Shown: in pieces, positions 1 to 64,000 of the stretch
Layout: the number at the start of each line of letters is the position of its first letter
Numbering within the stretch: the stretch's first letter is position 1
Origin: an archaeon
Lineage (GTDB): Archaea; Nanobdellota; Nanobdellia; Pacearchaeales; GW2011-AR1
Reading direction: 5' to 3'
Length of the DNA stretch: 64,000 nucleotides
NCBI GenBank assembly: GCA_027343665.1
Contig: DAHWKL010000002.1
Span: forward strand, 235,386-299,385
Program-made: the position numbers and the translations under genes
Notes under the pieces: model-generated
What the model was told of the DNA's origin: nothing
Database searches by the model: none
What the model saw: only the letters and a program-made list of their open reading frames with translations

Positions 1-1
1 T

Positions 2-1399
2 GCACCTCTTGCTAACAGGCTTGGTTTTGAAAAGATAAAGAAAGAGATAATAAATAATTCATTCAGGATCCTTAATCCAAAGAAATATGAAGAGATCTCT
101 AAATTTTTAAAAATGTCCGAAAAGGAAAGAGAGAATTATATAAAAAAGACCATCGAAGAATTGAAATATTATATAGGAAAAAGCATAAAGAGCTTTGAGA
201 TAAAAGGGAGAGAGAAACAGATTTACAGCATTTACGAAAAGATAACAAAAAGGAAAGTTCCATTAAATGAACAAAAAGACCAATTTGGGATAAGGATTAT
301 AACGAATTCGGCCGAAGATTGTTATAAAGCTTTTGAAATTCTCGGGGAGAGGTACCCCGTACTTGAAGAGACGGTGAAAGACTATATAAAAGAACCAAAA
401 AAAAATGGATATCAGTCCCTGCATTTTTGCATAAGGAAAAATGACAAAATCATTGAAGTGCAGGTAAGGACAAAAGAGATGGATGAAATAGCGGAAGAAG
501 GTGCCGCATCACATTGGGCTTACAAAAAAATTAGCGGAGATATAAAATTTGAGAAGAAAACTGCATGGTACAAAGAACTGCTTAAGCTCAAAGACAAAAA
601 AAGTTCGATGCTAGACGGTCTTAAGATAGGACTTTTCAAAGACAAGATTTATTGCTATACTCCAAAAGGGAAAATGATTCAGCTCCCGATTGGTTCGACT
701 GCTCTTGACTTCGCTTATAGCATCCATGCCCAGATAGGAAATAGTTCTGTCGGAGCAAAAGTTAATGACAAATTTGCCCCGTTAAAAACTGAATTGAAAA
801 ATGGAGACAGTGTGGAGATTTTGACAAACAAATTTCAAAGACCAAGGAGGGATTGGCTCAAATTCGTAAAGACAAAATATGCAAAAAAGATTATAGCTAA
901 GGAAATCAAAAAAATAGAAAATATCCCGGTCCCGAATATAAAAAATAGAGAAGAAGAAAATGAAGAGGGAATTGAAATTCCTGCGGTAATACCTGATTTC
1001 CCAAGCCATATATTAAACTTCGCAAAATGCTGCAACCCTCTCCCGGGAGATGAAATTACGGGGATATTAAGATCTTATAAAAGGGCACTCGTGCACAAAA
1101 AAAAGTGTGAAAGAATAGGCGATGCAAGAAAAAATGAAGTAAAGGCTGAATGGAAGGATAAATTTGAAGATCCGATAAAAGTTTTCGTCGCGACATCAGA
1201 CAGATCCGGTATTCTCGCTGATATAATAAACACAATCTCAAGGAAAGGGTTCAAAATAACAGAAGCCAATGGGAAGCTCACAGGAAATAACACTGCAGAA
1301 TGCTATTTCGTGGTGTCCATTAATGAGCTTAAAGATTTAAAAGAAGTCATATCAGGAATAAAAAAAATAAAAGATGTGAGAAAAATATGGCTTGATTGA
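2..1399 (+). CDS. RelA/SpoT-type (p)ppGpp synthetase (partial at 5' end): end of HD domain, SYN domain, TGS, CC zinc-finger-like region, ACT
   Basis: Frame stays open from the window edge (APLANRLGFEKIKKEI... upstream of the listed M); DQFGIRII, KDYIKEPKKNGYQSLH, IEVQVRT, EGAASHWAYK; TGS-like CYTPKGKMIQLPIGSTALDFAYSIH; FAKCCNPLPGDEITGI; C-terminal ACT-like VATSDRSGILADIINTIS. Confidence 0.93.
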   Translation, partial: APLANRLGFEKIKKEIINNSFRILNPKKYEEISKFLKMSEKERENYIKKTIEELKYYIGKSIKSFEIKGREKQIYSIYEKITKRKVPLNEQKDQFGIRIITNSAEDCYKAFEILGERYPVLEETVKDYIKEPKKNGYQSLHFCIRKNDKIIEVQVRTKEMDEIAEEGAASHWAYKKISGDIKFEKKTAWYKELLKLKDKKSSMLDGLKIGLFKDKIYCYTPKGKMIQLPIGSTALDFAYSIHAQIGNSSVGAKVNDKFAPLKTELKNGDSVEILTNKFQRPRRDWLKFVKTKYAKKIIAKEIKKIENIPVPNIKNREEENEEGIEIPAVIPDFPSHILNFAKCCNPLPGDEITGILRSYKRALVHKKKCERIGDARKNEVKAEWKDKFEDPIKVFVATSDRSGILADIINTISRKGFKITEANGKLTGNNTAECYFVVSINELKDLKEVISGIKKIKDVRKIWLD

Positions 1400-1448
1400 T
1401 TGTTTTCCGATGTAATTAATTATAAATTAAAAAAATGAATACTTCAAT

Positions 1449-1856
1449 ATGATTGCAAAAAAACCGGTAATTTATGTGAAAGAATTCACCTCTGAAACGC
1501 ACTGCAATGACACATCCTTTCACGGAAGCCCTAATATAAGATCATCTCAGGGAATAAGCAAAGAAGATAAAGAATTAAGGAAAGCAATCATTTCAAAATA
1601 TTCTTTTAATGTTAAGAATTACTCAAAATGTAATGAGGAACATGAAGGGTTTGATGGAAGAGAACAATATACCTTCAGGATTTTTTCTGAATTTCCTGAA
1701 GGAACACAAGACAATCCTGGGACCAATGTAAAGTATAAAACTCTATTTTCAATAACCAAGTGTGGAAGCCCGCAGGATGTCAGATTAAATCGGGTTTCTG
1801 ATCTTGAAGAAGAACTTTTATCAAATAAATTTGAAAAAGTGAAACTCGAAGATTAA
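1449..1856 (+). CDS. hypothetical protein
   Basis: 135-aa ORF in a gap between confident genes; no recognised family. Confidence 0.55.
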   Translation: MIAKKPVIYVKEFTSETHCNDTSFHGSPNIRSSQGISKEDKELRKAIISKYSFNVKNYSKCNEEHEGFDGREQYTFRIFSEFPEGTQDNPGTNVKYKTLFSITKCGSPQDVRLNRVSDLEEELLSNKFEKVKLED

Positions 1857-2449
1857 AACAATGTTTTCTGCACTGAATTTTCTTTTATCTCTTTTTTAAC
1901 AATTTCCATATCTTTTTCCCACAAAGGAAGAAGAGACTGTTTGTAGATTATAGCCGCAGGATGGAAAAGAGGAATGAGCTTAACTTCCATACCATTTATC
2001 TTTACAGTCCTTACTTTCCCATGAAGATTAGTGATTCCCGGTTGTTTGTCCATCTCATCAACATTGCACCCTGAGAAGAAAAATTTTGTAGCATAATTCC
2101 CGAGCGAACATATGACTTTTGGTTTTATCTCCTTTATCTGTTCTAAAAGCCAGGGTGTATGAGCTTTTATTTCATCAGGTAATGGATCTCTGTTTTCGGG
2201 GGGGCGGCACTTCAGAATGTTGGCAATATAAACATCTTCCAATGAAAGCCCAACTTTTTTCAAAAGTTCATCCAGGTTCTTTCCGGCCTTGCCAACAAAA
2301 GGTATTCCTTGCAAGTCTTCTTCTCTTCCTGGGGCCTCACCAACAAAAAGAATTTTGGCTTTGATATTCCCTTTCCCAATAACAATATTTGTACATCTTT
2401 TGCAGATTTCTGTCGTTTTCACAAGTCTGACATACTCTGGTTCATCCAT
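1853..2449 (-). CDS. uracil-DNA glycosylase, family 4-like
   Basis: CxxC start (CKRC), GEAPGREEDLQGIPFVGKAGKNLD, NILKCRPPENRDP, LFHPAAI motifs of type 4/5 UDG. Confidence 0.93.
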   Translation of the reverse strand: MDEPEYVRLVKTTEICKRCTNIVIGKGNIKAKILFVGEAPGREEDLQGIPFVGKAGKNLDELLKKVGLSLEDVYIANILKCRPPENRDPLPDEIKAHTPWLLEQIKEIKPKVICSLGNYATKFFFSGCNVDEMDKQPGITNLHGKVRTVKINGMEVKLIPLFHPAAIIYKQSLLPLWEKDMEIVKKEIKENSVQKTLF

Positions 2450-2497
2450 TGAAAAATAAAAACAAATCTTTTTAAATAAATTTTCTTTTGAAATTAC

Positions 2498-3076
2498 ATG
2501 GAAAGAACTTTAGTACTAATAAAACCTGACGGAGTTCAAAGAGGCCTTGTCGGAGAGATAATAAAAAGATTTGAGAATACTGGGCTCAAGATTATCGGCA
2601 TGAAAATGGTTTATGCTGATGAAGATAAAGCTTCGAAACATTATGCAGATGATGAGGAATGGCTGAAAAGCGTAGGAGAGAAGACTCTCAGATCGGCAGA
2701 GAAAAAAGGGATAAAGATAGAAAGAACCGCCATTGAGCAAGGCCGCTGGATAAGAGAAATGCTTATGAGTTATCTTACGATGAGTCCCCTGGTTGCGTTG
2801 GCTCTTGAGGGAAATGAGGCAGTCTCAAAAGTAAGGATGATAACAGGGCCAACTAACCCGCAAGAAGCCCTGCCCGGAACTATAAGGGGGGATTTTTCGG
2901 TTGATTCATATATGCTGGGAGATTCACTTGAAAGGCCAATACAAAATTTGATTCATGCTTCAGAAAGTCCTAAAGAAGCTGAAAGAGAATTAAAAATATG
3001 GTTCAATGACAAAGAGTTGCATTTTTTCAAAAGGGTTGACGAAGATTTGATTTACAGAAGGGGAAGCAAAAAATAA
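2498..3076 (+). CDS. ndk: nucleoside diphosphate kinase
   Basis: MERTLVLIKPDGVQRGLVGEII; RGDF; HASESPKEAERELKIWF. Carries a central insertion compared with about 150-aa NDKs. Confidence 0.92.
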   Translation: MERTLVLIKPDGVQRGLVGEIIKRFENTGLKIIGMKMVYADEDKASKHYADDEEWLKSVGEKTLRSAEKKGIKIERTAIEQGRWIREMLMSYLTMSPLVALALEGNEAVSKVRMITGPTNPQEALPGTIRGDFSVDSYMLGDSLERPIQNLIHASESPKEAERELKIWFNDKELHFFKRVDEDLIYRRGSKK

Positions 3077-3125
3077 TTTTCGGAATCAAAACCTTTAATT
3101 AACCAGAGATTTCTTAATCTATTGT

Positions 3126-3197
3126 GTCCCCATAGTTCAACGGACAGAACATAGCGTTGCGGTCGCTAAAATCGGGGTTCAATTCCTCGTGGGGATG
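3126..3197 (+). tRNA. tRNA-Arg (anticodon GCG)
   Basis: Folded by hand: acceptor GTCCCCA/TGGGGAT, D-stem GTTC/GAAC, anticodon stem TAGCG/CGCTA with loop TTGCGGT, T-arm CGGGG-TTCAATT-CCTCG. Confidence 0.92.
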
Positions 3198-3472
3198 TCG
3201 AGATCATTAAAAGGAATGAATTCGCCGGAGTGTTTTACCTCAAATTCTTTCATTTGGTCTCTTCTTATAACAACATTACTTCTCCCATCGTCAAAGTATT
3301 CTTCAAGATTCTTCCCGGTCAGGAAAAAACCGTCAAGTGAAGCTATCGACTTTTCGGGTTCACACCTCGGTCTTATGTAAAGGATAGTATCATAACTGGA
3401 GTTAGGATTAGGAAGTTTTTCCCTAGAAGGATCATAAAATTTTCCAAAGAGATATAAAAACTCCTTTGCCAT
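3179..3472 (-). CDS. hypothetical protein; 3' end overlaps the tRNA 3' half in antisense
   Basis: 97-aa ORF ending 5 nt from the radA stop, same strand as radA. Confidence 0.5.
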   Translation of the reverse strand: MAKEFLYLFGKFYDPSREKLPNPNSSYDTILYIRPRCEPEKSIASLDGFFLTGKNLEEYFDDGRSNVVIRRDQMKEFEVKHSGEFIPFNDLDIPTRN

Positions 3473-3476
3473 AATT

Positions 3477-4505
3477 TTACTCCTTGTCCTTTATGCCGTA
3501 ATTTGTCACGTAATATATCGCTTCTCCATCAGGCAAATTTGGACTATCTATAAGTTTTGCCACTCTGGACCCTTGCTTTGCACGTCTCAGATACATTCTG
3601 AACGTTGATGCATGTCCGACAATATTTCCGCCTATTGCAGTAGTTGGATCTCCAAAAAGCTGCGCAGGATTTGCCATTACTTGATTTGTAACATAAACTG
3701 CAAGATTGTGAGTTTCAGCAAGCTTCATAAGATCATGCATATACCTGTTAAGTTTCTGCTGTCTGTCCGCAAGTTGCCCTCTCCCCGAGAATTCAGCTCT
3801 GAAATGAGCGGTCAGCGAATCAACTATTACAATTTTTATTGGCTCACCTGATTTTATAAGATCCCCTACTTTTTCCAAAAGAAGCATCTGATGGTCTGAG
3901 TTGAAAGCTCTTGCAACAAGAATATTTTTCAATACCATTTCCGGATTTGCACCCAAGCCTTCAGCAATCTGCCTTATTCTCTGAGGTCTGAAAGTTCCTT
4001 CAGTATCAATATAAACTGCTTTTCCACCCGCGCCACCTTGCTCAAGAGGCAGTTGCACATTAACAGCAAGTGAAAGTCCAAGCTGCGTTTTCCCAGAACC
4101 ATAAGCCCCAAAAGCCTCTGTTATAGCTCTTGACTCTATCCCCTTTCCACCCAGAAGTTCATCGAGATTCTTGCTTCCAGTAGTTATGTAAGACACACTC
4201 GCTCTTTTCTTAGCAAATTCCATCCCATCAGAGAATCCAAGTTCAAGAGCGCTTCTTGCCGCTTGTATTGCTTTTCTTGCGACAGCGCTCGAAACTCCCG
4301 CAGCATCCGCAAGTGCTGTCGGACTCATTACAGCAAGACCCATCATGTCAAAGACGCCTGCACTTTCAAGCTTTGCAAGTGCTGCCGGGCCTATCCCCGG
4401 AAGATCTGTAAGCTCTGGGACTTTATCCTCTTTCTTCTTTTTTGCTGATTTTTCGTCCTCATCAGAAATAGCATCTTTTATTTCATCAACTTCCTTCTTA
4501 GCCAT
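3477..4505 (-). CDS. radA: DNA repair and recombination protein RadA
   Basis: N-terminal HhH (LPGIGPAALAKLESAGV), Walker A GAYGSGKTQ, LNRYMHDLMKLAETHNLAVYVTNQV. Confidence 0.97.
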   Translation of the reverse strand: MAKKEVDEIKDAISDEDEKSAKKKKEDKVPELTDLPGIGPAALAKLESAGVFDMMGLAVMSPTALADAAGVSSAVARKAIQAARSALELGFSDGMEFAKKRASVSYITTGSKNLDELLGGKGIESRAITEAFGAYGSGKTQLGLSLAVNVQLPLEQGGAGGKAVYIDTEGTFRPQRIRQIAEGLGANPEMVLKNILVARAFNSDHQMLLLEKVGDLIKSGEPIKIVIVDSLTAHFRAEFSGRGQLADRQQKLNRYMHDLMKLAETHNLAVYVTNQVMANPAQLFGDPTTAIGGNIVGHASTFRMYLRRAKQGSRVAKLIDSPNLPDGEAIYYVTNYGIKDKE

Positions 4506-4607
4506 GGATAATCAAAAAGGTTTTCATTTATAAAGTTTATAACGATTAAGAATATATTTTGAAATGCAATTTGACAAATTTAAAAATAACAGGTTCTTAG
4601 ATTAATA

Positions 4608-5345
4608 ATGAAAAAGCCATATGAGAAGCTTCTGGGAAAGATAGGTGACCTTAAGATTTGGATTGTTGACGGAAAATACATTCGCGACAAGCTTAATGAA
4701 GAATTCACAAATTGCGGAGAACATTACTCATTTAGATTCATACCAAAAAATGAACTTTGGCTTGATCATGAATTCGGGACAAAAGATGAGAAATATTATA
4801 TAGATTATATCCTCACAGAATATGAGCTCATGAAAAATGGCGTTCCTTATCATGAAGCATTAAAACAGGGAGATCTTTTACAAGAAAGAGAACGTGCCAA
4901 AGAAAAAGAATTCAAAAATCTGGAAAAACTTAAAGAAAAAAGAGATTATGAACTCATTGATAAAATACACAAAAAGCTCTTAAAAGAATATAGCAATCAC
5001 CTCAAAGTATGGATTGTCAACGGAAAAATAGTCCGGGATGTATTTTTTGTGGATTACGTTGAAGGAGGACACGACAAAGTTTATTCGTTCATTCCTTATG
5101 GGGAGATATGGATAGACGACGATATCTCACAAAAAGAAAGAAAGTATATCCTGCTACATGAAGCTCATGAGAGATATTTAATGTCAAAAGGAGAGAACTA
5201 CCGCACTGCACATTTTAACTCATCAAAGCTCGAGCATAGCTATAGGTTAGGGAGAAAAGGACTTGACAAAGAGCTTAAGAAAGAGCTTGAGAAAAACGAT
5301 GAATTAATAAAAGAAAAAGAAGAAAAGGGGTATATGAATTACTAG
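4608..5345 (+). CDS. conserved hypothetical protein with two tandem copies of an approximately 80-aa domain
   Basis: Copy 1 LKIWIVDGKYIRD...FIPKNELWLD; copy 2 LKVWIVNGKIVRD...FIPYGEIWIDDD...LLHEAHERYLM. Confidence 0.75.
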   Translation: MKKPYEKLLGKIGDLKIWIVDGKYIRDKLNEEFTNCGEHYSFRFIPKNELWLDHEFGTKDEKYYIDYILTEYELMKNGVPYHEALKQGDLLQERERAKEKEFKNLEKLKEKRDYELIDKIHKKLLKEYSNHLKVWIVNGKIVRDVFFVDYVEGGHDKVYSFIPYGEIWIDDDISQKERKYILLHEAHERYLMSKGENYRTAHFNSSKLEHSYRLGRKGLDKELKKELEKNDELIKEKEEKGYMNY

Positions 5346-5815
5346 CCTAAAAGATTCAAGATATTTACAAAAATTGCCTGTGAGATTAAGATTATATCTG
5401 CAACTCCAAGGATAATGAAAAGGGAATTTTCCGCTACTCCGCCTGTTTTTATGAATCCTTTGATCTTGAATTTAAAAGGGTAGAAGATTCTCAATCCTTG
5501 TTTAGTCAAGAGGTCTCCGAAAAGATGGATCCCATAACCAATAATAAATCCCAAAGAGATTAAAGGAGAATAAAATTTTAATATCACGCCTATCAAAACG
5601 AGGAAGAAAAGGCTGTGGATTACTCCCCTGTGTTTTGTGAAAGCGGTGATTACTCTGGAAGAAAATTTCTTACCTATTTTTGAACTGTAAGAATCAATGT
5701 CCGGGATAAAAGAAGAAACAACCACAATAACAAGGAAAAGAGCAGGATTTGATACTGATTTCATTAAGACAAGACCCGCAAGAAGAGACATGACAAAGTG
5801 GGTTCGAGAGAGCAT
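5342..5815 (-). CDS. membrane-bound metal-dependent hydrolase (YdjM/DUF457-like)
   Basis: MLSRTHFVMSLLAG, SFIPDIDSYSSKIGKKFSSR, HRGVIHSLFF, GYGIHLFGDLLTKQGLRIFYPF. Confidence 0.9.
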   Translation of the reverse strand: MLSRTHFVMSLLAGLVLMKSVSNPALFLVIVVVSSFIPDIDSYSSKIGKKFSSRVITAFTKHRGVIHSLFFLVLIGVILKFYSPLISLGFIIGYGIHLFGDLLTKQGLRIFYPFKFKIKGFIKTGGVAENSLFIILGVADIILISQAIFVNILNLLG

Positions 5816-5845
5816 TAATTCAAGAATAAAAAGAAATTTATAACT

Positions 5846-6766
5846 TTATTCCAGTTCATCAATAAGTCTTTCCACATTGACTTCCTGAACTGAATCGACA
5901 ATTAATTCTGGATTGTTGAAATAGGAGTTCATTCTCACATTTCCTCCAAACACCATCTCTTTACCAAGGAGGCCAGCTTTCTGGGCCGCAATTTTTTCAG
6001 GGTCATCATATTCTGTAAGTCCGAGTTTCTGAACCATTTCATGGAAGAGGACAGCGCGTGTACTTTCCGTACCATCATCTATTACAATGTTTAATATCGC
6101 ACGCTTCTCAGTCGGAATGCCTGATGCAATCTCTTCATCCGTCGCTTTCTTTCCAGTCTCCAAATTTGCATTGAAAAATCTCGGATCAAAAGCTTGGACA
6201 ATGAAAGCTCGGGTGTTCACCTTATCTCCGACATTGAATTCCTTTATGTCTTTCTTCTTGACGGGTTTCTCAATCTTGACATTCGGAAATTCTTCATCGC
6301 TGAGTTTTAATTCGGCAAAGCTCCCCATGTGAACTTCCCCCTGCCTCATGCTTCCGGATAAAACTTCGATTGCAACGCCTTCCGTAATAGCTCCTTTCTC
6401 AATCATATCTATATGATTTATATCCCAAAGAACAAGTTTTATATTTGAAGTGTCATCAGCAACAATCATATTTACAACTTTCCCCTCCTCCCCATTCTTA
6501 TTCTTGAAGGTTCTTATAGGATAAAGAGTGATAACTTTTCCGGTAAAATGGACTTTCCTCATCCCTGGGAGAAGTTCGTCTATTTTAAGTTTCTCATTGT
6601 CAAAAGAAATCCCTAATTCAGCGGCAATGACTTGGAGCGCACCTTCTCTGCTTATAAGACCAGAAAGTTTGGAACGCTTTGCTTCAACTCTCCTGTCAAT
6701 CTCCTCTTCTTCTATCCCCGATAGCTTAGATAATTTCGATAAAATCTTCTCGTAACTTCCATCCAT
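5846..6766 (-). CDS. replication protein A / OB-fold single-stranded DNA-binding protein
   Basis: OB-fold-like MRKVHFTGKVITLYPIRTFKNKNGEEGKVVNMIVADDTSNIKLVLWD; second OB-like segment. Confidence 0.88.
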   Translation of the reverse strand: MDGSYEKILSKLSKLSGIEEEEIDRRVEAKRSKLSGLISREGALQVIAAELGISFDNEKLKIDELLPGMRKVHFTGKVITLYPIRTFKNKNGEEGKVVNMIVADDTSNIKLVLWDINHIDMIEKGAITEGVAIEVLSGSMRQGEVHMGSFAELKLSDEEFPNVKIEKPVKKKDIKEFNVGDKVNTRAFIVQAFDPRFFNANLETGKKATDEEIASGIPTEKRAILNIVIDDGTESTRAVLFHEMVQKLGLTEYDDPEKIAAQKAGLLGKEMVFGGNVRMNSYFNNPELIVDSVQEVNVERLIDELE

Positions 6767-6877
6767 CGCGTAAAAAATTCATCAAGCTTTTTAAGCATTT
6801 TGCAAATTTTGGAGTGATAATGAGAAATATCTTTTCCAAAAATAAAGTTTTATAAACCCTTCAGGGTTTTTTGTAAA

Positions 6878-7150
6878 ATGACGGGAGTAAACGGAGCAAA
6901 GTTCAAAATTATGCCTGATTCGCCCCAAGCAGATCTGAAAAAGATAGAAGAAAAGGCAAAAAGTGTAGTTGAAAAGTTCGGGGGGACAAACAAAGGGTAT
7001 ACGGTAGAGCCTATAGCCTTTGGACTCAAAGCTATTATTGCTTTCTTTTTTTACCCGGATAACAAAAGTGTCGACGGACTTGTGGACGAATTCCAAAAAA
7101 TAGAAAATGTTTCCTCAGCTGAACTTGTGGACATGAGGAAAGTTGCCTGA
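6878..7150 (+). CDS. elongation factor 1-beta (aEF-1beta)
   Basis: 90 aa; KIMPDSPQADLKKIEEKAK, YTVEPIAFGLKAIIAFFFYPD, VSSAELVDMRKVA. Confidence 0.93.
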   Translation: MTGVNGAKFKIMPDSPQADLKKIEEKAKSVVEKFGGTNKGYTVEPIAFGLKAIIAFFFYPDNKSVDGLVDEFQKIENVSSAELVDMRKVA

Positions 7151-7193
7151 CAACTCGCTAAATACTTATATAATCTAAATTCTTAGACCTAAA

Positions 7194-7844
7194 ATGCCTG
7201 AACTCAAAAAAGACCTTGAAAATATAAAGCAGAAATTGACAGAGCATATTAAATCAAATTATGATCCGGAAAAAGCTGAGGAATTTCTGTCAAATATAAA
7301 TTCGATGTCTGAAGAAGAATTTGTATTTTTCCTAAAAGAACAAGGGCTCATAAAAAAAGGGGACGAGAAACAACGATGCATTTTCTGCTCAATTGTTTTC
7401 GGTGATGTGCCTTCTACAAAGATAGGAGAGAATGAAAAAGCAATAGCAATCCTTGATCTCAATCCTGCATCATTGGGGCATTCTCTGATAATCCCAAAAG
7501 AACACATAGAATCACAGGAAAAAATACCGGGAGAAGCGGGGAAGCTCGCACTTGAGACCAAAGGGAAACTTGAAAGGACATTTAATCCAAAAAAAGTGGA
7601 AATGATTGCTTCAAATATAATGGGGCATGAGATAATAAATATTCTTCCAGTATACCAGAATGAATCATTGGATTCCGAGAGAAAAAAGATGTCTCAGGAT
7701 GACCTTGAAAAGATAAAAGAAACTATAGAGAAAAAAATCAGTGAGGAGGATCCTACTGAAGAAGAAGTCCTAGAGGAGAAAAAGGAAAAACCTGCTGAAG
7801 AGATAAATGAAAAAAACACCTGGCTGCCTAAAAGATTGCCTTAG
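7194..7844 (+). CDS. HIT-domain protein, degenerate histidine triad
   Basis: RCIFCSIVFGDVPSTKIGENEKAIAILDLNPASLGHSLIIPKEHI; triad position reads GHEIINILP. Confidence 0.82.
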   Translation: MPELKKDLENIKQKLTEHIKSNYDPEKAEEFLSNINSMSEEEFVFFLKEQGLIKKGDEKQRCIFCSIVFGDVPSTKIGENEKAIAILDLNPASLGHSLIIPKEHIESQEKIPGEAGKLALETKGKLERTFNPKKVEMIASNIMGHEIINILPVYQNESLDSERKKMSQDDLEKIKETIEKKISEEDPTEEEVLEEKKEKPAEEINEKNTWLPKRLP

Positions 7845-8872
7845 ATTCCAATTATCTTTGAGAAGTACTGGAAAAATCCTATTACATAAGAGAGGATTAG
7901 AGTTATCAAGCTGATCAAAAACACAGGAGCAAAAGCAAGGCCTCTCCTTACAAAAACCTGCTTCTTTTTTTTCAGAATTTTTATTTCTTCTTCACTTAAT
8001 CCGTCCCAACTTGCTTTTATTGTTTTCCCACCCACTTTCACATCTCTATAAAGCCAATCACCCGGAGTCAAAGCTGAAATCGAGACTTTTTTGATCATGC
8101 AAGATTCGTCGACAGATTCCAAAAAAAGATAAAAATAAGGGAAAATAAAAACAAAAATTCCTAGATAAGCAAAAAAAGGATCGTTTAATCCCATAAAGAT
8201 AAATATTACTGCAAAGATATCAAATATAATTATCAAAAACTTTTTTTCGAAAAACAATTTTAAAAATCTACCTTTGAAGCTCTTAAAATTCTTTAAACTT
8301 AGGTAGAGGCTCATCAGAATCCCGTACAAAGAGCCGGATATAAGAAAGATTATTATGAAAAAGAACATGAATTCGAGATTTTGCAAGATTGAGGGAAAAA
8401 TCGGCAAAACTGCACCAAGAGAGACCATGAGTTTCGCATCGCCGCCGGCAAATGCTCTACCATAATTCAAAAGATTCCCAATAAGAAAAAAGATTCCCAA
8501 TCCCATCAACCCTTCATAAAAAAATGAGAAACCAGGACTTGAAAGAATGGTTGGATTAGAAAGATATATCCATATAAATACCATAAAAAAAAGAGAAGCT
8601 GCAAAAAATCCCGCAATTTCTCCAGATTTAGTTCTGAAAGATGAATCAAAAAAACTTATAAAAATCAAGATTCCGAATATTCCGAACATGCCTGCGACTA
8701 AAAATCCGCTCCCATCACCTGAGAAAAATGAGTATAAATATCTGAAAGCGAGTGCAAAGATAACAAGACTAAAATTAAGCCAGTTTGGAATTTCTTTTGT
8801 TTTAACATCAGATATTGCGGCAAAAAGGACCCACAAAAAAGCCAATACAAATAAGATTGCAACTTCTATCAT
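7841..8872 (-). CDS. type IV prepilin peptidase (A24 family)
   Basis: AAISDVKTKEIPNW and AFAGGDAKLMVSLG aspartate motifs; multi-TM. Confidence 0.92.
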   Translation of the reverse strand: MIEVAILFVLAFLWVLFAAISDVKTKEIPNWLNFSLVIFALAFRYLYSFFSGDGSGFLVAGMFGIFGILIFISFFDSSFRTKSGEIAGFFAASLFFMVFIWIYLSNPTILSSPGFSFFYEGLMGLGIFFLIGNLLNYGRAFAGGDAKLMVSLGAVLPIFPSILQNLEFMFFFIIIFLISGSLYGILMSLYLSLKNFKSFKGRFLKLFFEKKFLIIIFDIFAVIFIFMGLNDPFFAYLGIFVFIFPYFYLFLESVDESCMIKKVSISALTPGDWLYRDVKVGGKTIKASWDGLSEEEIKILKKKKQVFVRRGLAFAPVFLISLITLILSYVIGFFQYFSKIIGI

Positions 8873-8903
8873 AGGTTAGATTAGTAAAAAGAGTTTATAA
8901 AAA

Positions 8904-9035
8904 TTAATTTTTACCCTCTGAAAAACTCTGAGATTTAATATCAGAACTCCTGAATCTTCCACCCAACTTGTAGGGGTGCTTCTTTTTTTCTTGTTTTTTG
9001 TCCTTCCATTTATTCCTTCTTTCTCCCCTGTCCAT
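8904..9035 (-). CDS. putative 43-aa basic microprotein (not in ORF track)
   Basis: MDRGERRNKWKDKKQEKKKHPYKLGGRFRSSDIKSQSFSEGKN; TATA-like ATTTAAAT centred about 24 nt upstream of the ATG (leaderless arrangement). Confidence 0.45.
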   Translation of the reverse strand: MDRGERRNKWKDKKQEKKKHPYKLGGRFRSSDIKSQSFSEGKN

Positions 9036-9055
9036 GAAATAAACAAAACAAACAA

Positions 9056-9063
9056 ATTTAAAT
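9056..9063 (-). promoter_or_regulatory. putative TATA box for the 43-aa microprotein
   Basis: atttaaat about 24 nt upstream of the ATG at 9035 in an AT-rich spacer. Confidence 0.35.
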
Positions 9064-9090
9064 TCTTATCGAAAGAAACGAAAAAGTCGT

Positions 9091-9552
9091 TTAGTTAATC
9101 ACACATTTCTGCCCTGCAGGAACGTCATTTGCGAGAGCTGTGACATCATATTTGTAACCTGTTGCGGATGATGTTATAGTGCCATTCTTTCCGTCAATTA
9201 TTATCTGGGAACATTTCAGGTTGCAATTAATCGTCGAACATTTGGGAACATTGAACTGGCTGAAAGTCGCCAAGCCTGAAAAGACATCACAAGATGATTG
9301 GACATTCACATTATATTCATTGGCACGAAGAGTTCTTGCGCCAGAGCAATAATCATAAACATTATTTGATGAACACGCAAGACTGCAATCCTGAACAACT
9401 GTGTCTACATTGCTTGGATTCACAAGACTGCTTATGCTGCTCCAACCTGTCATGAATCCCCACACAAGAACAACTAAGATTATCAGACCAAGAATCAAGA
9501 GCACTATTGTGCTTGTGCTAAGACCCTGCCCTCTCTTGTTTTGCGATGCCAT
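9091..9552 (-). CDS. archaeal class III pilin-like protein, Cys-rich
   Basis: NKRGQGLSTSTIVLLILGLIILVVLVWGF leader; multiple Cys in the mature part. Confidence 0.85.
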   Translation of the reverse strand: MASQNKRGQGLSTSTIVLLILGLIILVVLVWGFMTGWSSISSLVNPSNVDTVVQDCSLACSSNNVYDYCSGARTLRANEYNVNVQSSCDVFSGLATFSQFNVPKCSTINCNLKCSQIIIDGKNGTITSSATGYKYDVTALANDVPAGQKCVIN

Positions 9553-9605
9553 CTTCTTAAATAGAGTAAAAAATATTTATAAAACTTCCTATATCAGCAA
9601 TCGGC

Positions 9606-9977
9606 TCATGGTAAGAATGCAGACGAAGGGATTTGATATTTCACAGAAAAAACAAGTACAGGTGATCCTCCTATTATCCCTAAAAACCCACCCTGATTTT
9701 CATATTTGCTTTCAGATAAGTATTCTTTCCCACCTTGAACAGTCACATTAAAAAGAGGATTGAGTTTTGCTGTCGGAACTTGATGTGACTCAAAGAAAAG
9801 ATATTGATCCATAAAAGAACTGACATGACTAGTTGAACTTATACCTACAAAAGAGTTGCTTATATTGAAGTCTGATATGAAAAAAGTTAGGAGTGCAAAA
9901 GCACACACTGCAAAAATTCCTATAACCAGAATGGTCACCGGGAGATCTCCCTTCTTTGAATCTGTTTTTTCTGTCAT
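9606..9977 (-). CDS. pilin-like protein
   Basis: SKKGDLPVTILVIGIFAVCAFALLTFFI N-terminus; ATGA overlap with the upstream gene. Confidence 0.72.
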   Translation of the reverse strand: MTEKTDSKKGDLPVTILVIGIFAVCAFALLTFFISDFNISNSFVGISSTSHVSSFMDQYLFFESHQVPTAKLNPLFNVTVQGGKEYLSESKYENQGGFLGIIGGSPVLVFSVKYQIPSSAFLP

Positions 9978-10318
9978 CTTAAACCGTAATCCAGCATGAA
10001 TTGCTTTTTTGTCGCATTATAATCTAAACTGAAATTACCTCCTGCTGCCATTTTTTCAAGAGCATTATCAAGTTGGAGTTGAGATGAGCCTGGCCCTGAA
10101 GAGACATAAGTGAATAAGGATTTTTGAAGGAAGAAGTCTGTCGGCTCCTGCTTCTGCGAAGAAGTTATGCTTTGCCTGAAAGATGTTGTGACGGATTTTG
10201 TTCCCCCAAGAAGAGAAGAACCGAATATGAAAAAAATGATGATTACTAAAATAATGATAGTTGCAACTATCCACGTCAGAGTCTCTCCCACTTGTCCTTT
10301 CGAATTTTTTTTATCCAT
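9974..10318 (-). CDS. pilin-like protein
   Basis: NSKGQVGETLTWIVATIIILVIIIFFIFG N-terminus; overlaps both neighbours. Confidence 0.75.
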   Translation of the reverse strand: MDKKNSKGQVGETLTWIVATIIILVIIIFFIFGSSLLGGTKSVTTSFRQSITSSQKQEPTDFFLQKSLFTYVSSGPGSSQLQLDNALEKMAAGGNFSLDYNATKKQFMLDYGLR

Positions 10319-10844
10319 TTGTGTTTTCAGATACCTTGCTTACGACAGCAAGTATTTTTACTGTATAGATAGTCCCTGAAGAAGTTTTCATAAAAAATTC
10401 CTTATTGATGCATTGTGCAAGGTTTTGATTATTGGCTACATTTATGTTACAATCTGGTCTAAGGTTGCTATTCCCTTCCATAATCCCAAAAGAATTCGCA
10501 AAATTGCCCACCCCGTTCGAAAAGTTCACCTCAAGATAATATGGAACCTGAGTGAATTCTCCTTCGACGCTGAAATTGAGAGAACATATTTTCATGAAAT
10601 TGTCACGGAAGTCCGGCCTGAAAACCCCTTCTGTTGAAAAGAGGAGAGGATTCACCTGCCCACCATAATAAATGCAGTTAGCAGCATTATCTGCAAGAAT
10701 ACCTGCCTCGACCTGCCTTACGTCGTAAGGATTCCCATAAAACGCGTTCACCATCAGGACAATTCCAACTGCAACTATGACTAGAATTGCAAACCAATAC
10801 ACTGAAATCAGTTTGTCGCCTTTTTTTCCAATTTGCCTTCTCAT
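10311..10844 (-). CDS. pilin-like protein
   Basis: GKKGDKLISVYWFAILVIVAVGIVLMV N-terminus; overlapping start/stop with neighbours. Confidence 0.75.
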   Translation of the reverse strand: MRRQIGKKGDKLISVYWFAILVIVAVGIVLMVNAFYGNPYDVRQVEAGILADNAANCIYYGGQVNPLLFSTEGVFRPDFRDNFMKICSLNFSVEGEFTQVPYYLEVNFSNGVGNFANSFGIMEGNSNLRPDCNINVANNQNLAQCINKEFFMKTSSGTIYTVKILAVVSKVSENTNG

Positions 10845-11257
10845 GTTTTCTTAGAGAACGTGAAAAAATAAAATCCGTTATATTTCCCGCTATTGTCTTT
10901 CTCCGGATAATATCCTGTCACATTTATATTATTAAAAAATTGATAGCTCTTGCTTTTGCCCTGATCAAGAGTGATTGTAACATATTGACCTTTAACAAGA
11001 ACAACCTGATCAAAAGGAACTCCGTTTTTATTTGCAACACCAAGAGCACTTTGCATGTTTACTGTCATCTGCATCCCTGGCCTCGCAGAATCTATAAGGA
11101 GAGCAATCTCTTTTGAGTATGCATCCTCAAGGGTTGAGACGCCATTCCCCTGGTTAATTAAAAAAATTATAAGTATAGTAAGAAAAAGGACATTAAGGAG
11201 AAGAAAAATTATATTCTCCACAAGTATTTCCCCTCTCTTCTGCCTCTTTTTTATCAT
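10841..11257 (-). CDS. pilin-like protein
   Basis: QKRGEILVENIIFLLLNVLFLTILIIFLI N-terminus. Confidence 0.72.
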   Translation of the reverse strand: MIKKRQKRGEILVENIIFLLLNVLFLTILIIFLINQGNGVSTLEDAYSKEIALLIDSARPGMQMTVNMQSALGVANKNGVPFDQVVLVKGQYVTITLDQGKSKSYQFFNNINVTGYYPEKDNSGKYNGFYFFTFSKKT

Positions 11258-11300
11258 AATATAGATAGAAAAAAAGAATTAATAAAAGTTATCCTCACAA

Positions 11301-12191
11301 TTAACTTGCGGTAGTTATCTCGCTGCAATTAAGCGCCGTAAACTGTGCAGAATTGACCTGAATAAGAGACGGGGGAATATATTGATTTCCACTCGCTCCT
11401 TCGACAACAGGTGCAACAAAAACCCCTCCAAGAACACCCCCTGCAGTAGCACTACCGGCAACTGTAAGAACTCCAAGAAGGGAACCGAGACTTAATCCAC
11501 CGGTAACAGGCGAGAGAACTAATGCTGTAGCAACAACTCCAGCAGCAGCTGCACCGACCCCAATCCAACCAAGGGTACTTATTTTGTTTGTAATTCCCAT
11601 CAGCGAATAATACTCTTTGGTCATATCAACTGTGCCTAAATTTCCTGAATAACTTGTGATTCCTGTTAAACCCATATAATCTGCATAAGTCTGTCCGCTG
11701 GACATTTTTGCTGTTGAAAGATACTGGTAGAAATCTTTCATGCTGAAGTTAGTGTTTCCGCCGAAAACTTTGTACACTGAAGGATCAAAAGCTATCTGAC
11801 TGCAAAGAGAGCAATAAAGATTCTTTGTTATCCCGGAACCGACATAATTTATTTTCCCCTCACCGAACATCCACCAGCAGTTTGCCATTTGGCCTGCAAG
11901 AGCTTGATAAACTGCAGTTTTGTTCCCGACTTTTATTATTATCGGTTTGGTCATAGGAGCGCAATTCCCATTAGCACTTAAACATACATATTGCCTTTTA
12001 CAATCTAAGGGAAAAGCACTGGAAGGTACTATTGATGTTCCCCTTTCAACAACAGAATTATGGCATATATTCTGGGCATTCTCTCCTCCAAGATTAAGCT
12101 TCAGTATGAAAAAAAGTATAACTGCGAAACTCGCAACTAGTATGATTATAATGACAATTTGCTGAGTCGTGAGTTCCCCTTTATTATCCAT
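11301..12191 (-). CDS. pilin-like protein with C-terminal Gly/Ala-rich hydrophobic hairpin
   Basis: DNKGELTTQQIVIIIILVASFAVILFFIL; later IGVGAAAAGVVATALVLSPVTGGLSLGSLLGVLTVAGSATAGGVLGGV. Confidence 0.75.
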   Translation of the reverse strand: MDNKGELTTQQIVIIIILVASFAVILFFILKLNLGGENAQNICHNSVVERGTSIVPSSAFPLDCKRQYVCLSANGNCAPMTKPIIIKVGNKTAVYQALAGQMANCWWMFGEGKINYVGSGITKNLYCSLCSQIAFDPSVYKVFGGNTNFSMKDFYQYLSTAKMSSGQTYADYMGLTGITSYSGNLGTVDMTKEYYSLMGITNKISTLGWIGVGAAAAGVVATALVLSPVTGGLSLGSLLGVLTVAGSATAGGVLGGVFVAPVVEGASGNQYIPPSLIQVNSAQFTALNCSEITTAS

Positions 12192-12293
12192 TCACATCAC
12201 CCCTAGACTATGAAACAAAGAGTATAATCCTAATAAAGCTATTGCAAAAATGATTATCCATATGAGGTATTTCACCATTTCATCGAGATCCAT
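12192..12293 (-). CDS. putative 33-aa single-TM microprotein (not in ORF track)
   Basis: MDLDEMVKYLIWIIIFAIALLGLYSLFHSLGVM; start overlaps the upstream stop (ATGA); stop abuts the next ATG. Confidence 0.6.
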   Translation of the reverse strand: MDLDEMVKYLIWIIIFAIALLGLYSLFHSLGVM

Positions 12294-12799
12294 CAGTTCA
12301 ACACCTCTATCATTTTTCCGGCTTTAGTGATATTTACCGTTGTTCCGCCATTGCTTACACTTTTTATTCCAAAGGTTCCGAAACTTTTCAGATTCTGGAC
12401 AGCTATACATGCACCTGTACTGTCGCATTGGCTTATTTGTGAATGTATTGTGATAATTCCAAGGATGGTACTAGGTGTATCGCATATACAAAGGCAGTCG
12501 GCTCCGGCACATAGATTTGGTTTCTGTTGGCTCCCTACAAAGCTCACAAAATTCCATGACACGGGTGTTACATCAGGTATGGACTCACTTGCAATCGCAC
12601 CATTGTTCAGTCTTGATATGATATCCCCTATCCTCCCGACAGTCGACTGGGCTTCTTTCTGATTCTGAGCGTTCGAATTTGCGTAATATATCGAAAAAAG
12701 AAGATAAACCAAAAAGACTATACATATCACTGCAAGAACTATCTTCAGGACTTCACTGGCTAAAAGCATCCCCCTTTTGTTCAAAATCTTTTTATCCAT
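12293..12799 (-). CDS. pilin-like protein
   Basis: MDKKILNKRGMLLASEVLKIVLAVICIVFLVYLLF; internal ATG of ORF 12293..12862 preferred because it gives the class III leader. Confidence 0.75.
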   Translation of the reverse strand: MDKKILNKRGMLLASEVLKIVLAVICIVFLVYLLFSIYYANSNAQNQKEAQSTVGRIGDIISRLNNGAIASESIPDVTPVSWNFVSFVGSQQKPNLCAGADCLCICDTPSTILGIITIHSQISQCDSTGACIAVQNLKSFGTFGIKSVSNGGTTVNITKAGKMIEVLN

Positions 12800-12962
12800 A
12801 TAAAATTCTCCAAAATCCTCCGACACTTGTCGGCGGCGAAAGCCCTTTGAAAAAATCAGCAACTCTTTGTCCGAAGAAAAGATACAGCCCGATTATTACT
12901 GCAATTACAACTAGGACTCCCAAAATTATTTTTATCAACTGATCAATTGTAAGCTCTGACAT
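12792..12962 (-). CDS. putative 56-aa single-TM protein of the pilus locus (not in ORF track)
   Basis: MSELTIDQLIKIILGVLVVIAVIIGLYLFFGQRVADFFKGLSPPTSVGGFWRILYG; stop overlaps the downstream ATG. Confidence 0.65.
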   Translation of the reverse strand: MSELTIDQLIKIILGVLVVIAVIIGLYLFFGQRVADFFKGLSPPTSVGGFWRILYG

Positions 12963-13114
12963 TATGGTCCTCCGAAAAGATTTTTGAATGCTCCGATAAA
13001 AGAATCTCCATTTCCCTTAAGGAAGAAGATTGCTATCATAAGTACCACAAGGATAGCTACAGCAATCAAGATCCATGGAAGATATTCCGAAATTATCCCT
13101 CTTTTGCTCCTCAT
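12962..13114 (-). CDS. putative 50-aa mini-pilin (not in ORF track)
   Basis: MRSKRGIISEYLPWILIAVAILVVLMIAIFFLKGNGDSFIGAFKNLFGGP; KRG leader; TAATG junction with the next ORF. Confidence 0.65.
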   Translation of the reverse strand: MRSKRGIISEYLPWILIAVAILVVLMIAIFFLKGNGDSFIGAFKNLFGGP

Positions 13115-13158
13115 AGAACAACCAGGGAAAAGGATTTAATAAAGTTTTTGAGAGGGTA

Positions 13159-15318
13159 TCAGCCAAGAATATTTCCGAGGACGACTGAACTTAATATTGA
13201 GAGTGAGATTATACTTATAAGAGCCACAACAAAATATAAACTCATGCCTCTCTTTAGGTTTACTCCTGTTTGATTTGTAAGTTCAAGCCTATCTTCACCT
13301 GAATCTATAGTCACAAGAGTTGAAGTCAATATGAAGGTTATCTCTATAAGATAAAGCCCGACGGCTATCTGAAGGAAATAAGGAGGGATCATAAACTGAT
13401 ATTGGAATATACTCAAAAGATTTGTGAGAGTTCCAAGATTAGTTGCACCTGCTGCTCCTGAAGAAAGATTATTCAAGCCCAGCATTCCGAGTATTGCTGT
13501 TATCATTGCAGCAAGCCCGACGACAATACCTGAAAGCAATGGAGCGAGAAAGGTCATATTACTTTTCATATCACTTATAATCTCGGCGAGAAGATCTTTC
13601 AATCTCGAAGTAATCTTTTCAAGATTCTTTATGTATTCGGAAATGCTCATAAGGCTGACAGCCGCGATTTTCAATCCTTTCTTTGAAGATTCCACAAGTA
13701 TTCTCATTGAAGTCGCAATCAGGTTGGATGGAAAAAACCTTATAGCACCCCTTTTATTGTCAAAGATAGCGCCTTCAACGCTCATTCCCATCTGTCTTAT
13801 GTTATAATTGACTCTTGCAAAAAATTCCCCTGATTGGAGTCCTTTGTTCGCTTCCGCAACTTTCCCGAAAACAAGCTCGGGAGGAACACTATTTCCCAGT
13901 CTGTTTCCAAGCTGAAAAAGCGAATTATTGAATTCCCCTTCAAGTTCTTTTGTTTTCTTTCTTTCAACAATAAGCTCTTTTGTCTTTCCTGAATATGCAA
14001 CTGAAAAAAATATAGCAATTGAAAGTGGGAAAAGCATGCCAAGAAGAAGAGCGCCAAGACCAAAAGGACCTGTGACGCTAGATCCCGTTGTGACAAAATT
14101 AAATACATTCCCACTACCCAAAAATGAAAGCCCCAATTGGGAAAAAGTGAAATCGCTTGGAACTCCCAACATCGCAGGAAGAGGAGTGTATTCAAAAAGG
14201 AGGGGTATAAGGCTCAACAAAAAAAGAGGAAATGCAAGAAGAAATGCCTTCCTGTAAGGTGCATTGCTTTTATATTTTGGATAAAGGGGGTTCTTTTCAA
14301 GGAGAGCGGTTTCCCCATAACCTCCGGGACGAAGACTAAGTGCCTTGTCTGTCAGATAAAACACCATAAAGGGGATAATAAGGTTAAATAAAATTATGAC
14401 ATGAACATAAGTGAGAATACCCCCAAGCATTGCAGAAGCAAGAGGGATCAATGCAAGACCAAGAGTCGGAAGAACAACACCAAGCATATAGACATTTGTC
14501 AACGGGCTCCTTACAGAATGGCTGAATGCAAGCATTTTCTCATAAACTCCATCAAGAACGACCTGGAGGCCTTTTTCTAAAGTTGAGATTCTTCTTCCTT
14601 CATCAGGTTCAAAAAGACTTGATTCTATGAGATGGAAACTTTCAATGAACTCATTTGAGTATCCCCTCCAACTTTCAAGATAACTGTCAAGACTTTCCTT
14701 TATCGTGGAATATTTCCCTATTTCAACATTGTAGAATATTTTTTTGAAATCAAGGGCAAGAGGATAATCAAGATGTTCTGAAGCAAACTGTATCGCTTTT
14801 TCAAGATTTGATGTGTGTCTCATATAAACAACGATATAAAGTATGGCGGGGACCATCTGGCTTGAAGCCTTGAGTCTCCATTTCCTTGCAGCCCTTTCCG
14901 GATATCCATTAAGGAAAGTGAAAAGAAAAAGTCCGAAGAATATTACAAGGAAAAAGAAAAGAAGAGGGAAACTGTTTATGTCTCCGTTATTGACAAGAAC
15001 TACTGCGACTGAGATCAGAAGCCCTACAAAAAAAACTGAAAGGAAACTCATTATGGAAAGGCTTGCTGCCTGCCAAGGTTCTATGGACAGATGAGCCGAA
15101 TCTATTGATCTTTTTAATCTTGCTTCATCTTTAGAAGAAGGTTTGACACGAACCATATTTCCAAGGCTGTTCGCCCACCTTTCATAAGTTGAATATTCCC
15201 TGGCGATTTCACCTTTAAACATTTCATATGAAGAACTATTTTCACCCGGAGAATTTATCTCATTTTCTATCTTCGCACTGTATTTTTTTAAAACGTCCTG
15301 AACGCTTTGCCTTTCCAC
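13159..15318 (-). CDS. TadC/FlaJ/PilC-like type IV pilus assembly membrane protein
   Basis: Large two-half multi-TM protein downstream of the ATPase gene. The listed ORF starts at a TTG (15384); a GTG at 15318 preceded by GAGGTG is preferred. Confidence 0.85.
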   Translation of the reverse strand: MERQSVQDVLKKYSAKIENEINSPGENSSSYEMFKGEIAREYSTYERWANSLGNMVRVKPSSKDEARLKRSIDSAHLSIEPWQAASLSIMSFLSVFFVGLLISVAVVLVNNGDINSFPLLFFFLVIFFGLFLFTFLNGYPERAARKWRLKASSQMVPAILYIVVYMRHTSNLEKAIQFASEHLDYPLALDFKKIFYNVEIGKYSTIKESLDSYLESWRGYSNEFIESFHLIESSLFEPDEGRRISTLEKGLQVVLDGVYEKMLAFSHSVRSPLTNVYMLGVVLPTLGLALIPLASAMLGGILTYVHVIILFNLIIPFMVFYLTDKALSLRPGGYGETALLEKNPLYPKYKSNAPYRKAFLLAFPLFLLSLIPLLFEYTPLPAMLGVPSDFTFSQLGLSFLGSGNVFNFVTTGSSVTGPFGLGALLLGMLFPLSIAIFFSVAYSGKTKELIVERKKTKELEGEFNNSLFQLGNRLGNSVPPELVFGKVAEANKGLQSGEFFARVNYNIRQMGMSVEGAIFDNKRGAIRFFPSNLIATSMRILVESSKKGLKIAAVSLMSISEYIKNLEKITSRLKDLLAEIISDMKSNMTFLAPLLSGIVVGLAAMITAILGMLGLNNLSSGAAGATNLGTLTNLLSIFQYQFMIPPYFLQIAVGLYLIEITFILTSTLVTIDSGEDRLELTNQTGVNLKRGMSLYFVVALISIISLSILSSVVLGNILG

Positions 15319-15384
15319 TTTACACCTCTGGATATAGAAGAGAAAAATAATTAATAAATGTTTAGAATCTTGAATAAAAATCAA

Positions 15385-16653
15385 TTATCCAAACAACTTT
15401 GCAAGCCAGTTAAGAATCTGCTGTATTATATTCTGACTTACACACTGATTATTAACACAGACATTTCCGCCGCACTCAAAATTATTCTCACATGCTGCAT
15501 TGCTCCCAAGCTGAGGAACAAAACTCCCGTTAGCAGCGCAATATTCCCCATTCTGCCTATAACCTATTGGAAGGCATTCACCGTTGGAAACGCAGCCTGA
15601 TGTACATGACATTGTGGAAGAGTTAGTGGAATTTGAAACTTTTAAATCATTAACAGAATAATCTATACTCACCAGTGTAGCTTCTTTATGGCCGCGAGTA
15701 ATATTTTCCGATGGAAGAATTTCACCAAAAGTTACCGAAACACCAGATTTAAATTTATAAGTGTTATTCCCATACATTTCAAGAAAGGTTGAATTTTCCC
15801 CATTGTAATTTATAATTACTCCTTTAGAGTTTATTAATCCCACTGAAAAACCATTTGCGGAACCGCCTGGCGAAAGAAGGCAGACATTATCCTCCGTAGA
15901 AGTATTGAAGCAAGAATTTACTTGTGCATAGGTAAATGCGGTGATCAACCCACCTTTATAGCTAGAGGGTATAGAAATCCTACCAGAAGGGATCTGAGAT
16001 AAATTAAAAATTGCAGTTGGAAACACGAACATCCCTGAAGGAAAGATGTAAAAGGTTCTTTGTGGCTGAATAAAATCAGAAGTCTCAACGGAATTAAGAT
16101 ATCCGCCAGGATAATAATTCAATGAAACATACGAAGAATTCACAGATGAAATTGAAAAGGCTTCCCCTTCATTGTCATTAATTATGACTCCAGGTGAAAT
16201 AACACAATTATGTTGAGAACAAAAATTTATTGTAGAATCGGGGAGCTCACTGACATTTCTAATTGTACTTGTAGAATCGGGGAGCTCACTGACATTTCTA
16301 ATTGTACATTTATTCCCATTCCAAACATAACCCGAATTACAGACATAGCAAGCATATCCTTGAGAGCATGAGTAAGAATCATTTCTCGTAGCATTTGGAG
16401 GGGGTACAAAAGCTGCAGAACCTGCCATAAGATTGACACATCCAACAGAAGTTCCGTAGACTGCGGGAGAGGGACATATAACCCCTGAAGAAGTTGCATA
16501 ACCGGTTATGCTGGGAACATTGATTATCTTTCCATTGAAACTGTTCCATAAGTCCGTGAAAATATTAGCTGAAGCAAAAGAGATGGACAAAAGCACGACG
16601 ACGAAAAGAACCGCAAAAATTATACTGTTGTTTTTTCTTTTCACCATCTCCAT
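15385..16653 (-). CDS. secreted/surface protein of the pilus locus, Cys-rich
   Basis: N-terminal TM/signal (IIFAVLFVVVLLSISFASANIF), many NxS/T sequons, paired Cys; between the platform and ATPase genes. Confidence 0.8.
   Translation of the reverse strand: MEMVKRKNNSIIFAVLFVVVLLSISFASANIFTDLWNSFNGKIINVPSITGYATSSGVICPSPAVYGTSVGCVNLMAGSAAFVPPPNATRNDSYSCSQGYACYVCNSGYVWNGNKCTIRNVSELPDSTSTIRNVSELPDSTINFCSQHNCVISPGVIINDNEGEAFSISSVNSSYVSLNYYPGGYLNSVETSDFIQPQRTFYIFPSGMFVFPTAIFNLSQIPSGRISIPSSYKGGLITAFTYAQVNSCFNTSTEDNVCLLSPGGSANGFSVGLINSKGVIINYNGENSTFLEMYGNNTYKFKSGVSVTFGEILPSENITRGHKEATLVSIDYSVNDLKVSNSTNSSTMSCTSGCVSNGECLPIGYRQNGEYCAANGSFVPQLGSNAACENNFECGGNVCVNNQCVSQNIIQQILNWLAKLFG
16232..16309 (-). 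repeat. perfect 39-bp in-frame tandem duplication (13 aa, TIRNVSELPDSTS)
   Basis: gtagaatcggggagctcactgacatttctaattgtactt occurs back to back, starting at 16232 and 16271. Confidence 0.9.
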
Positions 16654-16733
16654 CCTTATACAAAAAATAAAAACTATTTAAATATTCCTATAAAATAAAG
16701 GAATAATTTCACCGAAGACAAATGAAAAAATTT

Positions 16734-19022
16734 TCATTCCTTGAACTTCTTTATTTCATTATTTAACCATTTCTGCCACTTTGGAAAAACCTGATCCCCC
16801 AACGGGAGCCCGACTTCATTTATGACCTCATCTGAAATCCTGTGAAAAGCATGATTTGAAAGGACATTGAACTTTGCCTCAAGTATCTCTTCTTTACCTG
16901 AAGATTTGGCAACTTTCACTATTTCATTTTTTATCTTTGACCTCAGAAGAATATTATCATATACTGCATCCCAATTTCCAGCCCAGCCTTTCACTTTTGA
17001 AGCAATATCTTTTATGACATCGCTTTCACCATTGATGAGAGCGTCGCTTGCTTCAAGCTCATCTTTCTCGACAATATATTTCATGAGATCACTGAATCCG
17101 CCTTCTTTTTGCGGATCTTCTTTCCAATGTTTTTTTACTTCTGAAACCTGAAGAAGTCTTCTCCATGAATGGAGCCCATCAGCTGATTTTATGGGATTTG
17201 CAACTGCGATCACATCTGTAGCTTTGAACGAAGTCGCGGGAACTTCAAGATCATTCACGACCCTATCGAAAACTCCGTAAGGTGAAGCGCCGTGTATTGT
17301 TCCGGCGACAACATTAGCTAAGGCTCCCACCCTCATCGCTTCATAAAGGGCTTTCGCCTCGACTGAACGAACTTCGCCAACAATCAGCGAACTGTCTCCA
17401 AGACGCAAAGATGTTCTTATCCCATCGTCAGCCGACACTTCCGCTCCGGATTTCAAAAGAGCAGAACGTACTTTCATCCTTAAGATATCATAATTCAATG
17501 CGCGCAGCGCCTCTACAGGAAGTTCAAGTGAATCCTCTACCGTGATTATTCTCGAATTTGGATTTATCTCAAGCATGAGGCTACCTAAAAGGGAAGTCTT
17601 TCCTGAGCTTCTTGTCCCGGCAATTAATATTGTTCTTGCTCCATCTATAAGAAAACTCAAAAGACCTGCAGCCAGGGGATTCAGCATCTTATTTTCAATG
17701 AATAAAGGAAGAGTCCAGGGAGATTCCCTGTGCCTTCTTATCGAATATGCGAGACCCTCCGGACTGAGAGGCTCCTGAATGATAGCAATCCTTGCTCTTA
17801 AATTGTCTATCTCAAGTTGCGTATCAAGTATCGGATTTGCCTCATCCAAAGGTCTTCCTGAAATCATTCTGAACTTTGCGGCCCATGAATCGGCATCTTC
17901 ACGGCTTGGAAGGATATTTGTCGTGCATTCATCATAATCCTGGTGCCTGACATAAATTGGAGTTTGGGAGATCGGAGCATTGAGGGAAACATCCTGAATA
18001 TTTTTGTCTTTGAGCAAAACTTCGACAAGCCCGAAACCGATTGTATGCCTTACGAGTATCGCTGAGAGTTTCATGAGATTTATGTAATCCAACTTTATGT
18101 TTTTCGTCTGAGCAAGATCCCTTATCAAATCTTTTGATATGTTGAAAAAGACTTTCCTTGTCCTGTCAACATTCGTGAACTCTTCTGCTTTAGGCTGATG
18201 TTCTATCAGCACAACTCTGGCAAGGTTCAGAAGGGAATTTTCTTCTTCAGTGAGTGTCGATTCCGGAGGAGAAAGATGGTAAAAAAGTTTTGATTCATCT
18301 TTTTTCTTAAGGATAGCAACATTACTTATATCAAAATCATCTGTCGAAATTTCGTACTGGTCAACTATCTCAGCGTCCGTCGGGAATCCTCCAACAAGTC
18401 TCGTGAAAGTGAAATTGGGAATTATATCCGGTTGAAAGATCTTTGAGTACACCCCCCTTCCCCCAAGCGTGTAGTTGGAAAGGTAAGGCAATGAGTCCCT
18501 TATTACTTTCATGTTTTCAACAAAGCCAAATATTCTCTCAAGAAGTTTCAGGTAATTTCCCTCATCTATCTTAGATTCTCCATTAAGCCTCTGAAAAATT
18601 ACCCTTTCATTGATCATAATCCTTCTGAGCTCATAATAAGAAGCTACGGGATCTTTTTTGAACATATAAAGGAATGAAAAAAGATTATTGTATCTCTTGG
18701 GGAAAAAAGACTCATCAAAAGTTACGAGCTTTTTGTGTGAGAGTACCTCTTCCTGTTTCAGGAAAAAAACATAAAGGCTGGCAATTTCAAGAAGATAATT
18801 TGTCTCCTTGAATCCGTAATTGTAATTTTTCTCGGTCACAAAAACAATCCTAGAGACATTTGGATTTTCAATTAGGGCATCAACCGTCATTTCCATGACT
18901 TCAGGAAAGTCGGCAATGCTTGGAGGGTATGAAGAACCATTAAAATTGAAGTAAAGGATATCTTCACCACCTTCCCTTTTGACTTCATGTGCATAAAGCT
19001 TAGCCTCTTTTTCAAATTCCAT
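16734..19022 (-). CDS. type II/IV secretion ATPase (PilB/TadA/FlaI-like)
   Basis: Walker A AGTRSSGKTS, IITVEDSLELP, LRLGDSSLIVGEVRSVEA, AGTIHGASPYGVFDRVV. Confidence 0.95.
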   Translation of the reverse strand: MEFEKEAKLYAHEVKREGGEDILYFNFNGSSYPPSIADFPEVMEMTVDALIENPNVSRIVFVTEKNYNYGFKETNYLLEIASLYVFFLKQEEVLSHKKLVTFDESFFPKRYNNLFSFLYMFKKDPVASYYELRRIMINERVIFQRLNGESKIDEGNYLKLLERIFGFVENMKVIRDSLPYLSNYTLGGRGVYSKIFQPDIIPNFTFTRLVGGFPTDAEIVDQYEISTDDFDISNVAILKKKDESKLFYHLSPPESTLTEEENSLLNLARVVLIEHQPKAEEFTNVDRTRKVFFNISKDLIRDLAQTKNIKLDYINLMKLSAILVRHTIGFGLVEVLLKDKNIQDVSLNAPISQTPIYVRHQDYDECTTNILPSREDADSWAAKFRMISGRPLDEANPILDTQLEIDNLRARIAIIQEPLSPEGLAYSIRRHRESPWTLPLFIENKMLNPLAAGLLSFLIDGARTILIAGTRSSGKTSLLGSLMLEINPNSRIITVEDSLELPVEALRALNYDILRMKVRSALLKSGAEVSADDGIRTSLRLGDSSLIVGEVRSVEAKALYEAMRVGALANVVAGTIHGASPYGVFDRVVNDLEVPATSFKATDVIAVANPIKSADGLHSWRRLLQVSEVKKHWKEDPQKEGGFSDLMKYIVEKDELEASDALINGESDVIKDIASKVKGWAGNWDAVYDNILLRSKIKNEIVKVAKSSGKEEILEAKFNVLSNHAFHRISDEVINEVGLPLGDQVFPKWQKWLNNEIKKFKE

Positions 19023-19125
19023 ACTTCTTGTATAAAGGAAAAAAGGTTTATATTAATTTATGCGTTGTCCTCGAAACAAATTTAAACTTGCCCTTCTCTT
19101 ATCTTTCATGAAAGAAGGTGAAGGC

Positions 19126-19461
19126 ATGATTCCTCAAAGCTCTGCTGAAATGAATTTCATGGATCTCGAAGAAAGACAGAAAATAATAAAGGACAGACTC
19201 ATTTTGATAGGACAGAATTTGATTGATTTTAAGGGAAAGTATGAAGATGAAATTATTTCCTTAAAAAAAGACATTGAAGAGTTGAAAGAAAATATGGGAA
19301 GGATAAAAGATTTCATGGAAACTGCATCTTCTGAATTTCAGAAATTCGCAAGAAAAGACGATTTGGAAATCTTAAGAAAGCAGGCAAAAATGTTCCAACC
19401 TCTCGATTTTGCAACCAAAGAAGACTTAGAAAAATTAAAAAGCAAAAAAACCATAAAGTAA
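19126..19461 (+). CDS. coiled-coil protein divergent from the ATPase gene
   Basis: Heptad-like charged sequence; ORF open from 19060, ATG at 19126 preferred (preceded by gaaggtgaagg). Confidence 0.65.
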   Translation: MIPQSSAEMNFMDLEERQKIIKDRLILIGQNLIDFKGKYEDEIISLKKDIEELKENMGRIKDFMETASSEFQKFARKDDLEILRKQAKMFQPLDFATKEDLEKLKSKKTIK

Positions 19462-19462
19462 T

Positions 19463-20167
19463 ATGGCATTAGTAGACAGGATAACCGACTTGAAGAGACA
19501 GGGCTTGCCGGATTCGGAAATAGAAATAAGATTTAGAAATGAAGGAATTTCACCAATGGAAATAAATGATGCAATGAACCAGGCAAAGATAAAAGAAGCC
19601 GTTGCTGGAGAAGGAGATTATTCTACAAAGGGCATGACTCCTTCCATGATGGGAGATGAGGAACAGGAAGCAAATTCTGGAGACGAAGAAGTTTACAGCC
19701 CGACGCCGCCTTCTGCATATGCTGCGTCGCCTTCTCCAAAGCAGGGAAATGACTACAGAAATTACGCTTACCAGGAAAACCAAAACGGGAATTATCCTCA
19801 ATATCCTGATTCGGGAGATCAGGAAGAATATTATGAAGACGGATACCAAAACGATTCTGGGTACAATCAGGGTTATTCAATGAATTCAGAAACAATGATA
19901 GAAGTCGCTGAACAGGTTTTTTCAGAGAAGATGAAAAAGATAGAAGATGACCTTAAAGTTCTCAAAGAGTTCAGAACCATATACTCTCCCAGAATTGATG
20001 ACATAAACGAGAGACTCAAAAGGATTGAAAGAAGCTTTGACAAGATGCAGATGGCTATACTTGACAGAGTCGGATCTTTCGGACATTCAATTGACTCTGT
20101 AAAAAAAGAAGTCGAGATGGTAGAAGATTCTTTTGAAAAGATGAATAAAGAAAGAACAAAGAAATAA
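19463..20167 (+). CDS. protein with short N-terminal helical domain, Q/N/Y-rich linker and C-terminal coiled coil
   Basis: MALVDRITDLKRQGLPDSEIEIRFRNEGISPMEINDAMNQAK; NDYRNYAYQENQNGNYPQYPDSGDQEEYYEDGYQNDSGYNQGYSM; C-terminal helices. Confidence 0.75.
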   Translation: MALVDRITDLKRQGLPDSEIEIRFRNEGISPMEINDAMNQAKIKEAVAGEGDYSTKGMTPSMMGDEEQEANSGDEEVYSPTPPSAYAASPSPKQGNDYRNYAYQENQNGNYPQYPDSGDQEEYYEDGYQNDSGYNQGYSMNSETMIEVAEQVFSEKMKKIEDDLKVLKEFRTIYSPRIDDINERLKRIERSFDKMQMAILDRVGSFGHSIDSVKKEVEMVEDSFEKMNKERTKK

Positions 20168-20176
20168 TTTTTAAAT

Positions 20177-20764
20177 TTATTTAGCAGCCATATCTTCAAA
20201 ATCTTTTTTTGTGAATTTTTTTCCCTTTTTATCTCCTTTTCCGATAACTGCAAAAATTCCCCCAACAACAAGAGCAATAACAATTATCCAGCTGAGATTA
20301 TCCTGAAGCCACCACCAGAAAGGCCCGCTTGTAAGGCTGCCCCAAGGAAAGACATCTGAAAAGCTTTGATAAACAATGACTAAAAATCCTATAAACACCA
20401 GCCCACCTATTACTACCTTTACAATTTTATTGTCAAAGTCCAAAAACAGACTCAAGAGGATTATAGCAACTAGAATTATAGACAATAAAACTCCCATTCT
20501 TGGGAAAATCTCGGCGAAGAAATATGAGACAAAATTGAACTGAAGAGACATCAATGCAACAGCAAGTGAAAGTATCACTTTTATCCCCCTATTGCTTCCT
20601 ATAAAATTAGTCTTCTCCAGTATTGCAAAAATAATCGCAAAGATCATAAGGAATGGAAGGACATAACTGAAAACCCCCATGTTCTGCAATTGATAAAGAA
20701 GATTTCCGACAGTTCCTCCTCCGACAATCCCGAAAGAATCCAATACAATCAAACCTCCAATCAT
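20177..20764 (-). CDS. multi-TM membrane protein (paralog of 20845..21369)
   Basis: PFLMIFAIIFAILEKTNFIGSNRGIKVILSLAVALM aligns by eye with the neighbouring ORF. Confidence 0.75.
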   Translation of the reverse strand: MIGGLIVLDSFGIVGGGTVGNLLYQLQNMGVFSYVLPFLMIFAIIFAILEKTNFIGSNRGIKVILSLAVALMSLQFNFVSYFFAEIFPRMGVLLSIILVAIILLSLFLDFDNKIVKVVIGGLVFIGFLVIVYQSFSDVFPWGSLTSGPFWWWLQDNLSWIIVIALVVGGIFAVIGKGDKKGKKFTKKDFEDMAAK

Positions 20765-20844
20765 GGAAGATAAAGAGAAAGATTATTTATATAGATTTCT
20801 GTTATTTCCTGTCACACAAGTAGAAAATTTAAAAAATAAATCGG

Positions 20845-21369
20845 TTACTTCCCGCCGCTCTTTCCTGTCGCTGCCCCAGCTCCTTTTATAGCTGCAAACA
20901 CAGCAGCAAGAACCAACACAACAATCAAAAAGTTAGTCCAGAATCCTTCAGTTCCGGAGGCGAATGCCCAGTTGTAGACATTCTCAATGAAAGTCCACAA
21001 AGGTGGGAAAGCTCCTGTCGCCCAGAAAAGCGCGACAACTAAAGAGATTATGACAAGAACTCCAAAGAATTTCAGCAATTTGCTATTGATAGTGATACTC
21101 CCATTGTTTATGAACCCCCAAAGGACAAACCCCACAAAAATCACAACAACCCCTACAGTCATGAACAAGATCAGATTATTCACAACAATGACCGGATAGA
21201 TCACAGAAACAAAAATCAAAGAGACAATGAGTGAAACAAAAGCATTTATCTGAGGCTGATTGTCTCCGAGAATTTTGGATTTCTGGAGAAGAGCATACAT
21301 TATGAAGAACATCAAAAGGAACGGGTACAAAAAACTGGTAAAAAGCGAAGCTTGGAGGATGTTTGACAT
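20845..21369 (-). CDS. multi-TM membrane protein (paralog of 20177..20764)
   Basis: PFLLMFFIMYALLQKSKILGDNQPQINAFVSLIVSLIFV. Confidence 0.75.
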   Translation of the reverse strand: MSNILQASLFTSFLYPFLLMFFIMYALLQKSKILGDNQPQINAFVSLIVSLIFVSVIYPVIVVNNLILFMTVGVVVIFVGFVLWGFINNGSITINSKLLKFFGVLVIISLVVALFWATGAFPPLWTFIENVYNWAFASGTEGFWTNFLIVVLVLAAVFAAIKGAGAATGKSGGK

Positions 21370-21373
21370 TTTT

Positions 21374-21646
21374 TTACATTACGTCTGCTTCTTCCATATC
21401 CATTTCTTGGCTTGGGAGTGCAGCTTTATTTATGATGAAAATATCGCTTATTGCCTTCACATACTGGTGAGGAATAACTACCCCCCTTGCCCCGCCAAGA
21501 ACAGAATTAAGATGAGACGCCACTTTTATTCTCCATCCGTCTATCTTGTTTTCGAATAAGTTAGCTTCCTCAATAGTGCCGAAAAAATCTCCGGCGTCCG
21601 TGTAGACCCTCTTTCCAAGAACCTCTGTGATTTTTCTTACTTTCAT
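21374..21646 (-). CDS. PRC-barrel domain protein
   Basis: MKVRKITEVLGKRVYTDAGDFFGTIEEANLFENKIDGWRI; ATG at 21646 has a TATA-like atttaaac about 26 nt upstream (ORF open to 21685). Confidence 0.8.
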   Translation of the reverse strand: MKVRKITEVLGKRVYTDAGDFFGTIEEANLFENKIDGWRIKVASHLNSVLGGARGVVIPHQYVKAISDIFIINKAALPSQEMDMEEADVM

Positions 21647-21858
21647 AACAAAAAAAGGGTTATTTTTGTTTAAATAGTTTTCCATACTAAATCAAATATA
21701 ATTTTTTGATGAATTTAAGCGGTAAAAATCGAAATTTTCCGAGGAGAAAAAATATCTCCTCATTAGAGTATTCCAAAATAACACAATTAAAGATCGATGC
21801 AAAAAGAGATATTTTCAAACCCAATAACCTTTATAAGAAATAAATATCTTAAATTAGC

Positions 21859-22485
21859 ATGTTCACAAGAAAAGAAATTTTTTCGATCCTGGTAATTTCG
21901 ATAGTTCTGGGACTCATTATTTCCCTCGTCGAAACATTGAATATATTCCTCATGACGACGCTTTTTGTCTTTATAGTCGTCGCTGTAAATGTGCTGGCAA
22001 AGAAAATTATGAGCTTTTTCCTTGATATAGACATAGAAGTCAAGATTTGGGAGATAAAACAGCTCTGGGTCAAAAAGCACATGCACTTCAAAAACAGTGT
22101 GCAGGTCGGAATTTTTATCCCCCTGATAATCAAATTTGTTACTGTGGGACTTGTAAATTGGATGGCCTGCTTGACATTTGATGCATCTGGAAAAGTCTAT
22201 AGGGCAGCAAAAAGGCACGGAATATATTCTTTCTCCGAAGTTTCTGAAGAGGAGATGGGCTGGATTGCAGCGGCAGGAATTGTTGTGACTCTGTTATTTG
22301 CGGTTGTTTTCTATTTCATAGGTCAGGGAACCCTTTCAAGACTTTCCATAGTCTATGCATTCTTTAACATGCTCCCTCTTTTTGACTGGGATGGGGCAAA
22401 GATATTTTTCGGAAACGTTACCTTATGGTCTTTTCTTGAAATAATAACCTTACTTGCACTCGCTGCAACTTTCGTGATTGTCTGA
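21859..22485 (+). CDS. M50 (site-2 protease)-like membrane protein lacking HExxH
   Basis: Multi-TM with C-terminal FNMLPLFDWDGAKIFFG (M50-type NxxPxxxxDG); no HExxH in the ORF. Confidence 0.7.
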   Translation: MFTRKEIFSILVISIVLGLIISLVETLNIFLMTTLFVFIVVAVNVLAKKIMSFFLDIDIEVKIWEIKQLWVKKHMHFKNSVQVGIFIPLIIKFVTVGLVNWMACLTFDASGKVYRAAKRHGIYSFSEVSEEEMGWIAAAGIVVTLLFAVVFYFIGQGTLSRLSIVYAFFNMLPLFDWDGAKIFFGNVTLWSFLEIITLLALAATFVIV

Positions 22486-22527
22486 ACTTCAGGTTAGATT
22501 TATAATCAAAGGCCATTTTTATTCTAA

Positions 22528-24072
22528 ATGGAGTTTCTTCAAAATATAACACCACGAAAGTATCAAGAGGATATTTTCAAGACCTGCGTTGAGAAAAATT
22601 GCCTTGTTGTTTTGCCTACAGGAGTAGGAAAAACATTAATTGCTCTTATGGTAGCAATTGAAAGGATGAAAGAATTTCCGGGGGGAAAAGTCGTTTTTCT
22701 GGCCCCGACAAAACCACTTGCAGAACAGCACTTAAACTATTTCAAAAAAAATCTTCCCGAACTTTTCGGAAGCTTGGAAATTTTCACCGGAGCGGTCCAT
22801 TCAAAAAAAAGGAAAGAAATTTGGGAAACAGCAGATATAATCTTTTCAACCCCGCAGTGTGTGGCAAATGATCTCAAAAAGAGATTGTATAACCTTTCAG
22901 AGGTATGCCTATTAATTGAGGATGAAGCACACAGATGTGTGAAAAATTATGATTATAATTATGTCGCGCAGAAATATTCAGAGCAAAGCTCGCACCAGAG
23001 GATAATCGGTCTCACGGCTTCTCCAGGAAGTGATCAGAATAAGATAAAAGAAATCTGCAAAAATTTGTCAATTGAAGAGGTTGAACTAAGAACCAGAGAC
23101 TCTCCTGATGTGAAAGGCTACCTTCAGGAACTTGAATTTGAAAAAAGAGAAGTTGAACTTCCGAAAGAAATTGAAGAAATAAGGTTCATGCTAAGAAGAA
23201 TCTTTGATGAGTACACAGACGAGCTGAAGATAAAAGGGTTCCTTTACGGGCCTGCCAACAAAATAACACTTCTTGATCTCCAAAGGAGACTCGGAGCAAA
23301 CTTACACGGAAATTTTTCTAGCCCGTCAGCATTCTTCGCAATTTCCCTCACAGCACAAGCGGTGAAATTGTCGCATGCACTTGACTTAATTGAAACGCAG
23401 ACTCTTGAAAGTTTCTTCAAATATCTAAAAAGCATTTTCAGCCAGGCTGAAAAAAGGCAGTCTAAAGGCGTCGTTAGATTGGCCAATCGTGAAGATTTCA
23501 GGACAATTTTTTCCAAGACAAAATTTCTTCTCGAGAAAGGAGAAGAGCACCCTAAAATAAAAGAGATAATAAGAGTGGTAAGAGATGAGAGAAAAGACAA
23601 GGAAAACTCTAAATTTATCATATTCACACAGTTTAGAGACACTGCAAACCTGGTTTCAAAAAGTATAAACAAACTCTCTGGTGTGAAATCAAAAGTTTTT
23701 GTAGGCCAGGCAAAAAAAGAAGGCCAGGGCCTGAGCCAGAAAGAACAAAAAGAGATTATAGAAGAATTTTCAGACGGAAAAACAAATGTGATTTGTGCCA
23801 CTTCAATCGCTGAGGAAGGTCTTGATATTCCGGAAGTTGATGCTGTGATTTTCTACGAACCCGTATCTTCTGCTATAAGATCAATCCAAAGAAGAGGAAG
23901 AACTGCCCGTCTGGCGAAAGGTAAATTGATAATTCTTATAACTAAAGGAACAAAAGATGAATTCGCCTATTACGCTTCCCGCTCAAGGGAAAAGAAGATG
24001 GAAAAGTCGATAAAAAAGATAAAAGAAGAGTTGAAGAACGGAAAAAATGAAATACAAAGAACACTACAATAG
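22528..24072 (+). CDS. Hef/FANCM-type DEAH helicase (stand-alone)
   Basis: PRKYQEDIFKTC, LPTGVGKTLIAL, LLIEDEAHRCVKNY, QRRGRTARL; no nuclease domain at the C-terminus. Confidence 0.93.
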   Translation: MEFLQNITPRKYQEDIFKTCVEKNCLVVLPTGVGKTLIALMVAIERMKEFPGGKVVFLAPTKPLAEQHLNYFKKNLPELFGSLEIFTGAVHSKKRKEIWETADIIFSTPQCVANDLKKRLYNLSEVCLLIEDEAHRCVKNYDYNYVAQKYSEQSSHQRIIGLTASPGSDQNKIKEICKNLSIEEVELRTRDSPDVKGYLQELEFEKREVELPKEIEEIRFMLRRIFDEYTDELKIKGFLYGPANKITLLDLQRRLGANLHGNFSSPSAFFAISLTAQAVKLSHALDLIETQTLESFFKYLKSIFSQAEKRQSKGVVRLANREDFRTIFSKTKFLLEKGEEHPKIKEIIRVVRDERKDKENSKFIIFTQFRDTANLVSKSINKLSGVKSKVFVGQAKKEGQGLSQKEQKEIIEEFSDGKTNVICATSIAEEGLDIPEVDAVIFYEPVSSAIRSIQRRGRTARLAKGKLIILITKGTKDEFAYYASRSREKKMEKSIKKIKEELKNGKNEIQRTLQ

Positions 24073-24120
24073 AATCTATACAAATCTTTATTAATTCTAA
24101 ACCGTATTAAGTAAAAATGT

Positions 24121-25167
24121 ATGGCAAGAATTATTGGTAAAGGTTTCTCGTTTGATGATGTTTTGATTTTACCAAAGTATAACAAAATATTTTCGAGGCG
24201 TGAAGTTAATTTTAAGACAAGAGTCACAAGAAACCATTATATTGACATTCCTCTGATTGCAGCTAATATGGATACCGTTTGTGAATCAGAAATGGCAATT
24301 GCTCTCGGGAAACTCGGAGGCTTAGGAGTGATACACAGATTCTTAACTCCTGAAGAAGAAGCAAAAGAAGTCGAAAAAGTGAAAAAAGAGGGGCTTCTTG
24401 CTGCAGCTGCTATAGGTGTTAAAGATGTTGAAAAAAGAGCGGAAGCTCTTGCAAAAGCAGGGGTTGATATTTTTGTGATTGATATTGCACACGGTCATTC
24501 CAAATATGCAGGGAAAACTTTGGAATACTTAAAGCAAAAATATCCCCAGATTGATGTTATGGCGGGGAACATTGCAACAAAAGATGCTGCAGAGTATTTT
24601 CTGACAAAAGGCGCTGATGCCGTAAAAGTCGGGATAGGACCAGGTTCACTTTGTACAACAAGATTGATGACGGGGGCAGGAGTGCCGCAGGTGACAGCAA
24701 TAATGGACGTTTATGAAGCAACTAAAGGTGAGATACCCATCTGTGCTGACGGTGGAATAAAAAAACCGGCTGATGTCGTGAAAGCAATAGGTGCAGGTGC
24801 TGACACTGTAATGATGGGATATGTTTTTGCAGGAACAAAAGAAACACCGGGAGAAGTGATGAAGAGAGGAGACAAAAATTTCAAAATTTACAGAGGTTCG
24901 GCAAGTTATGATGTGAGCTTAAAGAAAAAAGAGCTGGACAAGGATGAAAATAAGGATGTGATAAGTGTAGAAGGTGAGAAGACAGTTATACCTTACAAGG
25001 GTCCAATAGAGCCAATTGTAAAAAAATTTTTGGGAAGCCTCGCTTCAGGCATGACTTACATAGGAGCAAGAGCGATGAAAAATATAATCGGAAAAGCAGA
25101 CTTCCTTGAAATTTCAAATCTTGGTCTTGAAGAAAGCAGAGCCAATGGCGTTCAAGAATTTAAATGA
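24121..25167 (+). CDS. IMP dehydrogenase/GMP reductase family protein lacking CBS domains (IMPDH-like)
   Basis: [65 protein letters not shown]; only 348 aa. Confidence 0.9.
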
Positions 25168-25705
25168 CTTTGCTTATGTTGAATTTTTTTCCTGAAAAAA
25201 GGATCTCTGTATCAATATCAAGATGCCCATCGAACCATCTATACTTTACTCCAGCTTCATCAAACATCTCAAGAGCGTGATTTATTGATATCTGCCATTC
25301 CGGCTGTCCTTCGCCTTTTGAGGTTTCTTTCGCCATTTTTTCAAGACCAGTCCATCCCACAACTTCTTTTATACCCAAGTTTATTATTGCATCAGCACAT
25401 GCGGAGCATGCAAACCATGGAACATAAAGTGTAGTTCCTTTAACATTATTCCCCTTATTGATAGCATCAAAGATTGCTCTTCTTTCTGCATGACCTGTAA
25501 AATCATATTTTTCAGGTCTTTTGAGTCTCTCAGGAGTTATCTTCACTCCTGTAGGGAAAGTATTGAAACCCGCCCCTAAAATAGCATAGCCCAGAGGATC
25601 CCCCCTTATAAGAATAGCCCCGTTTTGAGTGCTTATGTCAGGGGAATTTTTCGCGAGAATGTAACTTTTAATCAAAAGAGAAGCATCCATTTCGTGTTGA
25701 TTCAT
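25160..25705 (-). CDS. cytidine/dCMP deaminase family protein
   Basis: GHAERRAIFDA and PWFACSACADAI zinc motifs; ATG at 25705 preferred over 25747. Confidence 0.88.
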   Translation of the reverse strand: MNQHEMDASLLIKSYILAKNSPDISTQNGAILIRGDPLGYAILGAGFNTFPTGVKITPERLKRPEKYDFTGHAERRAIFDAINKGNNVKGTTLYVPWFACSACADAIINLGIKEVVGWTGLEKMAKETSKGEGQPEWQISINHALEMFDEAGVKYRWFDGHLDIDTEILFSGKKFNISKVI

Positions 25706-25797
25706 AAAAAAATATAAAAATACTTGCTTTAAAAAAATATATATCATGAGTTATATTCATTCTCATAAATCTTTATTAAAGGTGAAATTTTTTTCAG

Positions 25798-26991
25798 GTG
25801 ATGGGAAAAGAGGTTTCAGATCTTGAGAATATTATTGGGAAAACACAAGCGCAAATACTCAAAGAAAAGTTTAACATGCCTCATTTCAGATTGACAATCT
25901 CAGGCTGGCCCGGCGCAGGCAAAGGGACTGTAACCAGACCTCTAAAAAAATATTATGGGGTGGAAGCGATATCGGGTGGGAAGCTGAGGAGGGAATATGC
26001 TAAACAGGCTGGAATATCACTGACTCAGCTGAACGAAGAGGCTAAAAAAGATCCTGCTTCGGATATAAGGGCAGACGAATATCAAAGAAACTGGATTGAA
26101 GAGCATGGTGATGGGATCGTTGAATCAAGATTGGGATATCACTTCGTACCTGATTCAATAAAAATTTTTATTGAGGGTAACAAAAGAACTCTTGCAGAGA
26201 GAATTATGAAGCATCCGCGAAAAGGTGAGGAAGTGGGCAAGACTGTGGAAGAAGAAATGCGGATTCTTGATGGAAGATGCAACAATGACAGGGAAAGATA
26301 CAGAAAAGCTTACCAGATCGAAGATTGCTATGATTCGGATTTATTTGATATGGTAATCAATACGACAAAACCGGATGGATCAAACAAGCCTTTCAACAAG
26401 GTGGCCGACCTGATAAAAGTGAAAGTTTTCGATTATTGCCAAAAAGCAGTCCATCCAAAGTTTTATCTTGCACATCCGACAAGTTCCAGAGAAAAAGTTA
26501 GGAGATGGGAACTTGAATTCGAAAAGAGAACAGGGATAGAATTGATAAATCCTTTCTTTGAAGCCAGCTCTATGAGCCCTGAAGAAGAAAATGAGGGTGA
26601 ATCTAAATACCTGAGAATGGGAAAAGAAGTGAGCGGAATATTTGATGTGAATCTTAAGCATGTCGCCAGAAAAGATGTAATTGGAACTGTGGTTGTCATA
26701 GATGACAGTTGGACTTGGGGCACCCCCGAAGAACATGCAATAGCCTGGCTTATGTCAAAACCAGTTTATGCTATAGTGACCCACAGTGAAAAGAACTATT
26801 TTAATCATCCTTCCGTGATAAGGACATCTAATGGAGTATTCAGAACAGAAAAGGAATTTGAAACTTATATGGTCAAAAACAAAAGCAGACTGTTCAGGGA
26901 ACTTGAAAAAACAAGGAGGAAAAACCTTGTGAATCCGGTGTATGCGATGATATTTAATGAAATAAAGAAAAATGAAGAGTTATTAGGTTAA
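25798..26991 (+). CDS. two-domain fusion: CMP-kinase-like P-loop kinase + nucleoside 2-deoxyribosyltransferase-like domain
   Basis: N-half ISGWPGAGKGTVTRPL, AISGGKLRREYAKQAGISLTQLNEEAKKDP; C-half PKFYLAHPTSSREKVRRW...VVVIDDSWTWGTPEEHAIAWLMSKPVYAIVT. Confidence 0.8.
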   Translation: MMGKEVSDLENIIGKTQAQILKEKFNMPHFRLTISGWPGAGKGTVTRPLKKYYGVEAISGGKLRREYAKQAGISLTQLNEEAKKDPASDIRADEYQRNWIEEHGDGIVESRLGYHFVPDSIKIFIEGNKRTLAERIMKHPRKGEEVGKTVEEEMRILDGRCNNDRERYRKAYQIEDCYDSDLFDMVINTTKPDGSNKPFNKVADLIKVKVFDYCQKAVHPKFYLAHPTSSREKVRRWELEFEKRTGIELINPFFEASSMSPEEENEGESKYLRMGKEVSGIFDVNLKHVARKDVIGTVVVIDDSWTWGTPEEHAIAWLMSKPVYAIVTHSEKNYFNHPSVIRTSNGVFRTEKEFETYMVKNKSRLFRELEKTRRKNLVNPVYAMIFNEIKKNEELLG

Positions 26992-26993
26992 AA

Positions 26994-27665
26994 ATGTACG
27001 ACATTTTCTCAAAACCGGAAAAAGAGAAGAAAAAAATTTCTCATCAACCGACTGAAATTATAGAAGTCGACTTCAGAGAGAAAAATTCATCCGTTCCTAT
27101 TGAGCTAAAAAACCTCGGCCTTGATGTGAAATTCAAGGAGCTTAAAGTCGCTGATTATATTGTGAAAGGCATAGCAGTAGAGAGAAAAGAAGCAAAAGAT
27201 TTTTTCTCTTCCATTTTTGACAGGAGACTCTTTTCCCAGATGGAAGAAATAAATCAATATAACAGGAGGCTTCTGATAATAGAGGGAGATGTCAAAAGAT
27301 ACAATAGGATGAATGAAAATGCACTTCGCGGAATTTTGCTTTCAATATCCCTCAGTTTCAAAGTACCAGTTATATTTTCAAAAGATGAGAAGGAGACTGC
27401 AGATTACATAAGACTTATAGCAAACAAGAAGAAAAGTGAAGAAACAATAAATCCGAAAAAAAGAAACCTCTCACCTTCAGAGGAACTGGAGTTTATAATC
27501 GAGTCATTCCCTGGAGTAGGACCTGCAAAAGCAAAAAAGCTATTAGAAAAATTTGGAACAATCTGGGATATTATAAATTCAAAAGAAGACGAACTTTTGC
27601 CCATTCTTGGGAAAAATTCTGCGAGTTTTATCTCGTTGGCAAAAAGAAAATACGAACCTAAATGA
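26994..27665 (+). CDS. XPF/ERCC4-type nuclease with HhH (Hef nuclease half)
   Basis: EVDFREKNS, VERKEAKDFFSSIFDRRLFSQ, C-terminal FPGVGPAKAKKLLEKFG. Confidence 0.93.
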   Translation: MYDIFSKPEKEKKKISHQPTEIIEVDFREKNSSVPIELKNLGLDVKFKELKVADYIVKGIAVERKEAKDFFSSIFDRRLFSQMEEINQYNRRLLIIEGDVKRYNRMNENALRGILLSISLSFKVPVIFSKDEKETADYIRLIANKKKSEETINPKKRNLSPSEELEFIIESFPGVGPAKAKKLLEKFGTIWDIINSKEDELLPILGKNSASFISLAKRKYEPK

Positions 27666-28179
27666 GAGGATAACCTTCAATCTCTTCGTACAAAGGACCT
27701 TTTGGGGTTAAAGTAGATTTCATAAGACAAAATTTATCCACTTTGAAGCTGATCTTTTCGAGTTCAATTCTGCTAAGATATTCAAAAAACGTACTTTTAT
27801 CTATCACCCGCTTCACTCTTGCGACAGTCAAATGCCCCATGAACCTTTTTTCCTTCCGAAAAATTCCTGCAAGAGATTCATCAATACTTTTTTGCAATTC
27901 CTCGACCCCTTTTATCTCAAGCCAGATTATTCTCGGAAAAGATTTGGAAAATGCCCCGATTGAGTTGATACTTGCATGAAAAGATTTTCCTTTTATTTTT
28001 TTAAGCTGGGTTTTAATTTCCCCCATTCTCTCACCATCAATCTCCCCCAGAAACTTCAAGGTTAGATGCAAGTTCTCCCTTTCAGTCAATTTACCATCAA
28101 ATTTCGGAAGTTTTTCCTGAATATCAAATATTTCTTTTTTGATTCTCTCGGGCAGACTTATTGAAATAAAACACCTCAT
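27658..28179 (-). CDS. thpR: RNA 2',3'-cyclic phosphodiesterase (2'-5' RNA ligase family)
   Basis: MRCFISISLPERIKKEI; HLTLKFLGEI and HLTVARVK (two HxT motifs). Confidence 0.93.
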   Translation of the reverse strand: MRCFISISLPERIKKEIFDIQEKLPKFDGKLTERENLHLTLKFLGEIDGERMGEIKTQLKKIKGKSFHASINSIGAFSKSFPRIIWLEIKGVEELQKSIDESLAGIFRKEKRFMGHLTVARVKRVIDKSTFFEYLSRIELEKISFKVDKFCLMKSTLTPKGPLYEEIEGYPLI

Positions 28180-29396
28180 TAGTCCTCCGGAACAAGTGCA
28201 AAAAAGCTGTAATTATTAGCAGCTTCTGAGGCAAGATTCTTAACTTGATCGAGATTCACAGCTTTTATCTTTTCCCTGAAGTCATAGAATTCGTTCGCAT
28301 CACCAGAGCATTCACTGTAAAGAAGATTTGCCATCTGAATCTGAGAATCTTCAGTGGATATTTCATAATTTCCGGCAAGCTGCTCTTTAACACTTTCAAG
28401 CTCTTTCTCTTCAAGATTCTGAGATACTTTCTGAAGTTCTGCAATAATAAGTTCTTTAACTTTATCGACACCATCTTTTGTAGTTCCGACATAGATAAGC
28501 GAATAAGCATAATCTTTTCCGATGCTTGAATCACCTGCAATTGAATAAGCAAGATTTCTTTTTTCCCTTATTTCTATAAACAAACGGGATGACATTCCTT
28601 CGGCAAGGATACCTCGAAGAACAACAGAAGCATAGGCATTCTTCTCATGAATCAAAGGTGAATGAAATGCAAAAACAAGATTTGCCTGGTCTATCCCTTT
28701 CCTTTTCTCTATTTTTATCTCATTCCTTCTCCTTACTTCAAAATGAGGGACTTCACCTTTCTCATCACCGAAACTTCTCTCAATTATACCCTTAAGTTTC
28801 TGGAACTCAAAATTTCCAACAACACATGCAATTATATTGTCAGGCGTGTAGACTTTCCTGAACTTCTCAACCATTTTTTCCCTGTTTATTGAACGCATGG
28901 TTTCTTCATCCCCAATCAGATTTTTCCCAAAAGGGGGCTCATAGAGAGAAAATTGTATGCTATCAAGCACATATTGCCTTGGCGTGTCGCGTCTCATCTT
29001 CATTTCCTCAAATATGACTTCCCTCTCTTTCTCTATCTCTTCAGGGGAAAAAAGAGGATTTTTTACCATATCTATTAATACTTCCATCCCTCTCTCTGCA
29101 TGTTCACTTGGAATCTTGCACCAGAAAGCTGTAAGAGTCTCATCCGTGAATCCATTGAGGACTCCTCCGCTTTTTTCTATATCTTCTGCTATCATCAAGG
29201 CACTTCTTGTCGGAGTCCCTTTATACAAAAGATGCTCTATGAAATGAGATATCCCTTTTTCCTCGGAAGATTCATTTATCCCCCCATTCCTTACTGCAAG
29301 CCCCATACTCACAACAGGAAGATCCCTCTTTTCAAAAAGGAGGGTCATACCATTAGGAAGAACTTCGCGCCTGAAATTATTTTTTAAATTCATCAA
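28179..29396 (-). CDS. M16 family zinc peptidase
   Basis: LPNGMTLLFEKRDLPVVSMGLAVRNGGINE...GISHFIEHLLYKGT (HxxEH), TDETLTAFWCKIPSEHAERG. Confidence 0.93.
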   Translation of the reverse strand: MMNLKNNFRREVLPNGMTLLFEKRDLPVVSMGLAVRNGGINESSEEKGISHFIEHLLYKGTPTRSALMIAEDIEKSGGVLNGFTDETLTAFWCKIPSEHAERGMEVLIDMVKNPLFSPEEIEKEREVIFEEMKMRRDTPRQYVLDSIQFSLYEPPFGKNLIGDEETMRSINREKMVEKFRKVYTPDNIIACVVGNFEFQKLKGIIERSFGDEKGEVPHFEVRRRNEIKIEKRKGIDQANLVFAFHSPLIHEKNAYASVVLRGILAEGMSSRLFIEIREKRNLAYSIAGDSSIGKDYAYSLIYVGTTKDGVDKVKELIIAELQKVSQNLEEKELESVKEQLAGNYEISTEDSQIQMANLLYSECSGDANEFYDFREKIKAVNLDQVKNLASEAANNYSFFALVPED

Positions 29397-29428
29397 AGCA
29401 AAAAAGTAAGACGGTATATAAAATTAAC

Positions 29429-29710
29429 TTAATAGATAAGCCAGATATAAAGGGCTATAAGAAGAAATAAGACTGCCCCGCCAACAATAAATTTGAATAT
29501 GAGGTCTTTCTTGGATTCTTTTTTTTCCTCTTCTTTTCTTATTTCCCTTCCTTCAACTTCCTGATACTCAAATGCCTTTTGACGTTCAAGATTCTTTTTT
29601 TCAAAATCACTCATCTCTCTCTTTTCGTCAAAAGCTGATTTGCTGTCAGCTTTAGCATTATCTTCCGGAAGGGTCAGATCTTCCGCATTAATTTCTTCAG
29701 TCATGAACAA
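29429..29710 (-). CDS. hypothetical single-TM protein
   Basis: 93 aa; acidic N-terminus, C-terminal TM (FIVGGAVLFLLIALYIWLIY). Confidence 0.6.
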   Translation of the reverse strand: MFMTEEINAEDLTLPEDNAKADSKSAFDEKREMSDFEKKNLERQKAFEYQEVEGREIRKEEEKKESKKDLIFKFIVGGAVLFLLIALYIWLIY

Positions 29711-29726
29711 TTAAAAGCCGGAAAGA

Positions 29727-30530
29727 TTATAAATCTTTTTTTGAGAATATCAAGTATTCTTCATTACCCAATTCAAAACTATTTATTAAATTAAAATTTG
29801 AATTTATGAACTTCTTTATCCATGTCCTGTCGGCAAAGAACTTCTTTCTTTTCATCATGCTTCTTGTGGCAAAACTCACGGCAACACGATCAACAAGAGG
29901 TGTGATTTCATCCAAAAATTTTTTGGAATAATCGTGTTTGATCATCTCTAGACTGTCAATGACCTTAAAAAGGAAAGCTACCTTTACTCCTTTGTCCTCT
30001 TTGATTATTCTTTTTATTTTTTCGATGTCAAAAAGGCTCTCGTGCAGGAATGATGCTTTTTTTTGCTTTTCTTTTTCAAAGAATTTTTCCTGAGTCTCCA
30101 CAATCTGACCAACTGCTTCAACACCTTTATAATTGGCTTCAAAACCTGCTCTCTTAAAATAAGGGTAACTAAATCCGTTCGTTCCGCACCCAAGATCGTA
30201 TATATTCACCTTTTCTGGAAGACCTTCAAGAATTTTTTTGTAAATTTGACCATAATAAGGAATCCTTTCCCTTGTTGAAAGGTGTTTATTAAGAAACCAT
30301 TCAGTATTTTTATCCTTAAAATTAAGGAGCTTTTGCGATAGGAAAGCTGTATAAACTTTCCTCAATAGGTCTCTTGTCAGTTTTACTTTTTCTTCATCTG
30401 TAAGATTGCCTTTGTCAAATTGCCTGAACGCAAGAAGAACATCCTCTTCTGGCAATTGGGAGAATTCTTTTTTTGAAGTTATTTTCCTTAGGAGTTCATT
30501 TTTTCCTACTGGCATATCTGTTTCCATCAA
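29727..30530 (-). CDS. 16S rRNA m7G(1405)-type methyltransferase family protein (ArmA/Rmt/FmrO-like)
   Basis: HLSTRERIPYYGQIYKKIL, IYDLGCGTNGFSYPYF, VKVAFLFKVIDSLEMIK, VDRVAVSFATRSMMKRKKFFADRTWIKKF, FELGNEEYLIFSKK, plus a matching N-terminal helical domain. Confidence 0.82.
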   Translation of the reverse strand: MMETDMPVGKNELLRKITSKKEFSQLPEEDVLLAFRQFDKGNLTDEEKVKLTRDLLRKVYTAFLSQKLLNFKDKNTEWFLNKHLSTRERIPYYGQIYKKILEGLPEKVNIYDLGCGTNGFSYPYFKRAGFEANYKGVEAVGQIVETQEKFFEKEKQKKASFLHESLFDIEKIKRIIKEDKGVKVAFLFKVIDSLEMIKHDYSKKFLDEITPLVDRVAVSFATRSMMKRKKFFADRTWIKKFINSNFNLINSFELGNEEYLIFSKKDL

Positions 30531-31035
30531 TATAAAACCTCAGGGGAATGTTTAAATCTTTCTTCACCCCGACACGAAAACTTTTCTTTATTTTTAAGAC
30601 GCGCTTTGCATCTTCTATCCATAGACCTTTTACTTTCGAAATTGTGACTCCATTAAGTTTTCTCTCTATATGAATCTCTTTTGTAAGGAGCCCAGGACCG
30701 GAACATCTTCCTTCAAAGTTCAGCGGTTCAAGCGCTCTTATTAGAACAGCCTCGGCTTTTCCGGCAGGGCCTGTCACAAAATTCAGCATCAGGTGTTTGT
30801 GCACATTTTTTATTAATATTGTCCCTGCACAAAGCCACATCGCAAAATTATCCTTCCTTCTTCCTAAGCGCGCCCAGCTTGCAGGATCATTTTCATCGAA
30901 ATAAGATTCATCTTCCACGATCCTCGCTCGAAAGATTTTCTTTCCAGTACGATGAACAATAATTTTCCCAATCAGATCTCGGGCCACAATATCTGCCGGA
31001 CGATTGAAAAATTTCTGAGTCAACCTCTTAGCCAT
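30496..31035 (-). CDS. 3-methyladenine DNA glycosylase (AAG/MPG family)
   Basis: FFNRPADIVARDLIGKIIVH...ARIVEDESYFDENDPASWARLGRR...AVLIRALEPL...CSGPGLLTKEI. Confidence 0.9.
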   Translation of the reverse strand: MAKRLTQKFFNRPADIVARDLIGKIIVHRTGKKIFRARIVEDESYFDENDPASWARLGRRKDNFAMWLCAGTILIKNVHKHLMLNFVTGPAGKAEAVLIRALEPLNFEGRCSGPGLLTKEIHIERKLNGVTISKVKGLWIEDAKRVLKIKKSFRVGVKKDLNIPLRFYIDGNRYASRKK

Positions 31036-31068
31036 CAGACTTATAAAATTCACAAAATTAAAAACATT

Positions 31069-31989
31069 ATGCCAATAAATGTTAATGATCCGGAGTACAC
31101 AAGGGCCGAAAAAGATTACTTCGACGCAAAAACCGCAGAAGATAGGCTCGAAGCCTTAGGCAGGATGATTTCTCATGCACCAAAACATAAGGGTGCGGAA
31201 AATCTCCGCCAGCAGCTCACGCAAAGGAGAAAAAGGCTTGAAGAAGATCTTGAGAAAAAAAGAAAAAAAGGTAAAAGTTCAAAAGATGGGATAAAAAAAG
31301 GAGATATGCAGGCTTTGCTAATCGGCAAAACAAACTCCGGAAAATCCTCTCTTATGAGAACTTTGACAAACACAAACCAGAAAATCTCTTCAGTTCCATT
31401 CACAACAAAAGAACCTGTTGTGGGTGTGATGGAATACGAGGGTTCTCCAATTCAGATAGTAGAGATACCTGCAATAGGAAGTGAAAATTTTGAAAGGGGA
31501 TTGGTGCACACGACAGATTTGGTTATAATCATCATTGAAAAGATAGAAGATATTGATTATATAAAAGAAAAGTTGCCTCCGCATAATGGAAAAGAAATAA
31601 TTGTTGTAAACAAATCCGATCTCATGACTCCTGAGATAAAAAGAAAGATATCAGCAAGGCTTCAAAGTAAAAGATATAATTTTGTTCTTGTTTCTTCCTT
31701 CTCCTATTCAAAAGATAATGGAATTGAAGAACTCAAAAGAAAGATATTCAACTCTTTCGAAGTATTGAGAATATTCACAAAAGAGCCCGGAAGTGAAAAA
31801 AAAGAGAAACCCATGATTCTAAGGCCAGATTCTTCCGTAAGAGACGCTGCAGAAAAGATATTCAAAGGCTTTTCAAAAAGGATTGTTGAGGTTAGGATAT
31901 GGGGACCATCATCCAAGTTCGGAGGACAGGTTGTTGGTTTAAATCATAAATTGAAAGATCTGGATACTGTGGAGTTTAAGACAAAATAA
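31069..31989 (+). CDS. OBG/DRG-like GTPase with C-terminal TGS domain
   Basis: LLIGKTNSGKSSLMRTLTNTNQKISSVPFTTKEPVVGVMEYEGSPIQIVEIPAI; NKSD; TGS-like C-terminus; ATG at 31069 preferred over the upstream extension. Confidence 0.9.
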   Translation: MPINVNDPEYTRAEKDYFDAKTAEDRLEALGRMISHAPKHKGAENLRQQLTQRRKRLEEDLEKKRKKGKSSKDGIKKGDMQALLIGKTNSGKSSLMRTLTNTNQKISSVPFTTKEPVVGVMEYEGSPIQIVEIPAIGSENFERGLVHTTDLVIIIIEKIEDIDYIKEKLPPHNGKEIIVVNKSDLMTPEIKRKISARLQSKRYNFVLVSSFSYSKDNGIEELKRKIFNSFEVLRIFTKEPGSEKKEKPMILRPDSSVRDAAEKIFKGFSKRIVEVRIWGPSSKFGGQVVGLNHKLKDLDTVEFKTK

Positions 31990-32012
31990 AAGAAAAAAGA
32001 AGATAAAATTTC

Positions 32013-32465
32013 TTAGTCAGATGACCAAGCAGCAATTCCTACGAACACCAAATAAACCAGGTTCAGTATAGGTATGACCATGAATATTGCCCACCATCCT
32101 GGTTTTTTTACCACTTCAAAAAGTTTCCACATCCATATGACGCCGAATATTGCAAAAGCTATATCTGCAGCTATGTTCACAAAGGGTATGAAGAAACCAA
32201 TCATAAGGAGCCACGGCCACCAATGCATCTTTGAGGATCTGAATGCGATAATCAAAGGGCCAACGCCGGGAATCCAAGCGATTCCGGGAGAACTCTGACT
32301 TGCCTTCTTTGCGATAGCCATGAAGGCAAAAGACATATAGATATAAATTCCTATTATGAGAAGGAAGACTACTAAAAACAGCACGATGCCTAAAGCAAGA
32401 AGTCCCGTCAGAAAACCAGAGTTTGAAGACTGCTGAATTGATGTGACAGCTGTATCTAAAAACAT
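32013..32465 (-). CDS. multi-TM membrane protein (DUF5684-like)
   Basis: AKKASQSSPGIAWIPGVGPLIIAFRSSKMHWWPWLLMIG...VVKKPGWWAIFMVIPILNLV. Confidence 0.7.
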   Translation of the reverse strand: MFLDTAVTSIQQSSNSGFLTGLLALGIVLFLVVFLLIIGIYIYMSFAFMAIAKKASQSSPGIAWIPGVGPLIIAFRSSKMHWWPWLLMIGFFIPFVNIAADIAFAIFGVIWMWKLFEVVKKPGWWAIFMVIPILNLVYLVFVGIAAWSSD

Positions 32466-32536
32466 TAATTAAACCACCTCCTTTTTTATTCTCTCTTTAT
32501 TGCAAAAAACAGAAAAGATTATTTAAACATTTGGAA

Positions 32537-33667
32537 CTATCTTGTAATCAACAATTTATCCATTCTTTCTTTGAGTTTTTTTATTTCCGGTTTGGCAAAA
32601 TGTTCTCTTGCAGGTTCCATTATCTCGACAAGTTTGTCTGCCATCGCAGATTTAAAATCCATTGGATGAAGTTTTTTCTCCTTGAAATCTGACAGAAGCT
32701 CTCCATAAGATTTATAATTTTTATTGCCGCCGAACTTTTCCGGTCTTTTGACTTCTAAAGAAGATTTATCATTTATGAAAACAAGATATTTCGCCCAGTC
32801 AAGGAGTGGGTTGAAATCGACTTCTCCTTCGGGACAGAAAGCTCCGCTTATCTTTTTTCTGACTTCTTCCTCGCTATCTGTCATGTATATTGCAGAGCTT
32901 GGAATTGACTTTGACATTTTCATCTCACCCCATAATTCCTGGATCTTGCCCTTTGGGACAGGCCAGACAGTCGGCTTCTGCAGACCTAGTATAAGATGGC
33001 CATGGACGGCAACAGGTTTTATTGGATTTCCTTTTGAATCCTTGAGAGGATTTTTCAATTTCAAAGCGACATCTCTTGCGATTACTTGGGCTTTCCTCTG
33101 GTCATTTCCTGCATGTGCAAGGTTTATTTTCTGATTAAAAATGTCTGCAACCTGCATTGGAGGATAAATAAGCTTTGCAAAATCTATTGCTTCACCTTCT
33201 TTTCTTCCCATTATTGTTGTAGACCTTTGTATTCTTCCAAGGGTCGTATTTTTGCTCACATCAATCACAGTTTCCCAGTAAGAATCATTATTGTGGTAAA
33301 GTTCAGAACCTAAAACAAATTTCAAATCCTTTGGATCTCCTCCCACACATTTGTAAGCTGCAATAAGAGCTTCCTTAAAAAAAGGAACTCCAACTTCATG
33401 AATTATTTTCATATCTCCGCCCAATTTGTCGTTTATCCATGAATGCCAGTCCGCAAGGAAGATTGAACAATCAACACCTGCATCAACAAAATCTTTTATC
33501 TTTGACATGCAAACAAGGCCATGGCCAAGATGGGGTTTACCTGAAATCTCAAACCCTATATAATGATATAATTTTTCTCCATCTTTAAGGAATTTTATAA
33601 GGTCCTCCTCAGTTAAAATCTCTTCTGTGTTCCTTTTTATAAGATCAAGCCTTTTCTTCCAGTCCAT
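32537..33667 (-). CDS. tyrS: tyrosyl-tRNA synthetase
   Basis: Class I: GFEISGKPHLGHGL, KMSKSIP; YHNNDSYWETV; archaeal-type size (376 aa). Confidence 0.93.
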   Translation of the reverse strand: MDWKKRLDLIKRNTEEILTEEDLIKFLKDGEKLYHYIGFEISGKPHLGHGLVCMSKIKDFVDAGVDCSIFLADWHSWINDKLGGDMKIIHEVGVPFFKEALIAAYKCVGGDPKDLKFVLGSELYHNNDSYWETVIDVSKNTTLGRIQRSTTIMGRKEGEAIDFAKLIYPPMQVADIFNQKINLAHAGNDQRKAQVIARDVALKLKNPLKDSKGNPIKPVAVHGHLILGLQKPTVWPVPKGKIQELWGEMKMSKSIPSSAIYMTDSEEEVRKKISGAFCPEGEVDFNPLLDWAKYLVFINDKSSLEVKRPEKFGGNKNYKSYGELLSDFKEKKLHPMDFKSAMADKLVEIMEPAREHFAKPEIKKLKERMDKLLITR

Positions 33668-33718
33668 AAAAATTCTTAATCAAAACTATTTATTAAATCT
33701 TTCCAAAAATTAATTCAG

Positions 33719-34720
33719 TTAGCTTCCTGGAGCTGTGCTAGCACCAAAGACTATGTAACCGCTGCAATTTCCTGCAACGCCTTTTGGAACGTAAATACGC
33801 CAATAAGTTGCATTTGTGTCATCTGTTCCAGCTTTGAGATCATTTTGCCTGCTCGCAAGATTGAATTTCTTTACCGTGTAAGTGCTTGTCAGATTTGTGT
33901 AATTTACTGCAAATTGGGTTAAACTAATTGTTCCGGGGTGAGAAACAGTCAAGTTATATTTCTCATCACTCACCGGAATGTAAGGAGTGCTTCCAAGAGT
34001 ACAACTCATGGCATAATTATCCCCTGGAGCCCCCCCATATCCATAAAGGCTGAGGTTAAGTTTAGTATTCCCTTCATTTGTCACATTGGTCAGATTTTGA
34101 TTTGACACAAATGTTCCGTTAACTGTCCCATAGTTTATTGAACTTGGAAGTCCGACTGCAAGGAGTTGAGCAACTGTCGTGTTTCCGCTCCCATATCCTG
34201 TTAAGTTAGTATTATCTGTAACTTTTGCAGTGCAATTCCAAGTGCCCGGATTAGCATAATACCAAACATGGAATGTACAATTAGCAAGAGCTGTATAAGG
34301 GGTATCAGGAATGCTATTCCAGGTTCCAAAAGTCCTGTTTATGAAGCAGCTGTTATTTGTATAATGAAAATTATTATCATTAGGGCCGCCATAGGTTCCG
34401 ACTCCTTGTTCAAAAAACTGAGCCGTAACATTAGTTATTGTTGTGTCATTATTCCAATCCCTTACAAGTGCTTGGCAGTTGACAAGTTTTGTTGAGTTTG
34501 GTATTAAATTTATTGAAGAAGCATAGTTATTGATGCTCACATTTAGAACTTCAGGAGCAACAGCACCAACCTTAAGCTCAGTCAAAACCGTTACATTCCC
34601 TCCGGAAAGACCTGCAACCCATCCGCCGAAAGAGGAGATTATTACGAAAAGAAAGATAATCTCAACTAAAAAAACCAACGAGAGTTTCATGTAAGATTCT
34701 GATTTTTTCTTCCATTCCAT
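33719..34720 (-). CDS. secreted surface protein, paralog of 63115..64000
   Basis: N-terminal TM; LNLSLYGYGGAPGDNYAMSC...YWRIYVPKGVAGNCSGYIVFGAS. Confidence 0.8.
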   Translation of the reverse strand: MEWKKKSESYMKLSLVFLVEIIFLFVIISSFGGWVAGLSGGNVTVLTELKVGAVAPEVLNVSINNYASSINLIPNSTKLVNCQALVRDWNNDTTITNVTAQFFEQGVGTYGGPNDNNFHYTNNSCFINRTFGTWNSIPDTPYTALANCTFHVWYYANPGTWNCTAKVTDNTNLTGYGSGNTTVAQLLAVGLPSSINYGTVNGTFVSNQNLTNVTNEGNTKLNLSLYGYGGAPGDNYAMSCTLGSTPYIPVSDEKYNLTVSHPGTISLTQFAVNYTNLTSTYTVKKFNLASRQNDLKAGTDDTNATYWRIYVPKGVAGNCSGYIVFGASTAPGS

Positions 34721-34723
34721 ATT

Positions 34724-35470
34724 TTAACTTCCTAATTCTATGTAAAGATAATATGCTGTTGAGCCTGTGAATCCGGGTGTTCCATAATCCGGTACGATTG
34801 CCTGAAAGTCATATTTTTGCCCATTATAACCAACAGAACCTGGTTCCATTATAGTTGCATAAATTATACTTGGCTTGCTATAAAGAGCCATTTCATAAAA
34901 GTAATTTGTCTGCGAAGCATTGTCTACATAAGTGTTCAAAGTCGGACATGAATTTGCCGCAATTGGGACCGCACCAACATAAAAAGCAGGGTTTGAAGGA
35001 CTGAGATAATTGAAAGTCACATTAAGATTATCACTTGGATTAGTAAGATTTAGCTTGGAGTTTTCCGCATCTAAAGTTGTGATATTAGCACATTTTATAG
35101 CAGCCCAGCCTATGGTCGAGCTATTCCTTGTGGCATAAATTCTTCCTGTCAACGTCGAAAGCTGCCAGTCATAAAGAGTTGAGCCTGAAGCATCAGACAA
35201 GGTGAAACTACCCGTAACATTACCTACAAAGCCTTTCCATCGGGGATCCTGAATCCTTGCGGTAAGGTTGAATACAGATATGTGTCCTCCTGAAATATTA
35301 AATACTCCTGCCGGGCTTGACCCTTTTGTCTGGTTTGAAATTGACTTAAGACCATCTATTCCTGAAGGAACTGCTGAAACTGAGAATAGGATCAGCATCC
35401 CCAAAGCAAGGCTAATAAGGATTAATACAACTTCTTTTGAGTACATTCCGACTTCGTTTTTTTTAATCAT
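34724..35470 (-). CDS. secreted surface protein
   Basis: Signal/TM N-terminus, many NxS/T; WKGFVGNVTGSFTLSDASGSTLYDW resembles the segment in 35536..36345. Confidence 0.75.
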   Translation of the reverse strand: MIKKNEVGMYSKEVVLILISLALGMLILFSVSAVPSGIDGLKSISNQTKGSSPAGVFNISGGHISVFNLTARIQDPRWKGFVGNVTGSFTLSDASGSTLYDWQLSTLTGRIYATRNSSTIGWAAIKCANITTLDAENSKLNLTNPSDNLNVTFNYLSPSNPAFYVGAVPIAANSCPTLNTYVDNASQTNYFYEMALYSKPSIIYATIMEPGSVGYNGQKYDFQAIVPDYGTPGFTGSTAYYLYIELGS

Positions 35471-35535
35471 CTTTTCTTTACAGTATCCACTTTAATTCTG
35501 AATAAGGTCCAAAACAATAACAAAATAATAGGACC

Positions 35536-36345
35536 TTATTGCAGCTGCACGTAAAAGTAATACGTTGTCGTGGCAGTGTTTGTCTTATGGCCGTTTTCAG
35601 GAACGAGCATCTCAAAGTCATGTTGCTTCTTGTCAAAACCCAAAAGGTTTCTATTCAATATGGATGTCCATATCACACTTGAAGTTGTAGGCTCATATTG
35701 GATAACTTCTTCGAAGTGACCTGCAACACCTGTTCCACTGTTGTCGTATATTCTGCTAGTCTGGCATTCTGACCCATTGAACTCAAGGTTTGCTGTGTAG
35801 AATGTTGAGTGCACAGAACTTGAAGAATTACCTAACAGATAAAATGTGTTGTTTACACTGTCAAAGTCATTTGCACCGATGCCAAACTCATTCTGCAATT
35901 GAGTCAAGTTCATCCCTTTCTTGTTAGTCAATCCAGGTGTTTCTCCTGTATCTCCTGCTCCAGGCGTACCTTTTGCAGAATAGTTGAAACACTGAACATT
36001 TAACCAACTGATGGTACTATTCGTTGAAGAATACACTTGACCAAGTGGGTTTGCATCACTCCAGTTGTAAAGCACATTATCGGTTCCATCGACCAGTTGG
36101 ATTGTACCGCTGACATTACCGTAATAACCTTGCCAAGCCTGTGTGTCAGTATAACCATAAAGATTCATCTCTGTCACATTTCCTGCAATCGCTGCCTGAG
36201 AACCAGCAACATCTGGGGCCATTGTCTGATTTCTAATTTCTGTTACACCCGCACCAGATGGCTGAACAACAGCAAAGACTCCCGGCAGTATGAACAAAGC
36301 TGCTACAAGCAATGCTAAAAAGCACAACCAAAACGATTGTTTCAT
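35536..36345 (-). CDS. secreted surface protein related to 34724..35470
   Basis: Signal peptide; WQGYYGNVSGTIQLVDGTDNVLYNW; many NxS/T sequons. Confidence 0.75.
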   Translation of the reverse strand: MKQSFWLCFLALLVAALFILPGVFAVVQPSGAGVTEIRNQTMAPDVAGSQAAIAGNVTEMNLYGYTDTQAWQGYYGNVSGTIQLVDGTDNVLYNWSDANPLGQVYSSTNSTISWLNVQCFNYSAKGTPGAGDTGETPGLTNKKGMNLTQLQNEFGIGANDFDSVNNTFYLLGNSSSSVHSTFYTANLEFNGSECQTSRIYDNSGTGVAGHFEEVIQYEPTTSSVIWTSILNRNLLGFDKKQHDFEMLVPENGHKTNTATTTYYFYVQLQ

Positions 36346-36371
36346 CTAACTCCTTTAACCTCCTTTTTTAT

Positions 36372-36395
36372 GAGTAGTAATCTTATTAACTACTC
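36372..36395. repeat. inverted repeat GAGTAGT-N10-ACTACTC upstream of 35536..36345
   Basis: 7-bp perfect arms between a TATA-like actttataaagt (36417-36428) and the ATG at 36345. Confidence 0.5.
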
Positions 36396-36518
36396 TAATG
36401 AGATAAAAAACAAATTACTTTATAAAGTTTTTGTAAATTTTTTGCTTTTTTAGATTTTTGGTAAAACCAATTTTTTCATGGTTATTCTCGGAAAAACCTA
36501 AAAAAATCTTCAAAAATC

Positions 36519-36540
36519 ATTTTTTTCATATGAAAAAAAT
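36519..36540. terminator. 22-bp perfect palindrome ATTTTTTTCATATGAAAAAAAT; candidate T-tract terminator
   Basis: Lies downstream of the giant gene stop (36610), with further T-tracts on the minus strand. Confidence 0.4.
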
Positions 36541-36609
36541 AACCCTCTTAGCACCCGAAAAAAATGAACCGGGATGATAAGATTCCTTTATTGCCGTCAG
36601 GGAAATGAA

Positions 36610-39600
36610 TTAATCCAACTCGACATAGATATCTCCCGACGATGAAATAAATTTATAATCCCTCAATTTTGCGGGAACTCTTACTTCGTAATCATAAATT
36701 CCATAGGTGCCTTTAGTATGAGGATGTATTTTTGAGGCAAAGACAAGATCTTCTTTATCGGCAATATCAAATTGACCGTCGTGGGAGATATCATCTGAGG
36801 AATCCCAAAGGATCCCTGTTGTGAAATTAGAATTATTTATTGAATCTATTACCGGAACATTATTTATTGATGTGTTGTAAATCAAAAAGCTCGTCGTATT
36901 TTTAGGAACCCCTGCGTTTGTGTAAAGATTATAAACTGAATCATTGAACCCGGTCATGTTAAGAAGGGTATCTATATTGGAGAAATCATTTGGTGAAGCA
37001 ACTGCACCAGAAGTTGTCCTTCCTATTGCAACCAAAGAGGGCCAGGAAACTGAAGCGCCTGAACTGGTTATGAATATATTCCCTCCAGAAAAAAGATTTG
37101 CAGGCCAGCTGATTAGTTTTGCATCAAGATTGTTTGAAAGGCTGTAATTACTTATGGGATTTATGAATCCGTAAAGGTATTGCCAGCTCCCGACGGTGAT
37201 GTTTTTGCTCCATTGATTGTTGCTCTCATTCCACTCTGTATAAGCATTCGAAGGATCAGCAACAGCATAGATGGAGCTTGTTCCTATCTGTGCGACCCAT
37301 TTGTAAAAACTTACATTAGAGCTGAATTTTGATATTGAGATACTTTTAGTCCCGATAAGAGTCCCTCCTGAAATTGGATTCCCGTCATAAACTTTTATTA
37401 CCACGCTTTTTATATCTGCCCCGCCACGGTTATAAGTCGTAACATTTATACCGACAGGATCTCCCTCACCCGGAGAAGTCACATTGAACTTTATACTGCT
37501 TGCATTTATGACAAAATCGGGATAGGTAAAATTGAAATGATAAGTAGCACTGGAATTGGAATTTCCGACTTGATCCGTACAGGTGGCATTCCATCCATGA
37601 TACCCCTGAGACAATGAAACCGGCTTTGTTGCAGGTATCCCGCTAGAGACAAGCATATTAGACACCTTAACAGCACCATCGACATAAACATTGCAGGTTA
37701 TAAAAGGATCATAAGGATCCCTTGCCGTCCAATTGAGTATTACACTTCCAGTTCCATAATAAACCCCGGAATTATTTGGGGGATAATTAAGAGAAATTAT
37801 CGGAGAAGTCTGATCAACAGTGAAATCAAAAGGTGCAGGTTTTCCTGAATTTCCGTCGGGATCCGTACAATTTACCGTCCAGTTATGGAATCCTTGATGT
37901 ATTCCCGAAACGGAAAATGAGTTCTGCTGATTATTTAATATCGAACTACTTGACTGATTGAACACCCCATCAATGTAAAGACTGCACTGAGATATTCCAA
38001 AAACATCATCCGGGGTATAATAAAAATTGATATTAGAATATTTTGTGATATTATTGTTCGGAGGAGAATTTAAGGTGATTCTTGGGACTCCTTGGACTGT
38101 GAAGTTTATCGTTGAAGTTGTGAAAGTATTGCCAGCAGGATCATTGCATGTTACACTCCATGTATGATTTCCATTATGAACTGCATCATATTTTATTGTA
38201 TAAGTTCCATTTTGTGCTGGGAAATTCTCAAATTGAGGAAATCCATCTAATGTAAGATTGCAATTAAGTGAAGTTGCAAGGTTATCTCTTGCGCTAAAAT
38301 TGAAGGTTACATTATTCCAAGTAAGAACACTGGTACCGTTTGGAGAATAAAGATTGACTGTTGGGGGGTGCGTATCAATAGTGAAATAACTATCATTAGT
38401 CTTTGTTGAAAGCCCTAGTGCATTAGTGGCTTTAACGCTCCAATTGTAATGTCCGTCAGATAAACTTGTAAGTGTGAAATTGTTTATTGCATTATTAACC
38501 AAAGGTGTCTGGTTTATTTTGTTGAAAATATCATTAAGATACAATGTCGAATTAACAAGGCTGTTTGTCACGTCTGAAACGTTGTAAGACAAAAGCACGT
38601 TGGAAGAATTGAGCCACTTATTGTTTGCAGGACTTGTCAGATTGACTGTTGGCGGGAAAGAAAGTTTGAAATATCCAAGACTACTTGTGTTCTCATTATT
38701 TGCCCAATCCCAGCAAGTTACATACCAGTATTCATCTCCTCCCGAAGAGAAATGAATTGTCTTTGTCACATTAAATCCGCTTGAAGCTGAGAAATTCGAT
38801 AAGAGGTTAACACTATTTACGCTAAGATTACAATAAAGGGTCGGATCAAAACTGTCTGAAACCTTAAAGGTAAAATTTACATCCTCTGTAGTTAGTGCAG
38901 AACCATAAGTGGGACGATAAAGTGTAATAGATGGAGGAAAAAGATCGATCCCAAATCTTCTGGTTGACGTCTGTGCACTGACACTTGCGGTATCTGTACA
39001 TTTAACATACCAGTTGTAATATCCTTGTGAAAATCCGGAAAGAGTGAAATTATTGACGCCATTAGGAGGATTGCTCTTTGATTGGTTAAGATTGCCATTT
39101 ATATAAAGGCTGCATGTTGCAAGGCCGGTGGTGCTTGTGGCATTATAAAACAGAACAGGAGATGATGTATTAAAATAAGTATTATTCGCAGTCAAAAGAG
39201 AAACTTTAGGTTTTGCACTTATATTTATATTTCTTAACTGGCTGTATCCGACATTTCCAGCTCCATCCATACATTGGACAAACCATTGTGTGAACCCGTT
39301 CTGAAGCCCCGTTTCGAGCCGGTTTGTAAGAACACCTGAATTTACAGAAAAATTCAGATCAACATGGCTTCCAACAGTAAGATTACATAAAAGTTTTGAA
39401 TAGATATTATCTGTTGCTGTGAAATTAAAATTTATACTTGACGTGCTGAACTGGGAATTATTTGCCGGAAGATTCAAACTCACTGTGGGGGGAGTTTTAT
39501 CGACAATGAATGTCCTTTTAACAGCTGTCCCATTCAATCCAAATACATTTGTTGCATTGACAGTCCAAGTATAATAACCATTGGCAAGATTTGTCAAAGT

Positions 39601-42600
39601 GAAATTGTTTAGACCCTGTACAAGATGGCTCTGATTTGATTTGTTAACAGCACCATTAAGAATAAGTTTAGAAGAGATTATTCCGCTTCCTGTCAGATTA
39701 TAAAGAAGAGTTATGTTTCCAGTATTTGTTGAAGTCATATTGGATGTAATCAGCTTCACAACAGGAGAAGTTGAAAGGATTGTAAAAAATCTTGTTGCAC
39801 TTGTGTTGGTGTTTCCGGCAAGATCCGTACAAACTACGTTCCAATAATAATTGCCTTCACTCAACCCAGTTAAATTAACACTTGCAACATTAAAAGGTCC
39901 GCTCTTTTCACTTCCGGTAGTGTATGTCGGAGTCACAGATGAATATTTTCTAACAATTAAATTATCCCACCACGTTGTGTAAGCTGCTCCTCCTGCATCC
40001 CCCACAAGACCAATATATCCCCCGTTATTTGTAAATGTGTAAGCACCACCGCAGGAAATTCCATTAATGTAACTCTGAGCTGTCGTGGAGCCTAAGTTAA
40101 TTTGAATATTATACCAAGTACTTGCTGTGAGATGAGCACATGATGAAGGGGCACTCCATGAAGTCCATGAAGTTGCAGATGCAATTCCTGCACTCTGACC
40201 AGTTCTTGTCTCAGTTCTGAACATCTGACCTGCACCTGCCGAGTTTGTAAGGAAGAAAAAATTACCAAGATAATTCGACATTGAATCAAACATTATTGTT
40301 TCGTTCGGTTTCAAATTCACATTCTTGTACATATAATCACCACTCTGAGAAACCGCATAATAGCTTGGGATAGGGTTTCCTGTCGTTGCTGTCTGTCCCG
40401 CAGATCCGACAATCGTCCAGCTTGAAACACTTGATCCACTGTCGAAATAATCAAATGTCGCTGTCCCATTTGAATAAACGGAAGCCGATGGATTCCCATA
40501 ATAAAGGTAGATTGAATATCCTGTAGGACTCAGAATCTTATCCAACTTTACCCATGCTGTCATATTGTGCCCCGAAACTGAACAACTTTGAACCCAATAA
40601 GGCAGCGTCGAATTTTGGTATGAATTCACAAACCTTATCCTGGAAGAATTAGAATTGACACACTCGCTTGACCAACTGAAATCAGATCCGACATTGCTTG
40701 AGTTTAAAATTATCTTTGTCTGATATCCTGCAGGTGTTGATCCTGAAGGGACAGAGAGATTGAATTGCTCCCTGTATTTCCATGATCCGTTCCACCATGT
40801 TCCAATCCCAGGAGACCCAAGAGTTCCGTTATCCACATTGAAAGAACTCCCTTTCTTGACACCATTTAAGTAAAGTGAACAAGTCATCGTCGGAGCAAGA
40901 TTATCTGTGGATACAAAATTGAAATTAACATCGCTCGAGTAAAGATTTGAATTATTTGATGGCGATGAAAGAGATATTAAGGGTTTCTGGGTATCCACAA
41001 TAAAAGTTCTCTGGGAACTGCTTCCCTTAAGATTTGTTGTATCTGTAACATTTACACTCCAATTATAATAACCCTGTGAAAGTCCTGAAAGAGTGAAATT
41101 GTTCGTTACTGCATTTCTTAATGGCGTTTGATTTGTAAGGTCAACGAGTCCATTTAATATCAAAGTAGAATTCGCAAGATTATTATTTGCATCTGATGGA
41201 ATATAATAAAGAGTAGGGCTAGTCGTGTTAAACCATGTATTATCTGGTGTGACCAGACTTGCAGTCGGCGCTTCTGCTCCCTGAACAATTCCAACTTTTC
41301 TTGTTGTTGATCCTATATCGCTTGAATGATCAGAGATCACCATACATCTAAGATTATTTATCGAAGCTATATTTCCTTTGAGAGTGAAATTCGTTGAAGT
41401 TGTCCCTGCACCAAGATTTCCAAGATTATGCGGGTTTGTTTGTCCTGAGTTCAAGATGATATTCCCTGAAGATCCGACACTTATCCAATCAGCGGAGGAT
41501 AAGTTATACTGAACATATGCTCTCGTGTTATAACATGTTCCGATACTGCAATTCACCTGGCAAGTCACATTGAATGTTGTGCCTACATTAACATTGTAAA
41601 GATCACTCTTTGGATAAATGAGGTCTGTGGTTATGTTCCCTATTGTATTGAAAGAAGTGAATTGTAAATCTGAAAGATCGAGGTTATCCCAGTAATGTGT
41701 AACTGCAATTGAAGATCCTCCTGCATTATAAGCATCAATGACAAGTTTTATCTGGTCTCCGGGAATCAGATAAACTGATGATGGGTTATTACAACTCCCC
41801 GTCCATGTGGTTTTTGTCGTCGAGGTTATCCTTGTTCCGCCTGTGCCGTCATTTCCTGACTGGCATATGAGATAATCTCCTGTTGAATTTGAGATATAAG
41901 CTTTCCAAGTTAGATAGATTGAATTAATAGTACTTGCCTGAACAACAGCACTGAATGAAATTGTGCCTGATCCAAGAAGTGCGCCATTGTTTCCCATATA
42001 AGGTGAAACCGCACTGACAAGCTTGTATAATGAGCCTGAAGGAACAGAAACAGCAACGTTATTTTCAGTCGCATCCCTCGAATTACTAAGATTTATGTTT
42101 GCTGTCGAGGCATAATTTGAACCTGAGGTCTCATAGAAAATTGGAAGGAAAGTAAGATTAGGAACACTCACATTCACTGTCCTCGTCTGAGTCTGATTTA
42201 GGTTTCCGGCAAAATCATAACAATTGACAGACCAGTTATGGACTCCAGGTGAAAGATACCTGTTGACTTTTGTGGGAACCCCCTGGATCATTGAATAATT
42301 TGTATAAGAATTTGCCCCATCTATGAAAAGCGAACAGTTTGCCAGGCGGTTATTGTCTGTCGCATTGAATACAAAGTTAACACCATAATTCGAAGTGATA
42401 TGACTGTTGTTTGCAGGGCTTATCAGGTTAACATGGGGCGGAATTGTGTCTGCAGCTATTGTTATCTTCTTTGTCGTCGTGCCTGTTGCGTTTGAATAAT
42501 CGGAAGAAGCGATGCATCTTATATTGCTCACTGAGCTTGCACCAATAAGTCTAAATATTGTGGAGTTCCCGATGGTTCCGACATTTCCGAGCGAATGGCC

Positions 42601-45600
42601 ATTTGTTTCTCCTGATGAAAGGACGATATTTCCCGAACTTCCTATATTTGTCCAGCCTAAAACAGAAGTGTTATACTGGATATATGCATGAGCATTCGTG
42701 CATATTCCAATACTGCAATTTAGAGAACATGTCGCATTGAATTCCTGACCAGAAGAGATATCTTGATTTACAACTGGCTGGGTTAGATCAACATTTAGAT
42801 TTCCCAGAGAACTAAAACCCACTACATTCACATAAGAATTGTCTGTACTATCCCAATAATGTGTAAGCCTCATTGTCTGGCCTCCTCCAAAACGTCCATA
42901 GTTGTATGCATCAAGAACCAACTTAAGCTGATCGCTTGGTTTCAGGTGAATCTGGGAAGAAGTCGTACAGCTCCCAGTCCATGTGGATTTTGTTGTCGAA
43001 GAGACAGCTGTTCCGCCAGTGTTGTCATTCCCCGACTGGCATACAAGATAATTTCCGGTATTATTTGAAACATAAAGTTTCCATGTCAAGTACGCTTCAG
43101 CTCTGAAACTCGAGACATTTGCCTGCGCGACAGCGCTGAATGAAATTGTTCCCGCAGGGATAACAGCTCCATTGTTCCCCATATAGGGAGAAGTTGCATT
43201 GACAATATTAGACAAACTGTTTCCGTTTATTGATATTGCGGCATTGTTTTCGGTTCCATCACGAGTAGTGTTAAGATATATATTTGCGGGAACAACATAA
43301 TTTGAAGTCCCTGTTTCATACCATAATGAAGAGAAACTCAACCCACTATTTATGACATTTACTTTTCTCGTGCCTGTTTGATTGAAATTCCCTGAAAGAT
43401 CATAACATTTGACGCTCCATGTGTGAGATCCCGGAGAGACATAGGTCTGGAAACTCGTGTTTGCTCCCTGCACAATAGAAGTATTTGTATAAATTTTACT
43501 TGAGTCAAGAGTGAGAGTGCAGTTTTTTACATAATTATTATCAGTTGCCTTGAATATGAATTTAACGCCATAATCTGAGCTCACATTACTGTTATTAGCA
43601 GGGGAAATTAAGGTCACATTTGGAGGAGTGGTATCAACTAGAGTGCTTATTTTTCTCATTATTGGACTTATTGAACTTGAGCCATAAGAAGTTGCATAAC
43701 ATCTGACATTGCTCGATGAACTTGCTGCTGTTAGAGAAAAATTCGTGCTTGAACCCGATGTAGTAGTTGTTCCAAGAGAATGCCCGTTTGTTTCTCCGCT
43801 GGCAAGGATAATATTTCCGGAATGACTTACATTAGACCAAAGAAGACCATAAGCTTGAAGCGTCTGAACAGAACCCACCGAATAAAAAGTTGAAGAGTTT
43901 AATTCATTTCTGTAAGTTGCATTTATCCATGCTGAACTTCGCGCAACATTTGAGATTGTAAGCTCATCTATCTGTCCTGTATAAAACTGATTCCACGCGG
44001 CATGATGCCCTATTTGAGTTCCCGACAATCCTGTAAGTGGCGAAGTTGGAGTTCCTGCCTGATTAGAATAGACTTTTGAGGAGTTTTTTCCATCGATGTA
44101 GATTGCAAAATTTGAAGCCGTCAGAGTCTGACCAGAGGTCGAATTAAAAACACCCGTAATATAATGCCAAGCCCCATTATTGACAGTCATGGAAGAATTT
44201 CCGCCAACACCTCTCCATATCGCATTGGAATCGACACCGACTGCCGGAACACCAGAGATGGCACCAGTACATCCGCTGCTTCCGCAGCTGGGATCTATAG
44301 CAAGGGTTATACTAAGACCTGCGCCGCTTCCCCTGTCCTGAACAACCACTCCTGATGCAGAAGTTGTTTTCACCCAAGCAGAGATTGTATATTGTGTTAC
44401 AGAACTTTGAAGATAAGTTGTATTAAGGTAGCTTGCTCCGTTGAAATTATCAGCTCCGTCAATTTTACCGCTTGTGCCAGAGATGCTTCCGACACTTGTT
44501 GCATTGTGACTTCCGAGAGAATCAAGAGCATTTATTTGGTTCATATGATAAACTGTTTTATATCCATTGCTCCAGACTGAAGAAGGATTTGCATGACTTG
44601 AAGAACCTGAATTATTGTAATACATCCAGATATAATTATTTGAAGATGCAGAAAGATTCATCTTCACCCAAGCAACAAGATATGCTTTAGAAGAAGTGTA
44701 AGATTTGTTAAAATATTCTATCTCATAAGGCAGAAGATGAGCTTGTGAATCTGTGAAGAGGATATCATTCCCGTTTGAAAGCGCATAGTTATGCAAATCA
44801 GAGTCCGTTATATTTATTAAAACTGGGAAATTCACAAGATTTTGGGTGACTTTACCGGAAGGAATTGTTATTAACTTTCTCCTTCCCCAATTAGAATTGT
44901 ACCATGAGGAATTTGTTCCTGTACTATACTGCGCATATACAAGAGTTCCGGGACACTGTCCGGTTGTGCAATTAACACTGCAGGTTATGTTAAAATTGGT
45001 TCCTGAGTTGAATGTCTTATCACTTCTTGGATAAGTTAAGTTTGTCAATATAGAGCCTACTGGGTATATTCCGCCACCAAAGCTAACATAAGAATTGTCT
45101 GTGCTGTCCCAATAATGTGTAAGCCTCATTGTCTGGCCTCCTCCAAAACGTCCATAGTTGTATGCATCAAGAACGAGTTTGATCTTGCTTGTAGCTCCAA
45201 TATATCTTGAAGAAGTTGTACAACTCCCTGTCCAGGTGGATTTTGTCGTCGAAGAGACAGCTGTCCCGCCAGTATTGTCATTCCCCGACTGGCATATGAG
45301 ATAATCTCCTGTTGAATTCGTAACGTAAAGTTTCCATGTCAGATATGCCTCAGCTCTGAAACTTGAAACATTCGCCTGCGCGACAGCGCTGAAAGATATA
45401 GTTCCGGCGCCGATAATTAATCCGCCTCCACCTGCGAAAGCAGATGTGGCATTGACAATATTAGAAAGCCTGTTTCCGCTTATTGATATTGCAGCATTGT
45501 TTTCTGTCACATCTCTTGTCTTATTCAAAAGTATATTTGCGGGAGAAACATAATTTGAAGTCCCCGTTTCATAAAGAGGAGAAGCAATATAATTTGATGA

Positions 45601-47979
45601 AATGGCAACGTTTAATTTACGCGCAACAGGAGTTGAAGTGTAACCTGCACCATCCGTGCATTGAACACTCCATGTATGAACTCCATTTGGGATATAAGTG
45701 CTGAAACTCTGATTGTTTGCATAAGCTATTGATGAATCAGTTTCATATATATTTCCATCGATGATGAGCGAGCAATTAGCAATAGTATCAAACCTATCTG
45801 AAACATTATAATAAAAAGTTGTCCCAAAAGGAGAGTTTGAATTGCTGTTGTTTGCAGGGGAAATTAAAGTTACATTTGGAGGGGTGGTATCAACAACAAA
45901 AGTGTAATTTTGAAGCGCGAAAGCTGGACCATTAGGAAAATCCCAGCATTGAACATTCCACTTATACACTCCGCTTGAATAATTTTTGGAAAAAGAATTT
46001 TGGGTTCCGTTCACGGGACTTAAGTCTGATGCCACAGATGAGAAAGTTCCTGAAGAGTTATCCCAAAGGGTACAGTTTTGAAGAATACCGTCAGAATTTG
46101 GGACATAATGAAAGGTAACATTATTTTTCCTTGAAACATAACTATCTTTGGGTGAAGTCAAATTGACAGATAAAGGACCCCCTGTTGTGTAAGTTACTGT
46201 AAGATTCGCGTAATCAATGTACAAATTTGCTGTACTAAATCTGCTCGCAGGAGGAGCCATTGTAACATTAAAGATAATTTTATCCAGTTGTGAAGGTGTA
46301 AGACTGCTTAAATTATGGCTCTCTGTAGATTTAGTAGTATGCCCCACACAATTGCTGTTAACTGTATTCCAACTTGACATCCCATCATCCGAATAAGATA
46401 TTGTACATCTTGATGGAGCAGTTCCACCTATGTAATAATTAAGATTAAGTATCGCTGAATTTATGACTGCTCCTGAAGGAACAAGACTTGAATTTGAGAG
46501 GTTTACGACTGCAAGAGCGCCGCCGCCACTGTTTGTACGAGCCCTAAGGACAGTTCCAAGATAAGTGCTGTCTATTGCCGAAATTTGAGAGCATGTGCAA
46601 GTCACAGAAGACCCATAGCTCAGGCATTGTATTGTTCCTGTACAAAATCCTCCAACTGTTTTTGAAGGGTCAACAGCAACATACCAAGGTCTTGGTTCCG
46701 AATAGTTATTCACTTCCAAAGGCCCGAGCTCATAAAGATAAGGCCAGACATATGGGACAGAATAATTATAACTGAGATTGGTATCACTTCCCACCACCTC
46801 CCATGTCAGGAATTTCGCATCTCCGTGAGTTGATATTTTTGCATGGGTATTGAATACTTTGAAAGACGAAGGTACAGATTCTGTTATGTTCATTCCACTG
46901 CCAACATAAGATCTGACTTCTATATTGACAGAAAAATTATTTTCTTTTGTTGGATCTATTTTACTTTCAGTGTGCCTTATAATCTCATAAGGAGGATTAT
47001 TATCTGCGAGAAATCCTGTCTCAAATCCGAGAACTTCTCCATCGACTAAGGTTTTTACATTTACCTTATAATTCCCCTCTTCACTCACAGGATAAACTGC
47101 ATAATAAAGACCGCAATCAAAACTGTCTCCACTGATATTTCCAATCTCACTTGTTAAATTTGAAGGATCTGTGACCGTTAAGGAAATCGGAGCTCCACAG
47201 ACCCCTTCTCCCTGCTTGTTAAGTACAACTATTTCAAAAGTCGCATTATCTCCCGTGCGGTAGGTACTTTTTAGAGTGTTGAGAGATATGAGCCCCCATA
47301 TGAAACTTTGGCTATAACTGCCAAACCAACCATCGACGATTGCGGTATATTCTCCGGGTTTTATCGCTCTTGATTTTTGTATATTAAGAGAGATATTATT
47401 CCCTGAATCATTCAGAGTAGTATTGAGATGGACTTCTTCTCCTAAGCTGTTATAGATGGATACCGTTGGGTTTGGCTCGATAAATCTGGCAAAGGATGAA
47501 AAAAGACCGTTACTTGAATTTCTTTGCATATTCAGACGCACATTTTCAGAAAGGGAAAAAGATCTTTGGGATTGACCTGATGGGATAAAGTTTGAATATG
47601 GATTCGAAAAAATTTCAGAAACTGAGACAGTCTTTGATACTTGTGGGACTGTGCTTTCAATTGATCCATTCGATGAATTTCCCACAACAGAAAAAAGATA
47701 AATATTTCCCCCAAAGATTATTTTATAATTTCCTGTCTGATTTGGCTCAAAAAGGAAAGAATTCGAATACTCCCTTATATACGAGGAAATCGGCGTTACT
47801 ATCTGGACTTTTATATTATCCCCCGGCAAATTGATTTTTATTCTATCCCCAAGATTATACTGACTTTTTAATATAGGAGTAGAAAGAATCGATGGAAGAA
47901 CGAGAAATATTAGAAGAACTAAAGCGAGAATTACTCCTATTTTAACAGCGCCTATCTTGTAAGCTCCAAATTTATTCAT
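36610..47979 (-). CDS. giant secreted surface protein 1 (about 3,790 aa): Ig-like repeats, DUF2341 modules, LamG-like module, CARDB-like domain
   Basis: N-terminal signal/TM (MNKFGAYKIGAVKIGVILALVLLIFLVL); repeated Ig-like W(S/T)VxCxDxxGN motifs; abundant NxS/T. ORF open to 48000 (TTG); ATG 47979 preferred. Confidence 0.9.
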   Translation of the reverse strand: MNKFGAYKIGAVKIGVILALVLLIFLVLPSILSTPILKSQYNLGDRIKINLPGDNIKVQIVTPISSYIREYSNSFLFEPNQTGNYKIIFGGNIYLFSVVGNSSNGSIESTVPQVSKTVSVSEIFSNPYSNFIPSGQSQRSFSLSENVRLNMQRNSSNGLFSSFARFIEPNPTVSIYNSLGEEVHLNTTLNDSGNNISLNIQKSRAIKPGEYTAIVDGWFGSYSQSFIWGLISLNTLKSTYRTGDNATFEIVVLNKQGEGVCGAPISLTVTDPSNLTSEIGNISGDSFDCGLYYAVYPVSEEGNYKVNVKTLVDGEVLGFETGFLADNNPPYEIIRHTESKIDPTKENNFSVNIEVRSYVGSGMNITESVPSSFKVFNTHAKISTHGDAKFLTWEVVGSDTNLSYNYSVPYVWPYLYELGPLEVNNYSEPRPWYVAVDPSKTVGGFCTGTIQCLSYGSSVTCTCSQISAIDSTYLGTVLRARTNSGGGALAVVNLSNSSLVPSGAVINSAILNLNYYIGGTAPSRCTISYSDDGMSSWNTVNSNCVGHTTKSTESHNLSSLTPSQLDKIIFNVTMAPPASRFSTANLYIDYANLTVTYTTGGPLSVNLTSPKDSYVSRKNNVTFHYVPNSDGILQNCTLWDNSSGTFSSVASDLSPVNGTQNSFSKNYSSGVYKWNVQCWDFPNGPAFALQNYTFVVDTTPPNVTLISPANNSNSNSPFGTTFYYNVSDRFDTIANCSLIIDGNIYETDSSIAYANNQSFSTYIPNGVHTWSVQCTDGAGYTSTPVARKLNVAISSNYIASPLYETGTSNYVSPANILLNKTRDVTENNAAISISGNRLSNIVNATSAFAGGGGLIIGAGTISFSAVAQANVSSFRAEAYLTWKLYVTNSTGDYLICQSGNDNTGGTAVSSTTKSTWTGSCTTSSRYIGATSKIKLVLDAYNYGRFGGGQTMRLTHYWDSTDNSYVSFGGGIYPVGSILTNLTYPRSDKTFNSGTNFNITCSVNCTTGQCPGTLVYAQYSTGTNSSWYNSNWGRRKLITIPSGKVTQNLVNFPVLINITDSDLHNYALSNGNDILFTDSQAHLLPYEIEYFNKSYTSSKAYLVAWVKMNLSASSNNYIWMYYNNSGSSSHANPSSVWSNGYKTVYHMNQINALDSLGSHNATSVGSISGTSGKIDGADNFNGASYLNTTYLQSSVTQYTISAWVKTTSASGVVVQDRGSGAGLSITLAIDPSCGSSGCTGAISGVPAVGVDSNAIWRGVGGNSSMTVNNGAWHYITGVFNSTSGQTLTASNFAIYIDGKNSSKVYSNQAGTPTSPLTGLSGTQIGHHAAWNQFYTGQIDELTISNVARSSAWINATYRNELNSSTFYSVGSVQTLQAYGLLWSNVSHSGNIILASGETNGHSLGTTTTSGSSTNFSLTAASSSSNVRCYATSYGSSSISPIMRKISTLVDTTPPNVTLISPANNSNVSSDYGVKFIFKATDNNYVKNCTLTLDSSKIYTNTSIVQGANTSFQTYVSPGSHTWSVKCYDLSGNFNQTGTRKVNVINSGLSFSSLWYETGTSNYVVPANIYLNTTRDGTENNAAISINGNSLSNIVNATSPYMGNNGAVIPAGTISFSAVAQANVSSFRAEAYLTWKLYVSNNTGNYLVCQSGNDNTGGTAVSSTTKSTWTGSCTTSSQIHLKPSDQLKLVLDAYNYGRFGGGQTMRLTHYWDSTDNSYVNVVGFSSLGNLNVDLTQPVVNQDISSGQEFNATCSLNCSIGICTNAHAYIQYNTSVLGWTNIGSSGNIVLSSGETNGHSLGNVGTIGNSTIFRLIGASSVSNIRCIASSDYSNATGTTTKKITIAADTIPPHVNLISPANNSHITSNYGVNFVFNATDNNRLANCSLFIDGANSYTNYSMIQGVPTKVNRYLSPGVHNWSVNCYDFAGNLNQTQTRTVNVSVPNLTFLPIFYETSGSNYASTANINLSNSRDATENNVAVSVPSGSLYKLVSAVSPYMGNNGALLGSGTISFSAVVQASTINSIYLTWKAYISNSTGDYLICQSGNDGTGGTRITSTTKTTWTGSCNNPSSVYLIPGDQIKLVIDAYNAGGSSIAVTHYWDNLDLSDLQFTSFNTIGNITTDLIYPKSDLYNVNVGTTFNVTCQVNCSIGTCYNTRAYVQYNLSSADWISVGSSGNIILNSGQTNPHNLGNLGAGTTSTNFTLKGNIASINNLRCMVISDHSSDIGSTTRKVGIVQGAEAPTASLVTPDNTWFNTTSPTLYYIPSDANNNLANSTLILNGLVDLTNQTPLRNAVTNNFTLSGLSQGYYNWSVNVTDTTNLKGSSSQRTFIVDTQKPLISLSSPSNNSNLYSSDVNFNFVSTDNLAPTMTCSLYLNGVKKGSSFNVDNGTLGSPGIGTWWNGSWKYREQFNLSVPSGSTPAGYQTKIILNSSNVGSDFSWSSECVNSNSSRIRFVNSYQNSTLPYWVQSCSVSGHNMTAWVKLDKILSPTGYSIYLYYGNPSASVYSNGTATFDYFDSGSSVSSWTIVGSAGQTATTGNPIPSYYAVSQSGDYMYKNVNLKPNETIMFDSMSNYLGNFFFLTNSAGAGQMFRTETRTGQSAGIASATSWTSWSAPSSCAHLTASTWYNIQINLGSTTAQSYINGISCGGAYTFTNNGGYIGLVGDAGGAAYTTWWDNLIVRKYSSVTPTYTTGSEKSGPFNVASVNLTGLSEGNYYWNVVCTDLAGNTNTSATRFFTILSTSPVVKLITSNMTSTNTGNITLLYNLTGSGIISSKLILNGAVNKSNQSHLVQGLNNFTLTNLANGYYTWTVNATNVFGLNGTAVKRTFIVDKTPPTVSLNLPANNSQFSTSSINFNFTATDNIYSKLLCNLTVGSHVDLNFSVNSGVLTNRLETGLQNGFTQWFVQCMDGAGNVGYSQLRNINISAKPKVSLLTANNTYFNTSSPVLFYNATSTTGLATCSLYINGNLNQSKSNPPNGVNNFTLSGFSQGYYNWYVKCTDTASVSAQTSTRRFGIDLFPPSITLYRPTYGSALTTEDVNFTFKVSDSFDPTLYCNLSVNSVNLLSNFSASSGFNVTKTIHFSSGGDEYWYVTCWDWANNENTSSLGYFKLSFPPTVNLTSPANNKWLNSSNVLLSYNVSDVTNSLVNSTLYLNDIFNKINQTPLVNNAINNFTLTSLSDGHYNWSVKATNALGLSTKTNDSYFTIDTHPPTVNLYSPNGTSVLTWNNVTFNFSARDNLATSLNCNLTLDGFPQFENFPAQNGTYTIKYDAVHNGNHTWSVTCNDPAGNTFTTSTINFTVQGVPRITLNSPPNNNITKYSNINFYYTPDDVFGISQCSLYIDGVFNQSSSSILNNQQNSFSVSGIHQGFHNWTVNCTDPDGNSGKPAPFDFTVDQTSPIISLNYPPNNSGVYYGTGSVILNWTARDPYDPFITCNVYVDGAVKVSNMLVSSGIPATKPVSLSQGYHGWNATCTDQVGNSNSSATYHFNFTYPDFVINASSIKFNVTSPGEGDPVGINVTTYNRGGADIKSVVIKVYDGNPISGGTLIGTKSISISKFSSNVSFYKWVAQIGTSSIYAVADPSNAYTEWNESNNQWSKNITVGSWQYLYGFINPISNYSLSNNLDAKLISWPANLFSGGNIFITSSGASVSWPSLVAIGRTTSGAVASPNDFSNIDTLLNMTGFNDSVYNLYTNAGVPKNTTSFLIYNTSINNVPVIDSINNSNFTTGILWDSSDDISHDGQFDIADKEDLVFASKIHPHTKGTYGIYDYEVRVPAKLRDYKFISSSGDIYVELD
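39932..40780 (-). repeat. DUF2341 module A of giant protein 1, near-identical in patches to 51587-52430
   Basis: Shared runs such as tagggtttcctgtcgttgctgtctgtcccgcagatccgacaatcgtccagcttgaaacacttgatccactgtc. Confidence 0.85.
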
Positions 47980-48118
47980 CTTCACCAATTTCCTTATCAA
48001 GAAGTTTTATAGCCTCCTCGACTATATGAGATTTATTTCTAAACTTTCCTTTTTTTGAGAGTTTATCCAGAATATTTATTGTCTTTTTATCAAAAGTAAA
48101 ACTCGCTCTTTCTTTCAT
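47972..48118 (-). CDS. 48-aa ribbon-helix-helix (CopG/Arc-like) protein (not in ORF track)
   Basis: MKERASFTFDKKTINILDKLSKKGKFRNKSHIVEEAIKLLDKEIGEDE; SD-like GAGGTGAT at 48121-48128; stop overlaps the ATG of the giant gene. Confidence 0.75.
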   Translation of the reverse strand: MKERASFTFDKKTINILDKLSKKGKFRNKSHIVEEAIKLLDKEIGEDE

Positions 48119-48213
48119 TAATCACCTCTTCACCCAGAAGATTAATAAGTAAGAAAGAGAAGATTTATAAATATTACTTAATATTATTAGATAATACAAA
48201 ATAATACTTTAAT

Positions 48214-48639
48214 ATGTCAATCACTTTTTTGAAGAAAAACGCTCCAGCAGGATTGAAGGTTCTGTCAGTTATTTATTATCTCGCAACACTGTTCTCAATA
48301 CTAATTTCAGTTCTTGCATTTACTAATTCGGGCCCTTTGAATAGCATTGTGAAAGCAGGAGCAGGACCTTCACTAAATGATGCTAATTTTGCATCTCTGG
48401 GTATAATTTTTTTTATTATGGCTGCCTTTTCATTCTTGGTAGCTCTTGGACTCCAAAACAAAAATAATATTGCAAGAATTGCCCTTATCGCATTCTCATG
48501 CTTGAATGTCATAGGCGGAATAATCTCCATAATTGAAGGATCTTACATAAGTTCAGTGAATTTGGCATTCAATGCTCTTGTTGCTTATTACCTTGTATTC
48601 AACAAAAAGGTAAGGGAAGAGTTCATTACTCCTCTTTAA
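48214..48639 (+). CDS. multi-TM membrane protein
   Basis: 141 aa, four hydrophobic segments, divergent from the RHH/giant gene. Confidence 0.65.
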   Translation: MSITFLKKNAPAGLKVLSVIYYLATLFSILISVLAFTNSGPLNSIVKAGAGPSLNDANFASLGIIFFIMAAFSFLVALGLQNKNNIARIALIAFSCLNVIGGIISIIEGSYISSVNLAFNALVAYYLVFNKKVREEFITPL

Positions 48640-50192
48640 GAGAATATTTTTCCGATTATTCTTCCCTGAATCCCAATAAGTTCCGCAAGATTTGTATCCA
48701 TAAGATTGTTCAACGATAAGAAGTCCCCTGGATTGAGAATAGAAGGAATTTTTATGTCTTTGTAATTTTTATTTACTATTGCAATCTCATTTCCTGTGAA
48801 AAATCCGCTGAAGTACATATTTTGACTGTCCTGACCAACGAAAGTTATATTTTGTTTTTGCCATCCATTGACAAAGCTCAATAATGAAATATCTGATGGA
48901 TTTGAAGAGCTGCTTTTTGGCACCTTGAATTCAATATAAGTCCTGTTCACATAATTTGGAGAACTGCTTGAAGTGACTGAATAACACCCCACAACTCCTT
49001 TGACAGAACTGCACACATTTCCGGAAATCAATCCAAAATGGGCATTATCCATTGCGGACTTGGGAAAAAACGCAAGTTTTTCGATGCTATAATTTCCACT
49101 CAAAACATAAGGTCTTCCGGGTGAAATAACTGGATAAGTCCCGCCGTAATATCCAAAATTCTTATGTGGCGGGACTCTTATCGGGACAAAATCAAAAAAA
49201 TTTCTGACTTTCACTTCTTCTGAATTTATATTTATCCCTCCGAGAGAAGAATAGAATTCGTAAGAATATGAAAGTGGCCACACAATATGGGGGGATACGA
49301 CAGTATAATTTTCATATATATTTCTTCCTGAGATGTTCCATATTATGACATTATAAGTTGAGTTATAACTCTGAACAGATCCTGTAGTATTAATGATTAG
49401 AAAATCCGAAGGAACATATTCTTCAAGTTGGAAATTTGATATGCTGTTTGAAAGGTTAAGAAAAATACTGACCGAAAAATTTTGATCCGGAGGGATCGTT
49501 GATTTTCCGCATCCATTGCATGTAAAACTCCTTTGAAAGGTAATCTTCTTCAGAAGAGCAAGATTTATATTTTGCGAGAAAACGAGATTACCAGAAGAGG
49601 CTGACAAATTCAACGAGTTCATCCCATAAGATAAATTTATTTTTCCTGAGAACGAAGTGCAGTTATCACAAAGAAGGATTTTTGAAGAATCATTGCTAAG
49701 AGTCACATGATTGTAAGGGCTGAGAAAAGAAGAATTAAGAAAAAGTGACGGAGTTGAAGAGATAATAAGACTCTGTATCGGGCTAAAAATATTTATTACT
49801 TTTTGGATCTGCATATCCGGGAAAAGATCGTAACCTTCTCCTGTAGTCACAATGGAAACTGGGCCAGCGACATAACCTGTCTGAGGAGAATATACTCCTG
49901 CATTAACAGTATCCCCTATTTTCCACGGAGTTGAAGAAGGAATTGCCTCTGCATCACAGCAATATTTATTTCCATCAGGTGAGACTTCACAGGCCGTAAA
50001 ATTCGATGGTGAAGACGGGTAAAAGATTTTTACCGGAAGCCATGCAGCAGAAACATTCTGAGGTGAATTAAGAACCTGTCCGCAAACAAAATGTGCGCTG
50101 ACAGGGTATGAAAGAGAAAAGACTATGATAAAAAGAAGCCCCATTAAGAATAATTTCTTTTCAGGAATCATAAGGTTTCCAAACTTTTTCAT
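48636..50192 (-). CDS. secreted surface protein, Cys-containing
   Basis: Signal peptide (LFLMGLLFIIVFSLSYPVSA), NxS/T-rich, CNGCGKS; between the two giant genes. Confidence 0.8.
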   Translation of the reverse strand: MKKFGNLMIPEKKLFLMGLLFIIVFSLSYPVSAHFVCGQVLNSPQNVSAAWLPVKIFYPSSPSNFTACEVSPDGNKYCCDAEAIPSSTPWKIGDTVNAGVYSPQTGYVAGPVSIVTTGEGYDLFPDMQIQKVINIFSPIQSLIISSTPSLFLNSSFLSPYNHVTLSNDSSKILLCDNCTSFSGKINLSYGMNSLNLSASSGNLVFSQNINLALLKKITFQRSFTCNGCGKSTIPPDQNFSVSIFLNLSNSISNFQLEEYVPSDFLIINTTGSVQSYNSTYNVIIWNISGRNIYENYTVVSPHIVWPLSYSYEFYSSLGGININSEEVKVRNFFDFVPIRVPPHKNFGYYGGTYPVISPGRPYVLSGNYSIEKLAFFPKSAMDNAHFGLISGNVCSSVKGVVGCYSVTSSSSPNYVNRTYIEFKVPKSSSSNPSDISLLSFVNGWQKQNITFVGQDSQNMYFSGFFTGNEIAIVNKNYKDIKIPSILNPGDFLSLNNLMDTNLAELIGIQGRIIGKIFS

Positions 50193-50195
50193 TTT

Positions 50196-53100
50196 TTAAA
50201 CCTGTGTCCAGTTGCCTGTAGAGACCACAGACACTTCATACCCCTCTGTTATCTTTATTGGGAAATTAGCTCCAAGATATATTGGACCAACAAGATGGAG
50301 ATAACCCTGTGACGATTGTGTTAAAGGATTCCATCTCGAAACAGTATCTGAAATGCTTATTCCTGTAAGAAGAGCTTTTGCATTTGATAAGGTAGTGTTA
50401 GCGTATATGGAGATCCAGTTCTCTCCAAAAGAAGTGGAATTCTTCACTAAATGTACATTAACGGGACTGTTGACAATTCCAACCCCACTCCAGTTCACAG
50501 ATCCTGGCGCTGAAGAGTTTATATTCACTTCATAACCTTGGCCTGTATTCAAGTTGAAATTGCAGTTTGTTCCAGTGCAAGAAGGATAATTAGGACATGA
50601 AAATTTGTTGCATGTGACTCTCTTTTGTATTGTGGCATTCCAAAGGTTGAATGAAGTCGCATTCGTGATGCTATAAAGCGTTTTGTTTGCATTTGTCAGA
50701 TAAGAGAAATTTACAGGGAAACCTATGAGATTACTCGTTCCTGTCGTATGTGAAAGTGTGTACACTATTGCTCCAAAATATTTGGAAGAGGAATTTCCAG
50801 AAACAGGATTTGCCGATTTCACAAAGTAAAATCTTGAAAGTTTTCCGGAGAAAGTCTTATCTGTATAATTTGTCTTAGTTGTGTTAGCTAAAGATATGAA
50901 CGGACCCTGCATGTTTGGAGAATAATAAACATTATAATAAGTTGTGTGATTGGTTTTGCTCCAGTAAAGGGTTATATTCCCTTTTCCATTTGTTTTTGTC
51001 TGAGTTATATTGACAAGTAAAGGTTTAGTGGGAGGGAAGTAAGCTGCAAAAGTATAATTTGTTGAATTCCATGCATAATCCCCATAACCATCATTGCACT
51101 TCACATTCCATTTATAGACTCCGTCATTGCTGAAATTTATTCCTGCAAAATTGGTTGTAACATTCGCAGGAACCGACAATAAGGTCTGGTTAAGAGCCCA
51201 ACTCCCGCTCCAGTTTCCCCATAGTTGACATGTGGAGAAACTTGAATCGCTTACTGAAAAACTGAACTTTGAGGCAGTATGGTTAGAGAATTTTGCATTC
51301 TTTGACGGATAGATTAATTTTATAGTTGGAGGAGCTACCGTTATTATTGTGATATTTCTTGCGTTCGATATATTTGAAACGCTCTGGTTTTTTGTAAGAT
51401 TCCCGAATGCAAAGAATTTGTAAGTTTCTGGGTAACCAGTGGCATTCACAAAAAAAGTCAATAGTTGACTTTGGCTCACATTAAGACTGTTTGTCAAAAT
51501 GGGGTTTGCATTTGCATAGAAGGGCTTTGCACCAACTGAAGTGCTTATTATAGTTTTGGGAATAATCTCTTCCGCTCCCGTATTATAACTCGGAGTCACA
51601 GATGAATATTTTCTAACAATTAAATTATCCCACCACGTCGTGTAAGCTGATCCTAAAGCATCACCCACAAGTCCAATATAACCTCCATTGTTTGTGAAAG
51701 TATAAGCTCCTCCACATGATATTCCGTTGACATAGCTTTGAGCTGTTGTAGAACCTAAATTAATCTGTATATTATACCATGTGTTCGTCGAAAGTGCAGA
51801 ACATGCTGTCGGTGCTGTCCATGCTGTCCACGAAGTTGTCGAAGTGAGTCCTGCACTTTGCCCTGACCTTGTTTCGGTCCTGAACATCTGGCCTGCACCC
51901 GCTGCATTAGTAAGGAAAAACAAATTTCCAAGACCATTTGACATTGAATCAAACATTATCGTTTCATTGGGTTTAAGATTTATGTTTTTATACATGTAAT
52001 TTCCATTCTGAGAAACTGCATAATAACTTGGAGTAGGGTTTCCTGTCGTTGCTGTCTGTCCCGCAGATCCGACAATCGTCCAGCTTGAAACACTTGATCC
52101 ACTGTCAAAATAATCAAATGTCGCTGTCCCATTTGAATAAACGGAAGCCGATGGATTTCCATAATATAGGTAGATAGGATAACCCGTCGTATTCAAAATC
52201 TTGTCAAGTTTGACCCAAAGGATCATAGTTTTTCCGGAGGACGAACAACTTTGAACCCAATAAGGCAGCGTCGAATTTTGGTATGAATTCACAAATCTTA
52301 TCCTGGAAGAATTAGAATTGACACACTCGCTTGACCAACTGAAATCAGATCCGACATTGCTTGAGTTTAAGATCATCTTTGTCTGATATCCTGCAGGTGT
52401 TGATCCTGAAGGGACAGAGATATTGAACCTTTGCCTAAACTCCCAATCCCTGTTCCACCAGTTAGTTGAAGGGTCAAGAGTTACATTTACCTGACCACAG
52501 TCGGAAACAAGGCAGGTAACATTCACACTAAAATTGAATTTGGAATTATGAAGGATATTTTCATTTTTCAATGGATAAGTCACATTGAGGAGAATAGTAG
52601 GATATGAAACATTGAAAGGGACACTTAAACTGCTATTAATATTCCCCGCAGTATCATTGCATGAGAATTTTGCAGTATAAGTTCCGGGGGCGGGGGAAAA
52701 TGAATATCCAAAAGATGTACTTGAGAGTTTATCCATTGTATAATTAGTCATCCAACTGTTTATGCTTAGATTGCATCCTCCGAGATTCTCATTGCCTGAA
52801 ATGTTAAAATTTATTTTGGAAGGATAATAAGTCTTAGTGACTGGAGATGAGACTGTCAGATGAGGAGGAGTCGTATCAACGGTGAAGTAGACGAATGCAT
52901 AAGCTTGGCCTCCCGCAGAATTATTAGCATAAACTCTCCAGTCATTCTGACCTTCGTGGCTGGTGAGTCCGGTAAGATTCTGATTACAAGAAGTTGTTAT
53001 ATTGGTCGCGCCTCCATTAAGACTGTACCAACAGGAATCAAGACTTTGTGCGGTCGCAGAAAAATTCATCTGAGTCACATTATGAGCATAAGTTAGGTTC

Positions 53101-56100
53101 TGGGGATAGAAAATTTTAACTGAAGGAAGATGGGTGTCTACCAAAAATGAAACCATCTTATAAGATAAATGACCTAAAGTATCATTTGCATAGATTGTCC
53201 AATTATAATGTCCATCGCTCAAAAACACAGACACTCCTGTACTGCCACAGGGAATTGTTATATTAACTGTCTGATTTAAATTATACCAACATTGGGAGAT
53301 TAGAGGATCCGAGATGGTATAATTTAAATGTGTAATATTATAACCATAAGCGAAGTTATTCACTGGGAAAGTCGTTGTAATCACAGGTGCATGGGTATCG
53401 AGCCTTATCTTCCTCATCGAAGTCACGTTGTAATTTCCCGCTAAATCTGTTTCACTTGCTTTGTAATAATAAACGCCGTCCGCGAGTTTAGTCCAGTTTA
53501 TATATTTCTTAGACAAACCGATGTAAGAAGTTTTGTTGACCAGATGTGTTCCACCTGTTCCGTTATACAGATAAAAAGTAAGATTGCCTGGATTAACCTC
53601 AGTCACAGAAACATTTGCATATATCCAGTTATGAGAGATATTAGTATTATTAGCAAGGGTACCGGAAGAAAAGCTGATAAGTGGTGTGACATTATCAATT
53701 ATTATCGTCCTATTTTGGGTGTTTGTCACATGGCCTCCCGAATCAACAACTCTATAGAACCAATGGAAAATCCCATCATATAAAAACTCATAGACAACTC
53801 CGACAATATCTTTTGTACCTGAAAGAACTATCGTTGTAGTGTTTATCAGAGAACCCGTTGAGTTATACAAATTGAATATTGCTTCTCCTAAGCCAACGCT
53901 GTCATTAGCGCTCAAAGTGAAATTCTGTGTGGTTTTATTTGAGTAAGTGTTATTCTTCGGGCTAATGAGACTTGCATTCGCACCGAAAGCATCAACTGTA
54001 AAACTGACTTTCGCGCTGCTGTTTACATTTCCAGCAAGATCTTCACATAAAAATTTAGCAGTGTATCTGCCATCTGCAATATGAAAATTGAGCTTTGAGA
54101 ATACCGTTGAATTGACTTCAGACATCTTATAATTCGTTACAAAATTATTAAAGCTGAAGTTACAAAGACTTAGGTTTTCATTACCAGAAACACTGAAGTT
54201 TATGTTTGAAAGATTGTAAGTTCTGTTTGACGGACTTATCACAGTTACTTTTGGAGGAACATTGTCTATTGTTACATTCCAAGATTTAGTCATATTGGAT
54301 ATACTTAGATTGGAAGTCAAATTTGCATAAGCAAAAAAAGTATTCGTCCCTACACCTGTCGAATTGACCCAGAAAGTTACTTTTTGGCTTTGACCCTTCG
54401 AAAGTGAAATTGTTGTGCGTGGGTTGGAAGCATTTGTATAGAAAGGAACATCTCCTACATGTGCGGATACAAGACCCGATTTCACTGCCGCTTGCTCTGT
54501 GCCCAAAGTTATGGTAGGTGTCGTCGTGGAATATTGTCTCACGATTAAATTATCCCACCATGTGGTGTAAGTAGCTCCAAGACCATCACCTATAAGCCCT
54601 ATGTAAGGTCCGCGATTTGTATAAGTAAAAGGAGAACCGCACGCAACTCCGTTTATATATGCCTGTGCTGTACTAGCGCCGATATTGACAGTAAAGTTAT
54701 ACCAAGTGTTAGTAGCTATGTTTGAACATGTTGATGAAGGCACACTCCATGAAGTCCACGAAGCAGTATTGCCAAGACCTGCGTTGTTTCCTGCTCTCGT
54801 TTCCGCTCTGAACATCTGGCCTTGACCTGTAGCACCTGTTAAGAAAAAAAGATTACCCAAACCATTTGATCTGACATTGAAACTTATTGTTTCATTTGGT
54901 TTCAGACTTGCGTTTGTGTACATATAATCTCCACTGGCTGAATTTGCATAATAGCTTGGCGGGGGGAGTCCCTGCGCTGAAGTCGACCCTGCAGCTCCAA
55001 CAATTGTCCAGCCTGAAGTACTGTTTGCTGTATTATAATAATTGAATGTCTTGGTCCCATTAGAGATTGATGAAGCTAAGGGATTTCCATAATACATTGT
55101 GATCGGAGTCGCTCCCGAAGCGCTTATGATTGGAACTTTAACCCAAAAACTCGAATTTCCTCCCGCAATATTACAAGACTGAATCCAATAGTTAAGTGAA
55201 GACCCCGAGGAGTTGACAAATCTTATATCACTGCAATCAGAATTTAGCTTTCCATTTTTGTAAGCTGAGGTCAGATTAAGGTTCACCAAGACCTGGTAGT
55301 TAGTCAAAATTTTTCCTGCCCCGGTCAAATTTATTGTTCTTCTGTAAAGCCAATTATTATTCCACCAGTTGGATGGATCAAGACTTATATTTGACGTCCC
55401 ACATATGCCTGAAAGACAGCTCACATTAAGGGTCACATTAAAGAATTTATTTTGCCCGACAGTTATACTGCTCTTTGGATAGACCAAAGATAATCCTAAA
55501 GAAGGTTTTTCATATTTTATCGTCCTGTTTGAAACACCAAAATTGCAGTTTCCTAGAAAATCACATGAAGCATAATTCCATCTGAATGTATCATAATAAG
55601 AAAGATTTATGGAAATGTTTGCAGATCCCGATTTTCCTGAAAGCGTGACTGTCGTCTTATTCACAATCTTTCCGGTAGAGTTCCATAAGTACAAAGTTGC
55701 ATTGGACAGATTATTTGCATCATTAAAGTTAGCTGAAAGATGAACTATCTTCGTGGACAGGGAATTATTCGCAGGTGAATTTAATGTAACAGAGGGGGGC
55801 GTAGTGTCTATTGTTATTGTATTGTTTGATGTCAGAACAACATTTCCTGCCATATCGAAAACCCTGTAGAACCAGTTGAAAACACCGTCGTAAAGGAATT
55901 CATAAACTATCCCACCCACAACTTTTGTTCCCGAGATGAGTATTGTCGTCGTGTTTATCAGTTTTCCTGAAGAGTTGTAGACATTCAGGGTCGCGTTCTT
56001 AAGGGCGATATTGTCTGTCGCATTGAATGAAAGATTCTGATTCTTAGATTTTGAATAAGTATCATTAGCAGGAGTCATAAGACTTGCATTAGGCGCAGTT

Positions 56101-59100
56101 GTGTCAAGGGTTATCTTTCTGGTTAATGTTGAGTTTTTGTTTCCTGCAAGGTCATAAACTGTCACATTGTAATAATATGATCCTTGTGGGAGTGAAGACC
56201 ATTTCTGGCTTCTTGTGCTATTTGTGTAAAGATTAGAGTATATTTTGCTCCTGGTGGAATTGTAAAGATTGAAGGTTATATTGGCAAAGTTGAGTTCGGT
56301 CACACTTGTATTTACAAATATTGAAGTTGAATTTACATAAGTCCCGTTTGAAAGAGTTCCGGAAGAATAGCTCACGAGAGGGTCTGTAGTATCGACAGTC
56401 GCTTTTCTGGTTTTTGTTGAATTGGAATTTCCGGCAAGGTCTCCTGCTGTTGCATTGTAATAATAAATACCATCTGCGAGATTGGTCCAGTTTATCTTTG
56501 TATTCTCCAAGTTATAAGTGGTTTTGTTGACTAAGCCTGTTGAATTATAAAGTGAGAATGTCAGATTCGCGAAATTCAGGTCATATGAAGTTACATTGAC
56601 ATAGATGTATTTTTTGTTTGTGTAAGTGTTATTTGAATAAGTCCCCGCCGAGTAAGAGATAAGAGGATTTATTGTATCTATTGTTAGTGTGTTATTTGTT
56701 GTATTGAATGAATTTCCGGCAGCGTCAAAAATTCTATAGAACCAATGGAAAACCCCGTCATAGAGGAACTCATAAACGACACTTGCAACATCATTTGTTC
56801 CTGAAAGGAGTATTGTCGTCGTGTTTATCAGTTTTCCGGAAGAGTTATAGATGTTAAGAGTTGCGTTTCCCAATTGCAGATTATCTGTTGCATTTAAGAC
56901 AAAATTCTGTGAAGTCCTGTTTGTGTAAGTATTATTTTTTGGGGAAAGGATAGTCCCTGATGGAGGAGTCCTGTCGACAATCTCTATTGTCTGCCATTGG
57001 ACAATGTTTGTCTGGGAAGTTGTCCCTTTGTACAACGTTAAAGTTGTCGCTCCGGTTATTGCACTAGAGACTATACCATTTGCATTAGTATTACCTGTGC
57101 CTGTGGAAGTATGACTTTGCCACCTGAAAGATTTGGAGACATTCGCTAATTGAGGGATTGTGGTCGTAGTAGAAGAAGTCATGCTTACTGACCCATTATT
57201 CACATCAAACATGTTTCCTGAGACAGCAAACCAGTTCGCAATATAAGTTCCTGAAGCTGTTGATCTTGTAAAAGTAATTGAATTTGAGCTCAGAGCGCCG
57301 TTGATATTCCAATAAGCAATTCCCGTGGAGCTTCCTTCGGTTCCAGAAAAAATAAGAAAACTTTCACTTTTATTCACAGGTGTTGCAAGAGAACTTGTAT
57401 TCGTTGTCGCTGTAGACCCTAGGATAGTTGCTCCACTCTGAACACTTGCCCCTTTCCAGCTGACAACCTGCCATGAAACAACACCCGCATTCCCAGTAGT
57501 TGTCCTTTGCACCTGTATTGCTGTCGAATTTACAAAATGTCCTGTCCAAAGCCCAGAGATATATTGATTGCTTGTTCCGGAGTTCAATCTATTGTATACA
57601 ATTATGAAAGAAGACGAAAGATTAACTGCAGAGATTGGAATAGTTATTGAACTTGCAGTTGAGGTATAAGAATTTTCTCCTCTTTGGGCTTTTATATAAG
57701 GACCTGTTATTGCTTCCCATTGGACTGTCGCTGCTCCTCCTGCATAATTATAGAAAGATAGGTCATTTGGATCCGAAAAGTTTCCTGTTACCTGAAGAGC
57801 ACTCGGTGCAGATGAAGAGCTTACTGCATCAAGGATTATGAAAGACTTCGACGGATCAATTTCATTTATAGGGACGATAGAATTGCCGTTCACGCTAACT
57901 GATCCCCTCTGAACATTATAAGTAGAAGTCGGGATATAACTTGTGTTTACAAGGAAGCTCACTTTAGTTAAGTTTGTATTTCCAAGAGTATCATTCGCAT
58001 AAAGGTAAAGTGTATGCTCCTGAAAATCGCTTGTGCTAAAAGTTGTGCCCTGATTACAGGTGATTGTTATATTAGCTGAATGATCAATATTATACCAGCA
58101 GGATTTAAGATTTAAGTCAGTAGCTGTAAAACTCAAAGGTAAGCTCACATTTGTGCTGTAAGTTTCATTCTTTGGTGTTATTATATGAACATAAGGGGGA
58201 ATAGTATCAATAAGTTCTATTGTTCTTGTAGAAGTGTGATTGAAATTACCATAAGTGTCTTCTGCTGTAACATTATACTTATAAGTGACATTTCCGCTTG
58301 CAAGATTTGTCCAATTTATAGAAGTTACTGAATTACCTGCGTAAGTTGTTTCATTCACAAGACCTGAAGAGTTGTACAAATCAAAAGTTATATTAGAAAA
58401 ATGCATATCTGAAGCACTTGTGTTTACGTATATCCAGTTTCCTTGAAATTTCGAATTGTTAGAAGGAGTTCCTGTGGAGTAAGACACTGATGGGGCAATC
58501 GAGTCTATGGATAAGGTATTGTTTGATGTCAGAACAACATTTCCTGCCATATCGAAAACCCTGTAGAACCAGTTGAAAACACCGTCGTAAAGGAATTCAT
58601 AAACTATCCCTCCCACAACTTTTGTTCCTGAGATGAGTATTGTCGTCGTGTTTATCAGTTTTCCTGAAGAGTTGTAGACATTCAGGGTCGCGTTCTTAAG
58701 GGCGATATTGTCTGTCGCATTGAATGAAAGATTTTGATTCCTGTTGTTTGAGTGTGTGCCATTGAGTGGAGTAATCAAGTTTGCATTCGGTGCGGTAGTG
58801 TCAAGTGTTATCTTTCTCGTTGAGGTTGAATTCTTATTTCCGGCCCGGTCATATACTGTGACATTGTAATAATAAACCCCTTCTGGAAGATAATTCCATG
58901 TATCTGACCTTGTTGAATCTGTAAAAGTGTCTGAATACAGATTTGTGCCGGTCCCGTTGTAAAGACTAAAAGTAATATTCGCGAAATTTAATTCTATAAC
59001 GCTTGTGTTTACAAAAATCGAAGTTGAATTCAGATAAGTATCATTTAGATATGTCCCTGCGCCGTAAATTATCAAAGGATTAATTGTATCTATTGTAAAA

Positions 59101-62015
59101 GTTTTATTCACAAGGTTGAAATTTGATTTTCCGCTTGTATCATTACACCATACATTCCAAAGATAACTTCCATCAGAACTGAAATTAACAAGAAATGAAT
59201 CCATTGACCAGTTCTGAAGGCTATGATGTGTTTGATTTATTTTCCATGATCCGCTCCAGTTCCCATAAAGTGAGCATGAACTTATCAAAAAAGCGGATTT
59301 CGGGATAAAACTGAAATTGATATTCTTCTTATAGCTCAGATAAGCGTCTGTTATGGGGGTAAGAAGCTGGACAGCAACACCTCCTGCGCTCGTGTCAAAA
59401 GTTACAGATGACTCTGCAAGGTTTCCAAGACTATCATTTGAATAGAAATACAATGTGTGTGTCCCAACACTTGTATTGAAAGTCGTGTTTTCATTGCAGA
59501 GGATGGTCTGATTTGGATGGTTATCCAGATTCCACCAGCACTTCGAAACCCCAACTCCTGCATCAGTCACACTGACATTCAAGGGTAAGCTTATATTTGT
59601 GAGATATTGTCTTGGCTTAGGGGATAAAATATTAATCACTGGGGCAGTCGTATCTATTGTTATTTTTCTCGTCTGAGTTGTATTTGAATTATCTGCAAGA
59701 TCATAAACCTGAACATTATAATAATAAGTTCCGTCTGAGAGTCCTGTCCAATTTATGTATTTTATCTGAGAATTGTAAGTTGTTATATTTACAGGGTTCA
59801 TATTTCCATCATAAAGGGAATAGGTCACATTTGCAAAATTTATATCAGAAAAACTAACATTGACATAGACATATTTTCTTGTTGTGTTCGTATCATTTGT
59901 TGCTGTGCCTGATGAATAACTCAACAAAGGATTGGTTGTATCTATGATAAGAGTATTATTTGGAATAGAATGGGTATTACCTGAAGTATCATTTAATCTG
60001 TAAGACCATCTGAAAACCCCGTCATAAGGGAAATGATATATTATTCCGAGTGTATAACTTTTTCCTGAGATTAATTTTAGAGTAGAATTTATGAGCGAAT
60101 TGCTTGAATTGTAAATGAGAAGCTTTGCCGAGCTAAGAGCATAATTATCTGATATTACAGCAGTCAGATTTTGAGTTCTGCTATTAAGGTAAGAATCGTT
60201 TGTAGGTGAAATCAAACTCCCGGTCGGAGGATGTATATCTGTGAAACCGCACGAAACATTGATATAATTCGGACTTGTGTCCTGGGTTGAAGTCACGCTG
60301 AAAAGAGCTGACAAATGGCCAACGGTTGTATTTGAGCATGTAAAATGAACATTTGAATATTGCATATCAACAAGATTTGACGTCGTGAAATCATCTGTTA
60401 TATAAGAACAATTTCCTGAAGTACATGAGATTTGAGTATTATTGTTTGTCAAAAAAGAATATATTTGCGCAGTTCCTGTCAGATTCCCGTTTTCTATTGG
60501 CTGGCTTCCAAGAGACAAGCTTGACATGTTCCATGTAACCGAGGGAGGATTGTAAGGTAATTTCACTGCCTCCCACCCAGAATATTCAGTCCCGGCCGAA
60601 GTTCCTCTTCGGATATTTAAGGTTGTAGTGCTTGTTATTAGTGAAGACAGAAGCATATAAGTCGGAGCTGTACTTATACTTGTCTGATTAAACGAAACAA
60701 AAGAGATAGACCTATTTGCCACAACGGAAGAGATTGGAACATTCACACTTGTTGAACTGCCAAGATTTGTAGCTCCTTTTTGTACAACTGCACCAGGAGT
60801 TGAGATTGCATACCATTGGACTCTCGCAGTACTCCTGGCACCAGAATTTCTGGATAACTGGAAAGCTGTAGAGTTATAAAATCTGAATATTATTCCCTGA
60901 TCTTCTGCTCTAGTGGCTGTACTCCCAAAAGCACTTGAAAAATAAAACCATGTATTCGAGAGATTTATTGGATTTACATAAGCGTATGAAGAACTGCCAA
61001 CATTTGAGATAGCACCACCCTGTATATTAGAACCATCATCAAATTCGACGACAAAATAAGATACTGAGCCTGCACAGTTTCCAGAATAATCTCTCTGAAT
61101 GTACAAATTTGTCGAACTTGTAAGGCTGCCCGTCCATCTTGTCTGGCCTAAATAAGTATTCGTTGTGGAAGCACAGCTTCCAAGACCCATAAAAACGATA
61201 GATCTACTTATGTTGGTAGAGGTTATGGGAATGTTAAAAGATGTACTTGTTGTGGTATATGATTGAACTCCGCTCTGCACTTTTAAGGAGCCACCTTCTA
61301 TTACATACCAGTCAACTATCGCTCCGAAAGAACTTGCACTGCCCTGAATGAGATTGAATCTTGTTCCATTGACCCACTGGAGATAAATCCCGGAGTGGCT
61401 TGGATCATCATAAGTTGTACTTGCCCGGACACTGTATAAAATGAAAGCTCTGCTTGTATTCACAGGGGTGGGAATATTGACAACGGTGGTCTGCGCGTTC
61501 ATTGTTGTCTCACCGCTCTGTACTACCCAATTGAGTCTTTGTGCGTAATTATGAGCCTCAGCGAGATTCCCCCCAAAGTCAAATTGAATAGTATGATTTC
61601 CGGAGATTAATTCTCTACTTGTTTCTGTGGAAGCGACATTGCATGAATAATCAGGTATAAAAGCAGTGTCAGAATTAAGCCAAGAAAAATGTATTGAAGA
61701 ATTCCCACATTCAACAGATTGAAGAGATATGTCAGTTCCGAAATGAGTCCCATTGATAGAACTGATTGTAAGATTTGACTTTCCTATTGTCGTAAAGTTG
61801 ACTTTCCAATCTCCACCCACAACCGGGAAACTTTTAAGATTCATGATTTTTATAGAAGAGTTTTCCATATTATATCCGGACAATGAAGTTGTGGAAAATG
61901 CCGCAAGAGCTATGAGAATCAAAAACACAAATATTCCAAAAAAAACTGGGAAGACTGAGTATAATCTTATTTTTTTACTTGGATTTCTTGTATTTTTTCT
62001 TTTTCTCATTTTCAA
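50196..62015 (-). CDS. giant secreted surface protein 2 (3,939 aa): Ig-like repeats and two DUF2341 modules
   Basis: N-terminal TM; repeated (N)ATLNVYNSSGKLINTTTI...VYEFLYDGVFxWFYRV blocks; WWNRDWEFRQRFNISV and WWNNNWLYRRTINLTG DUF2341 starts. Confidence 0.9.
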   Translation of the reverse strand: MKMRKRKNTRNPSKKIRLYSVFPVFFGIFVFLILIALAAFSTTSLSGYNMENSSIKIMNLKSFPVVGGDWKVNFTTIGKSNLTISSINGTHFGTDISLQSVECGNSSIHFSWLNSDTAFIPDYSCNVASTETSRELISGNHTIQFDFGGNLAEAHNYAQRLNWVVQSGETTMNAQTTVVNIPTPVNTSRAFILYSVRASTTYDDPSHSGIYLQWVNGTRFNLIQGSASSFGAIVDWYVIEGGSLKVQSGVQSYTTTSTSFNIPITSTNISRSIVFMGLGSCASTTNTYLGQTRWTGSLTSSTNLYIQRDYSGNCAGSVSYFVVEFDDGSNIQGGAISNVGSSSYAYVNPINLSNTWFYFSSAFGSTATRAEDQGIIFRFYNSTAFQLSRNSGARSTARVQWYAISTPGAVVQKGATNLGSSTSVNVPISSVVANRSISFVSFNQTSISTAPTYMLLSSLITSTTTLNIRRGTSAGTEYSGWEAVKLPYNPPSVTWNMSSLSLGSQPIENGNLTGTAQIYSFLTNNNTQISCTSGNCSYITDDFTTSNLVDMQYSNVHFTCSNTTVGHLSALFSVTSTQDTSPNYINVSCGFTDIHPPTGSLISPTNDSYLNSRTQNLTAVISDNYALSSAKLLIYNSSNSLINSTLKLISGKSYTLGIIYHFPYDGVFRWSYRLNDTSGNTHSIPNNTLIIDTTNPLLSYSSGTATNDTNTTRKYVYVNVSFSDINFANVTYSLYDGNMNPVNITTYNSQIKYINWTGLSDGTYYYNVQVYDLADNSNTTQTRKITIDTTAPVINILSPKPRQYLTNISLPLNVSVTDAGVGVSKCWWNLDNHPNQTILCNENTTFNTSVGTHTLYFYSNDSLGNLAESSVTFDTSAGGVAVQLLTPITDAYLSYKKNINFSFIPKSAFLISSCSLYGNWSGSWKINQTHHSLQNWSMDSFLVNFSSDGSYLWNVWCNDTSGKSNFNLVNKTFTIDTINPLIIYGAGTYLNDTYLNSTSIFVNTSVIELNFANITFSLYNGTGTNLYSDTFTDSTRSDTWNYLPEGVYYYNVTVYDRAGNKNSTSTRKITLDTTAPNANLITPLNGTHSNNRNQNLSFNATDNIALKNATLNVYNSSGKLINTTTILISGTKVVGGIVYEFLYDGVFNWFYRVFDMAGNVVLTSNNTLSIDSIAPSVSYSTGTPSNNSKFQGNWIYVNTSASDMHFSNITFDLYNSSGLVNETTYAGNSVTSINWTNLASGNVTYKYNVTAEDTYGNFNHTSTRTIELIDTIPPYVHIITPKNETYSTNVSLPLSFTATDLNLKSCWYNIDHSANITITCNQGTTFSTSDFQEHTLYLYANDTLGNTNLTKVSFLVNTSYIPTSTYNVQRGSVSVNGNSIVPINEIDPSKSFIILDAVSSSSAPSALQVTGNFSDPNDLSFYNYAGGAATVQWEAITGPYIKAQRGENSYTSTASSITIPISAVNLSSSFIIVYNRLNSGTSNQYISGLWTGHFVNSTAIQVQRTTTGNAGVVSWQVVSWKGASVQSGATILGSTATTNTSSLATPVNKSESFLIFSGTEGSSTGIAYWNINGALSSNSITFTRSTASGTYIANWFAVSGNMFDVNNGSVSMTSSTTTTIPQLANVSKSFRWQSHTSTGTGNTNANGIVSSAITGATTLTLYKGTTSQTNIVQWQTIEIVDRTPPSGTILSPKNNTYTNRTSQNFVLNATDNLQLGNATLNIYNSSGKLINTTTILLSGTNDVASVVYEFLYDGVFHWFYRIFDAAGNSFNTTNNTLTIDTINPLISYSAGTYSNNTYTNKKYIYVNVTSYDLNFANLTFSLYNSTGLVNKTTYNLENTKINWTNLADGIYYYNATAGDLAGNSNSTKTRKATVDTTDPLVSYSSGTLSNGTYVNSTSIFVNTSVTELNFANITFNLYNSTRSKIYSNLYTNSTRSQKWSSLPQGSYYYNVTVYDLAGNKNSTLTRKITLDTTAPNASLMTPANDTYSKSKNQNLSFNATDNIALKNATLNVYNSSGKLINTTTILISGTKVVGGIVYEFLYDGVFNWFYRVFDMAGNVVLTSNNTITIDTTPPSVTLNSPANNSLSTKIVHLSANFNDANNLSNATLYLWNSTGKIVNKTTVTLSGKSGSANISINLSYYDTFRWNYASCDFLGNCNFGVSNRTIKYEKPSLGLSLVYPKSSITVGQNKFFNVTLNVSCLSGICGTSNISLDPSNWWNNNWLYRRTINLTGAGKILTNYQVLVNLNLTSAYKNGKLNSDCSDIRFVNSSGSSLNYWIQSCNIAGGNSSFWVKVPIISASGATPITMYYGNPLASSISNGTKTFNYYNTANSTSGWTIVGAAGSTSAQGLPPPSYYANSASGDYMYTNASLKPNETISFNVRSNGLGNLFFLTGATGQGQMFRAETRAGNNAGLGNTASWTSWSVPSSTCSNIATNTWYNFTVNIGASTAQAYINGVACGSPFTYTNRGPYIGLIGDGLGATYTTWWDNLIVRQYSTTTPTITLGTEQAAVKSGLVSAHVGDVPFYTNASNPRTTISLSKGQSQKVTFWVNSTGVGTNTFFAYANLTSNLSISNMTKSWNVTIDNVPPKVTVISPSNRTYNLSNINFSVSGNENLSLCNFSFNNFVTNYKMSEVNSTVFSKLNFHIADGRYTAKFLCEDLAGNVNSSAKVSFTVDAFGANASLISPKNNTYSNKTTQNFTLSANDSVGLGEAIFNLYNSTGSLINTTTIVLSGTKDIVGVVYEFLYDGIFHWFYRVVDSGGHVTNTQNRTIIIDNVTPLISFSSGTLANNTNISHNWIYANVSVTEVNPGNLTFYLYNGTGGTHLVNKTSYIGLSKKYINWTKLADGVYYYKASETDLAGNYNVTSMRKIRLDTHAPVITTTFPVNNFAYGYNITHLNYTISDPLISQCWYNLNQTVNITIPCGSTGVSVFLSDGHYNWTIYANDTLGHLSYKMVSFLVDTHLPSVKIFYPQNLTYAHNVTQMNFSATAQSLDSCWYSLNGGATNITTSCNQNLTGLTSHEGQNDWRVYANNSAGGQAYAFVYFTVDTTPPHLTVSSPVTKTYYPSKINFNISGNENLGGCNLSINSWMTNYTMDKLSSTSFGYSFSPAPGTYTAKFSCNDTAGNINSSLSVPFNVSYPTILLNVTYPLKNENILHNSKFNFSVNVTCLVSDCGQVNVTLDPSTNWWNRDWEFRQRFNISVPSGSTPAGYQTKMILNSSNVGSDFSWSSECVNSNSSRIRFVNSYQNSTLPYWVQSCSSSGKTMILWVKLDKILNTTGYPIYLYYGNPSASVYSNGTATFDYFDSGSSVSSWTIVGSAGQTATTGNPTPSYYAVSQNGNYMYKNINLKPNETIMFDSMSNGLGNLFFLTNAAGAGQMFRTETRSGQSAGLTSTTSWTAWTAPTACSALSTNTWYNIQINLGSTTAQSYVNGISCGGAYTFTNNGGYIGLVGDALGSAYTTWWDNLIVRKYSSVTPSYNTGAEEIIPKTIISTSVGAKPFYANANPILTNSLNVSQSQLLTFFVNATGYPETYKFFAFGNLTKNQSVSNISNARNITIITVAPPTIKLIYPSKNAKFSNHTASKFSFSVSDSSFSTCQLWGNWSGSWALNQTLLSVPANVTTNFAGINFSNDGVYKWNVKCNDGYGDYAWNSTNYTFAAYFPPTKPLLVNITQTKTNGKGNITLYWSKTNHTTYYNVYYSPNMQGPFISLANTTKTNYTDKTFSGKLSRFYFVKSANPVSGNSSSKYFGAIVYTLSHTTGTSNLIGFPVNFSYLTNANKTLYSITNATSFNLWNATIQKRVTCNKFSCPNYPSCTGTNCNFNLNTGQGYEVNINSSAPGSVNWSGVGIVNSPVNVHLVKNSTSFGENWISIYANTTLSNAKALLTGISISDTVSRWNPLTQSSQGYLHLVGPIYLGANFPIKITEGYEVSVVSTGNWTQV
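51587..52430 (-). repeat. DUF2341 module of giant protein 2, near-identical in patches to 39932-40780
   Basis: Same shared runs; intervening patches differ at many sites. Confidence 0.85.
55819..56042 (-). repeat. approximately 220-bp intragenic repeat, copy 1
   Basis: Nearly identical to 58516-58740 (a few mismatches by eye). Confidence 0.85.
58516..58740 (-). repeat. approximately 220-bp intragenic repeat, copy 2
   Basis: ttgtttgatgtcagaacaacatttcctgccatatcgaaaaccctgtagaaccagttgaaaacaccgtcgtaaaggaattcataaactatccc is identical in both copies. Confidence 0.85.
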
Positions 62016-62021
62016 AACCTC

Positions 62022-63113
62022 TCAAAAGAAATGCTCGAGCGAATATATGTAATCCTCGGATTTCGATTTTGCAAGAGAGATTATACCTATTATTGAAATT
62101 AATACTCCAATTATCACAATAAAGAAAGCAAGATTGCTTGACAACCCCAAGTTTAGGTAATCTCCTGAGGCAATTATCATATTAAACCCGACCATAAGAA
62201 TTCCTATTTCTCTCAAAAATCTCCCCCCTATGAAAAAAAGGATAATACCGATTATTACTGGAGCAAGAATCCCGCCCAAGGTCACATAAAGGGTGCTTGT
62301 AAGGTTTGAACATAATATTTGTGTATCAGGAAATCCAGCGCTGTATACAATCTGTCTTGATGCACATTGGTAAAGATAAGAGACCATCAGATGACCAAAT
62401 TCATGTATAACTACTGTCCCTATAAATACTAAGTTTATCAAAGCGACTATGAATACAAAGCTTCTCAAAAAATGAAAAAAATAACTCTTCTGTTTCTTTG
62501 AAACGCTTGACAAAGAAAGAGGTTTATCCTTTATATAATCAAAAAAGAAAATCATAAATCCTAAGAAGAGCGCGCCATAGAAGATACTAAAAAAGTAAAG
62601 CTGTCCGACCCCTGCAAGAACCAAAACCTGCAAAAGTAGTGAGAGACCTGAATAGGACATCCCGAATATGCCTATATTTCTGTAATCATCTTCTCTTGAG
62701 AAAAGAGCGATTGATATCAGTAAAATAAAGAGGAAGTGCACTTCTACGAAAATTTGCATAAAAGAGATATGCACTAGAAGCACAGCTATAAATGTGAATA
62801 AATAGAACCCTAAAAAGTAGAAAAGATTCTTGTTCCTATTTGAAATTTTGTAGATAATCATAAAGAGAATTATCCCCTGAATAAAAGATATCAAGGAAAA
62901 TATCAGGAGGAAGTCAGAAGGATTATAATTAAGGATTTCAAAAAGCCAAAGGAAAGAGAAAACTGCAATAATCAATGCTGAAAGTCCTAAGAAAGCAACT
63001 TCTTTCATGATTGAATTGATTCTTTTATCTTCGCGATACTTAAAATAATAAAATTCAAGCATAGCGGTTATTGCAAGATAAACAAAAAAATTGATTATAA
63101 ACTCTGCTTCCAT
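62022..63113 (-). CDS. multi-TM metalloprotease-like protein (HEFGH, M50-like)
   Basis: VVIHEFGHLMVSYL in a TM context; NMIIASGDY as possible second motif; ATG at 63113 preferred over 63290. Confidence 0.8.
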   Translation of the reverse strand: MEAEFIINFFVYLAITAMLEFYYFKYREDKRINSIMKEVAFLGLSALIIAVFSFLWLFEILNYNPSDFLLIFSLISFIQGIILFMIIYKISNRNKNLFYFLGFYLFTFIAVLLVHISFMQIFVEVHFLFILLISIALFSREDDYRNIGIFGMSYSGLSLLLQVLVLAGVGQLYFFSIFYGALFLGFMIFFFDYIKDKPLSLSSVSKKQKSYFFHFLRSFVFIVALINLVFIGTVVIHEFGHLMVSYLYQCASRQIVYSAGFPDTQILCSNLTSTLYVTLGGILAPVIIGIILFFIGGRFLREIGILMVGFNMIIASGDYLNLGLSSNLAFFIVIIGVLISIIGIISLAKSKSEDYIYSLEHFF

Positions 63114-63114
63114 T

Positions 63115-64000
63115 TTAGACTCCCGCTGAGGTGCTCGCCCCAAAAACAACACTCCCAGTACAATTTCCCGAAACGCTTGGAGGAAGGTAAATTCTCCAGT
63201 AAGTGAAGTTAACCGCATTATTTTCCATATTGTTTGTTCTTTTGGATAGTCCGAAATTTCTGACAGTATAATTTGAAGAAAGGTTGTCATAGGTGGAATC
63301 GAATTGTGAAAGGGTAAGATTTCCCGGGTTTGATTGTGTAAGATTGTATCTTTCGTTATTAATTGGGATCCCTGATCCTTTTGTGCAGTTCATTGCAAGA
63401 TTGTCCCCAGGAGTTCCGCCATAGCCATAAAGACTGAGATTCACTTTTACATTTCCATAATTGGTCACATTCACTGAGACTTCATTCGAAACATTTTTCG
63501 CAAAAACTAGGCCAAAGTTGATCTTTGACTGAACGCCGACAGATAAAAGAGGATTTACAAAAGTGGAAGCTGAACCATTTCCCGGCATTGAAAGATTGTC
63601 ATATCCTTTCATTACACAAGACCAATTTCCTGAATTCGCATAGTACCATACATTGAAAGTGCATATTACTTGCGAAAGATTCTTTGCGCCATAACTGGAA
63701 TTTACAAGACAACTCGAATTGGTATAATGTGTATTATTATCATCAATATCCAAATAAGTCGAACCTGAATAAAAGAACCTTGCGCTCGCATTGTAGACCT
63801 TGCCTCCGTCAGGATCATGCATTACTGAAGTACAGGTTACTAACCTGGTTGATGCAGTGACCAAATCTATCTGATTAGGAGGACTCGTGATAGAATCATC
63901 TACGGTTACTGAGGTGACATTTATCGGAGAATTCAAGATGAGAGTGGGGGCCACATCATATCCTGCTCCCGTGACAGTCACAGAAACATTACCCGAATTG
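63115..64000 (-). CDS. secreted surface protein (partial, runs off the right edge), paralog of 33719..34720
   Basis: Frame stays open to the window edge (NSGNVSVTVTGAGYD...); VKVNLSLYGYGGTPGDNLAMNC...YWRIYLPPSVSGNCTGSVVFGAS. Confidence 0.85.
   Translation of the reverse strand, partial: NSGNVSVTVTGAGYDVAPTLILNSPINVTSVTVDDSITSPPNQIDLVTASTRLVTCTSVMHDPDGGKVYNASARFFYSGSTYLDIDDNNTHYTNSSCLVNSSYGAKNLSQVICTFNVWYYANSGNWSCVMKGYDNLSMPGNGSASTFVNPLLSVGVQSKINFGLVFAKNVSNEVSVNVTNYGNVKVNLSLYGYGGTPGDNLAMNCTKGSGIPINNERYNLTQSNPGNLTLSQFDSTYDNLSSNYTVRNFGLSKRTNNMENNAVNFTYWRIYLPPSVSGNCTGSVVFGASTSAGV

What the first reader, a model, noticed from the sequence alone, without database searches (positions are those of the whole stretch)
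29727..30530. Archaeal homolog of the ArmA/Rmt/FmrO 16S rRNA m7G1405 aminoglycoside-resistance methyltransferases
The protein carries the family's ordered motifs: an N-terminal helical domain, HxSTxER(I/V), (D)LGCG with N, VAFLFKxxxxLE, V(A/V)SFxxxS, and a GNE(L/E)xY end. This family is known from aminoglycoside-producing actinomycetes and as acquired resistance in bacteria. Here it sits in what looks like a chromosomal archaeal context with no mobile element nearby. It may be an ancestral or native decoding-site modification enzyme, or an environmental reservoir of the fold.
Basis: partly seen in the sequence, partly recalled or inferred. Interest (0 to 1): 0.82.

Follow-up and report, generated by a model that had tools for sequence, protein, structure and literature searches.

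The report
Native archaeal Rmt-type rRNA methyltransferase
A tiny uncultured archaeon carries, as an ordinary inherited chromosomal gene, a relative of the enzymes that make bacteria resistant to aminoglycoside antibiotics by methylating the ribosome; about half of its phylum has one, but what it methylates in archaea has never been tested and cannot be the textbook site in some of them.

Summary
The minus-strand ORF at 29727-30530 (266-267 aa) belongs to the FmrO/Rmt family of 16S rRNA m7G1405 methyltransferases: Pfam FmrO is above its cut-off, all 45 aligned relatives match the NCBIfam Rmt model, and the 16 best PDB matches to a high-confidence model are all Rmt enzymes. It is native. It lies in a gene block conserved in most of 43 Pacearchaeota-type loci, and the family is found in 173 of 371 genomes of the phylum. 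No phage record matched; plasmid matches were only the distant resistance genes. Archaeal members are not new: a 2013 paper reported the enzyme in two Nanoarchaeota, though as absent from all other archaea. New here are the phylum-wide spread, a distinct 'type P' branch with altered pocket residues, and a caution about the target. All 32 type-P genomes with a readable site keep G1405. Six genomes with a relative of the other (W) type encode A1405 instead (compensatory U1496 verified in all six), so G1405 cannot be the target there. Best reading: a housekeeping decoding-site methyltransferase, most likely making m7G1405 in this organism; the target is unproven. An apparent link between the enzyme and a rare C1400-to-U change vanished on wider sampling.

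The parts
29727..30530 (-). FmrO/Rmt-family 16S rRNA methyltransferase, type P; likely start ATG at 30527 (266 aa); N-terminal helical domain about residues 8-100, Rossmann domain 107-264
30496..31053 (-). methylpurine-DNA glycosylase (MPG), upstream on the same strand, overlapping the methyltransferase start; its own start is uncertain
   Evidence: PF02245 E=4.8e-38; upstream of the enzyme in several relatives
29429..29710 (-). 93-aa protein with a C-terminal hydrophobic stretch, downstream neighbour in close relatives
28179..29396 (-). M16 peptidase, downstream on the same strand in 37 of 43 type-P loci
27658..28179 (-). LigT/ThpR-like 2',3'-cyclic phosphodiesterase, part of the conserved block
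26994..27665 (+). ERCC4-type nuclease, part of the conserved block
30952..31989 (+). GTPase with TGS domain (DRG-like), divergent upstream neighbour in 37 of 43 type-P loci
32537..33667 (-). class I aminoacyl-tRNA synthetase (Trp/Tyr type), part of the conserved block in many relatives

Best explanation
The gene encodes a native, vertically inherited member of the Rmt/FmrO 16S rRNA methyltransferase family. Its N-terminal helical domain docks on the assembled small subunit, and its Rossmann domain uses S-adenosylmethionine to methylate a base flipped out of helix 44 of the decoding site. In this organism that base is most likely N7 of G1405 (E. coli numbering), as a constitutive modification and not a response to drugs. 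Shown here: family membership, fold, native context, and an intact G1405-C1496 pair in the organism's 16S gene. Inferred from the bacterial enzymes: docking, base flipping, N7 chemistry and the G1405 position.
For: PF07091 above cut-off. All 45 aligned relatives match NF000466 and 43 match PF07091. AlphaFold model pLDDT 93.0, pTM 0.90. Its 16 best PDB matches are all Rmt enzymes (RmtC, Sgm, RmtB, RmtF, ArmA), E=6e-16 to 1.4e-9, TM up to 0.76/0.83, full length for all but ArmA (chain of 196 residues); the first other enzyme is at 1.5e-7 with TMq 0.46. Residues shared by bacterial, W-type and type-P rows: L56, L80, S85, E88, R89, D112, G116, N118, K189, F220, E257. Conserved gene order in 43 type-P loci. 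114 of 155 genomes of the GTDB family have a match at E<1e-20. The 16S gene has G1405 and C1496, and G1405 is kept in all 32 type-P genomes with a readable site.
Against: No activity, modification or resistance data exist for any archaeal member in the papers found. Pocket differences: Pro/Thr of the bacterial K-x-x-P motif is Asp192 in nearly all archaeal rows; type P has Gly119 for Pro, Ser165 for Asp, Met196 where RmtC has Arg211, and no Met at the RmtC Met245 position. Six genomes with a W-type relative have A1405. G1405 is nearly universal, so keeping it is weak evidence. The NCBIfam equivalog cut-off is missed by a wide margin.
Confidence: 0.58

Rival explanations
1. The archaeal branch is an Rmt-fold enzyme with a shifted target: it still acts on the small subunit near helix 44, but on a nucleotide other than G1405.
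For: A1405-U1496 replaces G1405-C1496 in G033, G052, G108, G248, G400 and G465, all with a W-type enzyme. A1405 is not depleted among genomes with the enzyme: 4 of 9 A1405 genomes against 94 of 178 G1405 genomes have it, Fisher p=0.74. Asp192 in the pocket is archaea-specific.
Against: All six A1405 cases have the W type; none was found with type P. The enzyme could be a leftover or have shifted only there. Only 9 to 12 A1405 genomes are available, and a binning error cannot be wholly excluded, although both genes lie mostly on contigs over 15 kb.
Confidence: 0.27
2. It is an antibiotic self-protection or environmental resistance gene that was acquired, with aminoglycoside resistance as its selected function.
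For: The family's characterised members confer high-level resistance to 4,6-linked aminoglycosides (PMC12340973; PMC12406665).
Against: Conserved gene block and vertical spread; no mobile element in the neighbourhood; no phage match and only distant plasmid matches; no drug biosynthesis genes beside it.
Confidence: 0.06
3. It acts on another RNA altogether (tRNA or 23S rRNA), for example as an archaeal tRNA m7G enzyme; the gene for archaeal tRNA m7G49 was unassigned in 2018.
For: Archaeal tRNA m7G exists without an assigned enzyme (PMC6320965).
Against: The N-terminal domain of the 30S-binding Rmt enzymes is present, and R53, equivalent to RmtC R50, is nearly invariant. m7G49 is known from Thermoplasma, a different archaeal group.
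Confidence: 0.07

Closest known systems
RmtC 16S rRNA (guanine(1405)-N(7))-methyltransferase (PDB 6pqb, 6cn0, 8ghu)
   Same: Best sequence and fold match over the whole length including the N-terminal domain; shared H-x-S-T-x-E-R, D-x-G-C-x-x-N, F-K, S-F and G-N-E motifs
   Different: 22-24% identity; Asp192 for RmtC Thr207 (Pro in the other bacterial rows), Met196 for RmtC Arg211, Gly119 for Pro141; archaeal, chromosomal, conserved gene order instead of a plasmid gene beside transposases
Sgm from an aminoglycoside producer (PDB 3lcu, 3lcv)
   Same: Same fold, TM 0.71-0.73; STRER motif and GNE end
   Different: 18% identity; a producer's self-protection gene
Nanoarchaeum equitans and Nst1 'rRNA (guanine(1405)-N(7))-methyltransferase' (Podar et al. 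2013, PMC3655853)
   Same: Archaeal DPANN member of the same family, called by homology only
   Different: Reported as confined to those two Nanoarchaeota and absent from other archaea; here it is in 173 of 371 genomes of the phylum, with a distinct Pacearchaeota-type branch. The two sequences themselves were not compared.
NpmA/KamB m1A1408 methyltransferases
   Same: Neighbouring target in helix 44, same general fold class
   Different: No sequence match, and not among the 50 best fold matches

Membership tests
FmrO/Rmt (Pfam PF07091) | Score above the curated Pfam cut-off | tested here: met
   45 bits against 27, E=1.2e-11
Rmt G1405 equivalog (NCBIfam NF000466) | Score above the equivalog cut-off of 250 bits | tested here: not met
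   82.8 bits, although E=2.4e-23 over nearly the whole length
FmrO/Rmt | Rmt fold: Rossmann core plus N-terminal helical 30S-binding domain | tested here: met
   Model pLDDT 93.0; the 16 best PDB matches are all Rmt enzymes, full length for all but ArmA
FmrO/Rmt | SAM-site motifs (D-x-G-x-G-x-N; acidic residue after beta 2; motif III Asp) | tested here: inconclusive
   D112, G116, N118 and E138 present; motif III Asp is Ser165 in type P
FmrO/Rmt | RmtC functional residues R50, K204, R211, K236, M245 (residue roles recalled; the source papers were not held) | tested here: inconclusive
   R53, K189 and R223 kept; R211 is Met196; M245 aligns to K230/F231
m7G1405 methyltransferase | Substrate base present: G1405 in the organism's 16S rRNA | tested here: met
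   G1405-C1496 in the own genome and G1405 in 32 of 32 type-P genomes
m7G1405 methyltransferase | Catalysis of m7G at 1405 of 30S, and resistance to 4,6-linked aminoglycosides | not testable with these tools
   Needs an assay; none exists for an archaeal member in the papers found
Acquired aminoglycoside-resistance gene | Mobile context or plasmid carriage | tested here: not met
   Conserved gene block; no phage match and only distant plasmid matches; no recognised transposase nearby

The most novel reading that the evidence does not exclude
A phylum-wide archaeal branch of the aminoglycoside-resistance methyltransferases is a housekeeping enzyme whose target has moved away from G1405, at least in lineages where A1405 replaced it, with Asp192 as part of a re-shaped target pocket.
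Probability: 0.27. Interest if true: 0.7.

Novelty: new variant of a known kind. Interest (0 to 1): 0.5.

Why it matters
If the enzyme makes m7G1405, many DPANN archaea have a built-in form of the best-known aminoglycoside-resistance mark, and the family's normal role would be ribosome maturation and not only drug resistance. If it does not, the family has a second target, which the A1405 genomes make directly testable. Either result bears on where the clinical resistance genes came from. The literature found here (2013) treats the archaeal enzyme as confined to two genomes.

Tried and rejected
(1) C1400-to-U linked to the enzyme: striking in 26 relatives (11 of 12 genomes with the enzyme U1400; 12 of 14 without it C1400), but across 371 genomes of the phylum it vanished (29/28 against 69/61, p=0.87). 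Type P and U1400 do coincide 32 of 32 within the GTDB family, yet a genus with the other type also has U1400, so shared ancestry is the simplest reading. (2) Acquired resistance gene: rejected on gene order and spread. (3) A residue that tracks A1405 against G1405 among W-type enzymes: the R211-equivalent varies in both groups. (4) Rooting the family: the tree is unrooted, with only seven bacterial rows (one a fragment of Sgm) and long branches; bacterial rows group with a divergent second copy of family f35 (100/92), which may be long-branch attraction. (5) The single-protein scan of the named genome collection found nothing; the profile scan worked. (6) The RmtC functional papers and the Sgm structure paper were not held.

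Full report
What is there. The ORF lies on the minus strand, 29727-30530. It opens with TTG-ATG; the ATG at 30527 has a purine-rich stretch upstream and is the likelier start, giving 266 aa.

Family. Pfam FmrO is passed. The NCBIfam general Rmt model matches residues 11-260 at E=2.4e-23 but at a third of its equivalog cut-off. All 45 members of an alignment of window and named relatives match that model, and 43 match FmrO. RmtC and Sgm are the nearest solved structures by sequence. An AlphaFold model built from the window and 44 relatives has pLDDT 93.0 and pTM 0.90. Against the PDB, ranks 1-16 are all Rmt enzymes, over the whole length except for ArmA, whose solved chain is 196 residues; unrelated methyltransferases follow at much lower coverage.

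Native gene. In 43 loci of the same type from named Pacearchaeota/Nanoarchaeota assemblies (L025-L067), a divergent DRG-like GTPase lies upstream in 37 and an M16 peptidase downstream in 37; a Trp/Tyr-type synthetase, ThpR, the ERCC4 nuclease and sometimes MPG lie around them (my counts). Ten loci of the other type (L068-L077) share no neighbour. The family occurs in 23 of 55 near relatives, 173 of 371 genomes of the phylum and 123 of 243 good ones, and in none of 14 control genomes, at least three of them archaea. With a profile of its own it reaches 124 of 155 genomes of the GTDB family, 114 of them at E<1e-20 (my count from the table), mostly from assemblies under 90% complete. Plasmid matches are only the distant bacterial resistance genes, and phage records give none. 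No transposase or integrase domain was found in the neighbouring genes scanned.

Two archaeal types. The tree puts type P, the window's kind, on one fully supported branch with a long stem (100/100, length 2.14). The other archaeal rows ('W') and the seven bacterial rows lie outside it. Eleven positions are shared by bacterial, W and P rows, among them S85, E88, R89, D112, N118, K189, F220 and E257. Asp192 replaces the bacterial Pro (Thr in RmtC) in nearly all archaeal rows. Gly119 and Ser165 are peculiar to type P, where the other rows have Pro and mostly Asp. RmtC R50 and K204 correspond to R53 and K189, which are kept; R211 corresponds to M196; M245 has no Met counterpart. That these RmtC residues matter is recalled knowledge; the papers were not held.

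Target. The organism's 16S gene reads TGCACACACTGCCCGTC: G1405 is present and pairs with C1496, and position 1400 is U instead of the usual C. Among genomes with the enzyme and a readable site, 94 of 98 have G1405 in the phylum sample. For type P it is 32 of 32 (my count; type P taken as E<1e-79 or a split hit of one ORF, leaving out G030, which was itself in the profile). Six genomes with the enzyme instead encode A1405: G033, G052, G108, G248, G400 and G465. In all six U1496 replaces C1496, so the pair is kept. The enzymes of G033, G108, G248 and G400 keep the S-x-x-E-R motif and the glycine loop ending in N-P; that of G052 is shorter and more divergent; the G465 protein was not read out, only matched as an open frame of 256 aa without stops. 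N7 methylation of G1405 is impossible in those genomes. The enzyme may be a relic there, may act elsewhere, or the archaeal branch may have another target in general. The sample is small, and A1405 is neither enriched nor depleted with the enzyme (p=0.74).

What is known. Podar et al. 2013 (PMC3655853) recorded a homolog of a bacterial 16S rRNA methyltransferase in N. equitans and Nst1 and stated that it was in no other archaeal genome. No experimental work on an archaeal member was found in four literature searches on this point.

Verdict. Family membership is close to certain and native inheritance is well supported. m7G1405 in this organism is likely but unproven. A target shift in part of the archaeal branch is a live alternative.

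Noticed in passing
L024 1615-1631 (-), own 16S rRNA gene (G000:C3): Position 1400 of 16S (E. coli numbering), normally C and placed at the P-site codon-anticodon pair, is U. U1400 is in 57 of the 187 genomes of the phylum sample whose site matched either pattern.
   Followed up: partly
16S of G033 (L130), G052 (L114), G108 (L152), G248 (L151), G400 (L150), G465 (L187), G034 (L189): A1405-U1496 replaces the G1405-C1496 pair of the decoding-site helix in several DPANN lineages; this would remove the 4,6-aminoglycoside methylation site altogether.
   Followed up: partly
G022 (L133): 16S with U1400 and U1404 in the decoding-site motif (TGCACACACTGCCTGTC).
   Followed up: no
G087, G289, G334 (family f35; L079, L087): Two FmrO-family copies in one genome; the divergent copy groups with the bacterial resistance enzymes in the tree, possibly by long-branch attraction.
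   Followed up: no
window 36610-48000 (-): A 3796-aa ORF with Ig-like, DUF2341, laminin-G and CARDB domains, a giant surface protein candidate in a genome of about 0.8 Mb.
   Followed up: no
window 16734-19022 (-): 762-aa protein with a type II/IV secretion ATPase domain.
   Followed up: no
G252:C2:10529-11299, G448:C2:9446-10231: Type-P matches with one in-frame stop each, possible pseudogenes or assembly errors.
   Followed up: no
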